Origin: Anthopleura xanthogrammica
Taxonomy: Eukaryota > Cnidaria > Anthozoa > Actiniaria > Actiniidae
Assembly: GCA_964019055.1 (NCBI GenBank)
Contig: OZ025214.1
Location: 3,710,858 to 3,774,857 of the forward strand
Direction: 5' to 3'
Length of the DNA stretch: 64,000 bases
Part shown: positions 1-64,000 of the stretch, piece after piece
Numbering within the stretch: position 1 is the first letter of the stretch
Layout: the number at the start of each line of letters is the position of its first letter
Program-made: the position numbers and the translations under genes
The notes under the pieces: model-generated
Database searches by the model: none
What the model saw: only the letters and a program-made list of their open reading frames with translations
What the model was told of the DNA's origin: nothing

Positions 1-291
1 ACCAATCTTAGAAACAGTAGAGATTTTGTTGATAAACAGACGAGTGTTATATATTTCAGCAAAAAAAAAAAGAGTTCAGAATAAAAAGTCAAGTTCAAGT
101 TCAGGAAAAAAGTTTTAATCTTTTTTAGAGTTTTTTTGCAGTCATTTTAAAGTCAACTCGCCTAGTTAGGAAGATTATAGGAATCTACACTAAATTCACT
201 AGAAATGGTAATTCTCCAGCGGTAAATATGTTTTAGATTATTGTAATATATCGTTTAGCAACATGGGGAATATCATGAGTTGTTTACGTAC

Positions 292-3200
292 CTGTACTAG
301 ACTGGAATCATGGCTCTCATCGACTTGTTTGTTCTGACCTGTGGATTTTGGTTGTTCGACTGATTGTTTACTAGAGTCTTCGTTGGATGTCTGTAATTAA
401 GAATGGTTAACACACGTCAGTAAAAAACAAACTATAATAATTTAAGAATAAATCCCGTTCTGATGAGGTATAGGAGCGTAAAGGCCCGTTCACACTAGCA
501 GCTTTGTCGCGCGACTTGAGCGGCGATTTTATGGCTATAGATCGCAGCTACGTCGCCGACAATTCAAACATGATTGAAATTTAGTGCAAAATCGTCAATG
601 AAATCGCCGCTCAAGTCGCGCGATAGATCTGCTAGTGTAAAATGGCCTTAAAGGCCCATTTACACTGGCGATTTTTGCTGCGATTTCGGCCGCGATTTTT
701 TGAAAATGTAATAAAGAGACATTTGTCCTGGTTATCTTGGTGTCCGGAATAAAACTTAACAAATTAATTCTCAGTTACCATTTTTGACTATGACCAAAAT
801 CGCTGCAAAAATCGCATCCAAAATCGCTCTTAAAAATCGCTAGTGTAACACGGGCCTTAAACACTTACACCTGCTGGAAGTATATGGGAATAGGATCAAC
901 ATGGATGATAGTTTTTTTCTTATTTCTTCGACTTATTTCTGATTAATTATCGCCCATGAACAAATAAAAACGAATGAATTCAGCATATTAAAAACACCTT
1001 TGTGGTAATACCACAACTGACAAGTTTATCTTTTTTCTGATTTCCGATTTTTAGATCGCCTACTGATAAGATGTTTTTGAATAGGCATATAATTAAACTT
1101 TGTTTGAAGTGGAGAAAATGACATGATAAAATGATAAAAACAGGTTATTGAACTGAAATGGTATCGTAATAAAAAGATTCTGATATGTTGTGTTATACGA
1201 GGAAAATAAAATATATGAATAGAGAGAGAGAAAGAGAGAAAGAGAGAAAGAGGAATCAATTTTAGAACAAAACCAGTGAAAAACTGTATCTTATCCGATC
1301 CAAATTTGTTATCACGAACCATTTCCCTGCTCAAAGCTACTTGGCGGGAACTGAATTAATTTATTTGTAAATAGAAAATGAAAACGAAAATGAAATCATT
1401 AACTAAAGGAAGGAACTCAGTGATTTGTCTTTGGTGTTCCCTCTCATCTATTTTCCATTTATTTATCCTATTCTCCTTTCCCAATAGACTGAAAGCCCTT
1501 TTTTATTTCTAGCGATCATTTGAAGATCAAGGTTGGAAGAAACTCGCATGTTGCAACTCTATCGGCTCTACAAGAGTTGTCGTACATATTTTCCAAACGA
1601 TTACAGCTGAAGAACTTATCAATATAATTTTTTATCAACTCTATATATCCGTTGTTTAATTGGTTTTCGCAGGAAAAATACTTTTCAAAAAGGATGTTGA
1701 GCTGCATTTTCGCTCCCGGAGCCCACGTTTCTGATGGTCTGCGCCAAGAAACAAAAGGCTTGCGACAAATCAAAATGCTTTTGCTTTCTGATTGGCTAAT
1801 ACAACAGCGTAAAGCCACCAAAATAAGGAAATTGGGACCAGAAAATGCTGAGAGGTGGTTTGAAGGAAGGAAAGATCCGTGAGATAGAAATACGCGTAAG
1901 GGATGTTATTACTGCAAAACTCTTCATTTTCCAAGAAAATGATGAAAATTACTAAACAAACAGAATAATAGGACGTGATGAACACAAGGGCTTATCCAGT
2001 TCGGTTGAAGTACGATTGTCTTTTTTATCGTTATAATCTTATTGAAATCCTAAGCCACACGAGATAGCTATCTTTCATGATAGCCAATTACACTTTGATG
2101 AACTCGAAAGGAAAATATGTCCAAAAAGAGAAAGGATAGAACACTTTCAAAATTATCTTAAGTGTGGGGCTAACAGGAAAATAAAAAAGAAATCATAATT
2201 TTTTTCAGTGGAATTCGTCAATTTTGTTTATATATTTTCCAGTTTCCCTCGCATCTAAAATAATTTTGAAGAGTCCGGCTATAGGAACAGAGAGAGGGAT
2301 AAAAAAAGAAAGGGGCTAAAAGAGAGGAGGGAAATGAATGAAAGAAAGAGATGATGAAAGAGTTACCTTGGCTTGAGGGCTAAACGTTAACAGCTTATCA
2401 ACATCAGAGAGATTGGTCGCGTCTTTGCCTTGTGCCTCCTTGATCGCAGTAAGTCTTGTCTGCTGTGCTCGCCGGTTTGGCGGCGTGTTCATAAGCAGTA
2501 AATCATCGAAACTATATGCAAGCAAAACATATAGTCAGTATGACTAATAAAGTAAATAAGACAACATACTCTTCTCGGTGGAATACTGTGAGGATGGTGT
2601 GTTTAGTTATCGAACTAATTCGTGAAATTCTGTCGCAAAATATATGCAAATTTAACTCATTTTTGAAATATTGTCACAGATAAAAACGTCCAATAATGTA
2701 ATTTTGACAGCTAATTTTCACAAAGCAATACCCATTAAGACCACAATAAGCTGAACATCTCATATGAAAATCAACTAAAATAGGAAACTCCGCGTTGTTT
2801 TTTATTGGCGTAAAAAATCTAAAAACATTCTCTGCTTGACTCCATTTCGTTTCCGATATCTCCTGATCAACAAACCAAACCGCTCATTAATCTGCAACCC
2901 TTTCCTAAAGGGCCTTCAGTTACGTACAAACCCATGTGGTAAATGTACCGAACTGGGCTCTCAAATGGTTTCCCAATTCAAGCATCGTGATTGGTTGATA
3001 TTTCTTTTTGTCTGTTCTGATTGGTCCAAAACGAAAACCATTTGAGTGTCATGGTATTTTGTTTCACCACTACGCGAAGTCTCCTTCAGAGTTGATATTT
3101 TTACCCGAAAAAAGAAAACCATGATTATGACGTCATTTACGTTAAAGCTGCGCGTACGCATTAAGAAAAAAAGACCAAGGTAAAACATAAATCTTATTTT

Positions 3201-6200
3201 GGGAAAAATTAAATCGGATTCGAGTCTTTTGCCGGAGCAGCACAAAAGAGAGATGATTTGAATTCTTTCCGGTTGAAATAATGATGTTATGGGTTGTGAG
3301 AGCACATAAAGATTTGACTTACTTTGCTGGCGCTGTTTGTTTTGAATTGATTGCATCCGCTTTCATCTGCTTCAAATCTTAAACAACAATCCAAAGAAAT
3401 TGCATGGTTGAATCTTAAATGCTTGAATCTTAAACAGATAACCAGTAATATATCGAGTGTGTTCACGGTGGCTATGTTGTAGGGCAGAAACAATACAATG
3501 TTTTCGCATAAAGAGACTTCATTTCCCAAAGAAAACTTTTTAGTCTTTTGCCCTACAACATGGCGGCTGTGAATCCCCTCTATTCAATATCAAAGTCAAA
3601 AAATATAAAAGATAGTCCCGAAATATCATCACATTTCAATAATAATCACTACCCTTAGCTAGCATGGTACTGCAAATACTACTTCGTTATATCACCAAAA
3701 ACCAAAATATATCCGATAAATATGATGTCAGTACCGTAATTAACCTTCAAATGGCTTCCATATTCAATTGAGAATGGACCGACAGAATTTCGCGCGTTGA
3801 TTTGCTCGCAAGAAAGCCATTTGAGTGTTACGGAACTAGTACGTTCCTCACTGACGGAAACTTACTCCAATAGATGAAAAAACTGCCTCAAAATTCAGCA
3901 CAATTTTGAGCCCCCTCTCTATTATTTGAAGTAAACCTATTTCACTGACAAGTCTTCATCTCGTATGTCAAGAAAATATTAAGAGAATATTATATAAAGA
4001 CCCACGCACTTGTATGGGAGCAATTGTCATACCTTGGTCTGGAGATCCTTTGACAAGAGGATCAAACTTGACGTAGAGTGACTGACGAGCAAGAGCCGAC
4101 TAGAACAAGACAGCATTAATTATTAGAATGACAGGTAAAATGGAATAGTCTGAAGATATAATGAATGGGAAAAGACAGGCATGAAAAACGAAGAAAAATA
4201 GAAAACAAAATGGAAACAAGGAAAACAGGGCAAATCGAAAAATGAAAAACGAATGCAATGAAATAGGAAAAAAAGAAAGAGCCTATAATGGACCAGACAA
4301 AAAAGCATTTATAAACGGATGAGTCTTAAGAAAATCATATACATGACCCCAGGTATCAGAATAATAAATTCAGTATATTATTGGAACAAATCATCAACAT
4401 TAAATTCGTGTTTGGCCTCAAAGCCTGGTTTAACGAGGATGTTGACACGACAGTCCCTTTAGCGGGATCAACAACTGAACCAAGCCTCAGGAATTGTACA
4501 GTATATATAAATTTAGTTACCTAATGGATTCAAAAATACTATGTCATTCAAATCATTTTTTCTTAAATGGAAATCCCAAATACTAAGGCAGGTGTAATCG
4601 TTTCCCCCGCTAAATGTATTTTCAATAAACCAAAAGAACGTTAAATAGCAGGATGCATTATTCATCTCGACAAGGTGTCTGAGGGAGCCATTCTCGGCTT
4701 GTGATTGGTCAATCCAGCGTCAATTCAATTACTTCAAAGGTTTCTGTCAAACCGAAACTGACTGGAGAAGATAGTAGATACTGTATGCAGAGCCGGTAAG
4801 ACTTGACGCCGGTGGGTTGAAAATAAGAAGCTGGGCTTTCAAGACAAGTGAAACAACAGCTATACACTAGATTTTGTTACTCATGTGACCAAGGAAAAAA
4901 AATCAAAGATGAATAATGTGAAAGATGGAATCTACCGTTATAATATCTCGAGAAAAACCGTCTCGGTCTAGGGATACATGGCATTAACAAATGATATGGT
5001 TAAGGCTGCGATATCAGAAGGTAATTTTATCGTGTTTTATTTCCAACTATATCATGTTCGTTAAATTAAAAAAACAAAAATTTCATCAAATTTATTCAAT
5101 TTTTCCGTGTATTCTGAATTCGCGACGATTTCAATAAAAACTTCGGGTGATGATAATGAATTCATTTCATGCCACAAAACGATAGTTTGCTTTTAAAATG
5201 AAGATAAAAAGTTCTTTGATAATGCATGAAAATGATGATTTACATCTTTTGGGTGCAGGCTAATTTTCAAAACAATGCTCATCGTTTACCTTTTTTCGCC
5301 GATTATAAGGAAAAAGTTCATTTCATAGAATTTTTTTTATTGAAACGATTAAATGTCTAGCATTCTTTAATCGAAACAAAATGAATTAAAACATACCAAT
5401 GGAAAATTGAATTTTCTAACCAGATTCTTGAAATTCAATTTGCAAAATAATTATCTTACATGTAAATATCCATAGAGTGTGAGCCAGAGGACATATCTCC
5501 AACGCACTTTGTATTTTTTGAGAAGTAAAATTTCTAGTATTTGATATTAATAATACCCCTACCACCAGGGCAACCGGACCTCTTGTTATCAACATCCCCT
5601 GGGACAATTAAACTAAGGCGTTGTCACTACCTCGTTCGACTTAAATTCATGTAAACAGGACTTAATGATCACCAAAACAAATTCCATTTGGCTGTTGTAA
5701 GCTTTGGCTGTTGTAAGCTTTGGCTGTCGTATCACAGCGTGGGACACCCACAACAGAGCTTAGCTTCAATATATTACTGTGAAGCCCAGGATCGAATTGG
5801 AATTGAAAGATTTTTTTTTTTACAGTTGAAATTGTAGTTGATTCTACAGCTTCAGTGTTTATTCTTAACTTATTTTATTGCATAATGTAATCAAATATTC
5901 GGTCCACAGGAAAAATATTAAAAATAACAGAGAGGAAATAAGTAAAATGATAAAGATAATATGTTGAATTTGAAAATGCATGCAGTGGCCAAAGTAGCTT
6001 ACACTTTTATTTTGATTGATCACTAAGGGAAAACAGTGGAAAAAGGGAGGAAATGGAAGAAAATGGGAGAGAAAATGGGAGAGAAAATGGGAAAGAAAAT
6101 GGGACACATTATCACTTACCAATCTATCAAGGTTGCCAGAATTGCCAAATTTCTCCAGGTAGTCCAGTTCTAGAGAGAAAGCTAAAAGGGGGAAAAACAT

Positions 6201-9200
6201 TACATACTTTAAATTCACTTCTCATTATTAATAATAACCCAGGGTACCACAACATACTCTTTCTATTTTTCTAATGTTGACGTTCTCTGGTTAACATTTG
6301 TAATGATAGAAAATTTCAGCTGAACTCATAGTTCCTTACTTTCAAAGGTTTCAGGTTGGAAGCCGAAAGCTTCTATCCTTACAAATATTAATCAGAGAAC
6401 CTCTACATTGTTGATAATTTTTCTACTGAAGTAGCCTGAATTTCGGCTATACCCAAGAATTTAATAAACGTTTTTTACTCAAGAGTGACAAGCTACTTGT
6501 AAGTGCTTTTTTAGTAAATAATTTCAGGATACATTTAGACACTACAATTAGCAGTGAAAAAAATGCTGCAGGGCTTGAAAGTGAGTTGCTATTCATGACG
6601 ACAGACTAAATTAGTTTTAGTTTAGTCATACCTTGTCAAGGCAAAGATTTTATCAAAAAAGTTCGAATTCTGTTTGGACATTGTCCAATGAAAAGCTGTT
6701 AAATTTTCAAACCCAGTGCTGAATAACCAAGTGTTTGGGGTAAAGATCATAGAGTCACTGACAGCTCTTGTAAGCCACAATCTCATTATCCTGCATTGCT
6801 TCCTCTAACAAGAAAAAACAACTGCAGATCACCAAGCAATGCAGGCTACCATGTTATGAAATCAGAAAAGTAGTTGTAACTACAGTAGAGCTGGTTGCTT
6901 ACAAGAGTTGTCACATAACAGAGCTTTAAATTGACTGCAATTATTTTAATATTATAACTTTTTTTTACCTTCACTAGATGATTTGAAGTCATCATTTCCC
7001 AGCCCAAACTCATCCTGTTTCTCTAAGAAGACATTATCTTGCATAGGTGAAGTGTTTTCTTTCTTCCCTTCTTCATTTTCATTGGCTGTAAATGCAGGCT
7101 GTTTTACTGTTTCTTCCTGACTAGTCATAACACTATCACTCTTGCTTTCCCCTTGCGAGTTCTCTCCTTGAGGAGATCCACTATCTGATGCTTGTTGTTT
7201 TGGGAAAAGTGAAGATGATTCATCATTTCCATTTACTGCCTTCTCACCAGCACCAGCAAACATCACGTTGAATGGGTCTTCTTCTTTAGGCATCTTCTTC
7301 TTCTTTGTTTTCCAAGGCTTCGGTGGCATGGGCTTCTTGAATTTTTCATCATCACCATTTGTCTCTGTTTCTTTCTTTGGTGCTGCTTTGGGTTCCCTTC
7401 TTTTGACAGGCAAAGAAATATCATCATCATCATCATCATCATCTGGGATATTTTCCTTTTCTTCTGTATTTTCTTGGTTGTCTTTAGTTACTTGTGCCTC
7501 CTTTCCTGGTGACGGTTTTGCTCCTCTGCGTTTGACGGGCAGTGAATCCTCATCATTATCATCTGTTTGGTTTAATCCAATTTCAATTTTGGGAGTAATC
7601 AATCGGAGTTGATCAAGCTTTCTTGTCATCTCTTCCAGACTCTTTCCTCCAAACTTTGAATCCATCATTGCATCAATCCTGCTTCCATGTGATAATTCAA
7701 AGGGAGGGATTTCTCCATCGTCTGGGAAGTCATTCTTTGCAAGAAGTTTCTCGATGTCTTCACTGGTAACCATTGTATCTGAGTGAATAAACAAGTAAGT
7801 ATAAGTGTTATATGCAACTGATGAATGCAAATGTCAAGCACGGGTGGCGTGCGACCTGGGTTGGAGTCTTGCCAGGCACAGTGTTAGAGTTGTTTGAATT
7901 GTTTGAGTAGAGTTGCTTGTTGGTTCTCTCAAGTGCTTTGAGGTTTTCCTCTGGGTTAAACAGTTTTCCTCCCTCCATAAAAATTAGCTTCTAAATTCTA
8001 ATTGGAATTTCAGTGGACTAAATTCTATTTATTTATTCAAATATTTTTTGATCAAATGTAAGAGTCCAATTTCTCTCAGCTTGTTTAATTTACAAACAGA
8101 AACTTGAATGTTCTTTTACTCTTTACTGTTACAGTATACCCTGTATCAATAAAGAGTTTATAATGCTCAGTTCAATCCTGTTGAGCTGCGCCACTGCAGT
8201 ACATGCAGTGATAATATGCTATAATCTCAGTTTCTCAGTCAGTTGTCATTAACTTTGTATTAGAGAGTTTAAGAATCTCGTCTACGGCAGACGTGAAACG
8301 TCAGTTGACCAGTGAAAAGTTCTTTAAAATTAGTAAAAAGGAATCGCAAAAATCTCCAAGTCGTAGATAAACAAAATAATATTTCTTTTCGTTAAGAAAG
8401 TTTGTAAAAGATATAGTAAAATACAGGAAAACGAAGAAAACTTGGTAACGTTTGCCATTTGGGGGAGAAAAAAACGTGAATCTTAAGCTCTCTATTATTA
8501 TATTGATAGACACATACCACAATCAGGTGATGTTCTTTCACTTCCTATTGGTGAAAAAGCTCTTTCTTCATCCTCTCCTGCCTTCAGAAGTGAATTCAAA
8601 GATGCGATAGCAGGGTCCAAGGGACCTGCACCATCAATATCTAGACCGTCATCCATTATTTTATCAGGTACAATCTGTGCTGCAGGCTTCTGTTCTTCAA
8701 CACTTGAAGTACACTCTGGTCTACTTTCAATAGACTCAACAACTTTGTTTGGGGATGTTTCTTTTTCTTCTTCACTTGCTCCCGTTTTCTCTGCTTGTGT
8801 TTCTGGGGATCTAAAGATGTTTGAAGGTGAATTTATTTTCTAGTTTTTTTAAAATATAATACATTATATTATTATATTATTAAACACTTTCAATTATCAG
8901 CTTTCCTCTGGTATATCTGGTTTATTTTCTTGCTACATAATTCTCTCAGACTATGTACCCGAGTGTAAATCTTGTTACCCATAAGTGATTTTTGCAAATG
9001 TAGATTCCACTTTTTTCATTTAAGCAATGATGGTCATTAATAGACCTCTTCGGCTTGGGGGTAATGTTTTCCCATTTCAGACCACATGTCATTCTCTTGA
9101 GAATAAGATTCTTTGTTTGAGTTGTATCCATATTCATGTGTCTTCTCATGCGCAACCGTTAAACAATGAAATGACACTCTGGGGAATGACACATGGTCTG

Positions 9201-12200
9201 AAATGGGAAAACATTATGCCCAAGCCGAAGAGGTCTATTAGTTACGATATAAAGTCTAAAAAACAACATTAAATACAATTTGAGTCCCACCGGGTTTGGT
9301 GTCGTATGTGAGTAGAGGTTGTTGGTTCTCTCCTGTACTTCAAAGGTTTTTCTCCAGGTTCTCCAGTTTTCTCTCTCCACAAAAATCAACTTCTAAATTC
9401 TAATTTGATCTACAAGGGCCTACATGAAAATTACTCTGTGTAACTCTAGTACCCCTAGAAAGCAAACTGTGTAGATTGGAAAATACTTACTTGATGCTTG
9501 GTAGATTGTTGATAATATCTTCAAGAAACTCCTGTTGGAACAACCATTTAATTTCTATTATTTTATATTAAACAAAACACAACAATATGAAAACATCAAC
9601 CACAACAAGACATTTGATTCTGGCAGATGTTATTTTATTGTTGTAAAATGTTTAATTATTAAATTATATAGAATGCCATTCCACAACAGGACATTTAAAT
9701 TAACTAAATCTGCTGTCAGTATTAATACACAAATAACCACTTGTGGATATTCATGACAATGAAATATTTGAACATAGTATTAATAGCATTGTATTTGGAT
9801 GTCTGTATGTGCATGTGTGTGGAGTGAATGCCACAAAGGAGCCCCACAGGGAGTTATGTATGTCAAATGTCATGCTATATATCAATCACTTCTCCGATAA
9901 GTTATGAAATTATTAAAATATATTTTGGCCATTATTCAAAAGGCTGGCAAACATTACAATTTTTTGAAAATAGAAAATAAAAACTCAAATGTTCATAAAT
10001 GTACGATTTTATTTAAGGCCTGGTTTAGATGTCCAATTTCAGATGTGCCGAATCTAATGCAAATGAACAAAACCTATTGTTTGAATTCATTTGCATTAGA
10101 TTCGGTACATGTAAAATTTGACGTCTAAACCAGGTCTAAGGTACAATTTCAACAAATGTACATTTTTGTACAATTAATAACTGTCAATTTTATTCCAATA
10201 AATATCTACACTTCACGACATGTAAAGAGTTTTGAAATTAGCTCAGTGGTGAAATATTTAGCTGGGGTCTAACAATGTACATCATTTGTATAATTTTAAC
10301 AAATTTCCGATGGTTTACATACCTAAACCATCGGAAAATTTATTCTAAAGAAAAAAACAAAGATTTGACCATGCAGACAAGTTCCAATTCTGGCCGGGCA
10401 TTGTCCGATGAACGGCAAGTTTATTTAGACCTTTATTATAATTTTTCTCTCTAATATAGTTTTAATACTTACTCTTGCAGCTTCAAGATGTATCTGATGG
10501 TCTTCTTTAGTAACTATTTGAGTTCTCTCTGTCCAGTTTTCAAGTTCGTCAAGACTGCGTATCTCCTCCCACGTGTCTAGCTGTAACTGGGTCAACTCTA
10601 CCTTGTAACAGGCAGGATGGTGATGGACTGGAGTATTCTTGAAAGTAACCTGATTAATATAGAAATGTCATAAATATTAACTTTTTTATAAACAAAGATA
10701 CCTACATCACATATTAAATGAACATCTTGGAAAAAATGTGAGTACCAGATGGGCATAAAATAACTGTTAGATAGCCATTTTCATATGGGAGTTTTGTTTA
10801 TCACTCACAGTCAGAATGACTCGGCCCATCATAAATTTGATTGACAGAAGCCCAAACACAAGTCATCTGGACTAAGTTGCAAAAATACGATGTTAAGCGC
10901 TGTAATACTTTTCTCATGTTATTTACTGCATGCTTTATAACTACATAGAGTATACATGCATGTTTTCTATTTGTTTTATTGAAAACTATAAAGCTTTTAT
11001 ATACAAAGTGGATTCTCATCATTCAGATACAGCTATTTTCATAAACATGCCAATAACTCAGTAGCTGCGAGCTGCACACTAAAATTTAGCTTTTCCGCTT
11101 CCGTCAATCAAAAATAATCAGTCTGTACCTTTTATATTTATGATTGGTGGCACTGAAAAAGCAAATTTCAAGTTGCAACTCGCAACAACAGAATTTGAAT
11201 GCTTATGAAAATAAATTTCATTAGCAGTAAGTAGCAGTTCAATAATGAATAATGTCATATACAGTGGAACCCCGCTTTACAGCCACTCGCTTAATACGAC
11301 CACCCGGTTATTACGGACAGTTTTGTAGGTCCCAACAAAATACATTTTCTATTAAATTTACCTGCTTAATACAGACACCTGGCTAATGCGGCCACTTTGG
11401 CCTGTCTCTTAGGTGGCCATATTAACTGGGTACCACTGTAATGTTATATATCATTCAACTGAAACCTACGAATCATCAATTGACCTCCACAGTATCAGAC
11501 GTCTGGCTCTATGACTTACATTAATAAAGAATTCTAACATAGATGGTTGTAAAACTTAAGAAGCCAAAAAAACAAGTTGTCTCAGATTATACCTAAATGT
11601 ATGGTTCAATAATTACAAAAACAGGTGCGAATCTTGATTGTTTAATCATTCAGCACAGAAAAATAACTGACTGGCAATGACAAAGAATAATATGCACAAC
11701 CTTACAAGTTTGTATCCGACGAGATACGAGATATTGAAAGTGAAATTTTTCAGTTTCAAAGATTTTGGAATTAATTATCTATTAAATATGACAAAATTTT
11801 GATTGTTATAATGGATCTGAATAACAAATTCAGTCATCTTATACTAATGAATTAATAAAATAACCTACAAAAACTACACAAGTTTATAGACTAAGGCTTC
11901 CATGTAAGCATTGTGAAATAATTTTCAATAAATTAAGCTTTACTATTAATAAGCTCATCAGATTTTCACTCAGACTGATAAACAAAAATGTAACATTGGT
12001 TATTCAATAATATATATATATGAAATAAAAATACAACCACCAGTTATAACGGAACGATATTGATATCTTAAGCTTATAGAATAAAGATTTCTTATTTTTA
12101 TCAAAAAAAAATTAATTTGGTCGATGACGTTAGTCATTAGCAAACACTTTTGAATCTTACTTCAACGAGAATATTACGAGTCTTTGTACTCAAAATATTA

Positions 12201-12608
12201 CTCATAGAGTAAATAAAAAGTCTTATAAGTGTTGTCTGTAGAGATATTTGAACTTAAAGCTTACATTTTTATGAGAAATTTTAGACTCTAGGGCCAAATA
12301 TGTCATGTTTATACTTCACGTTAATTATATTGTAGCAGCTACAAATTGATAATAAAGGAAAGTTCTAACCTCCTGAAGCCCTGTTGAGATTGCTATTTGT
12401 TGATATTGTAAGATAAAAAGTGAATATTTTTCGTAGGAGAGTAAAAACTTACTTTTGGCGGTTTTTGTGGGGTCAACTGTTGCACCGACGAGACGTTCTC
12501 TTTCTGCGAAGGCTTCAAAATAGAATTCGTCGAAGTCGTTTTGCCTTCTTTAGCAAACTCATTGAGAATATTCACGTTCTCTTTCTCTTCTAAATGGCTG
12601 CTTGACAT
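292..12608 (-). CDS. TACC: TACC family protein (transforming acidic coiled-coil), 5' part
   Basis: Ten coding exons join in phase: 12453-12608, 10473-10649, 9491-9531, 8518-8810, 6969-7778, 6120-6169, 4033-4099, 3323-3377, 2367-2511, 292-390. They give about 631 residues. The N-terminus carries SQKENV followed by PPKVTFKNTP, matching the N-terminal KENV/KVTF pattern of TACC3. A long acidic low-complexity middle (residues about 125-492) includes a poly-Asp tract and two SLPVKRR repeats. Then come DYLEKFGNSGNLDRL and SALARQSLYVKFDPLV, the conserved segment just before the TACC domain. TACC proteins bind microtubules through ch-TOG/XMAP215 partners and are recruited to centrosomes and spindles by Aurora A; that role is family knowledge. 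The C-terminal coiled coil must lie left of position 1. The start is the first Met of the 12608 exon. The 3323-3377 exon uses an AAG acceptor and is the least certain; its phases fit both neighbours. Exons between 390 and 2367 could have been missed. Confidence 0.87.
481..649. mobile_element. Palindromic MITE, AAGGCC termini
   Basis: A near-complete inverted repeat starting AAGGCCCGTTCACACTAGCA and ending as the imperfect complement, with GC-rich subterminal motifs such as CGCGCGACTTGAGCGGCGAT on both arms. No coding capacity. It lies between TACC exons 292-390 and 2367-2511, so it is probably intronic, and directly abuts the next element. Confidence 0.75.
651..858. mobile_element. MITE of the same AAGGCC family
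   Basis: It begins AAGGCCCATTTACACTGGCG and ends CGCTAGTGTAACACGGGCCTT, giving terminal inverted repeats of roughly 25 bp with repeated AAAATCGC motifs inside. Non-coding. It sits immediately next to the element at 481-649, separated only by a shared TTA-like junction. Confidence 0.72.
3731..3842. mobile_element. Short inverted repeat, possible MITE
   Basis: Left arm AGTACCGTAATTAACCTTCA with TTCAAATGGCTT, right arm AAGCCATTTGAGTGTTACGG ending in AGTAC. A related arrangement (CTCAAATGGTTT to AAACCATTTGAG) occurs at about 2958-3048. Both are in TACC introns. Arms are imperfect, so this is a tentative element call. Confidence 0.45.
6969..7778 (-). CDS. TACC: Largest TACC exon: acidic region with SLPVKRR repeats
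   Basis: An 810-bp exon with acceptor at 7780/7779 and donor GTAAAA after 6969, encoding about residues 223-493 of the TACC homologue. It is rich in Glu, Asp, Ser and Lys. It contains two imperfect copies of an acidic stretch followed by SLPVKRR and a Lys/Pro tail (about 7500-7556 and 7370-7445), with a pure Asp run coded by a TCATCA tract at about 7424-7443. Vertebrate TACC proteins also carry internal acidic repeats in this position; whether these are homologous is not shown by the sequence. Confidence 0.85.
7840..7995 (+). repeat. SINE-like fragment in TACC intron
   Basis: The stretch has a region resembling a degenerate tRNA B box (GGGTTGGAGTC) and a tail reading AGGTTTTCCTCTGGGTTA, then TTTTCCTCCCTCCATAAAAA. 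A similar tail recurs at 9300-9410 and again downstream of the C-family genes (about 45240-45330, 52125-52200, 58200-58290). That recurrence supports an interspersed SINE-type repeat. Boundaries are approximate. Confidence 0.45.
9037..9240. mobile_element. MITE with long terminal inverted repeats
   Basis: Left arm TAATAGACCTCTTCGGCTTG and on through ATGTTTTCCCATTTCAGACC; the right arm is its complement, ending CCGAAGAGGTCTATTA. Arms exceed 50 bp with few mismatches around a short non-coding centre. It lies in a TACC intron. Confidence 0.8.
10014..10140. mobile_element. Foldback MITE
   Basis: Termini TAAGGCCTGGTTTAGATGTC and TCTAAACCAGGTCTAAG with an inner palindrome built on GAATCTAATGCAAATGAA. 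Almost the whole 127 bp folds on itself. Non-coding, in a TACC intron. Confidence 0.75.
11061..11195. mobile_element. Imperfect inverted repeat, probable MITE
   Basis: Left arm AGCTGCGAGCTGCACACTAA then ATTTAGCTTTTCC; right arm GAAAAAGCAAATTTCAAGTT then GCAACTCGCAAC. The arms pair with several mismatches. In a TACC intron; no open reading frame of note. Confidence 0.5.
11262..11438. mobile_element. Mariner/pogo-like MITE with TA duplication
   Basis: It starts CAGTGGAACCCCGC and ends GGGTACCACTG, flanked on both sides by TA (11260-11261 and 11439-11440). TA target duplication with CAGTGGAACCCC-type ends is typical of non-autonomous Tc1/mariner-pogo elements. Related left ends with the same start occur at about 56124 and 63634. 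Confidence 0.78.
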
Positions 12609-14589
12609 CCTAAAATAGGAGAATATACCGTTAGAGGAGTTTAAAAAGGCGAGGAGTATTCAAATTACGGTTTACAATCAATTCAAACTTTGTACCATTT
12701 CAGTGACCGTTAAAAGCCATTTTTGTTAAATGCGCCCGCGATCAATCAGCGGTACTCACCTATTTATACATGCCTACTAATACCCAGAATTCTTTGAGCC
12801 ACTTTGAAAAATCCGAACTTTGGAATAAAAGATTGAGGAACTGAGATTTGCACTGAGATTTTACTTGTCTGAGAAATTTCTTGATTTGGGACCCTTCGTT
12901 TTTCAAATTTTTGATTTATTAATTTAATTTTTGTTCTGCTCAAAGTTATGAAAGGGAGCAAAGCTTAGTCAAATAGGCCACGACGGACTTAATCTGGGGT
13001 TTAGGGAGCATTACTGAACCTTGTTTGATCAGTATATCATCAACTTAAATATGCGGTGAAATAGGTATCTGATAATTATGACCAATCCTTGCTAATCCTC
13101 CCCTAATATTCTAGAACAACACCTGATATCTTAATTCCAAGACTGACTACAAAACAAAGTAGTGTTGATCTATTACACTGATAAAAAAATGTCCAAATTT
13201 TATCATGGTCACAACGTTCTTTGACAGGGTAAACTTACCCGAACCACAACTGACGTTCAAACCCGATCACGATTTTAACGCCAAGAAGAAGAAACGACAG
13301 ACAAACAAACCATACAGGTATAAGTAGAGCGTCCATATGCAGCATTCAATCCAGTAAAACTGACCCAAGGATCGCAATAAACAGTACCTCTCGAGTCTCG
13401 ATGACTAGTTACTCACCAGAAAATTTGAACGCGAATGCATAATTAGCGCAATCTAATCTGCATAAATTACCTATGAAGAGAGAAGCACGGGAAAATGTTT
13501 CATGACAGATTCCTTGTGAGTTTTTGGTGCGAAAAAATGCGCTTGTTTCTATCGCTTTGAAAGAGCGGGAAACAAAGGGTCTTGGCTGTAATCTTGTCCT
13601 AATCCCTTGCATTTCCCATCATAAAAAATTTGCAAAATCCTTTCAAAATCCTCGTTTCTTCTTTCAAGATTAGTGTCTTACAGTGTCGGCCACTTCAGTA
13701 CATTGCCGCTAATGATCGATCGCGGGCTGAGGTTTCTAAGGTTGCGTAATGAGGCCTTATCAACCCTTGTGACGATAGGTTGGAGGAGATTTATTCCCTA
13801 AAAGGTTTTTTCGATTGTTTCGAAAACTAATTCGTTTATTCTTATCCCTAAAAATAAACTGTGGCCTATTACCCTTTGTCCCTACTACCAGTAACTGAAC
13901 TGTTTCGCCGGCTATTTCCTTGTCCCTGGATTAAAACAATTTTATATTATCAGTTTTATCAGTATATTAGTTACAATGAGGACACTCGAACCATGAACAC
14001 TTGATATTTTTATATTTTTTATTTTATGAACTTTCTACTGCTTCAAACCTTCTGAAAATGAAGCACTGAACTCAAATAATCTTATTGTTCAAAATAAATC
14101 ATATTTCCAATCGATTCACATAAGGGATAAAGGAGAAAAAAAAGTATGAAAAAACCTCAAAGTGTTCACGGTTCGAATGTCCTCACTGTAAGCAAAATCC
14201 ACAACCAGCTGTTTGTCAAGGTTTATAATTAAAGGCGATTTCTATTAATATATAACAATGGTACATATAAAAACCGGCTAACTACGTCGATCATTATATA
14301 AACAATGATAACCCCGTTCATTAGCACCTACTTTGACTTTGAACGATACCCTGTCAAAAAATCCATTTTTTCTCGCGCGCCACTATAATTACGAAACGGA
14401 ATCAGGTTAGTCCTTCATTGGATAACACCATTCTTGTGACTTGTATCTCCAATATCGTAACGGTTTGTGTGTTCCTACGCGAATGAAATCACCCAGTCAT
14501 CTTTTTCTCAAGCTGTTTGTGAGAGTCAACTGCATACGAAGTTCATAGCTGATTATGAAAAACGCACCTTTAAGAAGGCAATTTTAGAC
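12609..14589. other. Divergent intergenic region between TACC and gene B
   Basis: About 2 kb between the TACC start (minus) and the gene B start (plus). I see no convincing coding exon. It should hold both promoters. A TATATAAA at 14295-14302 is a candidate core promoter for gene B. It also contains the inverted-repeat element at 13971-14191. No TACC 5' UTR exon could be defined. Confidence 0.6.
13971..14191. mobile_element. MITE with TTACAATGAGGACA ends
   Basis: Left end TTACAATGAGGACACTCGAA continuing to CCATGAACACTT; right end AGTGTTCACGGTTCGAATGT then CCTCACTGTAA, the imperfect complement. Arms are about 35 bp. The centre is A+T-rich and non-coding. Confidence 0.7.
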
Positions 14590-17500
14590 ATGGAAACATA
14601 CTTCACCGCGTCGAGAGGCTTCGTTTCCTCGATGCTTATAATATGGACACTGTCAACGCTACCCAAATCAGAAGGTAACTCAGTTTTGAATAGTTAGCTT
14701 TCTTTGTACTTCACAGGGAAGACGTTTTAGGGCTGTTTGATAGGGAATTTTGTGTTGGGGTCAAAGCTGCGGGTGAAAACGCCACAAACATGGTGACAAG
14801 TGGTAAGTAAGTTGTGAGGAGTACTGCGGCATGCAGCCAGATTACTATGGCTCAGCCGTTGTATCATGAAATAATGTGTTCCTTCCCATAGAAAATGCAA
14901 GATAAAACCAAAAAAATGAAACATCTGTTATTTTTTCTTGCTTTAAGTTTCGTTTTGACGTTCCTTGGTTGTTCCATGAAGTCCATCATCCCAACTACTA
15001 ATTAACTAACTTTAAAAATTATTCTACCGCAAAGCACCGGTAAACACAGAAAAAAAATTAGCAAAGAAAAATATTATTCGTGTTATAGTATTAAAGAAAT
15101 TGTATACTCTACAAATGACCCTCAATCGTGACACAAACGAATAAGTATCATATTTCTTTAAAGAAATCTTATTGCATATCGCACAGATAACTAAGAAAAA
15201 GGTTATACCGTTTTTATTTTTGTGAAATGAAGAGAAAATAGGAGCTACAAAAGCAGATTTTTTCAATCGAAATAATCTCAAAAATCGATAGATTTTCAAG
15301 TTCTAAAATGTCCTAATTCAAAGATCACTTGCGCTCTAATTATTTCGTTACATTGAATGGTTAATGATATATTTTTTCGGTTCCTTATTAATTATTAGCG
15401 AAAGTCAGTGCCGCTCAATTAGTCAGTCGGTTTCACTATTCTTACAGTTCTTTTGTTTACTTTAAAACCGTTAGATCGGTTTACTTTCTTGTTTGTTTTA
15501 TTATTTGCTATGTTGTCAGGACTATATACTAGTTTATGTAACTGAAGCAAAATGCTTGTTGGCTATCTGAGCAGTTCATTGGTCGGTTGTCTGGTCGGTT
15601 TGGAATTTTTGTTTGGGATGTTTGGTCGGATAGTTGCTGCATCAGTCGATTTGTATTGGAATGTTTCGGTTTACTGGTGGGTTGCCTGGTTTGTTTAACT
15701 GGCTGGATGCGGTCGGATACCTCAGTGCTGAGTCAGTTCGTATTGGTACGTAGGCTGGTTGTTTGTCTGGTCGTATGGTTAATGGTTCGTCGGTCGCTCG
15801 GTTGGTCGTCAACTCGGTTGCAGCTGTTTTTGATGTGGCTTAGTAACATAACATTATAACTGGAACGGACTATTTTCCACTCAGTCCTTCTTGATTTCGA
15901 AAGTTTTGTATTTCTCCTGCCTCTTTTCCCAAAACCATGTCTTTTTCCTTCTTTCTATTTTAGGAAGCTGTCGCACACTAAGGATTAGAGGTATCTTCAA
16001 TGGAAAAGCCCTAACCAATCATATTATTCGTACTATCAAACCAGTTGCTGATGCCCATACATGTGCAACAGAATGCTATTTGGAGCCGTTTTGCTTTTCC
16101 TACAACTTTTGTCAAAGATCAAATGAGGCGCCTCGTTGTCAACTGTCTAAATTTGAGCACATTCGTAAAGCAAACGACTTGATAATGAAACCAGGATGTA
16201 CATACTACGGTACAAAGGTAAGTTTTGGCGGGAAAATGACGGGCGCTCGCGCGATTTGTTGATACAAGCCAACTTTAAGATTTTTTGGTCTTGTTCTTGG
16301 TAATCGTAACTGGATTAGTGCATGACTGATCACGTTCTGAACAAATCAGCTTTGGATGACAATCAGCACAATCTATTTATTCCTACAAAAACCTTGTCTA
16401 TATTCACATATAACCTTATCCTCCAACATGGCTGCCGTATGAAAAATGTCCCACCATAAACGCAGTAGAAATCTCCTCAAATTCAGAGATGGAAATGTTT
16501 CATAAACCTTATTTTTCTCGGGGAAAAATCCGAGCTCCCAAAACAAAAAACGGGACGAAAAACAAAAACACAAACACAAAAACACCTAATACCGAATACT
16601 CCTAAACTTTGTTTTGTCTTTCGTTTTTTTTTTTTTTTAGTCTTCGTGTTCAAGTGCACCGTGTCGTAACGGTGCCACATGTCTTGGAGACTTTTATGAT
16701 CAAAATGTTAAGTACAAATGTATTTGTCGCCATGGTTACCATGGTCGAGAATGTCATCGTGATATCGATGAATGCAAAAACAAAAAACACAACTGTCACA
16801 AAAATGCAAAGTGCATTAATATTAGGGGTGGATTCAAATGCAAATGCAAAACCAATTACCATGGCAACGGCACACATTGTGAAGGTAAGTATCACTCGGC
16901 TGACACCACGTGACTAATCACGGATTTTTAGAAAGAAAATTAAAGAATTAAAAAAGAATGAAATTAAGAAAAAATACTAAAATAATAATAATATTTAAGT
17001 CCCATGGATACGGTTAAGTTTAACACAGGAAACCCAAGCTCAATAGGAATCCGTCTTGGAGCGCGCAATAGACCATTTTCGAGATGCGCGAGCGCTTTCA
17101 AAAATATCGCAGGCGCAGACATGAAAGAGAGGCATTTTCGGGCAAGATCACGTACGCTGCCCGAAAATGCCTTGAGATCATGTCTGCGCCTGCGATATTT
17201 TTGAAAGCGCTCGCGCATCTCGAAAATGGTCTATTCACGCCTCTTGGGAATACGCTTAAGGAAACTGACAAAATCATCTTCAAGCTAGGGAATGATAATA
17301 ATCTGAAATGGAGAATCTTTACGTTAATATATTTGACCAGTTCTGATATCAGGATTTAATATCACCAGACATCAATGAATGCACTTTACCTGTGCCACCC
17401 TGTCACGTGAATGCCACGTGTAATAACACTATTGGTGGACACATTTGCACGTGTAAAGCTGGGTTCACTGGAAACGGAAAACACTGTAAAGGTACGATCC

Positions 17501-20500
17501 AGAACTTTTTCGATCAGAGTTACACTCCATTGCCTTCAAACAATTACTTTAAGTCGTGGCATTTGGGTCAGTTTCTATACATTTACTGTATTGTTGACCC
17601 AAATGCCTCGACTTGAAGTAATTGTTTGAAGGCAATGGAGTGTAACTATGATATCTGCTATTATGTAAATATAGTGAATGAATCGTAGTATTATAATTAA
17701 GGCCGATTTACAGGGTCCAACTTTTGCTTACATGCAATCTGCTTACGCCTGACACTTACAACACGAATTGCATGCTTCGTGTAATTGAATCAACCCTACA
17801 ACTTGCTACAACTTTTCTTGTCGTACACAACAGTTGTGAGCAAGTTGTAGGGTTTATTTGCGTGAAGCAACTTGTGTTGTAAGCGTGGGGTAAGCAGATT
17901 GCATGAGACAGTTGTACTAAGCAAAAGTCGTACCGTGTAAATCGGCCTTTACAATAACTGAGAAGAAAGTGCTGCCTTTGTAATTACATCTACAAATAGT
18001 TAGACTTTCAAGTGTTTCGGATAACCACTTTAAATGGAGGTCCCGACTACTCTCCACACTTCATCATCGCGAACAAATATAGGAGGGACGTATAAAAGAG
18101 CCACTGAGGATGTAAAGAAACCCTAGCAGTGACCAACCCCGCCCAGTGCCTACACGTCATACGAACCATCTCTCATAGTTGTAAGCAAAGAGATTATACG
18201 GAGTCATACCCCATAGCCATAAGTATAAAGAAGATTTCGTATGAGTGTGAAAAGTTTTTCATAGTCATACGAATACAAGTGCTCTATTAGTATTCATTCC
18301 AACCAACGCAAGCGATAAGTATATATTAAATCTCAAGTTATATAATCTTATTTTTTAGATATCAATGAATGCTTACCTAAACCTTACGTATGTGGCAAGG
18401 TAAGAGTAAAATGCAACAACACTGTTAGACCAAAAACGAAATGTAGACCAAAGAATTTCACATCAAGTGGATTAAACTCTACAAAAAATACAACGTACGG
18501 CGATCACAATACGACCGGTGTATTGAACTGCACGGAATGTACAATGGACGGCAATCACAACAATGCGACCGGTGTATTGAACTGCACAAGATGTACAATG
18601 GACGGCAATCACAACAATGCGACCGGTGTATTGAACTGCACGAGATGTACAATGGACGGCAATCACGGCAATGCGACCGATGTATTGAACTGCACGAGAT
18701 GTACAATGGACGGCAATCACGACAATGCGACCGGTGTATTGAACTGCACGAGATGTACAATGGACGGCAATCACGACAATGCGACCGGTGTATTGAACTG
18801 CACGAGATGTACAATGGACGGCAATCACAACAATGCCACCGCTGTATTGAACTGCACGAAATGTACAATGGACGGCAATCACGGCAATGCCACCGGTGTA
18901 TTGAACTGCACGAGATGTACAATGGACGGCGATCACAACAATGCGACCGGTGTATTGAACTGCACGAGATGTACAATGTACGGCGATCACAATACGACCG
19001 GTGTATTGAACTGCACGAGATGTACAATGGACGGCGATCACGACAATGCGACCGGTGAATTGAACTGCACGAGATGTACAATGGACGGCAATCACGGCAA
19101 TGCCACGGGTGTATTGAACTGCACGAGATGTACAATGGACGGCGATCACAACAATGCGACCGGTGTATTGAACTGCACGAGATGTACAATGGACGGCGAT
19201 CACAACAATGCGACCGGTGTATTGAACTGCACAAGATGTACAATGTACGGCGATCACAATACGACCGGTGTATTGAACTGCACGAGATGTACAATGGACG
19301 GCAATCACAACAATGCGACCGGTGTATTGAACTGCACGAGATGTACAATGGACGGCGATCACGACAATGCGACCGTTGTATTGAACTGCACGAGATGTAC
19401 AATGGACGGCGATCACGACAATGCGACCGGTGTATTGAACTGCACGAGATGTACAATGGACGGCAATCACAACAATGCGACTGGTGTATTGAACTGCACG
19501 AGATGTACAATGGACGGCGATCACGACAATGCGACCGGTGTATTGAACTGCACGAGATGTACAATGGACGGCGATCACGACAATGCGACCGGTGTATTGA
19601 ACTGCACGAGATGTACAATGGACGGCGATCACGACAATGCGACCGTTGTATTGAACTGCACGAGATGTACAATGGACGGCGATCACGACAATGCAACCGG
19701 TGTATTGAACTGCACGAGATGTACAATGGACGGCAATCACAACAATGCGACTGGTGTATTGAACTGCACGAGATGTACAATGGACGGCGATCACGACAAT
19801 GCGACCGGTGTATTGAACTGCACGAGATGTACAATGGACGGCGATCACGACAATGCGACCGGTGTATTGAACTGCACGAGATGTACAATGGACGGCAATC
19901 ATGGCAATGCGACTGGTGTATTGAACTGCACGAGATGTACAATGGACGGCAATGCGACCGGTGTAATGAACTGCACGAGATGTACAATGGACGGCAATCA
20001 CGACAATGCGACTGGTGTATTGAACTGCACGAGATGTACAATGGACGGCAATCACAACAATGCCACAGGTGTATTGAACTGCACGAGATGTACAATGGAC
20101 GGCAATCACAACAATGCGACTGGTGTATTGAACTGCACGAGATGTACAATGGACGGCAATCACGGCAATGCGACTGGTGTATTGAACTGCACGAGATGTA
20201 CAATGGACGACAATCAAGACAATGTGACTGGTGTATTGAACTGCGCAGAATGTACAATGCATGGCAATCACGGCAATGCCACGGGTGTATTGAACTGCAG
20301 GAGATGTACAATGGACGGCAATCAAGGCAATGTGACTGGTGTATTGAACTGCGCAGAATGTACAATGCATGGCAATCACGGCAATGCCACGGGTGTATTG
20401 AACTGCACGAGATGTACAATGCATGGCAATCACGGCAATGCGACCGGTGTATTGAACTGCACGAGATGTACAATGGACGGCAATCACGACAATGCGACCG

Positions 20501-23500
20501 GTGTATTGAACTGCACGGGATGTACAATGGACGGCAATCACGGCAATGCAATCAGTCTATTGAATTGCACGGGATGTACAGATCACGGTAATGCCCCGGG
20601 TGTATTGAATTGCACGGGATGTACAATGGATGACAATCTCGGCAATGCGACTGCTGTATTGGACCATGTGCATGATAACCTTAGTAACTCCAGTCAAAAC
20701 ATTACAAATGTTGATGATGAGGAAGAGGTGGAATGTGATATCCATGAAGACACCATCAGCTCTAACAACGCGTCCAGCGAAATGTGTGAAGGTATTGCGT
20801 GTCTGTTTATCACATAAACTTCCATTGCAGGCAAGATGACGTAACTTGCAATGACGTCATACAAGGTTTTCATGACGTCATACAAGGTTTTTATACATTT
20901 TCTGACACAACATAGAAGTTCATGGTATGACACCATTCGTTACTGTAACACCAGATGACGTCATAACACCATATGACGTCATAACACATAAAGCATGACG
21001 TCATAACACAAAACATGACGTCAATATTTTGATATTCATTTTTATAATTTCAATGCCTAATAAACTAACGAAACCAATAAAAATCTATTATTTCATGATA
21101 ATCTTACAGAAAACAAGACCTGCTTTGAGTTTTCGCATGACTGTCACGTGTTAGCCGCATGCTATAATGACATTGGTAGTTATCATTGCAAATGCAACAC
21201 CGGTTCCCAAGGCAACGGAAAGAATTGCACAGGTAGATATAAACCCGCAAATATCAAGTTAAGATACCTTTTTTTTAAAGTTACCTTCTAAATGTTTGCT
21301 TTCTTTTCATCAGATATCAATGAATGTGCTTCCAATATCAGCGTTTGCCACAGCAATACAACATGTACAAATACTTTTGGCGGGTATAACTGTACATGCC
21401 TGAACGGTTTCCAGGGAAACGGCACATTCTGTGAAGGTGAGTAATGGTTCCAAGTTAGAATATAAAATTCTAGTCGTCTGTTTCACCTAATCATTAAAAA
21501 GGGTACAAGTGAATGTTTGTCATGTCTTTATTTGCAAAATTATTTGCCAAACCATATTCCTTTCAAATTTAAAATTTTTACTATACTTTTACTTTATTTA
21601 CTATATTTTCAAAACTATCGCCGCAGAAATCGCAGCAAAAGATCGCCGCAAAAATTGGCAGTGTAAATGGGCCTTTACTGATATATGTTGTACTTATATA
21701 TGAACTAATTTGATGCAAAAAATCTCAATTTTTCAAGACATTGATGATTGTAATGATGACAAGCACGGCTGTCACGTGAACGCCACGTGTAGTAATTTTA
21801 TTGGTGGACACATCTGCACGTGTAAGGATGGTTTCCATGGAAATGGCACACAGTGCTACGGTGAGTGTGCACATTTTGCTGCATTATAAAGATAATACTA
21901 CAAAACTTTCTGAACGATGGTGAATTTTGATAAATTAATTTTGTTTACGATTTATGATTTTTAAGACATTGACGAATGTAATTCTAACAAGCATGATTGT
22001 CACGTGAATGCCACGTGCAATAACACTATTGGTGGACACATCTGTACGTGTAAGGATGGTTTCCATGGTAATGGAACACAATGCTTCGGTGAGTATTACA
22101 ATACAATACAATAAACTTTATTTTACGAGGGAAAAATACGTATTAACAGCTATAAAGGTTATCTAACATACGGCCCTCGTATTAACGTTCAGTAATCAAA
22201 TCAAAATTCAAATTGATAAGTAATATGAACTTTTACACTCAATTTTTTTCAAGAAATCGACGAGTGTGCGCGCAATGTTCACAGTTGCCATGCCAACGCA
22301 TCATGTAGAAGCAGCGCTGGTGGGTACACGTGCATGTGCAAACATGGTTTCCAAGGCAATGGAACATTCTGCGAAGGTACGTGGGATCCAACGCTACATG
22401 ATATTACGAAATCAATCAAGTTCGCAATATTCCATATCATACATTACTGACTCTTCTTTTTCAGATATCAACGAATGTCTAACCAATGTGCATGACTGTC
22501 ACGTGAGCGCATCGTGCAATAACACCATTGGTGGATATCAGTGCTCATGCAAATTAGGTCTCTATGGTAACGGCACCTTTTGTCGCGGTTAGTATGTTTC
22601 TATACGTCACGTGATTCATGTGTTTGTGATGTTCTAGCTCCATGTTGGATAAACTGAACGTGACAACATGTCGGCAATGTCTTTTGTTATATCGTTCTCT
22701 CGGAATTCTTTTGAACGTTACCATATTTCATTTTTTTTCTTCGATCTTCCATAAAACTATATTTATATTTTTAAACAGAGCCCGAAACCTGCGATGAACT
22801 GGCCTCTAATATGCCCGAGTAAGTATGTTATAAAACAGAAAACCTTACGACAGTTTGGGACCAAGACTGACGGCGATGCAGTTTTATATATTTTTTTATA
22901 ATTATATTTGCACAGCACATATTTATGTCTATTGCGGTATACGCACCTTACATATTTCTATTTCCATTAGCGAGGCCAAAAGCACACTATACCAAATAAA
23001 ACCCAAGGGGGTGAGGTACAGTGTATTTTGCGTGATGTCGTCAAATGTTGGCTGTGGTTTTGGTACCTGGAAACTAGCAATGAAAATAGACAGCAAATTG
23101 GTAAGTATTAAAATACAATTCTTCTAAGTATAGGCAGGATTACACGGAGCACTTTTCTCTGCAACTTGTCTCAGAACGCTCGGAACGGCGTTGCGACACA
23201 AGTTGCATGGAGCATTGGGGCATGTAACCTACAGTGCAATTTGAAAAATGTTGCGAGACAAGCTGCAGCAATCGTCGATTACGTCTTCGTTGCACCGTGT
23301 TTCAGGTGAGAGATATATCGAAGGTCTCAGTTCTAAGCTCAGCAACTGAATGGTCAATATGTTTTTTGGACAAGCTTTTGGAGTTGACTGAGTTATACGT
23401 GGCATAGAAAATGTATATCATATGTTAAAACTTGTTTATTTAATTTCAGAAAACTTTTCATTACGATTCTCCACTTTGGAACAATCCCACTTCGTTCAAA

Positions 23501-23820
23501 CCCGAAGCTGGTTTGACGGGACTCGATAACAATGAAACAAAAACGCAAGCTTACTGGGGTACTACTATAAAAAGGCTGTGTTTTGGTATGAAATTCGATG
23601 GGGTGCTTCGGTGGAGGACTATTTATTTTAATGTAGCCACTAACACATTATTATATTGGATGAAGGATAGGATCTTGTATACCCATACTGGTTATCATTG
23701 GTGGAAAATGTTACTTCCTTCAACGTCTATATATAGTCATAGATGTCGCAAGTATGTACTGGATGAACGAAGATGATGATGATCATGATGATCATGATCA
23801 TGATGATCATGATGATGATC

Positions 23821-23852
<32 letters not shown>

Positions 23853-24609
23853 CATGATGATCATGATCATCATGATCATCATCATGATCATGATCATCAT
23901 CATCATCATGATCATGATTAAGATTAAACGACGATGATGACGACAACGAAACTATATGATGATAATGATATGATGATGATAATGATAATGATGATGATAC
24001 ATAATGATGATACATGATGATGATGATACATCATGATGATGATACATGATGGTGGTGATACATCATGATGATGATACATGATGGTGGTGATACATGATGA
24101 TGATGATACATGATGATGATGATACATGATGATGATGATACATGATGGTGGTGATGCATGATGATGATGATACATGATGATGATGATACATGATGGTGGT
24201 GATGCATGATGATGATGATACATGATGATGATGATACATGATGATGATGATGGTGACGAATGTAAAGACTAATCATGATCATTATGACGAATATGGTTAA
24301 AAAGACTAATGTAGTGTAATGTAGTATAATTGATAATAATAACGGAAAAACAGTAACTTTTGGTGCCATTAATTTCCCAGGGAAGGCCTCAACTTGAATG
24401 TCAATAACAGAGCGTTAAGGTTGGGGTACTTTGCAAGTAAATACGAATTTGGCACCGGGTGTTTGACTTTTGATTCATATATCGGCTTGGGCCCTAGACT
24501 GGATTATGTACCATCAGATGCACCGGTATGTGGTAACTATGCTCCCAGCGGAGTTACCTCTGGAGCCAGGAAGACCCATGCATTTTGTTACCTTTTAGTA
24601 CAGTCTTAG
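14590..24609 (+). CDS. Gene B: secreted PAN, EGF, 18-aa repeat, fibrinogen-like protein
   Basis: Fifteen exons join in phase: 14590-14674, 15964-16217, 16641-16884, 17369-17491, 18359-20791, 21110-21232, 21314-21436, 21738-21860, 21966-22088, 22254-22376, 22465-22587, 22779-22818, 22971-23100, 23450-23751, 24381-24609. From the Met at 14632 (matching the start in the C family, MLIIWTLSTL) the product is about 1511 residues; the Met at 14590 adds 14. Order: signal peptide 1-15; PAN/apple 15-99 with seven Cys; EGF pair 100-180; EGF 181-221; degenerate EGF from 222; 18-residue repeats 276-987; an acidic tail; six EGF domains (about 1033-1278, mostly calcium-binding type starting DINEC or DIDEC); then a fibrinogen-like C-terminus with GLTGLDNNET and a CGN motif. 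Every EGF exon from 21110 to 22587 is exactly 123 bp with phase 1 at both ends. Likely a secreted or matrix protein. The ligand is unknown. Confidence 0.88.
15560..15850 (+). repeat. GT-rich degenerate repeat in gene B intron 1
   Basis: Many copies of GGTCGGTT, GGTTG and CTGGTCG words without a strict period. The reading frames here are open but simple in composition, so I treat it as low-complexity intron rather than coding. Confidence 0.6.
15964..16217 (+). CDS. Gene B exon 2: PAN/apple domain
   Basis: Acceptor TTTTAG and donor GTAAGT bracket 254 bp. It encodes a Cys-rich domain starting GSCRTLRI and ending CTYYGTK, with seven Cys in the same order as the PAN exons of the C family (SC, TC, EC, FC, FC, RC, GC). 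PAN/apple domains bind protein or carbohydrate ligands. Confidence 0.85.
17067..17235. mobile_element. MITE with AATAGACCATTTTCGAG ends
   Basis: Both ends read AATAGACCATTTTCGAGATG inward and continue through GCGAGCGCTTTC and ATATCGCAGGCG on each arm. Arms are about 55 bp and nearly perfect. In intron 3 of gene B. Confidence 0.82.
17518..17647. mobile_element. Foldback MITE, AGTTACACTCCATTG ends
   Basis: Left arm AGTTACACTCCATTGCCTTC then AAACAATTACTT; the right arm is the complement, ending GGCAATGGAGTGTAACT. It starts 27 bp after the donor of gene B exon 4. A one-sided relative is at about 51408-51440 upstream of the C3 last exon. Confidence 0.78.
17697..17951. mobile_element. Foldback MITE, TTAAGGCCGATTTACA ends
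   Basis: A 255-bp near-palindrome: left TTAAGGCCGATTTACAGGGT with GCAATCTGCTTACG, right CGTAAGCAGATTGCATG-like sequence then GTGTAAATCGGCCTTTA. The right half of a relative lies at 43735-43818. Ends resemble the AAGGCC elements at 481-858. Confidence 0.8.
18359..20791 (+). CDS. Gene B exon 5: 40 tandem 18-residue NCT/CxxC repeats
   Basis: A single 2433-bp exon, open throughout and phase 1 on both sides like its EGF neighbours. It opens as a degenerate EGF (DINECLPKPYVCG), then residues 276-987 are 40 units of 18 residues with consensus VLNCTRCTMDGNHDNATG, coded by a 54-bp unit. Two units are one residue short (18952, 19219) and two are three residues short. By eye 37 units keep N-C-T and 38 keep a second N-x-T, about 75 sequons, and each unit has two Cys spaced CxxC. 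After the array comes an acidic segment (DDEEEVECDIHED). The flanking EGF exons show this strand and frame are used. A secreted, heavily N-glycosylated, disulfide-rich rod or stalk is the simplest reading; this is inference. Confidence 0.88.
18520..20655 (+). repeat. Coding 54-bp minisatellite, 40 units
   Basis: Forty tandem units beginning at each GTATTGAACTGCACG-type start, lengths 54 bp except 51, 51, 45 and 45. Length changes are all multiples of three. Variation concentrates at AAT/GAT and at the AAC/GAC/GGC codon, switching N, D and G at fixed positions. The last ten units are more diverged than the central ones. Confidence 0.95.
20852..21023. promoter_or_regulatory. Cluster of six TGACGTCA (CRE) sites in intron 5 of gene B
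   Basis: Perfect TGACGTCA octamers at 20852, 20873, 20956, 20974, 20996 and 21016, most followed by TAACAC or TACAAGG, plus one near match at about 20836. TGACGTCA is the CREB/ATF binding consensus. The spacing also looks like a decayed minisatellite, so enhancer function is only a possibility. Confidence 0.55.
21616..21678. mobile_element. Half of an AAGGCC-family MITE
   Basis: The segment reads CGCCGCAGAAATCGCAGCAA and ends GGCAGTGTAAATGGGCCTTTA, matching the inner motifs and end of the element at 651-858. I see no matching left end nearby, so it appears to be a solo half. Confidence 0.5.
22971..24609 (+). CDS. Gene B last three exons: fibrinogen-like domain
   Basis: Exons 22971-23100, 23450-23751 and 24381-24609 encode DEAKSTLYQIKPKG, then FGTWKLAMKIDSKL, GLTGLDNNETKTQAYWGT, RLCFGMKFDG, and a final half with YEFGTGCLTFDSY, IGLGPRLDY, CGNYAPSG and YLLVQS before a TAG. 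The order resembles the fibrinogen-related C-terminal region of secreted cnidarian proteins, including some skeletal matrix proteins; that comparison is from memory. The splice at 23751 (phase 2) to 24381 keeps frame, and reading through the donor would stop at 23776. Confidence 0.75.
23772..24255. repeat. GAT/ATC microsatellite and ATACATGATG minisatellite
   Basis: From 23772 to about 23920 the sequence is GATGAT and GATCAT words, which are self-complementary through ATGATCAT. From about 23990 to 24255 it is tandem copies of ATACATGATGATGATG and GGTGGTG variants of 15-18 bp. All of it lies in the intron between the last two fibrinogen-like exons of gene B. Confidence 0.9.
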
Positions 24610-24634
24610 TACAAGTTAGAATAAGCAAATCCCT

Positions 24635-25080
24635 CCAGGGAACGCGGAGCAAATTTTGGATTGGGGGGGGGGGGGCTAGTATTTCAGGAATCGCTTCCGA
24701 CTAAAGCCCTGCTTACTAACTACCCCCACCCCCCGGGAAACCCCGCAACCAAATCGAAAATAAACGATCGAATAATTCAAAAATGGCGGCAAAATCATTG
24801 GGTGGGGGGGGGGGGGGGGGGGAAGGGGGTGGTTATAGCCCCCAGCCACCCATCTTGGACAAAAAGGGTTGAGAATTTTTGATCATATAAAAAAAATGGA
24901 ATTTTCCTCATAAAATATTATCTAAACTGAAATTCCCCTCCCTCCCCCTCCCCCCCCCCCCCCCCCCCCCCCAGCACAATGTTGGTTCCATTGGCTAGCA
25001 CAGTATATTACACAATATATCCTTACAAACTCAATAATTCCCAACTATTTTGTCCAAGATTGTAGCTCCGCGGTCCCTGG
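24635..25080. mobile_element. Inverted-repeat element with long G and C runs
   Basis: Ends CCAGGGAACGCGGAGC at 24635 and GCTCCGCGGTCCCTGG at 25065 are complementary with one mismatch. Inside are G runs at 24663-24675 and 24804-24822 and a C run at 24950-24972. No coding content. Sequence accuracy across the runs is doubtful in any assembly. Confidence 0.6.
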
Positions 25081-25250
25081 TTTCTTATAACCCACTAATA
25101 TTACATTTTAGGGGGACTTTGCTTAATACAGTATAATTCTTAATTTCTCATGAACTAACTTGTTCACAACAAAATTGTCTGTTGCTCAGACAATGAGTTG
25201 ATGGAGGGGCTGTTCGTCCTCTCTATGCAGGGTTAGGTTATAATCTGTAG

Positions 25251-26405
25251 TACAGTCGAAGCTCTCGTACAAGCGGCTACCTTGAAAAATAAAGAGCTGG
25301 ACCCTAACGAGAATGGACGCTCATAAGCGGCAGTGCAAAAAACGTGGTCGGAACTAGAGCTGGCCGGCGCTAACAAGAATGTCATTGCCAGAAATATTGG
25401 ACATTGTCAGCGGTGTTACGCATGAATGAAAATGAAGTGGTTTTCTAGAGGAAAAATATAACTACATGGTTTCCAAGCACATATTTATATTCAACTATGA
25501 TGTTAGTAAAACAATTCTTGCCAAAAAATAGTTACTTGACAATCAAAAGAACAACTATTATTTTTCTGTTGATAAGCCTCACCACAGGAAGCCCATGAAG
25601 GACAAGAAACAAGTTTCAAACGTAAATCGTTACTTTAAGCTTCCTTATTGTATCTCAGCAGTCAATAGGAGCTTGTAAAAACAAAATGGCGATATTTAGG
25701 GGGTTTTGAAACTGTTTGGAGCAGTTCTCTGTGGTTTCTTGTCATTTTTAACTGAAAACTACGAGCTAACAACGCGTCAAATCGCTCAAAATTTAACCTA
25801 ACTTCAAGCTTCTTGGGAACCTACATTCTGAAGGCATGCTGTCTATTTTGAGCGGTTTTGGATTTATTAAACACTCGTTTGGTGATATCGAGGTGGAGCT
25901 CTTTTACTTTTAAATTTTTTCGAGCTCAAATAAGACGATTTTGGGGTCAAGTGTGGCCAGATTTATAGACGATGTATGGAATCTAGAGCTTTCGAAGCCT
26001 TTCGAAGGCAAGTAGTCCGGGAACCAATATGTCGCACGATTCAATGATCATTTTACGCTTATTTAGTAGCTTGTAGGGTGGGTTGTTTGTCGCGATGTGG
26101 AGCTCAGAGGAAATAAAACCCTATTCGCCGTAAATAGAGGAAGCTCTATATTCCCCATACATTTCCTATAAGACTCGGCGGCTATTTTGTAAGCTGAAAC
26201 GCATCATTGCGCATGGATGAGCAGGCTCATGTCCCATATTTCTGGCAATGGCTCTCATAAGCGACAATGCAAAAGGGTTTCAAAAACGTGGTTGTAACTA
26301 GAGCTGGTCGCTCCGTAAGCAGCAATGCAAACGGGGTTTCAAAATCGTGGTTGTAACTAGAGCTGGTTGCTTACGAGAGTGGTCGCAAGGAGAGCTTCGA
26401 CTGTA
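25251..26405. mobile_element. Non-autonomous DNA transposon, TACAGTCGAAGCTCTC ends
   Basis: Left end TACAGTCGAAGCTCTCGTA and right end GAGAGCTTCGACTGTA are complementary. The 1155-bp interior has repeated subterminal AACTAGAGCTGGT motifs near both ends and no convincing transposase frame. A related subterminal fragment (AGAGCTGGTTGCTTACAAGA) is at about 6888-6910. Confidence 0.78.
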
Positions 26406-26594
26406 TTTATAACTCACTGAAGTTTTAGAATAATTGATGAACGTTTTACTTTACCGTTGGTATTCGCGAATAATTTGACACTGTATGAGGCTAACCTTGA
26501 GTGAACGAGCCTGTAATCAAAGAACACAGCGGTACTTAATAAATATATATCGCAGTTTCCAGATCTCAAGCACCTACGTAGAGCGTAGTAAAAT

Positions 26595-26730
26595 ATAGAC
26601 CCCTTGCACGTGACGTCAAAGCAGCTCAACTTGGAGGACGAAACAAAAGGATTTCAATATCCTGAGAATTGGAACCTATTGTTTTGTCCTCGGAATGGAG
26701 CTGCATTCCGACGTGCTGCAAGGGGTCTAT
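26595..26730. mobile_element. MITE, ATAGACCCCTTGCA ends
   Basis: Both ends read ATAGACCCCTTGCA inward and share GCAGCTC and GAGGACAAAACA-like motifs on each arm. It contains one TGACGTCA near the left end. It is followed by a longer relative at 27010-27306. Confidence 0.78.
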
Positions 26731-27009
26731 TTCATTTCAATTTTGTAATTAATTGAAAATTCTTTGTTTGAGTTTCATCCGTGTGAATGTGTCTTATCAA
26801 GCATTGCAGATAAATGAAAAAATAATGCACAAGAATATTATGAAGTGGAAAATATAAGACCAAAGTAAAAGGGTCTATAGCAATATTTCATGTGACGTAA
26901 GGCTCTGTCATTCATGTGCCAACCAGAGATGGATTGGCGGGTAAAACAAGGCAACTTGTGAAGAGCTTTTGTGAAAATGGTTGGCATATGCATATTACAT
27001 CACGATTCT

Positions 27010-27306
27010 ATAGACATCTTGCAAGTGACTTCTAAGCAGCTCGATTTGGAGGACAAAACAAAAGAATTTATATCTCCTAAGTATTGGAAACCTATTGTTT
27101 TGTCCTCCAAATATCCCACTTCCGAGATATGCTTCGCTTGTCACGCAGAAAAGTTTCCGTACGAGGCTCCGTGCTAAATTAAATTTATTCTTTTCTCCTG
27201 TCAAGATTCACTGGGCATTTATCACGGAGCCTCACATTGAAAGATTTTTGCGTGAACCGCTATTGAGCTGCATTCCGAATTGCTGCATGCAAGAGGCCGG
27301 TCTATT
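27010..27306. mobile_element. Longer relative of the ATAGACCCCTTGCA MITE
   Basis: It begins ATAGACATCTTGCAAGTGAC with AGCAGCTCGATTTGGAGGAC and ends GAGCTGCATTCCGAATTGCT then GCAAGAGGCCGGTCTAT. It has the same motif order as 26595-26730 but about 160 bp of extra centre. Non-coding. Confidence 0.65.
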
Positions 27307-27357
27307 GTTAGTATTATAAAGTTTATTATCATTAGTAAACACGAGGTGTCGCTATTG

Positions 27358-27527
27358 CTGGGTTTCAATCAGCTGATAAAAGTATTTGAATCTCATTATC
27401 TGCTCCAAATGGTGGTCAAACACTGACCACCATGTGCTGTCAACCAGAAAAAATACTATTGAAAACTTGTGATTCAGCTGATGAACATTCCGCACGAGAC
27501 AGGAAATGACGTCAAATGAAACCCAGC
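27358..27527. mobile_element. MITE, GCTGGGTTTCA ends
   Basis: Left GCTGGGTTTCAATCAGCTGA, right TGACGTCAAATGAAACCCAGC, with an internal TGGTGGTCA/TGACCACCA hairpin near 27412-27432. Non-coding, intergenic. Confidence 0.65.
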
Positions 27528-27572
27528 TATTCCAGTAGATTTCTCAGTACTGAGATTTGAAAGTATTAGTAT

Positions 27573-27768
27573 AGACCTATTTCAAAAAAGTTTGTCGCAG
27601 CTGAATTAAAGCAACAGCACAAGATGGCAAAGAATATCTCTATTTTACTCCTTATTCATCATTTAGGCACGATTATTTTCAGCTAATTAAGGCATTGTTT
27701 GCAGGTGTTTTATGCTTGTTTCTTGTCGCTTGTTGCTTTTGGCTGCGACAACCTTTATTGTTATAGGT
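27573..27768. mobile_element. MITE, ACCTAT and TTGTCGCAGC arms
   Basis: Left arm ACCTATTTCAAAAAAGTTTG then TCGCAGCTGAATTAAAGCAA; right arm TTGCTTTTGGCTGCGACAAC then ending in ATAGGT. The arms pair with mismatches over about 45 bp. Confidence 0.65.
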
Positions 27769-28597
27769 GTATATTGTAGTTACGGTATGCGTGTTTTCCA
27801 ATTTTGTGTGGAAATCAATTTTTGACAATCAATAGTACTTTCAAGTGTGACGAAAGAATTAATGTAAAAACAGTCTTACCTTATCCTTCAATAAAGAAAA
27901 TGCAACTCAAAAATATGGCTTTTGCAGGTGATATGTGCGGTGGCCGGTAAGGGCCATTACTATTTCTTTTTTTCCTCCTCTTTTTATATTTGTTTTGCTC
28001 TGACTTTTCTTTTTCCCCTTGAATTCCCTTCTTCATTTTACTTTGCGTAAAAATTGACCACCTTACTAAGTGTCGATAGACACTTATAACTGGCGATAGA
28101 CAGTTATAAGTGTCTATTGAATTTGTGCCTTTTCATGTTACATGCTTTGAATACAAGTATACTGCAAAGTTTAAATGACATTCATCAAATACTCTCAGAA
28201 ATATACTGACATCTATATTGAAGCAAACTGTGAGTTGAGAATATTATGACGTCATCAAAGTCCAAATTAACTTGAAACTTGAATATCTCGCGAACTAAAA
28301 ATGCCAACAAGAAATGGTAAACGCCAGTTTTCTTCTTTTGTAAAGTACTTTAACATGTCTTAAAAAAGTAATAATTGGAGACATTAAAATTTGATCGTAG
28401 TCGCACTTTAACTAAATGATCTGTTACAAAATTAATATTAAGGTATTGAGATACGAAAAATGACCGTTTTCCCTAAAAAAAACATTTTCTTTGGCTCTTT
28501 CACAAGCTTGAAATGCCATCTTTCATATGTTTATGAAACTTTTGCCAAATTTTGATTGTAAAGCACAAAATTTTGAGATGCAAAATTTTTACGACTA

Positions 28598-28729
28598 GAG
28601 TGCAAACAGTATATCCGTGAAATACAAATTACTAAATACCACAGTATAGTGTTAATTAAACAATAGAATTTGTACAAATTTGCGCAATTTTGTTTTGCCA
28701 AATGTTTCACGGATATACTGTTTGCACTC
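28598..28729. mobile_element. Inverted repeat, GAGTGCAAACAGTATATCCG ends
   Basis: Perfect arms of 25 bp (left at 28598, right ending CACTC at 28729) around an A+T-rich centre of about 80 bp. Non-coding, intergenic. Confidence 0.72.
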
Positions 28730-28740
28730 AAACTGACATT

Positions 28741-29224
28741 GCGTGCGTATACGGTGTATCCATAAGTTGCTTAGTTTGGTTTAGAAATTTTTAAGAATCG
28801 AACCTTACATCTAAGTCACGACAAAATGTTCCTTTAACTAATAATATGAAACCTTGGAAGTTTTAAGAAGTTTCTCCTTTGCGTTTTTGAGATTTATTTT
28901 TTTATAGGAAACCACAGTTTTTTGACTGAGTGCCTAATATCGTAGTTTTAGCGCGTTTCCCTGATATTTTAAAAACCGCGAGATAGATTTTTTTTATAAC
29001 TTTCTTGATCGTTTTTTCATTATATGAACAAAAGCGTCTCAAAGTTTCATTTGGATTGAAACATTTCAACTCGATCAAATAAATAAAGGAACATTTTGTC
29101 GTGACTTAGATCATAGTTAATGGAGTGGAATAGATTCCACTCCATTAACTATGCTTAGATGTAAGGTTCTTAGACATTTCTAAACCAAACTAAGCAACTT
29201 ATGGGTACACCGTATACGCACGCA
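28741..29224. mobile_element. Foldback element with 100-bp inverted arms and nested palindrome
   Basis: Left arm from GCGTGCGTATACGGTGTATC to ACGACAAAATGTTCCTTT (about 28741-28840); right arm is its complement (about 29084-29224), ending CCGTATACGCACGC. The right arm is broken by a 44-bp palindrome at 29111-29154 flanked by TTAGA copies. The centre is A+T-rich and non-coding. Confidence 0.78.
29111..29154. mobile_element. 44-bp perfect-palindrome insertion with TTAGA duplication
   Basis: Arms CATAGTTAATGGAGTGGAAT and its exact complement surround a 2-bp centre. TTAGA stands on both sides (29106-29110 and 29155-29159), and the left arm of the host element shows the uninterrupted form with a single TTAGA. 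Confidence 0.7.
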
Positions 29225-29586
29225 AAAATCTCAGATTCAAAATGTTTTTACAATTTACTCAAAATCGGTCCGATAAAATTTTCTAGTTTTTAGATATTCT
29301 GTTTGCCATACACCATAGTTTAACAGAATAGTTTTGGTTTTCTTAGTCACCGTCGTAATCGCTCAGAATTTAGGCTTAGCTGAATTCAAATACTCTTGTT
29401 TATCGCCGCTATCTTAACGCTAGTTTGGTTAAATTTTACATTTTTATAAACTTCAATCTAAGCAAAATATCTTGTATGAATTTCATAATAATCGAACTAC
29501 GGAAAGTTAGTTTAAAGGCCGCTCAAAAATGTTTAGTGCGGTTGTTTGAAAACAGGAGGGAAACACTTTTAAGAGACTCAGAGCGG

Positions 29587-29610
29587 ACAGACAGACAGAC
29601 AGACAGAGCG

Positions 29611-29682
<72 letters not shown>
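29587..29682 (+). repeat. GACA then GA microsatellite upstream of C1
   Basis: (CAGA)n in two blocks followed by (GA)n, preceded by AAGAGACTCAGAGCGGACAG. The same flanks precede the microsatellites upstream of C3, C4 and C5, so this is one ancestral locus copied with the family. Confidence 0.9.
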
Positions 29683-29688
<6 letters not shown>

Positions 29689-30170
29689 GAAAAAGAATTA
29701 GATACATGCATGGTAATACAAATATAAAATTGAAAGACGAACACTTCAAATGCTTTTTTCATGACTTTTTTACCACTTGGAAAAGTAGCGAATAGGATTG
29801 AATGTGTGTAAACCACATGAGGCTATCCTCTTTAATACTGATATAAATGCTAATATGGAGTTCAACTTTAATCAACGTAAAGTGCTTTGTCTATTGAAGT
29901 TTTGCTAGAAATCCACCTGCAATGTAGTGAATAAATAAACGGGCTATTCATCCTTCTATTGTCCTCTATTACTTTAGGAGAGAAGCTGTTCATGAACTGT
30001 TATGTGGTTAGAACTGCCTAGATGCAATCTAACAACATATGTCTTGTTTCATATTTGAATTCCTACGCTACAACAAAACAACAAAAAATTATTGAGTTTT
30101 TGTTTTTCGTAAATTTCATTGATGTATGTGTTTTCCTTTGACTTCTATCTCTTTGCGCAACGTAATGCTG

Positions 30171-30232
30171 TGACGTCAGACGCGTTGCTAAGCAACCGAC
30201 GCCTCATACTCCTTATCAAGTGAATATATATA
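30171..30232 (+). promoter_or_regulatory. C1 promoter: CRE, X-box, TATA-like
   Basis: TGACGTCA at 30171-30178, GTTGCTAAGCAAC at 30184-30196 and an AT-alternating TATA-like stretch at about 30223-30232, 65 bp before the start codon at 30298. The 13-mer fits the imperfect-palindrome X-box bound by RFX factors. Confidence 0.65.
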
Positions 30233-30297
30233 TGATCGCAACAAGAGATTAGACATTCAGTAAACCCGTCGCCATTACTGGTCTTGAAGGTTCCAGA

Positions 30298-33200
30298 ATG
30301 CTTCCCATATTCTTGTGGCTACTCATTCCTGTGTTTTCCCTCTCAGAAGGTAAGACAACCGAACTTTCATTTTGTTCAGTGAATTTTAAAAAGAGCTAAA
30401 AAGTAAACTTTACTGTCTCGTAACGAAAACGATACTTTCGAACATAAGAAGACTTCGAGCTTAATAACACAAAAGGCCAAACTAAACTAAAGACCAGAGC
30501 AACATAATTACCAGAACTCAGCCGGTTTGCAAGCCATAACAGGCGGGAAGAGATAGTATGCATTAGAAAGTGTTGAATAGCCCGCATACATGCACCTGTC
30601 GTTAGGCCATACGAAGGGTTTCACGGTGAAGGTGTTAGATAGACAGCTTTGTGGCGATTTGAGAAATCATTCATGATTCTGTTGTTCACGTCACGCGATT
30701 CATAGTGTAGTTGAAGCAGAAACACTCGCTCAATTTAAGTTAACAGAAAGCTTCATTCGCCTGTGGAAGGATGGGCATCTAACGCAGCTCATAAAAAGTT
30801 ACCCAAAATGGATCAATTCCATCGAGAAAGCAACTTAAAAAAACTTTAATTGCAATATGATAAACGCCTTTTCGGCCACTTCGACCTTCGTCAGTACTAA
30901 CTTATTTACAATACTATGAGAGTGCTAAAAAAAGCCTAAAGAAATAGCACTAGAAAAAGACAAAAGTTAAAAAACAATGTTGCACAAAATGATCAGATCA
31001 TTTGAGAATGTGCTTGCAATTCGATCAGGAAACTGAATCTCGTTCGAAGTTTCTGTTCCAAACAACATATTCAGATTAAGATTTCAGTTTGAGATATATA
31101 TTTATATTTATTACAATTTTTTTCTTCTTCGCTTTTTGCTAACTCATTGAAATACTCTGTCATAGTCAATAGTCATAGTCATAGAATATAGTCAAATAAG
31201 TCGTGGGGGTACGAGGAGCGAAAGGACGTCTGTTTTCTCAGGCTAAAAATATATTCAATATACATTTTCTCTTATTTTTTTTTTAAAGATTTGTTTAAAG
31301 CCAGCTGCTAATCAGTCAATATTTGCCCAAACATGAAACGGCTGATAAAGCTGTCGAAAAAAAGCCATTTTTTACTGAACATGAAAATTAAGTTGATCGG
31401 CTTATTTTTTTTGACAGAACATGAAAGTTAACTAATAAATGACCAAGTAAAAACCGCCAGACGGATCTTTGCTGACGTCATTGTTTACATTTTGGTTCGT
31501 TAGCATAGGAATTTCACTTTTTTTAACCAAATTTATACCAAATCCGTTCTGAATATCGAAAAGAGCATGATAAAAGTAGCTAATTTTTACAAACTTGACA
31601 CATTAAATAGAATTTGGGTGAAGCGGTTTTAAAACTTCTAAATTTTACAGAGAATGTATGGGCTCATTAGTTGTTTTTTTCACCCAGTAATTTGAATGCT
31701 GATATCTCGGAAACTATTGCATGCAAAGAGCTAAAAATTTCGTACATTACTCATATCAATAAGATCTTTTAAGTTTTGGGTTCGGTTTGTAATTTTCTTG
31801 ACTTAAAACCGTATGCTAATGAGCAAAATATTGTAAACAAAGATTCGCCTATATTTTATTGAATCTTAAATAAAATATTCCTAGAAAATGAAATCATGAA
31901 ACCCTTACATTTTTCCACGTTCTTGAATTTTCATTTTGTTCATACCATGATAGGTAATTGTCGCAACTTAAGATTCAAAACGAAACGAGAGAACCAACGG
32001 CTTTTAGCCAATCACACGATTGAAACCATTCAACCAATCAAAGACTTCGAGCAATGTGTGTCAATATGTTACTTAGAATCGCTTTGTTTTGGGGTGAACT
32101 TTTGTGTTGATCAAGACAGCACAGCTACATGTGACCTGACCAACTCAGACTATATTCGAAGTAAAAGAGACTTGGTGGGCGAACCGGGATGTACTTTCTA
32201 CGGATCAGAGGTAAGACAAAGGTTTAATTCCGCTGTTATACGGTCGTCGTCTTCAAATTTCCAAATTGTATCGATACCCTGAAATAACGTCTAGGCTGAC
32301 CTAAGTCAGGTTACGGCTTACTCACAAATCGAACCCTGAAACAACCTCTGGGGTGATCTAAGTCACAGATCAAACCCTGAAACAACCTCTGGGCTGATCA
32401 AAGTCAGGGTTTTATGATATTTCTTGAATATGGGATTCCTGTGTTATGAAACCGCTGGTGAGAGGCGAGTGTACTTCGCTACGCTACACTTGATTCCCAA
32501 TTCGTACACAGTATAGATGTAGATTGAGTTTTTTTGTGTCGTTTAGACTGCATGTTCCAGCGAACCCTGCCAAAATAACGCCACATGTGAAGGAGACTTC
32601 GACTATGCTCCCGTCCCGTACAAATGTATCTGTCCCGCGGGATACTCGGGACAAGACTGCGAGAAGGACATCGATGAATGCACTGCCGCTGGCATGAACG
32701 ACTGTCACGAGAACGCAACATGCACTAACTATCATGGAGGGTACGAATGCCAGTGTAAAGCTGGATTCCATGGCAACGGAAAAGATTGCAATGGTGAGTC
32801 ACTTGAGACGTTTAAGAAATTTTGAAATTTCTAAAATACAGAGAATATGCATGTGTGGCTTGACGTGGCACCACACATTTCTCAGTCTCAGTCTGTAATT
32901 TTGGCGGTGTTTGAATTAAATAAGAAGGGGTAACTTTTTATGGAAACTTAATTAAATTAGTTTTTTAGTTGTTTCAGAGTTCGATAAAATGTTGAACTTT
33001 TCTTTTCTTTTTCCCCTTCAGTGTGCAATGGCAGTGCTCCCCTGGGTATGGAAGATGGCAATATCCCTGACGATAGCATCACTGCTTCGTCCATGTGGAA
33101 TCAAAAACACTCACCACCACGTGCCAGACTCAATATTGCACTAGTGGGCGATTATAGGGGAGCGTGGGTAGCTTATTACAACGACGGCTTACCGTGGTTA

Positions 33201-33485
33201 CAGGTTGACTTAAGCTCGATCACAGTTGTTAAAGGAATTGCCACACAAGGTCGCAGCGATTTCAGTCAGTGGGTTACAAGTTATAGTTTGCAGTACAGCT
33301 CAACCGGTTCGCACTTTGATGACTACGAAGGAGGCAAGGTCTTCAGCGGAAACAATGATCGTAATACTATTGTCAAGCATAATCTCCTACCTTATGTCAT
33401 TGCGAGGTACATCAGAGTACGACCAAAGACCAAGAATGGTGGATATTCCGCCGGGATGAGAATGGAACTGTATGGATGTAAATAA
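30298..33485 (+). CDS. C1: secreted PAN-EGF-EGF-F5/8C (discoidin) protein
   Basis: Four exons: 30298-30349, 31954-32210, 32547-32793, 33022-33485, with phases 1, 0, 1. Product about 339 residues. Exon 1 encodes a signal peptide (MLPIFLWLLIPVFSLSEG). Exon 2 is a PAN/apple domain with seven Cys. Exon 3 has two EGF domains, the second calcium-binding type (DIDEC). Exon 4 is an F5/8 type C domain from CNGSAPLGMEDG to RMELYGCK, with WLQVDLSS, ATQGR and ARYIRVRP core motifs and one Cys at each end. F5/8C domains bind phospholipids, glycans or proteins through loops at one end of a beta barrel. C1 ends in KTKNGGYSAGMRMEL, two residues longer at this point than the other copies. All splice sites are GT/AG. 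Confidence 0.9.
32285..32420 (+). repeat. 57-bp minisatellite, C1 intron 2 (about 3 units)
   Basis: Diverged copies of a unit containing CTGATCTAAGTCAGG and CACAAATCGAACCCTGAAAC. The same unit is expanded in C3 (50155-50640) and present at low copy in C4 (about 56735-56875). Confidence 0.7.
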
Positions 33486-33836
33486 GGTACGAAGTTCAGT
33501 TCCTGCGACCCAGACAACCAAGCTGATTTTATTCGTCTGCAATCAAGCAACACAACGGAACTTTTCAAACAATTATTACGTATGAAGCTATTGGTGTCCA
33601 AGTGCCGTTTTTATCTTTTATGCATTCTGTAAATATTTTACCTTTTTGTATTTTAATGAATTAGTACAGAAACCTCGGTCTCTCCACTGATTCGAGTGAT
33701 GCTCCGGGTTCAAATTTTCCCTCAAAACCTAAAGCCCGTGTCACACACTACGATATCTCGAGCAACTTGTATCGCGAAAAAAAATTACTGCAGGTTGCGC
33801 GCGTAATTTGAGTCAATGGTGAGTAGACGTTTTTGC

Positions 33837-34067
33837 TATAGAGCTGTTAAGTTGTGACGTATTTCCGGGTCCAACTGCTCATAAAAACGCCAAAATAGAG
33901 TGAAAAATATTCTCAATGATTTAACCTTCACCAGAAATAATTAGAACTTTGTACAACAAATCCTGTCATGAAGAAAAAGTAAGAAAAACCTTTACAAACC
34001 TGCTTTTCGTATTGGACCAGGAAGTCGTTTTTTTCATTCAATTGACGTCACACTTAACAACCCTATA
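33837..34067. mobile_element. MITE, TATAGAGCTGTTAAG ends
   Basis: Left TATAGAGCTGTTAAGTTGTG with ACGTATTTCCGGGTCCAA; right complement TTGGACCAGGAAGTCG, then ACGTCACACTTAACAACCCTATA. Non-coding, between C1 and C2. Confidence 0.65.
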
Positions 34068-34199
34068 ACATTTTTGAAATCTCGTGCTCAGTTGGAACAA
34101 AAGATGTACGAATTCTTTTGTTGTTTAAAAAGAATAGTAGTATTGGTAATGATAATTACTAGTAGGATTTTTTCAATTTTTTATCACTTGAAAAAAAGT

Positions 34200-34591
34200 T
34201 TTAGCGCTTCATAAATAGGATTGAATGTGAGTAAACCACATGAGGCTATTCTCTTTAATACTGATATATTGAAGTTTTAGTGTGGTGAATATATAAACGG
34301 GGCTATTCATCATTCTATTGTCCTCTATTACCTTAGGAGAGAAGCTGTTCATGAACGGTTATGCGAGAAAATTGTCTAGATGCAATCTAACAACATATGT
34401 CTTGTTTCGTATTTAATTTTTCTATGCTACTAAAGAAATTACTGTGTGATTTTTTTTTTTTTAGATTTCATTGATGTTTGTGTTTTTCTTTGACTTCTAT
34501 CTCTTTGCGCGACGTAATGCTGTGACGTCAGACGCGTTGCTAAGCAACCGACGCCTCACACACCTTATCAAGTGAATATATATTAAAACTA
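34200..34591 (+). promoter_or_regulatory. C2 upstream region and promoter remnant
   Basis: It matches the other C-family upstream regions (GGATTGAATGTGAGTAAACC onward). It keeps TGACGTCA at 34523-34530 and GTTGCTAAGCAAC at 34536-34548, then CCTTATCAAGTGAATATATA. Family homology stops at about 34590, where the satellite starts, so the signal-peptide exon is missing. Confidence 0.7.
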
Positions 34592-37500
34592 GGTAACCTA
34601 TCCAGATAGATAGCTTGGTCATATCATGCACGACCAAGCAGCATTGAGCCCTGTATTTGTGGCTACTGAGAGCATGTCTTCCATATTTCTTGTACAGCTG
34701 AACACAGGGGGACCAATCAGGGGGTCAGTGAAAAATCAAACTTTCCACTTTTCCACCTCAAAATTATGTGTTGGAAATCAATATGCTATCGAAAACAATC
34801 AAGAAAATCGAGTTTTAGAGTGAATATCGACTTGCAAAAAAAAATCTCAAAATTCCTGTTTGATGTCCATACATTGCCTTATAATTCGCTTCGTGGATGC
34901 GGGAAGGCTAAGCTGAACAAAATTTCGAATATCTCTGGCTGTACGTAAGCTAGAAGCCTAAAGTAAAGAGTTTCAACGACTTTCAACCTCTGGTAGGCTA
35001 TCCAGATAGATAGCTTGGTCATATCATGCACGACTAAGCTAGATTGAGCCCTGTATTTGTGACTGCTGAGAGCATGTCTTCCATATTTCTTGTACAGCTG
35101 GACACAGGGGGACCAATCAGGGGGTCAGTAAAAAATCAACCTTTCCACTTTTCCACCTCAAAATTACCTGTTGGAAATCAATATGCTATCGAAAACAATC
35201 AAGAAAATCGAGTTTTAGAGTGAATATCGACTTGCAAAAAAAAATCTCAAAATTCCTGTTTGATGTCCATACATTGCCTTATAATTCGCTTCGTGGATGC
35301 GGGAAGGCTAAGCTGAACAAAATTTCGAATATCTCTGGCTGTACGTAAGCTAGAAGCCTAAAGTAAAGAGTTTCAACGACTTTCAACCTCTGGTAGGCTA
35401 TCCAGATAGATAGCTTGGTCATATCATGCACGACTAAGCTAGATTGAGCCCTGTATTTGTGACTGCTGAGAGCATGTCTTCCATATTTCTTGTACAGCTG
35501 GACACAGGGGGACCAATCAGGGGGTCAGTGAAAAATCAAACTTTCCACTTTTCCACCTCAAAATTATGTGTTGGAATTCAATATGCTATCGAAAACAATC
35601 AAGAAAATCGAGTTTTAGAGTGAATATCGAATTGCAAAAAAAAATCTCAAAATTCCTGTTTGATGTCCATACATTGCCTTATAATTCGCTTCGTGGATGC
35701 GGAAAGGCTAAGCTGAACAAAATTTCGAATATCTCTGGCTGTACGTAAGCTAGAAGCCTAAAGTAAAGAGTTTCAACGACTTTCAACCTCTGGTAAGCTA
35801 TCCAGATAGATAGCTTGGTCATATCATGCACGACCAAGCTAGATTGAGCCCTGTATTTGTGACTGCTGAGAGCATGTCTTCCATATTTCTTGTACAGCTG
35901 GACACAGGGGGACCAATCAGGGGGTCAGTGAAAAATCAAACTTTCCACTTTTCCACCTCAAAATTACCTGTTGGAAATCAATATGCTATCGAAAACAATC
36001 AAGAAAATCGAGTTTTAGAGTGAATATCGACTTGCAAAAAAAAATCTCAAAATTCCTGTTTGATGTCCATACATTGCCTTATAATTCGCTTCGTGGATGC
36101 GGGAAGGCTAAGCTGAACAAAATTTCGAATATCTCTGGCTGTACGTAAGCTAGAAGCCTAAAGTAAAGAGTTTCAACGACTTTCAACCTCTGGTAGGCTA
36201 TCCAGATAGATAGCTTGGTCATATCATGCACGACCAAGCTAGATTGAGCCCTGTATTTGTGACTGCTGAGAGCATGTCTTCCATATTTCTTGTACAGCTG
36301 GACACAGGGGGACCAATCAGGGGGTCAGTGAAAAATCAAACTTTCCACTTTTCCACCTCAAAATTACCTGTTGGAAATCAATATGCTATCGAAAACAATC
36401 AAGAAAATCGAGTTTTAGAGTGAATATCGACTTGCAAAAAAAAATCTCAAAATTCCTGTTTGATGTCCATACATTGCCTTATAATTCGCTTCGTGGATGC
36501 GGGAAGGCTAAGCTGAAGAAAATGTCAAATATCTCTGACTGTACGTAAGTTAGAAGCTTAAAGTAAAGAGTTTCAACGACTTTCAACCTCTGGTAGGCTA
36601 TCCAGATAGATAGCTTGGTCATATCATGCACGACCAAGAAGGATTGAGCCCTGTATTTATGGCTGCTGAGAGCATGTCTTCCATATTTCATGTATAGCTG
36701 GACACAGGGGGACCAATCAGGGGGTCAGTGAAAAATCAAACTTCCCACTTTTCCACCTCAAAATTACCTGTTGGAAATCAATATGCTATCGAAAACAATC
36801 AAGAAAATCGAGTTTTAGAGTGAATATCGACTTGCAAAAAAAAATCTGAAAATTCCTGTTTGATGTCCATACATTGCCTCATAATTCGCTTCGTGGATGC
36901 GGGAAGGCTAAGCTGAAGAAAATGTCAAATATCTCTGACTGTACGTAAGTTAGAAGCTTAAAGTAAAGAGTTTCAACGACTTTCAACCTCTGGTAGGCTA
37001 TCCAGATAGATAGCTTGGTCATATCATGCACGACCAAGAAGGATTGAGCCCTGTATTTATGGCTGCTGAGAGCATGTCTTCCATATTTCATGTATAGCTG
37101 GACACAGGGGGACCAATCAGGGGGTCAGTGAAAAATCAAACTTCCCACTTTTCCACCTCAAAATTACCTGTTGGAAATCAATATGCTATCGAAAACAATC
37201 AAGAAAATCGAGTTTTAGAGTGAATATCGACTTGCAAAAAAAAATCTGAAAATTCCTGTTTGATGTCCATACATTGCCTCATAATTCGCTTCGTGGATGC
37301 GGGAAGGCTAAGCTCAACAAAATTTCAAATATCTCTGGCTGTACGTAAGCTAGAAACGTGAGGTAAAGAGTTTCAACGACTTTCAACCTCTGGTAAGCTA
37401 TCCAGATAGATAGCTTGGTCATATCATGCACGACCAAGCTAGATTGAACCCTGTATTTGTGACTGCTGAGAGCATGTCTTCCATATTTCTTGTACAGCTG

Positions 37501-40500
37501 GACACAGGGGGACCAATCAGGGGGTCAATGAAAAACCAAACTTTCCACTTTTCCACCTCAAAATTACCTGTTGGAAATCAATATGCTATCGAACACAATC
37601 AAGAAAATCGAGTTTTACACTGAATATCGACTTGTACAAAAAATCTCAAAATTCCTGTTTGATGTCCATACATTGCCTTATAATTCGCTTCGTGGATGCG
37701 GAAAGGCTAAGCTCAACAAAATTTCGAATATCTTTGGCTGTACGTAAGCTAGAAACGTGAGGTAAAGAGTTTCAACGACTTTCAACCTCTGGTAAGCTAT
37801 CCAGATAGATAGCTTGGTCATATCATGCACGACCAAGCTAGATTGAACCCTGTATTTGTGACTGCTGAGAGCATGTCTTCCATATTTCTTGTACAGCTGG
37901 ACACAGGGGGACCAATCAGGGGGTCAATGAAAAACCAAACTTTCCACTTTTCCACCTCAAAATTACCTGTTGGAAATCAATATGCTATCGAACACAATCA
38001 AGAAAATCGAGTTTTACACTGAATATCGACTTGTACAAAAAATCTCAAAATTCCTGTTTGATGTCCATACATTGCCTTATAATTCGCTTCGTGGATGCGG
38101 GAAGGCTAAGCTGAACAAAATTTCGAATATCTCTGGCTGTACGTAAGCTAGAAGCCTAAAGTAAAGAGTTTCAACGACTTTCAACCTCTGGTAGGCTATC
38201 CAGATAGATAGCTTGGTCATATCATGCACGACTAAGCTAGATTGAGCCCTGTATTTGTGACTGCTGAGAGCATGTCTTCCATATTTCTTGTACAGCTGGA
38301 CACAGGGGGACCAATCAGGGGGTCAGTGAAAAATCAAACTTTCCACTTTTCCACCTCAAAATTACCTGTTGGAAATCAATATGCTATCGAAAACAATCAA
38401 GAAAATCGAGTTTTAGAGTGAATATCGAATTGCAAAAAAAAATCTGAAAATTCCTGTTTGATGTCCATACATTGCCTTATAATTCGCTTCGTGGATGCGG
38501 GAAGGCTAAGCTGAAGAAAATGTCAAATATCTCTGACTGTACGTAAGTTAGAAGCTTAAAGTAAAGAGTTTCAACGACTTTCAACCTCTGGTAGGCTATC
38601 CAGATAGATAGCTTGGTCATATCATGCACGACCAAGAAGGATTGAGCCCTGTATTTATGGCTGCTGAGAGCATGTCTTCCATATTTCATGTATAGCTGGA
38701 CACAGGGGGACCAATCAGGGGGTCAGTGAAAAATCAAACTTCCCACTTTTCCACCTCAAAATTACCTGTTGGAAATCAATATGCTATCGAAAACAATCAA
38801 GAAAATCGAGTTTTAGAGTGAATATCGACTTGCAAAAAAAAATCTGAAAATTCCTGTTTGATGTCCATACATTGCCTCATAATTCGCTTCGTGGATGCGG
38901 GAAGGCTAAGCTCAACAAAATTTCAAATATCTCTGGCTGTACGTAAGCTAGAAACGTGAGGTAAAGAGTTTCAACGACTTTCAACCTCTGGTAAGCTATC
39001 CAGATAGATAGCTTGGTCATATCATGCACGACCAAGCTAGATTGAACCCTGTATTTGTGACTGCTGAGAGCATGTCTTCCATATTTCTTGTACAGCTGGA
39101 CACAGGGGGACCAATCAGGGGGTCAATGAAAAACCAAACTTTCCACTTTTCCACCTCAAAATTACCTGTTGGAAATCAATATGCTATCGAAAACAATCAA
39201 GAAAATCGAGTTTTAGAGTGAATATCGACTTGCAAAAAAAAATCTGAAAATTCCTGTTTGATGTCCATACATTGCCTCATAATTCGCTTCGTGGATGCGG
39301 GAAGGCTAAGCTCAACAAAATTTCAAATATCTCTGGCTGTACGTAAGCTAGAAACGTGAGGTAAAGAGTTTCAACGACTTTCAACCTCTGGTAAGCTATC
39401 CAGATAGATAGCTTGGTCATATCATGCACGACCAAGCTAGATTGAACCCTGTATTTGTGACTGCTGAGAGCATGTCTTCCATATTTCTTGTACAGCTGGA
39501 CACAGGGGGACCAATCAGGGGGTCAATGAAAAACCAAACTTCCCACTTTTCCACCTCAAAATTACGTGTTGGAAATCAATATGCTATCGAACACAATCAA
39601 GAAAATCGAGTTTTACACTGAATATCGACTTGTACAAAAAATCTCAAAATTCCTGTTTGATGTCCATACATTGCCTTATAATTCGCTTCGTGGATGCGGA
39701 AAGGCTAAGCTCAACAAAATTTCGAATATCTTTGGCTGTACGTAAGCTAGAAACGTGAGGTAAAGAGTTTCAACGACTTTCAACCTCTGGTAAGCTATCC
39801 AGATAGATAGCTTGGTCATATCATGCACGACCAAGCTAGATTGAGCCCTGTATTTGTGACTGCTGAGAGCATGTCTTCCATATTTCTTGTACAGCTGGAC
39901 ACAGGGGGACCAATCAGGGGGTCAGTGAAAAATCAAACTTTCCACTTTTCCACCTCAAAATTACCTGTTGGAAATCAATATGCTATCGAAAACAATCAAG
40001 AAAATCGAGTTTTAGAGTGAATATCGACTTGCAAAAAAAAATCTCAAAATTCCTGTTTGATGTCCATACATTGCCTTATAATTCGCTTCGTGGATGCGGG
40101 AAGGCTAAGCTGAACAAAATTTCGAATATCTCTGGCTGTACGTAAGCTAGAAGCCTAAAGTAAAGAGTTTCAACGACTTTCAACCTCTGGTAGGCTATCC
40201 AGATAGATAGCTTGGTCATATCATGCACGACTAAGCTAGATTGAGCCCTGTATTTGTGACTGCTGAGAGCATGTCTTCCATATTTCTTGTACAGCTGGAC
40301 ACAGGGGGACCAATCAGGGGGTCAGTGAAAAATCAAACTTTCCACTTTTCCACCTCAAAATTACCTGTTGGAAATCAATATGCTATCGAAAACAATCAAG
40401 AAAATCGAGTTTTAGAGTGAATATCGAATTGCAAAAAAAAATCTGAAAATTCCTGTTTGATGTCCATACATTGCCTTATAATTCGCTTCGTGGATGCGGG

Positions 40501-43500
40501 AAGGCTAAGCTGAAGAAAATGTCAAATATCTCTGACTGTACGTAAGTTAGAAGCTTAAAGTAAAGAGTTTCAACGACTTTCAACCTCTGGTAGGCTATCC
40601 AGATAGATAGCTTGGTCATATCATGCACGACCAAGAAGGATTGAGCCCTGTATTTATGGCTGCTGAGAGCATGTCTTCCATATTTCATGTATAGCTGGAC
40701 ACAGGGGGACCAATCAGGGGGTCAGTGAAAAATCAAACTTCCCACTTTTCCACCTCAAAATTACCTGTTGGAAATCAATATGCTATCGAAAACAATCAAG
40801 AAAATCGAGTTTTAGAGTGAATATCGACTTGCAAAAAAAAATCTGAAAATTCCTGTTTGATGTCCATACATTGCCTCATAATTCGCTTCGTGGATGCGGG
40901 AAGGCTAAGCTCAACAAAATTTCAAATATCTCTGGCTGTACGTAAGCTAGAAACGTGAGGTAAAGAGTTTCAACGACTTTCAACCTCTGGTAAGCTATCC
41001 AGATAGATAGCTTGGTCATATCATGCACGACCAAGCTAGATTGAACCCTGTATTTGTGACTGCTGAGAGCATGTCTTCCATATTTCTTGTACAGCTGGAC
41101 ACAGGGGGACCAATCAGGGGGTCAATGAAAAACCAAACTTTCCACTTTTCCACCTCAAAATTACCTGTTGGAAATCAATATGCTATCGAACACAATCAAG
41201 AAAATCGAGTTTTACACTGAATATCGACTTGTACAAAAAATCTCAAAATTCCTGTTTGATGTCCATACATTGCCTTATAATTCGCTTCGTGGATGCGGAA
41301 AGGCTAAGCTCAACAAAATTTCGAATATCTTTGGCTGTACGTAAGCTAGAAACGTGAGGTAAAGAGTTTCAACGACTTTCAACCTCTGGTAAGCTATCCA
41401 GATAGATAGCTTGGTCATATCATGCACGACCAAGCTAGATTGAACCCTGTATTTGTGACTGCTGAGAGCATGTCTTCCATATTTCTTGTACAGCTGGACA
41501 CAGGGGGACCAATCAGGGGGTCAATGAAAAACCAAACTTTCCACTTTTCCACCTCAAAATTACCTGTTGGAAATCAATATGCTATCGAACACAATCAAGA
41601 AAATCGAGTTTTACACTGAATATCGACTTGTACAAAAAATCTCAAAATTCCTGTTTGATGTCCATACATTGCCTTATAATTCGCTTCGTGGATGCGGAAA
41701 GGCTAAGCTCAACAAAATTTCGAATATCTTTGGCTGTACCTAAGCTAGAAGCGTAAGGTAAAGAGTTTCAACGACTTTAAACCTCTGGTAAGCTATCCAG
41801 ATAGATAGCTTGGTCATATCATGCACGACCAAGCAGGGTTGAGCCCTGTATTTGTGACTGCTGAGAGCATGTCTTCCATATTTCTTGTACAGCTGGACAC
41901 AGGGGGACCAATCAGGGGGTCAGTGAAAAATCAAACTTTCCACTTTTCCACCTCAAAATTACGTGTTGGAAATCAATATGCTATCGAAAACAATCAAGAA
42001 AATCGAGTTTTAGAGTGAATATCGACTTGCAAAAAAAAATCTGAAAATTCCTGTTTGATGTCCATACATTGCCTTATAATTCGCTTCGTGGATGCGGGAA
42101 GGCTAAGCTGAATTCGAAGAAAATGTCAAATATCTCTGACTGTACGTAAGCTAGAAGCTTAATGTAAAGAGTTTCAACGACTTTAAACCTCTGGTAGACT
42201 ATCCAGATCGATAGCTTGGTCATATCATGCACGACCAAGAAGGATTGAGCCCTGTATTTGTGGCTGCTGAGAGCATGTCTTCCATATTTCCTGTACAGCT
42301 GGACACAGGGGGACAATTCAGGGGGTCAGTGAAAAATCAAACTTTCCACTTTTCCACCTCAAAATTACCTGTTGGAAATCAATATGCTATCGAAAACAAT
42401 CAAGAAAATCGAGTTTTAGAGTGAATATCGACTTGCAAAAAAAAATCTGAAAATTCCTGTTTGATGTCCATACATTGCCTTATAATTCGCTTCGTGGATG
42501 CGGGAAGTTTAAGCTCAACAAAATTTCAAATATCTTTGGCTGTACGTAAGCTAGAAGGGTAAGGTAAAGAGTTTCAACGACTTTCAACCTCTGGTAAGCT
42601 ATCCAGATAGATAGCTTGGTCATATCATGCACGACCAAGAAGGATTGAGCCCTGTATTTGTGGCTGCTGAGAGCATGTTTTCCATATTTCTTGTACAGCT
42701 GGACACAGGGGGACCAATCAGGGGGACAGTGAAAAATCAAACTTTCCACTTTTCCACCTCAAAATTACCTGTTGGAAATCAATATGCTATCGAAAACAAT
42801 CAAGAAAATCGAGTTTTAGAGTGAATATCGACTTGTAAAAAAAAATCAAAATTCCTGTTTGATGTCCATACATTGCCTTATAATTCGCTTCGTGGATGCG
42901 GGAAGGCTAAGCTCAACAAAATTTCAAATATCTTTGGCTGTACGTAAGCTAAAAGCCTAAGGTAAAGAGTTTGAACGACTTTCAAACTCTGGTAAGCTAT
43001 CCAGATAGATAGCTTGGTCATATCATGCACGACCAAGCTAGATTGAGCCCTGTATTTCTGACTGCTGAGAGCATGTCTTCCATATTTCTTTTACAGCTGG
43101 ACACAGGGGGACCAATCAGGGGGTCAGTGAAAAATCAAACTTTCCACTTTTCCACCTCAAAATTACCTGTTGGAAATCAATATGCTATCGAAAACAATCA
43201 AGAAAATCGAGTTTTAGAGTGAATATCGACTTGTAAAAAAAAATCAAAATTCCTGTTTGATGTCCATACATTGCCTTATAATTCGCTTCGTGGATGCGGG
43301 AAGGCTAAGCTGAACAAAATTTCAAATATCTTTGGCTGTACGTAAGCTAGAAGCGTAAGGTAAAGAGTTTCAACGACTTTCAACCTCTCGTAAGCTATGC
43401 AGATAGATAGCTTGGTCATATCATGCACGACCAAGCTAGATTGAGCCCTGTATTTGTGACTGCTGAGAGCATGTCTTCCATATTTCTTGTACAGCTGGAC

Positions 43501-43625
43501 ACAGGGGGACCAATCAGGGGGTCAGTGAAAAATCAAACTTCCCACTTTTCCACCTCAAAATTACCTGTTGGAAATCAATATGCTATCGAAAACAATCAAG
43601 AAAATCGAGTTTTAGAGTGAATATG
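34592..43625. repeat. Satellite array: 23 units of about 400 bp
   Basis: Head-to-tail units, each marked by ATGCACGAC (34626, 35026, 35426, 35826, 36226, 36626 and so on to 43423). Period is 398-406 bp and the last unit is only about half. Units fall into at least three types. A has GACTAAGC/GACCAAGC and AGCCTAAAG. B has AAGAAGGATTGAGCC, TTTATGGC and CATGTATAGC. C has GATTGAACCC, GGTCAATGAAAAACC and AAACGTGAGG. Short open frames recur, but B units carry a stop in the plus frame, so I do not call a gene. The array sits between the C2 promoter and the C2 F5/8C exon. Confidence 0.95.
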
Positions 43626-43734
43626 TATAGTGAAGGATTATTTCAAAAGTGACCAAAGAGCAACAGCTCTTGATCGTATCTTGGTAGCGCTTGTCATAGA
43701 AGGCTACGATTGTCGTAAGGTTTTAAAACACGAC

Positions 43735-43818
43735 GCAATTCGTGTTGTTAAGCGTTGCGTAAGCAGATTGCATATGACAGTTGTAAGCAAAAGTTGTACC
43801 GTGTAAATCGACCTTTAC
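43735..43818. mobile_element. Right half of a TTAAGGCCGATTTACA-family MITE
   Basis: GCGTAAGCAGATTGCATATG then GCAAAAGTTGTACCGTGTAA and CGACCTTTA match the right half of the 17697-17951 element. The left half is absent, because the sequence to the left joins the satellite end. Confidence 0.6.
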
Positions 43819-43866
43819 AATTGCAACTAAAGAGTTGTTAAAATTGGCCTTGGCCACCGTCCGAAG

Positions 43867-44491
43867 TTAAGGGGGGACTTACCTATTTACCAGCCACGGT
43901 TGCTATGGAAAGGATTTAAATCCCTAAAAGGTTTTTTTTTATTATAACTTCATAGATAAAATCAATTTGTGAAATGGATAATTTTCTGATATGTGCAATG
44001 ACGTCATCTCTCTTACGCAATTTATGACGTCATAGTTTATTAAAAATTAAAAAACAAGCGTGTATTTGGTCGGATTGACTCACAAATTAGCAAAATCATA
44101 GCTGATATGAATTAAAACAAAGTTAAGCATTATTTTTGAAAACGGTGAAAAGGCCAGGCTACCAAGCCATGTTGATTTTTTTAAATCTAAATATTTTCCC
44201 ACTCTCTTAACTTAGAGTAAAATCCATGCTTAACTTTGTTTCAATTGATGTCAGCTATAATTTCGCTTATTTTTGGGTCAAACAGACCTTTTGCACGCTT
44301 GTTTTTTAACTTTTTATGAAATATGTCGTCATTAATGACGCCAGAGTGATGACGTCATCACACATATCAAAAAATGGTCCATTTCACAAATTGGTTTCAT
44401 CATGAGCTTAAAACATTAGAAAAACCTCTTAGGCATTTTTAAATCCTTTCCATAGCAACTGTGGCTGGTAAATAGGTAAGTCCTCCCTTAA
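43867..44491. mobile_element. Non-autonomous DNA element, TTAAGGGGGGACTTACC ends
   Basis: Left TTAAGGGGGGACTTACCTAT then TTACCAGCCACGGTTGCTAT; the right end is its complement ending AGGTAAGTCCTCCCTTAA. Terminal arms exceed 60 bp. Interior motifs around TGACGTCAT and AAAACAAGCGTG are also mirrored. No transposase seen. Confidence 0.78.
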
Positions 44492-44591
44492 CGTACGCTA
44501 CGAGCATGAATTATGGTGGTATTAGATCTGCCCAAAGGTTGTTTCAGAGTTCGATAGAATGTTGAAGGTTTTTCTTTTTCTTTTCCTTCAG

Positions 44592-45049
44592 TGTGCAATG
44601 ACAGTGCTCCCCTGGGAATGGAAGATAGCAATATCCCTGACGATAGCATCACTGCTTCGTCCATGTGGGATCAAAAACACTCACCACAACGTGCCAGACT
44701 CAATATTCCAACGGGTATTGGGTTTCCAGGAGCGTGGGTAGCTCATTACAAAGACGGCTTACCGTGGTTACAGGTCGACTTAAGCTCGATCACAGTTGTT
44801 AAAGGAATTGCCACACAAGGTCGAAGCGACTTCGGTCAGTGGGTTACAAGTTATAGTTTGCAGTACAGATCAACCGGTTCGCACTTTGATGACTATGAAG
44901 GAGGCAAGACCTTCAGCGGAAACAATGATCGTAATACTATTGTCAAGCATGATCTCTTACCTTATATCATTGCGAGGTACATCAGAGTACGACCAAAGAC
45001 TTGGTATAGACATGTCTCGATGAGAATGGAACTGTATGGATGTAAATAA
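44592..45049 (+). pseudogene. C2: orphan F5/8C (discoidin) last exon
   Basis: An intact 458-bp last exon with acceptor CCTTCAG and TAA stop, reading CNDSAPLGMEDSNIPDD to MRMELYGCK. It has no upstream C2 signal, PAN or EGF exon between its promoter and here. The exon itself has no stop or frameshift and keeps the phase-1 acceptor, so it may be used as an alternative last exon of C1 rather than being dead. Loop residues differ from C1 (PTGIGFPGAWVAHYKDG). Confidence 0.7.
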
Positions 45050-45369
45050 GGTACGAAGTTTAGTTTTTGTACAACCCAGACACGAAAGCTGATTATATGC
45101 GTTTGCAATCAAGCAACACAGAGGATTTTTTCAAGCAATTATTAAGTATGATGCTATTGGTGTCAAGGGCCGTTTTTATCTAACATGCATTCTGTAAATA
45201 TTTTGCCGTTAATGAAATTTAATGAATCAGTAGAAACCTGGATCTCTCCCTTGATACGAGGGGTTTTCTCCGGGATCTCCGGTTTTCCTTCCTCAAAACC
45301 TAACACGCTAAATTCCAATTCGATCTGCGAGTTAGCCGTGCCCTGACTTTGATAAAACAAGAGGTAGTT

Positions 45370-45675
45370 TCAGGGTTCTGAATAAAAAAGAATAAATAAA
45401 TAAATCTTTAAGCGTCTCAGTAGCTGCGTTCTAGCGCCTTCGTTCTAATTGGGGACACTTTTCACTCACACCCACTACCACTACATTCAGTATTCTATGT
45501 ACACAACACTCACTCGTATGTTGATTTTTACGGAGGGTGGAAACCAGAGAACCGGAGAAACCCTCGTAGCATATGGTGTCTGCAGGGCTCGAACCAGTGA
45601 CCCAAACATTTGGAACCACAGTGGTGAAAGACGACGCGTTAGCAGCGTACGTCACCCATGCCGCTACCCATAAAA
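45370..45675 (-). mobile_element. tRNA-derived SINE downstream of C2
   Basis: On the minus strand an A-box-like TAGCGGCATGGG (45655-45666) is followed about 60 bp later by a B box GGTTCGAGCCC (45585-45595), then a tRNA-unrelated body and A+T-rich tail with TTTATTTATTTATTC. The same element lies downstream of C3 (about 52255-52551) and, truncated, downstream of C4 (about 58330-58580), so it was duplicated with the family. Confidence 0.65.
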
Positions 45676-45829
45676 GCCATATATAACTTTGGTCTTGTAA
45701 AGCCATCATATAGCAAATTCTTTTGACGTCGCTGAAAAATCCTCAAGCTTAAAGCCTAAAGCCTATCATTTATCTTTATTTTACCAACAAACTTCACTGT
45801 AGACAATCTAAGAATTAACGAATATATAT

Positions 45830-46641
45830 GTAGTATATAAAAAACGAGTAGCAGTGTTTTATCAAGATCCTTGATAAAACACGTGCTACGAGTTTTTTAT
45901 ATGGCTTAAAAAAGCTCATTAATGTTCAATAGCCATTTTGTTCAATATCGATAGAAAACAATGATTAAAAAATGCTTTTGAAATAAAAAGAGATGCGTCG
46001 TTTTCACTTGGGAATTTGCTTTATTGAGCAATAACAATGAAATGGTAATGCCTTAAAAAATCTCATTAATGTTCAATAGCCATAATGCTAGTGATTTTCA
46101 GTCCTTATTTGATTTAGATTTAGATATTCCCGATGATATACTTGCAAATATATCAGAACCGTCTAGCTCTGCTAATCCTGAAAGCACATTGTCAGCACCC
46201 GGTGGAATATTTAATAATTGCGTATTTCATTTCACTCGCTAATAGAACTTGAACTGACATAGTCAAGCATAGTCATAAATAAGATAAGAAATTAGTTTAC
46301 CAACAAATACAGTTATGTTCAAAGATAAATAGCATGATTTGCAATTCGTATGATATAAATACTGTGGAACTATAATATAAGAACGTTGTATTTCTTTATC
46401 TATCTCCACACGTACCTTTATATAAAGACACATGTAACTTTAGATATAGATTAAAGCTCATTAAAAACCATTGTCTGTGTATTATACCCCGTTATTCCCC
46501 TGGGCTGAATTCAAATCCCTCCCCGCGCTTTAAATTTGTATAGTACTTTATACAGTATAAAGTGCTCTCCACGTGACTACTGATGAGTATCGGATTGGAC
46601 AAAATGGCTATTGAATATTAATGAGTTTTTTAAATATATAT
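45830..46641. mobile_element. 0.8-kb insertion with inverted arms, only in the C2-C3 spacer
   Basis: The C3-C4 and C4-C5 spacers read straight through ACGAATATATGTTCAACTCG-like sequence, while this spacer is split there. Arms CTCATTAATGTTCAATAGCC at the left and GGCTATTGAATATTAATGAG at the right pair almost perfectly. A strong hairpin (AGCAGTGTTTTATCAAG and its complement) lies at 45848-45895. An internal frame near 46098-46235 reads DLDIPDDILANISEPSSS and GGIFNNCVFHF, perhaps a transposon coding relic. Confidence 0.65.
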
Positions 46642-47082
46642 ATATGTTCAACTCGTAGAATTTGGAAGCATACAGTGAGTTTCTTATCGTAATAATGCCA
46701 CGGTGAAATAAATTCCATGATTCCGCTCTCAAAGCTTTAGAGTTTAGGCTTTTTCAGCGACAACGTTAATTGAATTAGCTATATGTAGCATTGTTCTTAT
46801 CAATAATAACGCACCTTGCTCGTAATACTTTTATTATTTGACTTGTGAATTATGCTTGAATTACTCATGTATCGCATTCTAATGTATGTTCTTTTAAAAG
46901 CACTATTGAGCAAAAAGAAATCATTTTTAGAGGTGTGGGGATACGGGCAACAAAATAACACAGAATTGTTACGTTATAAGCTGCAGGGCGAATGTTTCTT
47001 GTGTTATACCGCTCCGCGCGCAGCCATTTTTTTTTTCTTTTTAAAGAGTATTTTAAGAGACTCAGAGCGAACAGACAGACAG

Positions 47083-47194
<112 letters not shown>

Positions 47195-47660
47195 TCAGAA
47201 AAAGAATTAGCTACATGCATGGTAATACAAATATAAAATTGAAAGACAAACACTTAAAATGCTTTTTTCATGATTTTTTACCACTTCGAAAAGTCGCGAA
47301 TAGGATTGAATGAGTGTGAACCACGTGAGGATATCTTCTTTAATACTGATATAATTGTTAATAAACATCACATAAATGGAGTTCAACTTTAATAAACGTG
47401 CTGTGTCTATTGAAGTTTTACTGTGGTGAATATATAAACGGGGCTATTCATCATTCTATTGTCCTCTATTAACTTAGGAGAGAAGATGTTCATGAACTGT
47501 TATGCGGTTAGAACTGTCTAGATGCAATCTAACAACATATGTCTTGTTCATTTTTAATTTCCTATGCTACTAAAGAAATTGTTGGGTGAATTTTTTTCCT
47601 GTTGATTTCAATGATGTATGTTTTCCTTTGACTTCTTATTCTTAGCGCGACGTAATGCTG

Positions 47661-47725
47661 TGACGTCAGACGCGTTGCTAAGCAACCGACGCCTCACACA
47701 CCTTATCAAGTGAATATATAATAAA
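47661..47725 (+). promoter_or_regulatory. C3 promoter: CRE, X-box, AT-rich core
   Basis: TGACGTCA at 47661-47668 and GTTGCTAAGCAAC at 47674-47686, then CCTTATCAAGTGAATATATA. Same spacing as C1. The start codon at 47841 is farther away because about 60 bp (AAAGTAGGCAGAAAACCTAT and on) is present here and absent from C1. Confidence 0.65.
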
Positions 47726-47840
47726 AGTAGGCAGAAAACCTATGGATCATTAAAAAGGTAAAATAGATAGGAGGAAGATGGCAACAAGAGATTAGACATT
47801 CAGTAAATCCGTCGCGATTACTGGTGTTGAAGGTTCCAGA

Positions 47841-50800
47841 ATGCTTCCCATATTCTTTTGGCTACTCATTCCTGTGTTTTCCTTCTCAGAAGGTAAGACA
47901 ACTAAACTTTCATTTTGTTCAGTGAATTTTAAAAAGAGCTAAAAAAGAGACTTTACTGTCTCGTAACGAAAATGATCCTTAAACAATATTATTTTATTAA
48001 TAATACTGAAACATAAGAAGACTTCGAGCTTAATAACACAAAAGGCCACACTAAACTAAAGACCAGAGCAACATAATTACCAGAACTCAGCCGGTTTGCA
48101 AGCCATAACAGGCGGGAAGAGATAGCATGCATTAGAAAGTGTTGAATAACCCGCATACATGCACCTGTCGTTAGGCCATACGAAGGGTTTCACGGTGAAG
48201 GTGTTAGACCGACAACTATGTGGCGATTTGAGCAGTGATCATTCATGATTCTGTTGTTCACGTCATGCGATTCATAGTGTAGTTGAAGCAGAAACACTCG
48301 CTCAATTTACGACGAAGCTTCATTAAAAGTCGTCTATGGAAGGATGGGCGTCGAAGGCAGCTCACACAAAAATTACCCAAAATGGATCAATTCGATCGAG
48401 AAAGCAACTTAAAAAACTTTAATTGCATTATATGGTAAAAATTTTTGCCACTTCGAGCTTCGTCAGTACTACATTATTTACAATACTATGAGAGTGCTAA
48501 AAAAAGGCTAAAGTAATAGCACTAGAAAAAGACAAAAGTCAAAAAACAATGTTTCACAAAATGATCAGATCATTTGACAATGTGCTTGCAATTCGATCAG
48601 GAAACTGAATCTCGTTCGAAGTTCCTGTTCGAAACAACATATTCAGATTAATATTTCTCCGATTAAATGAGTCATACAAGAGAGGTCTTGTATAATTATT
48701 AAGTAATTAGTGTAGGTATCTATATACTGCCGGCTCAAATCTAAAAAAACTTTGACAGTTTGAGATATATTTTTATATTTATTACAATTGTTTTCTTCTT
48801 CGCTTTTTGCTAACTCATTGAAATACTCCGTCTGTCATAGTCAATAGTCATAGTCATAGAATATAGTCAAATAAGTCGTGGGGGAACGAGGAACGAAAGG
48901 ACGTCTGTTTTTTCAGGCTAAAAATACAGTAAAAACCCGCAATTAAAAACCTAGTGATTAAGAACCTGTTAGGCTAAGAATTCCCATCATAACTTTATGC
49001 ATATTTTATACAAACAATAGACTGCACCAATATTCTACCAGCAATAAGCACCTTTTCTTCCTAATGAAGATTAGAATCCTTTTTATGATCCAACATATCC
49101 TGATTTCCTAGTAAACACCAATTATATAAGAACCTGTCTAGGCTAACTTGGAAAAATGCATGTTCTTAAATGCGGGTTTGTACTGTATATTTAATATACA
49201 TTTTCTCTTATCTTTTTTAACGATTTGTTTAAAGCCAGCTGCTAATCAGTCAATATTTGCCCAAACATGGAACGGCTGATAAAGCTGTCGAAAAAAAGCC
49301 ATTTTTTACTGAACACGAAAAATAAGTTGATCGACTTATTTTTTTTGACAGAACATGAAAATTACCTAATAAATGACCAAGTAAAATCCGCCAGACGGAT
49401 CTTTGCTGACGTCATTGTTTACATTTTGCTTCGTTAGCATTTATACCAAATCCGTTCTGAATATCGAAAAAACATAATACAATTAGCTTACTTTTAAAAG
49501 CTTGACACATAAAATAGATTTTGCGTGAAGCGGTTTTAAAACTTCTAAATTTTACAGAGAATGTATGGGCTCATTAGTTTTTTTTCCACCAAGTAATTTG
49601 AATGCTGATATCTCGGAAACTATTGCATGCAAAGAGCTAAAAATTTCGTACATTACTCATATCAATAAGATCTTTTAAGTTTTGGGTTCGGTTTGTAATT
49701 TTCTTGACTTAAAACCGTATGCTAATGAGCAAAATAATGTAAACAAAGATTCGCCTATATTTTATTGAATCTTAAATGAAATATTCCTAAAAAATAAAAT
49801 CATGAAACCTTTATATTTTTACACGTTCTTGAATTTTCATTTTGTTCATACCATGATAGGTAATTGTCGCAACTTAAGATTCAAAACGAAAAGAGAGAAC
49901 CAACGGCTTTTAGCCAATCACACGATTGAAACCATTCAACCAATCAAAGACTTCGAGCAATGTGTGTCAATATGTTACTTAGAATCGCTGTGTTTTGGGG
50001 TGAACTTTTGTGTTGATGAAGACAGCACACCTACATGTGAGCTGACCAACTCAGACCATATTCGAAGTAAAAGAGACTTGGTGGACGAACCGGGATGTAC
50101 TTTCTACGGATCAGAGGTAAGACAAAGGTTTAATTCCGCTGTTATACGGTCGTCTAGGCTGATCTAAGTCAGGGCACGGCTAACTCACAAATCGAACCCT
50201 GAAACGACCTTTTGGCTGATCTAAGTCAGAGCATGGGTAACTCACAAATCGAACCCTGAAAGGACCTCTTGGCTGATCTAAGTCAGGGCATGGCTAACTC
50301 ACAAATCGAATCCTGAAACGACCTCTTGGCTGATCTAAGTCAGAGCATGGCTAACTCACAAATCGAATCCTAAAACGACCTCTTGGCTGATCTAAGTCAG
50401 TGCATGGCTAACTCACAAATCGAATCCTGAAACGACCTCTTGGCTGATCTAAGTCAGGGCATGGCTTACTCACAAATCGAATCCTGAAACGACCTCTTGG
50501 CTGATCTAAGTCAGGGCATGGCTAACTCACAAATCGAATCCTGAAACGACCTCTTGGCTGATCTAAGTCAGGGCATGGCTAACTCACAGATGGAACCCTA
50601 AAACAACCTATTGGCTTATAAAAGTCAGGGTATCATGATATTTCTTGAATATGGGATTCCTGTGTTGAAACCGCTGGTGAGAGGCGAGTGTACACTTGAT
50701 TCTCTACTCGTACACAGTATAGATGTAGATTGAGTTTTTTGTGTCGTTTAGACTGCATGTTCCAGTGAACCCTGCCAAAATAACGCCACATGTGAAGGAG

Positions 50801-51924
50801 ACTTCGACTATGCTCCCGTCCCGTACAAATGTATCTGTCCCGCGGGATACTCGGGACAAGACTGCGAGAATGACGTCGATGAATGCACTGCCGCTGGCAT
50901 GAACGACTGTCACGAGAACGCAACATGCACTAACTATCATGGAGGGTACGAATGCCAGTGTAAAGCTGGATTCCATGGCAACGGGAAAGATTGCAATGGT
51001 GAGTCACTTGAGACGTTAATAATTACAGGCCCGTCATAGGCTTTGGGTGTGATGGGGGTGTAGGTGCGTGGGGATGCACCCCTCCAAATTTATCTACTAA
51101 AACGCTTTAAAAAGTAACGAAAGACTTCATGGTTAAATGAAAATTTTCTTGTCTAAAAGACTGAAAGTTAAAGAAGCTCAATCACCAAATTACAAACAAA
51201 TTATAAATAATGTGAAACCTTTACCGATGTTTTGCCAAGATATAGTTAGAAACATTTTGAAATTAAAACTAAACCGTTGTTTAAATTAGACTAATTGCCA
51301 ACCATCCAAAGTCCACGCGCTACGGGCGTCAGATTATTATGGTGGTATCCAGGGGTGGTATTTATAGATCAGCCAAAAGGTTGTTACAGAGAATAGCAGA
51401 TTTCATAGTTACACTCCATTGCTTTGAAACAATTGTTTCAAGGTTTTTCTTTTTCTTTTCCTTCAGTGTGCAATGGCAGTGCTCCCCTGGGAATGGAAGA
51501 TGGCAATATCCCTGACGATAGCATCACTGCTTCGTCCATGTGGAATCAAAATCACTCACCACCACGTGCCAGACTCAATATTCCAGCGGGTGGCAGGTTT
51601 AAGGGAGCGTGGTCAGCTAAGCACAACAACGCATCACAGTGGTTACAGGTTGACTTAAGCTCGATCACAGTTGTTAAAGGAATTGCCACACAAGGTCGCA
51701 GTGACAACAGTCAGTTGGTTAAAAGTTATAGCTTGCAGTACAGCTCAGCCGGTTCGCACTTTGATGACTATGAAGGAGGCAAGGTCTTCAGCGGAAACAA
51801 TGATCGTAATACTATTGTCAAGCATGATCTCCTACCTTATATCATTGCGAGGTACATCAGAGTACGACCAAAGACCTGGTATGGACATGTCTCGATGAGA
51901 ATGGAACTGTATGGATGTAAATAA
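47841..51924 (+). CDS. C3: secreted PAN-EGF-EGF-F5/8C (discoidin) protein
   Basis: Exons 47841-47892, 49860-50116, 50752-50998, 51467-51924; phases 1, 0, 1; about 337 residues. Signal peptide MLPIFFWLLIPVFSFSEG, PAN with IETIQPIKDFEQC as in C1, EGF pair with DVDEC, and F5/8C from CNGSAPLGMEDG to RMELYGCK. Loop residues differ sharply from C1 (PAGGRFKGAWSAKHNNAS, SDNSQLVKS) although surrounding sequence is nearly identical. Intron 1 carries a recent MITE (48927-49185) and intron 2 an expanded minisatellite. Confidence 0.9.
48927..49185. mobile_element. MITE with TA duplication in C3 intron 1
   Basis: Ends CAGTAAAAACCCGCA and TGCGGGTTTGTACTG, flanked by TA at 48925-48926 and 49186-49187. C1 at the equivalent point (about 31250) has a single TA and no insert, giving a natural empty site. 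Inner AAGAACCTG motifs occur near both ends. Confidence 0.85.
50155..50640 (+). repeat. 57-bp minisatellite, C3 intron 2 (8 units)
   Basis: GATCTA marks units at 50161, 50218, 50275, 50332, 50389, 50446, 50503 and 50560, an exact 57-bp period, with a partial ninth. Units contain GGGCATGGCTAACTCACAAA. Expanded relative to C1 and C4. Confidence 0.92.
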
Positions 51925-52254
51925 GGTACGAAGTTTAGTTTTTGTACGACCCAGACAACCAAGCTGATTATATGCGTCTGCAATCAAGCAACACAGCGGA
52001 TTTTTTCAAGCAATTATTAAGTAGGATGCTATTGGTGTTCGAGGGCCGTTTTGATCTAACATGCATTCTGTAAATATTTTGCCGTTAATGAAATTTAATG
52101 AATCAGTAGAAACCTGGATCTCTCCCTGGATACGAGGGATTTTCTCCGGGATCTCCGGTTTTCCTTCCTCAAAACCTAACACGCTAAATTCCAATTCGAT
52201 CTGTGAGTTAGCCGTGCCCTGACTTTGATAAAACCAGAGGTTGTTTCAGGGTTC

Positions 52255-52551
52255 TGAATAAAAAAGAATAAATAAATAAATCTTTAAGCGTCTCAGTAGC
52301 TGCGTTCTAGCGCCTTCGTTCTAATTGGGGACACCTTTCACTCACACCCACTACCACTACATTCAGTATTCTATGCACACAACACTCACTCGTATGTTGA
52401 TTTTTACGGAGGGAGTAAACCAGAGAACCGGAGAAACCCTCGTAGCATATGGTGTCCGCAGTGCTCGAACCAGTGACCCAAACATTTGGAACCACAGTGG
52501 TGAAAGACGACGCGTTAGCAGCGTACGTCACCCATACCGCTACCCATAAAA
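52255..52551 (-). mobile_element. tRNA-derived SINE downstream of C3
   Basis: A duplicate of the SINE at 45370-45675. The B box is changed to GGTTCGAGCAC, consistent with a dead copy carried along by segmental duplication rather than a new insertion. Confidence 0.6.
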
Positions 52552-53126
52552 GCCATATATAACTTTGGTCTTGTAAAAGCCATCATATAGCAAATTCTTT
52601 TGACGTCGGTGAAAAATCCTCAAGCTTAAAGCCTAAAGCCTATCATTTATCTTTAGTTTACCAACAAACTTCACTGTAGACAATCTAAGAATTAACGAAT
52701 ATATGTGTTCAACTCGTAGAATTTGCAAGCATACAGTGAGTTTCTTATCGTAATAATGCCACGGTGAAATAAATTCCATGATTCCGCTCTCAAAGCTTTA
52801 GAGTTTAGGCTTTTTCAGCGACAACGTTAATTGAATTAGCTATATGTAGCATTGTTCTTATCAATAATAACGCACCTTGCACGTAATACTTTTATTATTT
52901 GACTTGTGAATTATGCTTGAATTACTCATGTATCGCATTCTAATGTATCTTCTTAAGCACTATTGAGCAAAAAGAAATCATTTTTAGAGGTGTGGGGATA
53001 CGGGCAACAAAATAACACAGAATTGTTACGTTATAAGCTGCAGGGCGAATGTTTCTTGTGTTATACCGCTCCGCGCGCAGCCATTTTTTTTTTCTTTTTA
53101 AAGAGTATTTTAAGAGACTCAGAGCG

Positions 53127-53127
53127 A

Positions 53128-53162
<35 letters not shown>

Positions 53163-53163
53163 G
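53127..53163 (+). repeat. Short CAGA microsatellite upstream of C4
   Basis: About nine CAGA units followed by GGCAGAGAGGGGGGAGGGGT, at the same point as the larger microsatellites upstream of C1, C3 and C5. Confidence 0.85.
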
Positions 53164-53334
53164 GCAGAGAGGGGGGAGGGGTCAGAAAAAGAATTAGCTA
53201 CTTGCATGATAATACAAATATAAAATTGAAAGACGAACACTTCAAATGCTTTTTTCATGCCTTTTTTACCACTTCGAAAAGTCGCGAATAGGATTGAATG
53301 TGTGTAAACCACATGAGGCTATCCTCTTTAATAC

Positions 53335-54357
53335 TGACTAGGTGATACAAGAAAATGTAACTAGCCAATCAGCGCGAAGCTAACAAGCTCAAGTTGTTAG
53401 TATAACCCATGATGGGAAAAAATTGCGCACCAATGACTGCCTTAGTAAGGTAGGACACGGCAAATGTTTTTCGGTATAAACAAAATTGGAACTAGAATTC
53501 AAATTTCTCTCATTACAAACGCAGGATCCAGTGTTTCTAAAATAATGAAAAGTTATTATCAATAAAATTATTTTTTCTTTCAAATTCGAGAGCTAGAACG
53601 AGCTTCGAGAAAATGTTCAGGCTCCCCTCCCTTGATTTGATAATTGGATGCGGGTTTTACTTTGTCAAAGAAGCTCGTGAACACGAAGTTTATAGGAAAA
53701 CTAAAACGAAGTTTTAGCCGTAGCATCTCAATATTAGCCATGTTAAATCATTTTGACAGGCTTTGGATTCCTCTAAGACATCTAGCGACGCGAGTTGTGC
53801 TGCTCTAATCGAGTAAGTTTGAGTTGCTGACGAATAATTCAGCTGATATGAATTCTCATAATACTCAATAATAAAACTGAAATGTGGAGAGTCCTATTCG
53901 ACGCAGCGAGCTCCCTTTGCATTTGAAGGGAACTTAACTAAATTCTAATACTAGTTACATGTTCGTATAGATGCTAAGCTTCTGTGAATATTATACGGTA
54001 TGCCTTATTTTGACTGGCCGCTTTATAACATGTTCCATGAATTAACATATTCAAACAGTATTTTTTAACAGTTATCACTTTAATTCTAGAAATAGTAAGC
54101 TTGCGAATATCTTGATACGTGTAGAAATACATAATGCGAATGTTTCAGTAGCTGCAAGCTTTTCAACACTTGTCTTCTTTTGAATTCTTTTAAATTTACT
54201 GAAGAAGCGAACGAGAGTTGTTGCATGGTTTCCCTTCGGTTTATTTATATTCTCGCACAATGACGCATTGTAAAAATGCACGGGCTAAAGGCTTACAAAA
54301 TGCTAACAACTTTGGAGGGATTGCATGCAGGCCTGGTCGCAAATACTTCACCTAGGA
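53335..54357. mobile_element. About 1-kb insertion with CTAGGTGA ends upstream of C4
   Basis: The family sequence AATACTGATATAAATG is split here by an insert beginning CTAGGTGATACAAG and ending ACTTCACCTAG. Short complementary ends suggest a DNA transposon. I see no convincing transposase frame. Host sequence resumes with TATAAATGTTAATAAACATC. Confidence 0.55.
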
Positions 54358-55290
54358 TATAAATGTTAATAAACATCACATAAATGGAGTTCAACTTTAA
54401 TCAACGTAACGTGCGGTGTCTATTGAAGTTTTGCTGTGGTGAATATATAAACGGGGCTATTCATCATTCTATTGTCCTCTATTACCTTAGGAGAGAAGAT
54501 GTTCATGAACAGTTTTGCGATATAAAATTGTCTAGATGCAATCTAACAACATATGCTTTGTTTCATATTTAATTTCCTATTTTGATTTTTATAAACATTT
54601 CTTCCATATTAGAGTTAAAACTTGAAGGAAAGTTTTTCGTTTCATATAAATTTTGATAAAATTTAACCATTTAATTGAGAGTGTGGCGTGCCTCCCCCCG
54701 ACTGCCATTTTTTGGCACCCACCCTTAAATCTGTTTAGTATACCCAAAGGAATATTTTTGCCAAGTTTGGTGCTTGTACTCAAAAGTGCACGATTTTTGC
54801 TATTTTCTGCGCTAACAGACCTGACTATAAAGAAATTATACGGTGAATTTTTTTTCGTAGATTTCATTGATGTATGTGTTTTCCTTTGACTTCTATCTCT
54901 TCGCGAGACGTAAAAAAAAAAAAAAAAATAGTTTCATCGCTTCATAAATATGATTGAATGTGTGTGAACAACATGAGGCTATCTTCTTTAATACTGATAT
55001 AAATGTTAATAAAAATCACATAAATGGAGTTCAACTTTAATCAACGTGCTGTGTCTATTGAAGTTTTGCTGTGGTGAATATAAAAACGGGGCTGTCCATC
55101 ATTCTATTGTCCTCTATTACCTTAGGAGAGAAGCTATTCATGAACTGTTATGCGGTTAGAACTCTCTAGATGCAATCTAACAACATATGCTTTGTTCATA
55201 TTTAATTTCCTATGCTACTAAAGAAATTGTTGGGTGAATTTTTTTTCGTAGATTTCAATGATGTATGTTTTTCTTTGACTTCTAACTCTT
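54358..55290 (+). repeat. Duplicated upstream segments before C4
   Basis: The upstream block (AATAAACATCACATAAATGG, ACGGGGCTATTCATCATTCT, ATGCAATCTAACAACATATG) occurs twice, at about 54365-54560 and 55010-55210. The first copy is interrupted at about 54580-54825 and ends in an A run at 54914 just before the CRE/X-box would begin, so only the second copy leads into the C4 promoter. Confidence 0.7.
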
Positions 55291-55307
55291 TGCGCGACGT
55301 AATGCTG

Positions 55308-55370
55308 TGACATCAGACGCGTTGCCAAGCAACCGACGCCTCACACACCTTATCAAGTGAATATATAATA
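55308..55370 (+). promoter_or_regulatory. C4 promoter: variant CRE and X-box
   Basis: The CRE is altered to TGACATCA (55308-55315) and the X-box to GTTGCCAAGCAAC (55321-55333), a base closer to the RFX half-site GTTGCC. The AT-rich core follows. This is the only copy with both boxes changed. Confidence 0.6.
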
Positions 55371-55487
55371 AAAGTAGGCAGAAAACCTATGGATCATTAA
55401 AAAGGTAAAATAGATAGGAGGAAGATCGCAACAAGAGATTAGACATTCAGTAAACCCGTCGCCATTACAGGTCCTGAAAGCTCCAGA

Positions 55488-58009
55488 ATGCTTCCCATAT
55501 TCTTGTGGCTACTCATTCCTGTGTTTTCCTTCTCAGAAGGTAAGACAACTAAACTTTCATTTTGATCAGTGAATTTTAAAAAGCGCTAAAAAGGAAACTT
55601 TGCTGTCTCGTCACGAAAATGATACTTTCGAACATAAGAAGACTTCGAGCTTAATAACACAAAAGGCCACACTAAAATAAAGACCAGAGCAACATATTTA
55701 CCAGAACTCAGCCGGTTTGCAAGCCATAACCGGCGGGAAGAGATAGCATGCATTAGAAAGTGTTGAATAGCCCGCATACATGCACCTGTCGTTAGGCCAT
55801 ACGAAGGGTTTCACTTTAAGGAAAAAAACTTTAATTGCAATATATGGTAAACATTTTTGCCACTTCGGCCTTCGTCAGTACTAACTTATTTACAATACTA
55901 TGAGAGTGCTAAAAAGACTAAAGACTGAAATAGGACTAGAAAAAGACAAAAGTTAAAAAACAATGTTTCACAAAAGGATCAGAATATTTGAGAATGCGCT
56001 TGCAATTTGATCGGGAAACTGAATCTCGTTCGAAGTTCCTGTTCCAAAAAACATATTCAGATTAAGATTTCTCCGATTAACAGAGTCATACAAGAGAGGT
56101 CTTGTATAATAGTTAATCAGTACAGTGGAACCCCGCTCACCCGCTTTATACGGCCATCCGGTTATTACGGACAGTTTTGTAGGTCCCGACGAATAGCTGG
56201 ATTACTTATATCAATAAGAATGTTTAAGTTTTGGGTTCGGTTTGTAATTTTCTTGACTTAAAACCGTATGTTAATAAGCAAAATATTGTAAACAAAGATT
56301 CGCCTATATTTTATTGAATCTTAAATAAAATATTCCTAGAAAATGAAATCATGAAACCCTTGCATTTTTCCACGTTCTTGAATTTTCATTTTGCTCATAC
56401 TATGATAGGTAATTGTCGCAACTTAAGATTCAAAACGAAAAGAGAGAACCAACGGCTTTTAGCCAATCACACGATTCGTACCATTCAGCCAATCACCGAC
56501 GCTAGAACATGTCGTATCCAATGCTTCCTAGAATCGCTGTGTTTTGGGGTGAACTTTTGTGTTGATGAAGACAGCACACCTACATGTGAGCTGACCAACT
56601 CAGACCACATTCGAAGTAAAAGAGACTTGGTGGACGAACTGGGATGTACTTTCTACGGATCAGAGGTAAGACAAAGGTTCAGTTCCGCTGTTCGTCGTCT
56701 TCAAATTTCCAAATTGTATCGATACCCTAAAACAACGTCTAGGCTGATCTAAATCAGGTAACGGCTAACTCACAAATCGAATCCTGAAACAAACTCTGGG
56801 GTGATCTAAGTCAGGGCATGGCTAACTCACAGATCAAACCGTGAAACAACCTCTGGGCTGATCTATAAGTCAGGGTTTGATATTTCTTGAATATGGGATT
56901 CCTGTGTTGAAACCGCTGGTGAGAGGCGAGTGTACTTCGCTACGCCACACTTGATTCCCAACTCGTACACAGTATAGATGTAGATTGAGTTTTTTGTGCC
57001 GTTTAGACTGCATGTTCCAGTGAACCCTGCCAAAATAACGCCACATGTGAAGGAGACTTCGACTATGCTCCCGTCCCGTACAAATGTATCTGTCCCGCGG
57101 GATACTCGGGACAAGACTGCGAGAATGACGTCGATGAATGCAGTGCCGCTGGCATGAACGACTGTCACGAGAACGCAACATGCACTAACTATCATGGAGG
57201 GTACGAATGCCAGTGTAAAGCTGGATTCCATGGCAACGGGAAAGATTGCAATAGTGAGTCACTTGAGACGTTTAAAAAATTCAATTTTTTTTTAAATACA
57301 GAGAATATGCATGTGTGGCTGAACGTGGCACCATACATTTCTCAGTCTCAGTCTGTAATTTTGGCGGTGTTTGAATTTTCATAACATTGCTTCCATAAGG
57401 TCAAATATCCCGAATCTTGATCAGTAAGCTTGTTGTATGTTGCTCTTTCATAAGAAGGGGTAACGTTTTATGGAAACTTAATTAAATTAGTTTTTTAGTT
57501 GTTTCAGAGTTCGATAAAATGTTGAAGTTTTCTTTTCTTTTTCCCCTTCAGTGTGCAATGGCAGTGCTCCCCTGGGTATGGAAGATGGCAATATCCCTGA
57601 CGATAGCATCACTGCTTCGTCCATGTGGAATCAAAATCACTCACCACCACGTGCCAGGCTCAATATTGCAGCGGGTAGCGGGTTTACGGGAGCGTGGTCC
57701 GCTAAGTACAACAACGCATCACAGTGGTTACAGGTTGACTTAAGCTCGATCACAGTTGTTAAAGGAATTGCCACACAAGGTCGCAGTGACAACAGTCAGT
57801 TGGTTAAAAGTTATAGCTTGCAGTACAGCTCAGCCGGTTCGCACTTTGATGACTACGAAGGAGGCAAGATCTTCAGCGGAAACAATGATCGTAATACTAT
57901 TGTCAAGCATGATCTTCTACCTTATATCATTGCGAGGTACATCAGAGTACGACCAAAGACTTGGAATAGACATGTCTCGATGAGAATGGAACTGTATGGA
58001 TGTAAATAA
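55488..58009 (+). CDS. C4: secreted PAN-EGF-EGF-F5/8C (discoidin) protein
   Basis: Exons 55488-55539, 56409-56665, 57007-57253, 57552-58009; about 337 residues. Signal peptide MLPIFLWLLIPVFSFSEG. The PAN exon has the IRTIQPITDARTCRIQCF version rather than the one in C1 and C3. Exon 3 ends CAATA before GTGAGT where C1 and C3 have CAATG, which weakens the donor at -1 and turns the junction codon from Val to Met. F5/8C loops read AAGSGFTGAWSAKYNNAS. Intron 1 is shorter than in C1 and C3 and contains the left end of a CAGTGGAACCCC element at about 56124-56205. Confidence 0.88.
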
Positions 58010-58329
58010 GGTACGAAGTTTAGTTTTTGTACGACCCAGACAACCAAGCTGATTATATGCGTCTGCAATCAAGCAACACAGCGGATTTTTTCAAGCAATT
58101 ATTAAGTATGATGCTATTGGTGTCCAAGGGCCGTTTTGATCTAACATGCATTCTGTAAATATTTTGCCGTTAATGAAATTTAATGAATCAGTAGAAACCT
58201 GGATCTCTCCCTGGATACGAGGGATTTTCTCCGGGATCTCCGGTTTTCCTTCCTCAAAACCTAACACGCTAAATTCCAATTCGATCTGTGAGTTAGCCGT
58301 GCCCTGACTTTGATCAGTCCAGAGGTTGT

Positions 58330-58580
58330 TTCAGAGTTTTGAATAAAAAAGAATAAAAAAATAAATCTTTAAGCGTCTCAGTAGCTGCGTTCTAGCGCCT
58401 TCGTTCTAATTGGGGACACCTTTCACTCACACACACACTACCACTACATTCAGTATTCTATGCACACAACACTCACTCACATGTTGATTTTTACGGAGGG
58501 TGGAAACCAGAGAACCGGAGAAACTCTCGTAGCATATGGTGTCCGCAGGGCTCGAACCAGTGACCCAAACATTTGGAACC
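58330..58580 (-). mobile_element. Truncated SINE downstream of C4
   Basis: The B box (GGTTCGAGCCC on the minus strand, about 58551-58561) is kept, but the region with the A box is deleted: after ATTTGGAACC the sequence jumps to AAACTTCACTGTAGAC, which in the C2 and C3 spacers lies over 100 bp further on. Confidence 0.6.
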
Positions 58581-59040
58581 AAACTTCACTGTAGACAATC
58601 TAAGAATTAACGAATATATATGTTCAACTCGTAGAATTTGCAAGCATACATTGAGTTTCTTATCGTAATAATGCCACGGTGAAATAAATTCCATGATTTC
58701 GCTCTCAAAGCTTTAGAGTTTAGGCTTTTTCAGCGACAACGTTAATTGAATTAGCTATATGTAGCATTGTTCTTATCAATAATAACGCACCTTGCACGTA
58801 ATACTTTTATTATTTGACTTGTGAATTATGCTTGAATTACTCATGTATCGCATTCTAATGTATCTTCTTAAGCACTATTGAGCAAAAAGAAATCATTTTT
58901 AGAGGTGTGGTGATACGGGCAACAAAATAACACAGAATTGTTACGTTATAAGCTGCAGGGCGAATGTTTCTCGTGTTATACCGCTCCGCGCGCAGCCATT
59001 TTTTTTTTCTTTTTAAAGAGTATTTTAAGAGACTCAGAGC

Positions 59041-60066
<1,026 letters not shown>

Positions 60067-60067
60067 C

Positions 60068-60098
<31 letters not shown>

Positions 60099-60660
60099 GC
60101 AGAGAGAGAGGGATCAGAAAAAGAATTAGCTACTTGCATGATAATACAAATATAAAATTGAAAGACGAACACTTGAACTACTTTTTCATGACTTTTTAAC
60201 CACTTAGAAAAGTCGCGAATAGGATTGAATGTGTGTGAACCACATGAGGCTATCTTCTTTAATACTGATATAAATGCTAATATGGAGTTCAACTTTCATC
60301 AACGTAACGTGCTGTGTCTATTGAAGTTTTGCTGTGGTGAATAAATAAACGGGCTATTCATCATTCTATTGTCCTCTATTACCTTAGGAGAAGCTATTCA
60401 TGAACGGTTATGCGGTTAGAACTGTCTAGATGCAATCTAACAACATATGCTGTTTCATATTTGAATTCCTACGCTACAAAGAAAACAAAAAAAAATTTCG
60501 TAAATTTTCATTTACCATTTACTTATCGTAACCTGCTGTATGTCTCCTTCTTTTGTTAAAAGCATCGAGACTTTAGTTATATGCGTTTCAAGAACTACAT
60601 TATCATTATTATTATGTATGTGTTTTCCTTTTTCCTTTCTCTTTGCGCAACGTAATGCTG

Positions 60661-60725
60661 TGACGTCAGACGCGTTGCTAAGCAACCGACGCCTCACACA
60701 CCTTATCAAGTGAATACATAATAAA
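60661..60725 (+). promoter_or_regulatory. C5 promoter: CRE, X-box, AT-rich core
   Basis: TGACGTCA at 60661-60668 and GTTGCTAAGCAAC at 60674-60686, then CCTTATCAAGTGAATACATA. Spacing is identical to C1 and C3. Confidence 0.65.
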
Positions 60726-60840
60726 AGTAGGCAGAAAACCTATGGATCATTAAAAAGGTAAAATAGATAGGAGGAAAATCGCAACAAGAGATTAGACATT
60801 CAGTAAACCCGTCGCCATTACTGGTCTTGAAGGTTCCAGA

Positions 60841-63800
60841 ATGCTTCCCATATTCTTGTGGCTACTCATTCCTGTGTTTTCCTTCGCAGAAGGTAAGACA
60901 ACCGAACTTTCATTTTGTTCAGTGAAGTTTTAAAAAGCGCTAAAAAATAAACTTTGCTGTCTCGTCACGAAAATGATACTTAAACGATATTATGTTATTA
61001 TAAACAATAATAATACTGAAACATAAGAAGACTTCGAGCTTAATAACACAAAAGGCCACACTAAAATAAAGACCAGAGCAACATATTTACCAGAACTCAG
61101 CCGGTTTGCAAGCCATAACAGGCGGGAAGAGATAGCATGCATTAGAAAGTGTTGAATAGCCCGCATACATGCACCTGTCGTTAGGCCATACGAAGAGTTT
61201 CACGGTGACGGTGTTAGAACGACAACTTTGTGGCGATTTGAGCAGTGATCATTCATGATTTCTGTTGTTCACGTCATGCGATTCATAGTGTAGTTGAAGC
61301 AGAAACACTCTCTCAATTTAAGTTACGACGAAAGCTTCATTAAAAGTCGCCTATGGAAGGATGGGCGTCGAACGCAACTCACAAAAAATTACCCAAAATG
61401 GATCAATTCGATCGAGAAAGCAACTTAAAAAACTTTAATTGCAATATATGGTAAATTTTGCCACTTCGGCCTTCGTCAGTACTAACTTTTTTACAATACT
61501 ATTAGAGTGCCAAAAAAGATTAAAGACTGAAATAGGACTAGAAAAAGACAAAAGTTAAAAAACAATGTTTTACAAAAGGATCAGAACATTTGAGAATGTG
61601 CTTGCAATTTGATCGGGAAACTGAATCTCGTTCGAAGTTCCTGTTCCCGGCAAACAACATATTTAGATTAATATTTATACGATTAACAGAGTCATACAAG
61701 AGAGGTCTTGTATAATAATTAATTAGTAATTAGCCTCCACTTACAAAATATTTTGAAAAATATAGGTATCTATATACCGCCGACTCAATTCTGAAAAACT
61801 TTGACAGTTTGAAATATATATTCATATTTATATTCATCAGTGATATGTGCTATTTCGAAAAGTAATAAGAGAATCATAAATGGAAAATAACTTTTATTTT
61901 TTTATATTATTATAAAAAATTTTTTTTTTGCCTCTAATTAGCTTTTCACATCTGCCAAGAATGCTAAATTGACATGTACTGAGGTGAAAATAAGACAAGA
62001 TATTAAATAACTATTTATTTATTACCAGTTTTTTCTTCTTCGCTTTTTGCCGACTCATTGAAAGAGTCTGTCCGTAGTCAAAATTGAATAGAAGATAGTC
62101 AAATTTGTCGAAAAGCTACAACAATTTTTAATAAAACCCAATTCTAAAAATATATTCCATTGGTGAAGATTTTGCTCTAATTATAAACTTTCAATTTGAA
62201 TTTCACTAAGGATTTTCATGGGCAAAAGATCCCATCATCAGATCTTTTAGACATTTTGTATGATGAATGGACATCATATATAATAATATAAGTTTTCTTA
62301 TGGATTTTCAGAAAATTTTAGCGTTCAATTTTTGTTACATAGAATTTAATTATATACTGTATTCCAGTTGTCTTTCATTTCATTGTATTCAGAAATTAGT
62401 TAAAATAAAATATGATCGTATTCTCGTAAAAAATGCAAATAAATCATCCCGATTTTATTATCATATCTCATCCGTCAGTAAAGAAGTTTCTAATCTGGTT
62501 ACACTGGAGAACTTTAAAAAAAAATTGGTATTTTAAATTTTTTCTTTCTGTGATCTTTCTTGTATCTTTAGTTCTTCGATCATGCAGGGTCTTGTCGGAA
62601 TTTGGAAATCAGGACCATTATCATAGACACAGCTTTAACCAATCACACGATTCGTACCATTCAGCCAATCACCGACGCTAGAACATGTCGTGCCCAATGT
62701 TTCCTAGAATCGCTTTGTTTAGGGGTGAACGTTTGTGTTGATGAAGACAGCACAGCTAAATGTGAGCTGACCACTTCAGACCATATTCGAAGTGAAAGAG
62801 ACTTGGTGGATGAACCGGGATGTACTTTCTGTGACGTCAGACGCGTTGCTAAGCAACCATTTTGTTCGGTGAAGTTTTAAAAAGCGCTAAAAAGGAAACT
62901 TTGCTGTCTCGTCACGAAAATGATACTTTCGAACATAAGAAGACTTCGAGCTTAATAACACAAAAGGCCACACTAAACTAAAGACCAGAGCAACATAATT
63001 ACCAGAACTCAGCCGGTTTGCAAGCCATAACAGGCGGGAAGAGATAGCATGCATTACAAAGTGTTGAATAGCCCGTATACATGCACCTGTCGTTAGGCCA
63101 TACGAAGGGTTTCACGGTGAAGGTGTTAGATAGACAGCTTTGTGGCGATTTGAGCAGTGATCATTCATGATTTCTGTTGTTTATGTCACACGATTCATAG
63201 TGTAGTTGAAGCAGAAACACTCGCTCAATTTAAGTTACGACGAAGCTTCATTAAAAGTCGCCTATGGAAGGATGGGCGTCGAAGGCAGCTCACACAAAAA
63301 TTACCCAAAATGGATCAATTCGATAGAGAAAGCAACTTAAAAAACTTTAATTGCATTATATGGTAAACGCCTTTTAGGCCACTTCGAGCTTCGTCAGTAC
63401 TAACTTATTTACAATACTATGAGAGTGCTAAAAAAGGCTAAAGAAATAGCACTAGAAAAAGACAAAAGTTAAAAAACAATGTTTCACAAAATGATCAGAT
63501 CATTTGACAATGTGCTTGCAATTCGATCAGGAAACTGAATCTCGTTCGAAGTTCCTTTTCCGAACAACATATTCAGATTAAGATTTCTCCGATTAAAAGA
63601 GTCATACAAGAGAGGTCTTGTATAATAGTTAATCAGTACAGTGGAACCCCGCTCACCCGCTTTATACGGCCATCCGGTTATTACAGACAGTTTTGTAGGT
63701 CCCGACGAATAGCTGGATTACTTATATCAATAAGAATGTTTAAATTTTGGGTTCGGTTTGTAATTTTCTTGACTTAAAACCGTATACTAATAAGCAAAAT

Positions 63801-64000
63801 ATTGTAAACAAAGATTCGCCTATATTTTATTGAATTATAAAATATTCCTAGAAAATGAAATCATGAAACCTTTACATTTTTCCACGTTCTTGAATTTTCA
63901 TTTTGTTCGTACTATGATAGGTAATTGTCGCAACTTAAGATTCAAAACGAAACGAGAGAACCAACGGCTTTTAGCCAATCACACGATTGAAACCATTCAA
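60841..64000 (+). CDS. C5: rearranged family member, 5' part
   Basis: Exon 1 at 60841-60892 encodes MLPIFLWLLIPVFSFAEG with a good GTAAGA donor. Two PAN exons follow in tandem: a diverged one at 62588 that is broken at 62830, and a standard one starting at 63921 (acceptor GATAG, GNCRNLRFKTKRENQ) that runs off the window. Exon 1 is in the right phase for either. EGF and F5/8C exons, if present, lie beyond 64000. The intron between exon 1 and 62588 has about 700 bp (61870-62587) unlike the other copies. Confidence 0.65.
62588..62880 (+). pseudogene. Broken PAN exon fused to promoter and intron 1 pieces
   Basis: Acceptor ATGCAG, then a PAN domain (SCRNLEIRTIIIDTAL, RTCRAQCFLESLCLG) that keeps all seven Cys through PGCTFC. 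At 62829-62858 the sequence changes to 30 bp of C-family promoter containing CRE and X-box, then at 62859 to intron 1 sequence (TTTTGTTCGGTGAAG). The donor is lost. If used as a terminal exon it reads 15 further codons to TAA at 62878-62880 and, with exon 1, would make a secreted protein of about 114 residues. Confidence 0.7.
62859..63920 (+). other. Second copy of C-family intron 1
   Basis: It matches intron 1 of C1, C3 and C5 from TTTTGTTCAGTGAA onward (CAGAGCAACATAATTACCAG, CATGCACCTGTCGTTAGGCC), and near its end the left end of a CAGTGGAACCCC element (about 63634-63700), as in C4 intron 1. It ends at the PAN exon acceptor at 63919-63920. Confidence 0.75.

Follow-up and report, generated by a model that had tools for sequence, protein, structure and literature searches.

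The array exon examined here lies in a 64,000-nucleotide stretch of Anthopleura xanthogrammica DNA (contig OZ025214.1; hereafter the window), and it raises the question of what a tandem array of forty short, cysteine-paired, sequon-bearing units might be doing inside a single EGF exon of a predicted PAN/EGF protein: does it form a functional part of that protein, or is it a minisatellite that the protein happens to tolerate?

The array and its host gene

TRF reports a period of 54, with 40.4 copies and 91% matches, at 18506-20661, and the reading frame divides this region into 40 units and 712 codons from 18520 to 20655 (+ strand; consensus VLNCTRCTMDGNHDNATG). The two agree with each other and bear out the original prediction of a 40-unit, 712-residue array at 18520..20655. 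The enclosing exon (18359..20791, + strand) was likewise correctly described as a single open unit: it spans 2433 bp without a stop, with an acceptor (...ttttttag) 5' of 18359 and a donor (gtattg) 3' of 20791. Unit lengths are 54 bp in 36 cases, 51 bp in two and 45 bp in two, hence every change of length is a multiple of three, as had been stated. The claim of two sequons in nearly every unit and one CxxC in each also holds: CxxC occurs in 40/40 units, the N-C-T sequon in 37/40, a second sequon in 38/40 and both in 35/40, the five units short of one sequon being units 33-35, which miss NCT, and units 38 and 39, which miss the tail sequon. This yields 75 potential sites (37+38) in the 40 units, as read from the sequence, and 84 in the whole exon. 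The array slice holds 76 as against 19.3 expected from composition, an excess that is descriptive rather than an independent test, because one unit was copied.

The copies are not uniform, as 27 distinct DNA versions are found among the 40 units. C4, C7, T8, M9 and N15 each have one and the same codon in all 36 full-length units, and T17 is Thr in 35/36, specified by four different codons. Block duplication and turnover of units are indicated by an exact 200-bp repeat, whose copies at 19426 and 19696 are separated by 270 bp, or five units. The tandem unit is confined to one genomic locus: with a three-unit protein query, 22/22 matches in the genome (289.8 Mb, 125 contigs) fall inside the array exon, as do 36/37 matches to a strict 21-base DNA pattern, the other being isolated elsewhere. 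The PAN/EGF paralogs that neighbour the gene in the window show no match to the unit or to the ends of the array exon (tblastn at E<=1e-3; pattern), and the viral contigs gave one pattern match and no relative by tblastn.

On the basis of splice sites and frame, 15 exons of a predicted gene model join in phase to give 1525 codons with 0 internal stops, the whole model (14590..24609, + strand, like all its parts) being further supported by matches to P0001, an Actinia tenebrosa protein considered below. The first exon (14590..14674, donor gtaact) was located by tblastn with P0001 residues 1-46, at 52% identity in an alignment that extends beyond the exon end, and probably encodes a hydrophobic, signal-peptide-like N-terminus; from this and the EGF/PAN domains we infer that the protein is secreted. 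It is followed by a PAN exon (15964..16217; Pfam PAN_1 E 7.8e-06, 26.1 bits, cut-off 21.4), two EGF domains (16641..16884; Pfam EGF 1.4e-13, EGF_CA 5e-12) and a third EGF domain in a single 123-bp exon (17369..17491; 88% identity to P0001). PAN_1 is absent from the Pfam matches of P0001 at E<=1, though the region is ~73-75% identical. Downstream of the array exon lie six EGF exons of 123 bp each (21110-21232, 21314-21436, 21738-21860, 21966-22088, 22254-22376 and 22465-22587) and then the four exons of a C-terminal domain (22779..24609), delimited by splice sites and frame. The protein had been called a PAN/EGF/fibrinogen-like secreted protein; Pfam and the hydrophobic N-terminus sustain the PAN/EGF and secreted parts of this label, and "fibrinogen-like" is unconfirmed, because the C-terminal domain (233 C-terminal residues, joined) matches 0 Pfam families at E<=1. 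Many stretches related to this C-terminal domain occur in the genome.

Calcium-binding EGF domains have six cysteines paired 1-3, 2-4 and 5-6, and a DINEC-type start. The array exon can be read as one such domain, split so as to enclose the array. Its N-terminal part (18359..18468) supplies the first four of the six cysteines in a segment, DINECLPKPYVCGKV, common to P0001, and its end (20710..20791), an acidic stretch with the last two cysteines (VEC, MCE), is also common to P0001. Like fibrillin-type calcium-binding EGF domains, the host exon has the DINEC start, in both species, and 123-bp EGF exons as neighbours; unlike them, it carries the array between cysteines four and five and, as a query without the array, scores below the Pfam cut-off (E 0.039, 14.6 bits, cut-off 27). 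Neither half of the host EGF matches anything else in the genome at E<=0.001, the N-terminal part having one match at E 0.18.

At the borders of the array lie two units that lack cysteine. The unit preceding it (unit 0, 18469..18519) has NSTKN in place of NCTRC and still bears sequons, as does its Actinia counterpart with NSTES; aligned to the unit consensus, it outscores 2000/2000 shuffles. The degenerate unit following the array (20656..20709), with sequons NSS and NIT, aligns only weakly to the consensus (P=0.008 and 0.012 by shuffling). In each species six cysteines of the exon lie outside the array, the totals being 86 (80+6) here and 18 (12+6) in Actinia. Hence, lone cysteines are absent from the units of both species, which suggests at the sequence level that the cysteine pair of a unit acts together. 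These totals provide a fairer measure than the "6 of 6 with both Cys" of Actinia, which is partly true by construction since the Actinia units were located by CxxC.

An Actinia ortholog with six units

The original prediction knew of no described family with this unit and proposed a search against protein databases. The first point stands insofar as Pfam and NCBIfam gave no credible family (NCBIfam, built for prokaryotes, gave none at all), and no description of the 18-residue unit was found in the literature at the level of titles and abstract openings. It is qualified by the outcome of the proposed search, which recovered an annotated Actinia ortholog carrying six units. Two Pfam families, DUF5061 and DUF5790, passed whole-protein cut-offs with no single stretch passing and were set aside as repeat artefacts. 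A PDB sequence match, 9e5c_0q (E 1.3e-14), was rejected as a Cys-free repeat rich in Ala, Thr and Glu.

The array was searched twice against 5.8 billion proteins, with scoring of the 7989 and 3421 candidates that shared most words with it (lengths 453-1440 and 839-2669 aa). Among the candidates scored, both searches gave the same single match to the array, the A. tenebrosa "fibrillin-2-like" protein P0001 (910 aa). Outside the array exon, 549/711 aligned residues are identical (77%; 182/235 + 367/476, with 2 and 4 gap columns set aside). On the strength of this flank identity, the same order of parts and the placement of the units in the same exon, P0001 is the ortholog of the window protein. 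With P0001 as query, 6212 candidates yielded 1034 proteins at E<=1e-30, and among the 120 matches listed the next best had 666 bits as against 2181. The array is thus known from two species, a distribution that reflects the proteomes searched as well as biology.

Of the 6 CxxC units in the P0001 array exon, all but the last have two sequons, and the last has no sequon. The shared unit has NCxxCTM and sequons in both proteins; it differs in number (6 CxxC units vs 40), in CTGC or CTEC for CTRC, in H for D at position 10, and in the use by some Actinia units of N-H-S with I-A-T instead of N-A-T. In the two units where I-A-T stands in the position of N-A-T, N-H-S starts three residues upstream, so that two sequons are retained in 5/6 Actinia units; these two units may descend from one duplicated event. 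Between the species N-C-x-x-C-T is kept and positions 6, 10 and 12-15 differ. The difference of 6 vs 40 units between flank-matched orthologs indicates a coding VNTR. Accordingly, as judged by comparison of the two sequences, the array is a coding minisatellite/VNTR, its coding status following from the gene model and the annotated ortholog.

Coding, copying and the candidate functions

The open frame and the triplet indels had been read as a sign that coding is maintained, an argument which is weak and does not demonstrate selection. Two of the three antisense frames are open as well, for 694 and 690 codons, and a further frame of the + strand is nearly so, with 203 and 510 codons on either side of a single stop. 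An open frame is weak evidence for coding here, as frames of this sort stay open whenever the repeated 54-bp unit has no stop. Codon tests were made within the window array, the Actinia comparison being at the protein level. In the coding frame of the 36 full-length units, 9 of 28 distinct variants are synonymous vs 7.0 expected (P=0.23); one wrong frame has 12 vs 7.2 expected (P=0.02) and the other 5 vs 7.3. With this P value, and with a wrong frame showing the larger excess, the within-array test gives no support for selection. At the six sequon/Cys codons the distinct variants are 5 synonymous and 3 nonsynonymous, compared with 4 and 17 at the remaining twelve (Fisher P=0.067), with 2.6% of all 6-codon sets having equally few amino-acid changes; the result is suggestive only, as the set was picked after viewing the codon table. 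Homogenisation can itself account for the invariance of the unit.

Against this background, our preferred reading, to which we give about an even chance of being correct, is that the array forms a length-variable, N-glycan-dense, disulfide-clipped spacer, the putative glycans, bonds and function being deduced from the unit. A coding minisatellite inside one EGF exon of a secreted PAN/EGF protein would have greatly changed in length, each unit would carry N-glycans on both NCT and the tail sequon, and the CxxC of each would close as a local disulfide. The chain of units could then serve as an extended spacer which, in mucus or matrix, keeps the distal EGF/C-terminal part at a distance from the N-terminal PAN/EGF head. 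Its length would alter through slippage and unequal crossing-over, with the frame intact and no lone cysteine left. In favour of this reading are the six-unit ortholog with its similar flanks, the cysteine totals, the Cys-free border unit, the sequon number maintained in the Actinia units with N-H-S, the codon split and the block duplication; the outcome of the within-array test speaks against it, as do the five of 40 window units short of one sequon and the one of 6 Actinia units that has neither. The roles first suggested were a glycan-coated rigid stalk or a thiol/metal-binding polymer; a glycan-coated spacer is still the likeliest guess, rigidity and metal binding being conjectural.

The main rival of the spacer reading, possible and entertained tentatively, is that of a neutral minisatellite tolerated in the host EGF loop, with no specific function of the unit, a copy number that drifts and sequons preserved by homogenisation. 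The closeness of the within-array variants to neutral expectation, with the larger synonymous excess in a wrong frame, is in keeping with it, as are the more than sixfold difference in length between relatives, the two equally open antisense frames and the exact block duplication. What it explains less readily is the absence of lone cysteines in both species, together with a Cys-free border unit that still bears sequons in both, and the retention of N-C-x-x-C-T in both while positions 6, 10 and 12-15 differ; further, 80 cysteines are generally costly in a secreted protein. The same cysteines might instead pair between neighbouring units, the second with the next first, or between chains, to build a cross-linked gel or filament. 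Two cysteines per unit would permit such chain pairing and, as the Pfam matches of P0001 indicate, the host protein has many EGF modules, which are common in matrix proteins. However, chain pairing would leave one cysteine over at each end of the array, and the Cys-free border unit fits local pairing at least equally well, so that we regard this arrangement as decidedly doubtful.

Structure prediction bears on a further alternative, an ordered all-beta solenoid with 18 residues per turn, such as an ice-binding or adhesive rod, which we consider highly improbable. AF2 returned an all-beta model for eight units (pLDDT 73.2, pTM 0.62), and Pfam Bactofilin matches the array weakly, below its cut-off. 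Yet the eight stretches translated in their antisense frame, run as a control, were also predicted to be all-beta and at higher scores (pLDDT 97.4, pTM 0.88). As the control contains more Val and Ile, a real fold is still compatible with these values; the higher antisense score renders the AF2 score uninformative here, and the beta-solenoid model was dropped as evidence. In line with this, PMC11795689 reports that AF2 builds such models for random repeats, and a Foldseek search with the first AF2 model gave 166 PDB matches at E<=10, none of them at E<=0.001 (best 0.063). That AlphaFold2 rates an antisense translation above the real one is a practical trap.

Returning to the spacer reading, its chemistry might include a regulated element. 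PMC4750078 and PMC8645230 report that in mammalian cells STT3A skips a subset of NCT/S sites and that cysteine-proximal sites can need STT3B with MagT1/TUSC3. By analogy with mammals, the NCT sites with their internal cysteine may depend on an oxidoreductase-type oligosaccharyltransferase, and if the mammalian rule applies in anemones each unit would present one easy and one redox-sensitive site. An extension of this analogy, speculative and on balance unlikely, would view the array as the equivalent of a mucin domain built on N-glycans, with a maximum of ~75 of them on its 712 residues and with redox state and an oxidoreductase-type oligosaccharyltransferase setting occupancy at the NCT beside CxxC. 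If true, a single gene could provide a graded sugar coat under redox control, and slippage would drive the evolution of its length.

Comparison with known repeats and the origin of the unit

Most long coding repeats that are glycosylated bear O-glycans and are rich in Pro, Thr and Ser. The array is comparable to the mucin PTS/VNTR domains in being a coding tandem repeat of variable length with dense potential glycosylation sites in a protein predicted to be secreted. It is unlike them in bearing N-glycan sequons rather than Pro/Thr/Ser O-glycan sites, in its two cysteines per unit and in its near lack of Pro and Ser. The mucin definition in the main text of PMC9080433, a paper on A. tenebrosa mucins where the term "fibrillin" does not appear, requires a repeat region with >40% Thr+Ser and ~5% Pro; the array, at 16.6% Thr, 0.1% Ser and 0.1% Pro, lies outside it. 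As for the further mucin feature of length-variable repeats in a secreted protein, the two orthologs do differ in unit number, secretion being predicted as above. The insect antifreeze repeats offer another parallel, being short, regular and furnished with Cys and Thr, with 12 residues as against 18 in the anemone unit, for which the present data indicate no solenoid. Coding VNTRs of secreted glycoproteins are known as a class; the unit combining N-sequons with CxxC is a new form within it. An N-sequon and paired-Cys repeat present in 6 vs 40 copies constitutes a natural test of how N-glycan density, disulfides and spacer length evolve, and the 77%-identical flanks of the same gene provide a built-in control for the evolution of the repeat.

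With regard to origin, a by-eye likeness of the unit to the C4-C6 region of EGF had suggested derivation from an EGF domain; this was rejected, being unsupported in 24 shuffle tests (16 protein, 8 DNA), two of which gave P=0.036 and the remainder P>=0.09. Both P=0.036 cases involve EGF7, one at the protein and one at the DNA level, in different registers.

The carboxy-terminal domain of the array gene

The C-terminal domain encoded by the four last exons of the PAN/EGF gene bearing the 18-residue array (window 22779-24609) belongs to a large unnamed domain family. It finds no match in Pfam at E<=1, and a genome-wide search at E<=0.001 recovers 71 matching stretches, three of which are the array gene itself.

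Structure prediction from the antisense strand

When stretches of the array are translated in antisense (window 18520-20556, - strand), AlphaFold2 returns a model with a pLDDT of 97.4, which constitutes a natural case of the over-confidence of this method on repeats.

PAN and EGF exons in the window and EGF frames on contig C2

Further genes of the array gene's family, recognizable as paralogous PAN and EGF exons, lie in tandem at window 31935-32789, 49841-50994, 56408-57249, 62584-62829 and 63902-64000, and the array unit was not found in them by either tblastn (E<=1e-3) or a DNA pattern. On contig C2 of the same genome, matches recur roughly every 2.28 kb across 4227668-4315234, at least 38 in all, each within an open frame of 353-354 codons; at 4262000-4271500, the three frames read each contain eight EGF domains and are near-identical. 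This region is either a single giant EGF gene, its modules numbering in the hundreds, or a tandem array of genes that arose recently.

Satellite and minisatellite repeats among the paralogs

Two of the paralogs flank a 9-kb satellite (window 34592-43624) of 22.6 copies of a 400-bp unit with 96% matches. Additionally, three paralogs contain related minisatellites with a unit of 41 or 57 bp (window 32322-32406, 50153-50630 and 56718-56875), which share a motif, as judged by eye, and separate the PAN exon of each gene from its EGF exon, and hence are probably intronic.
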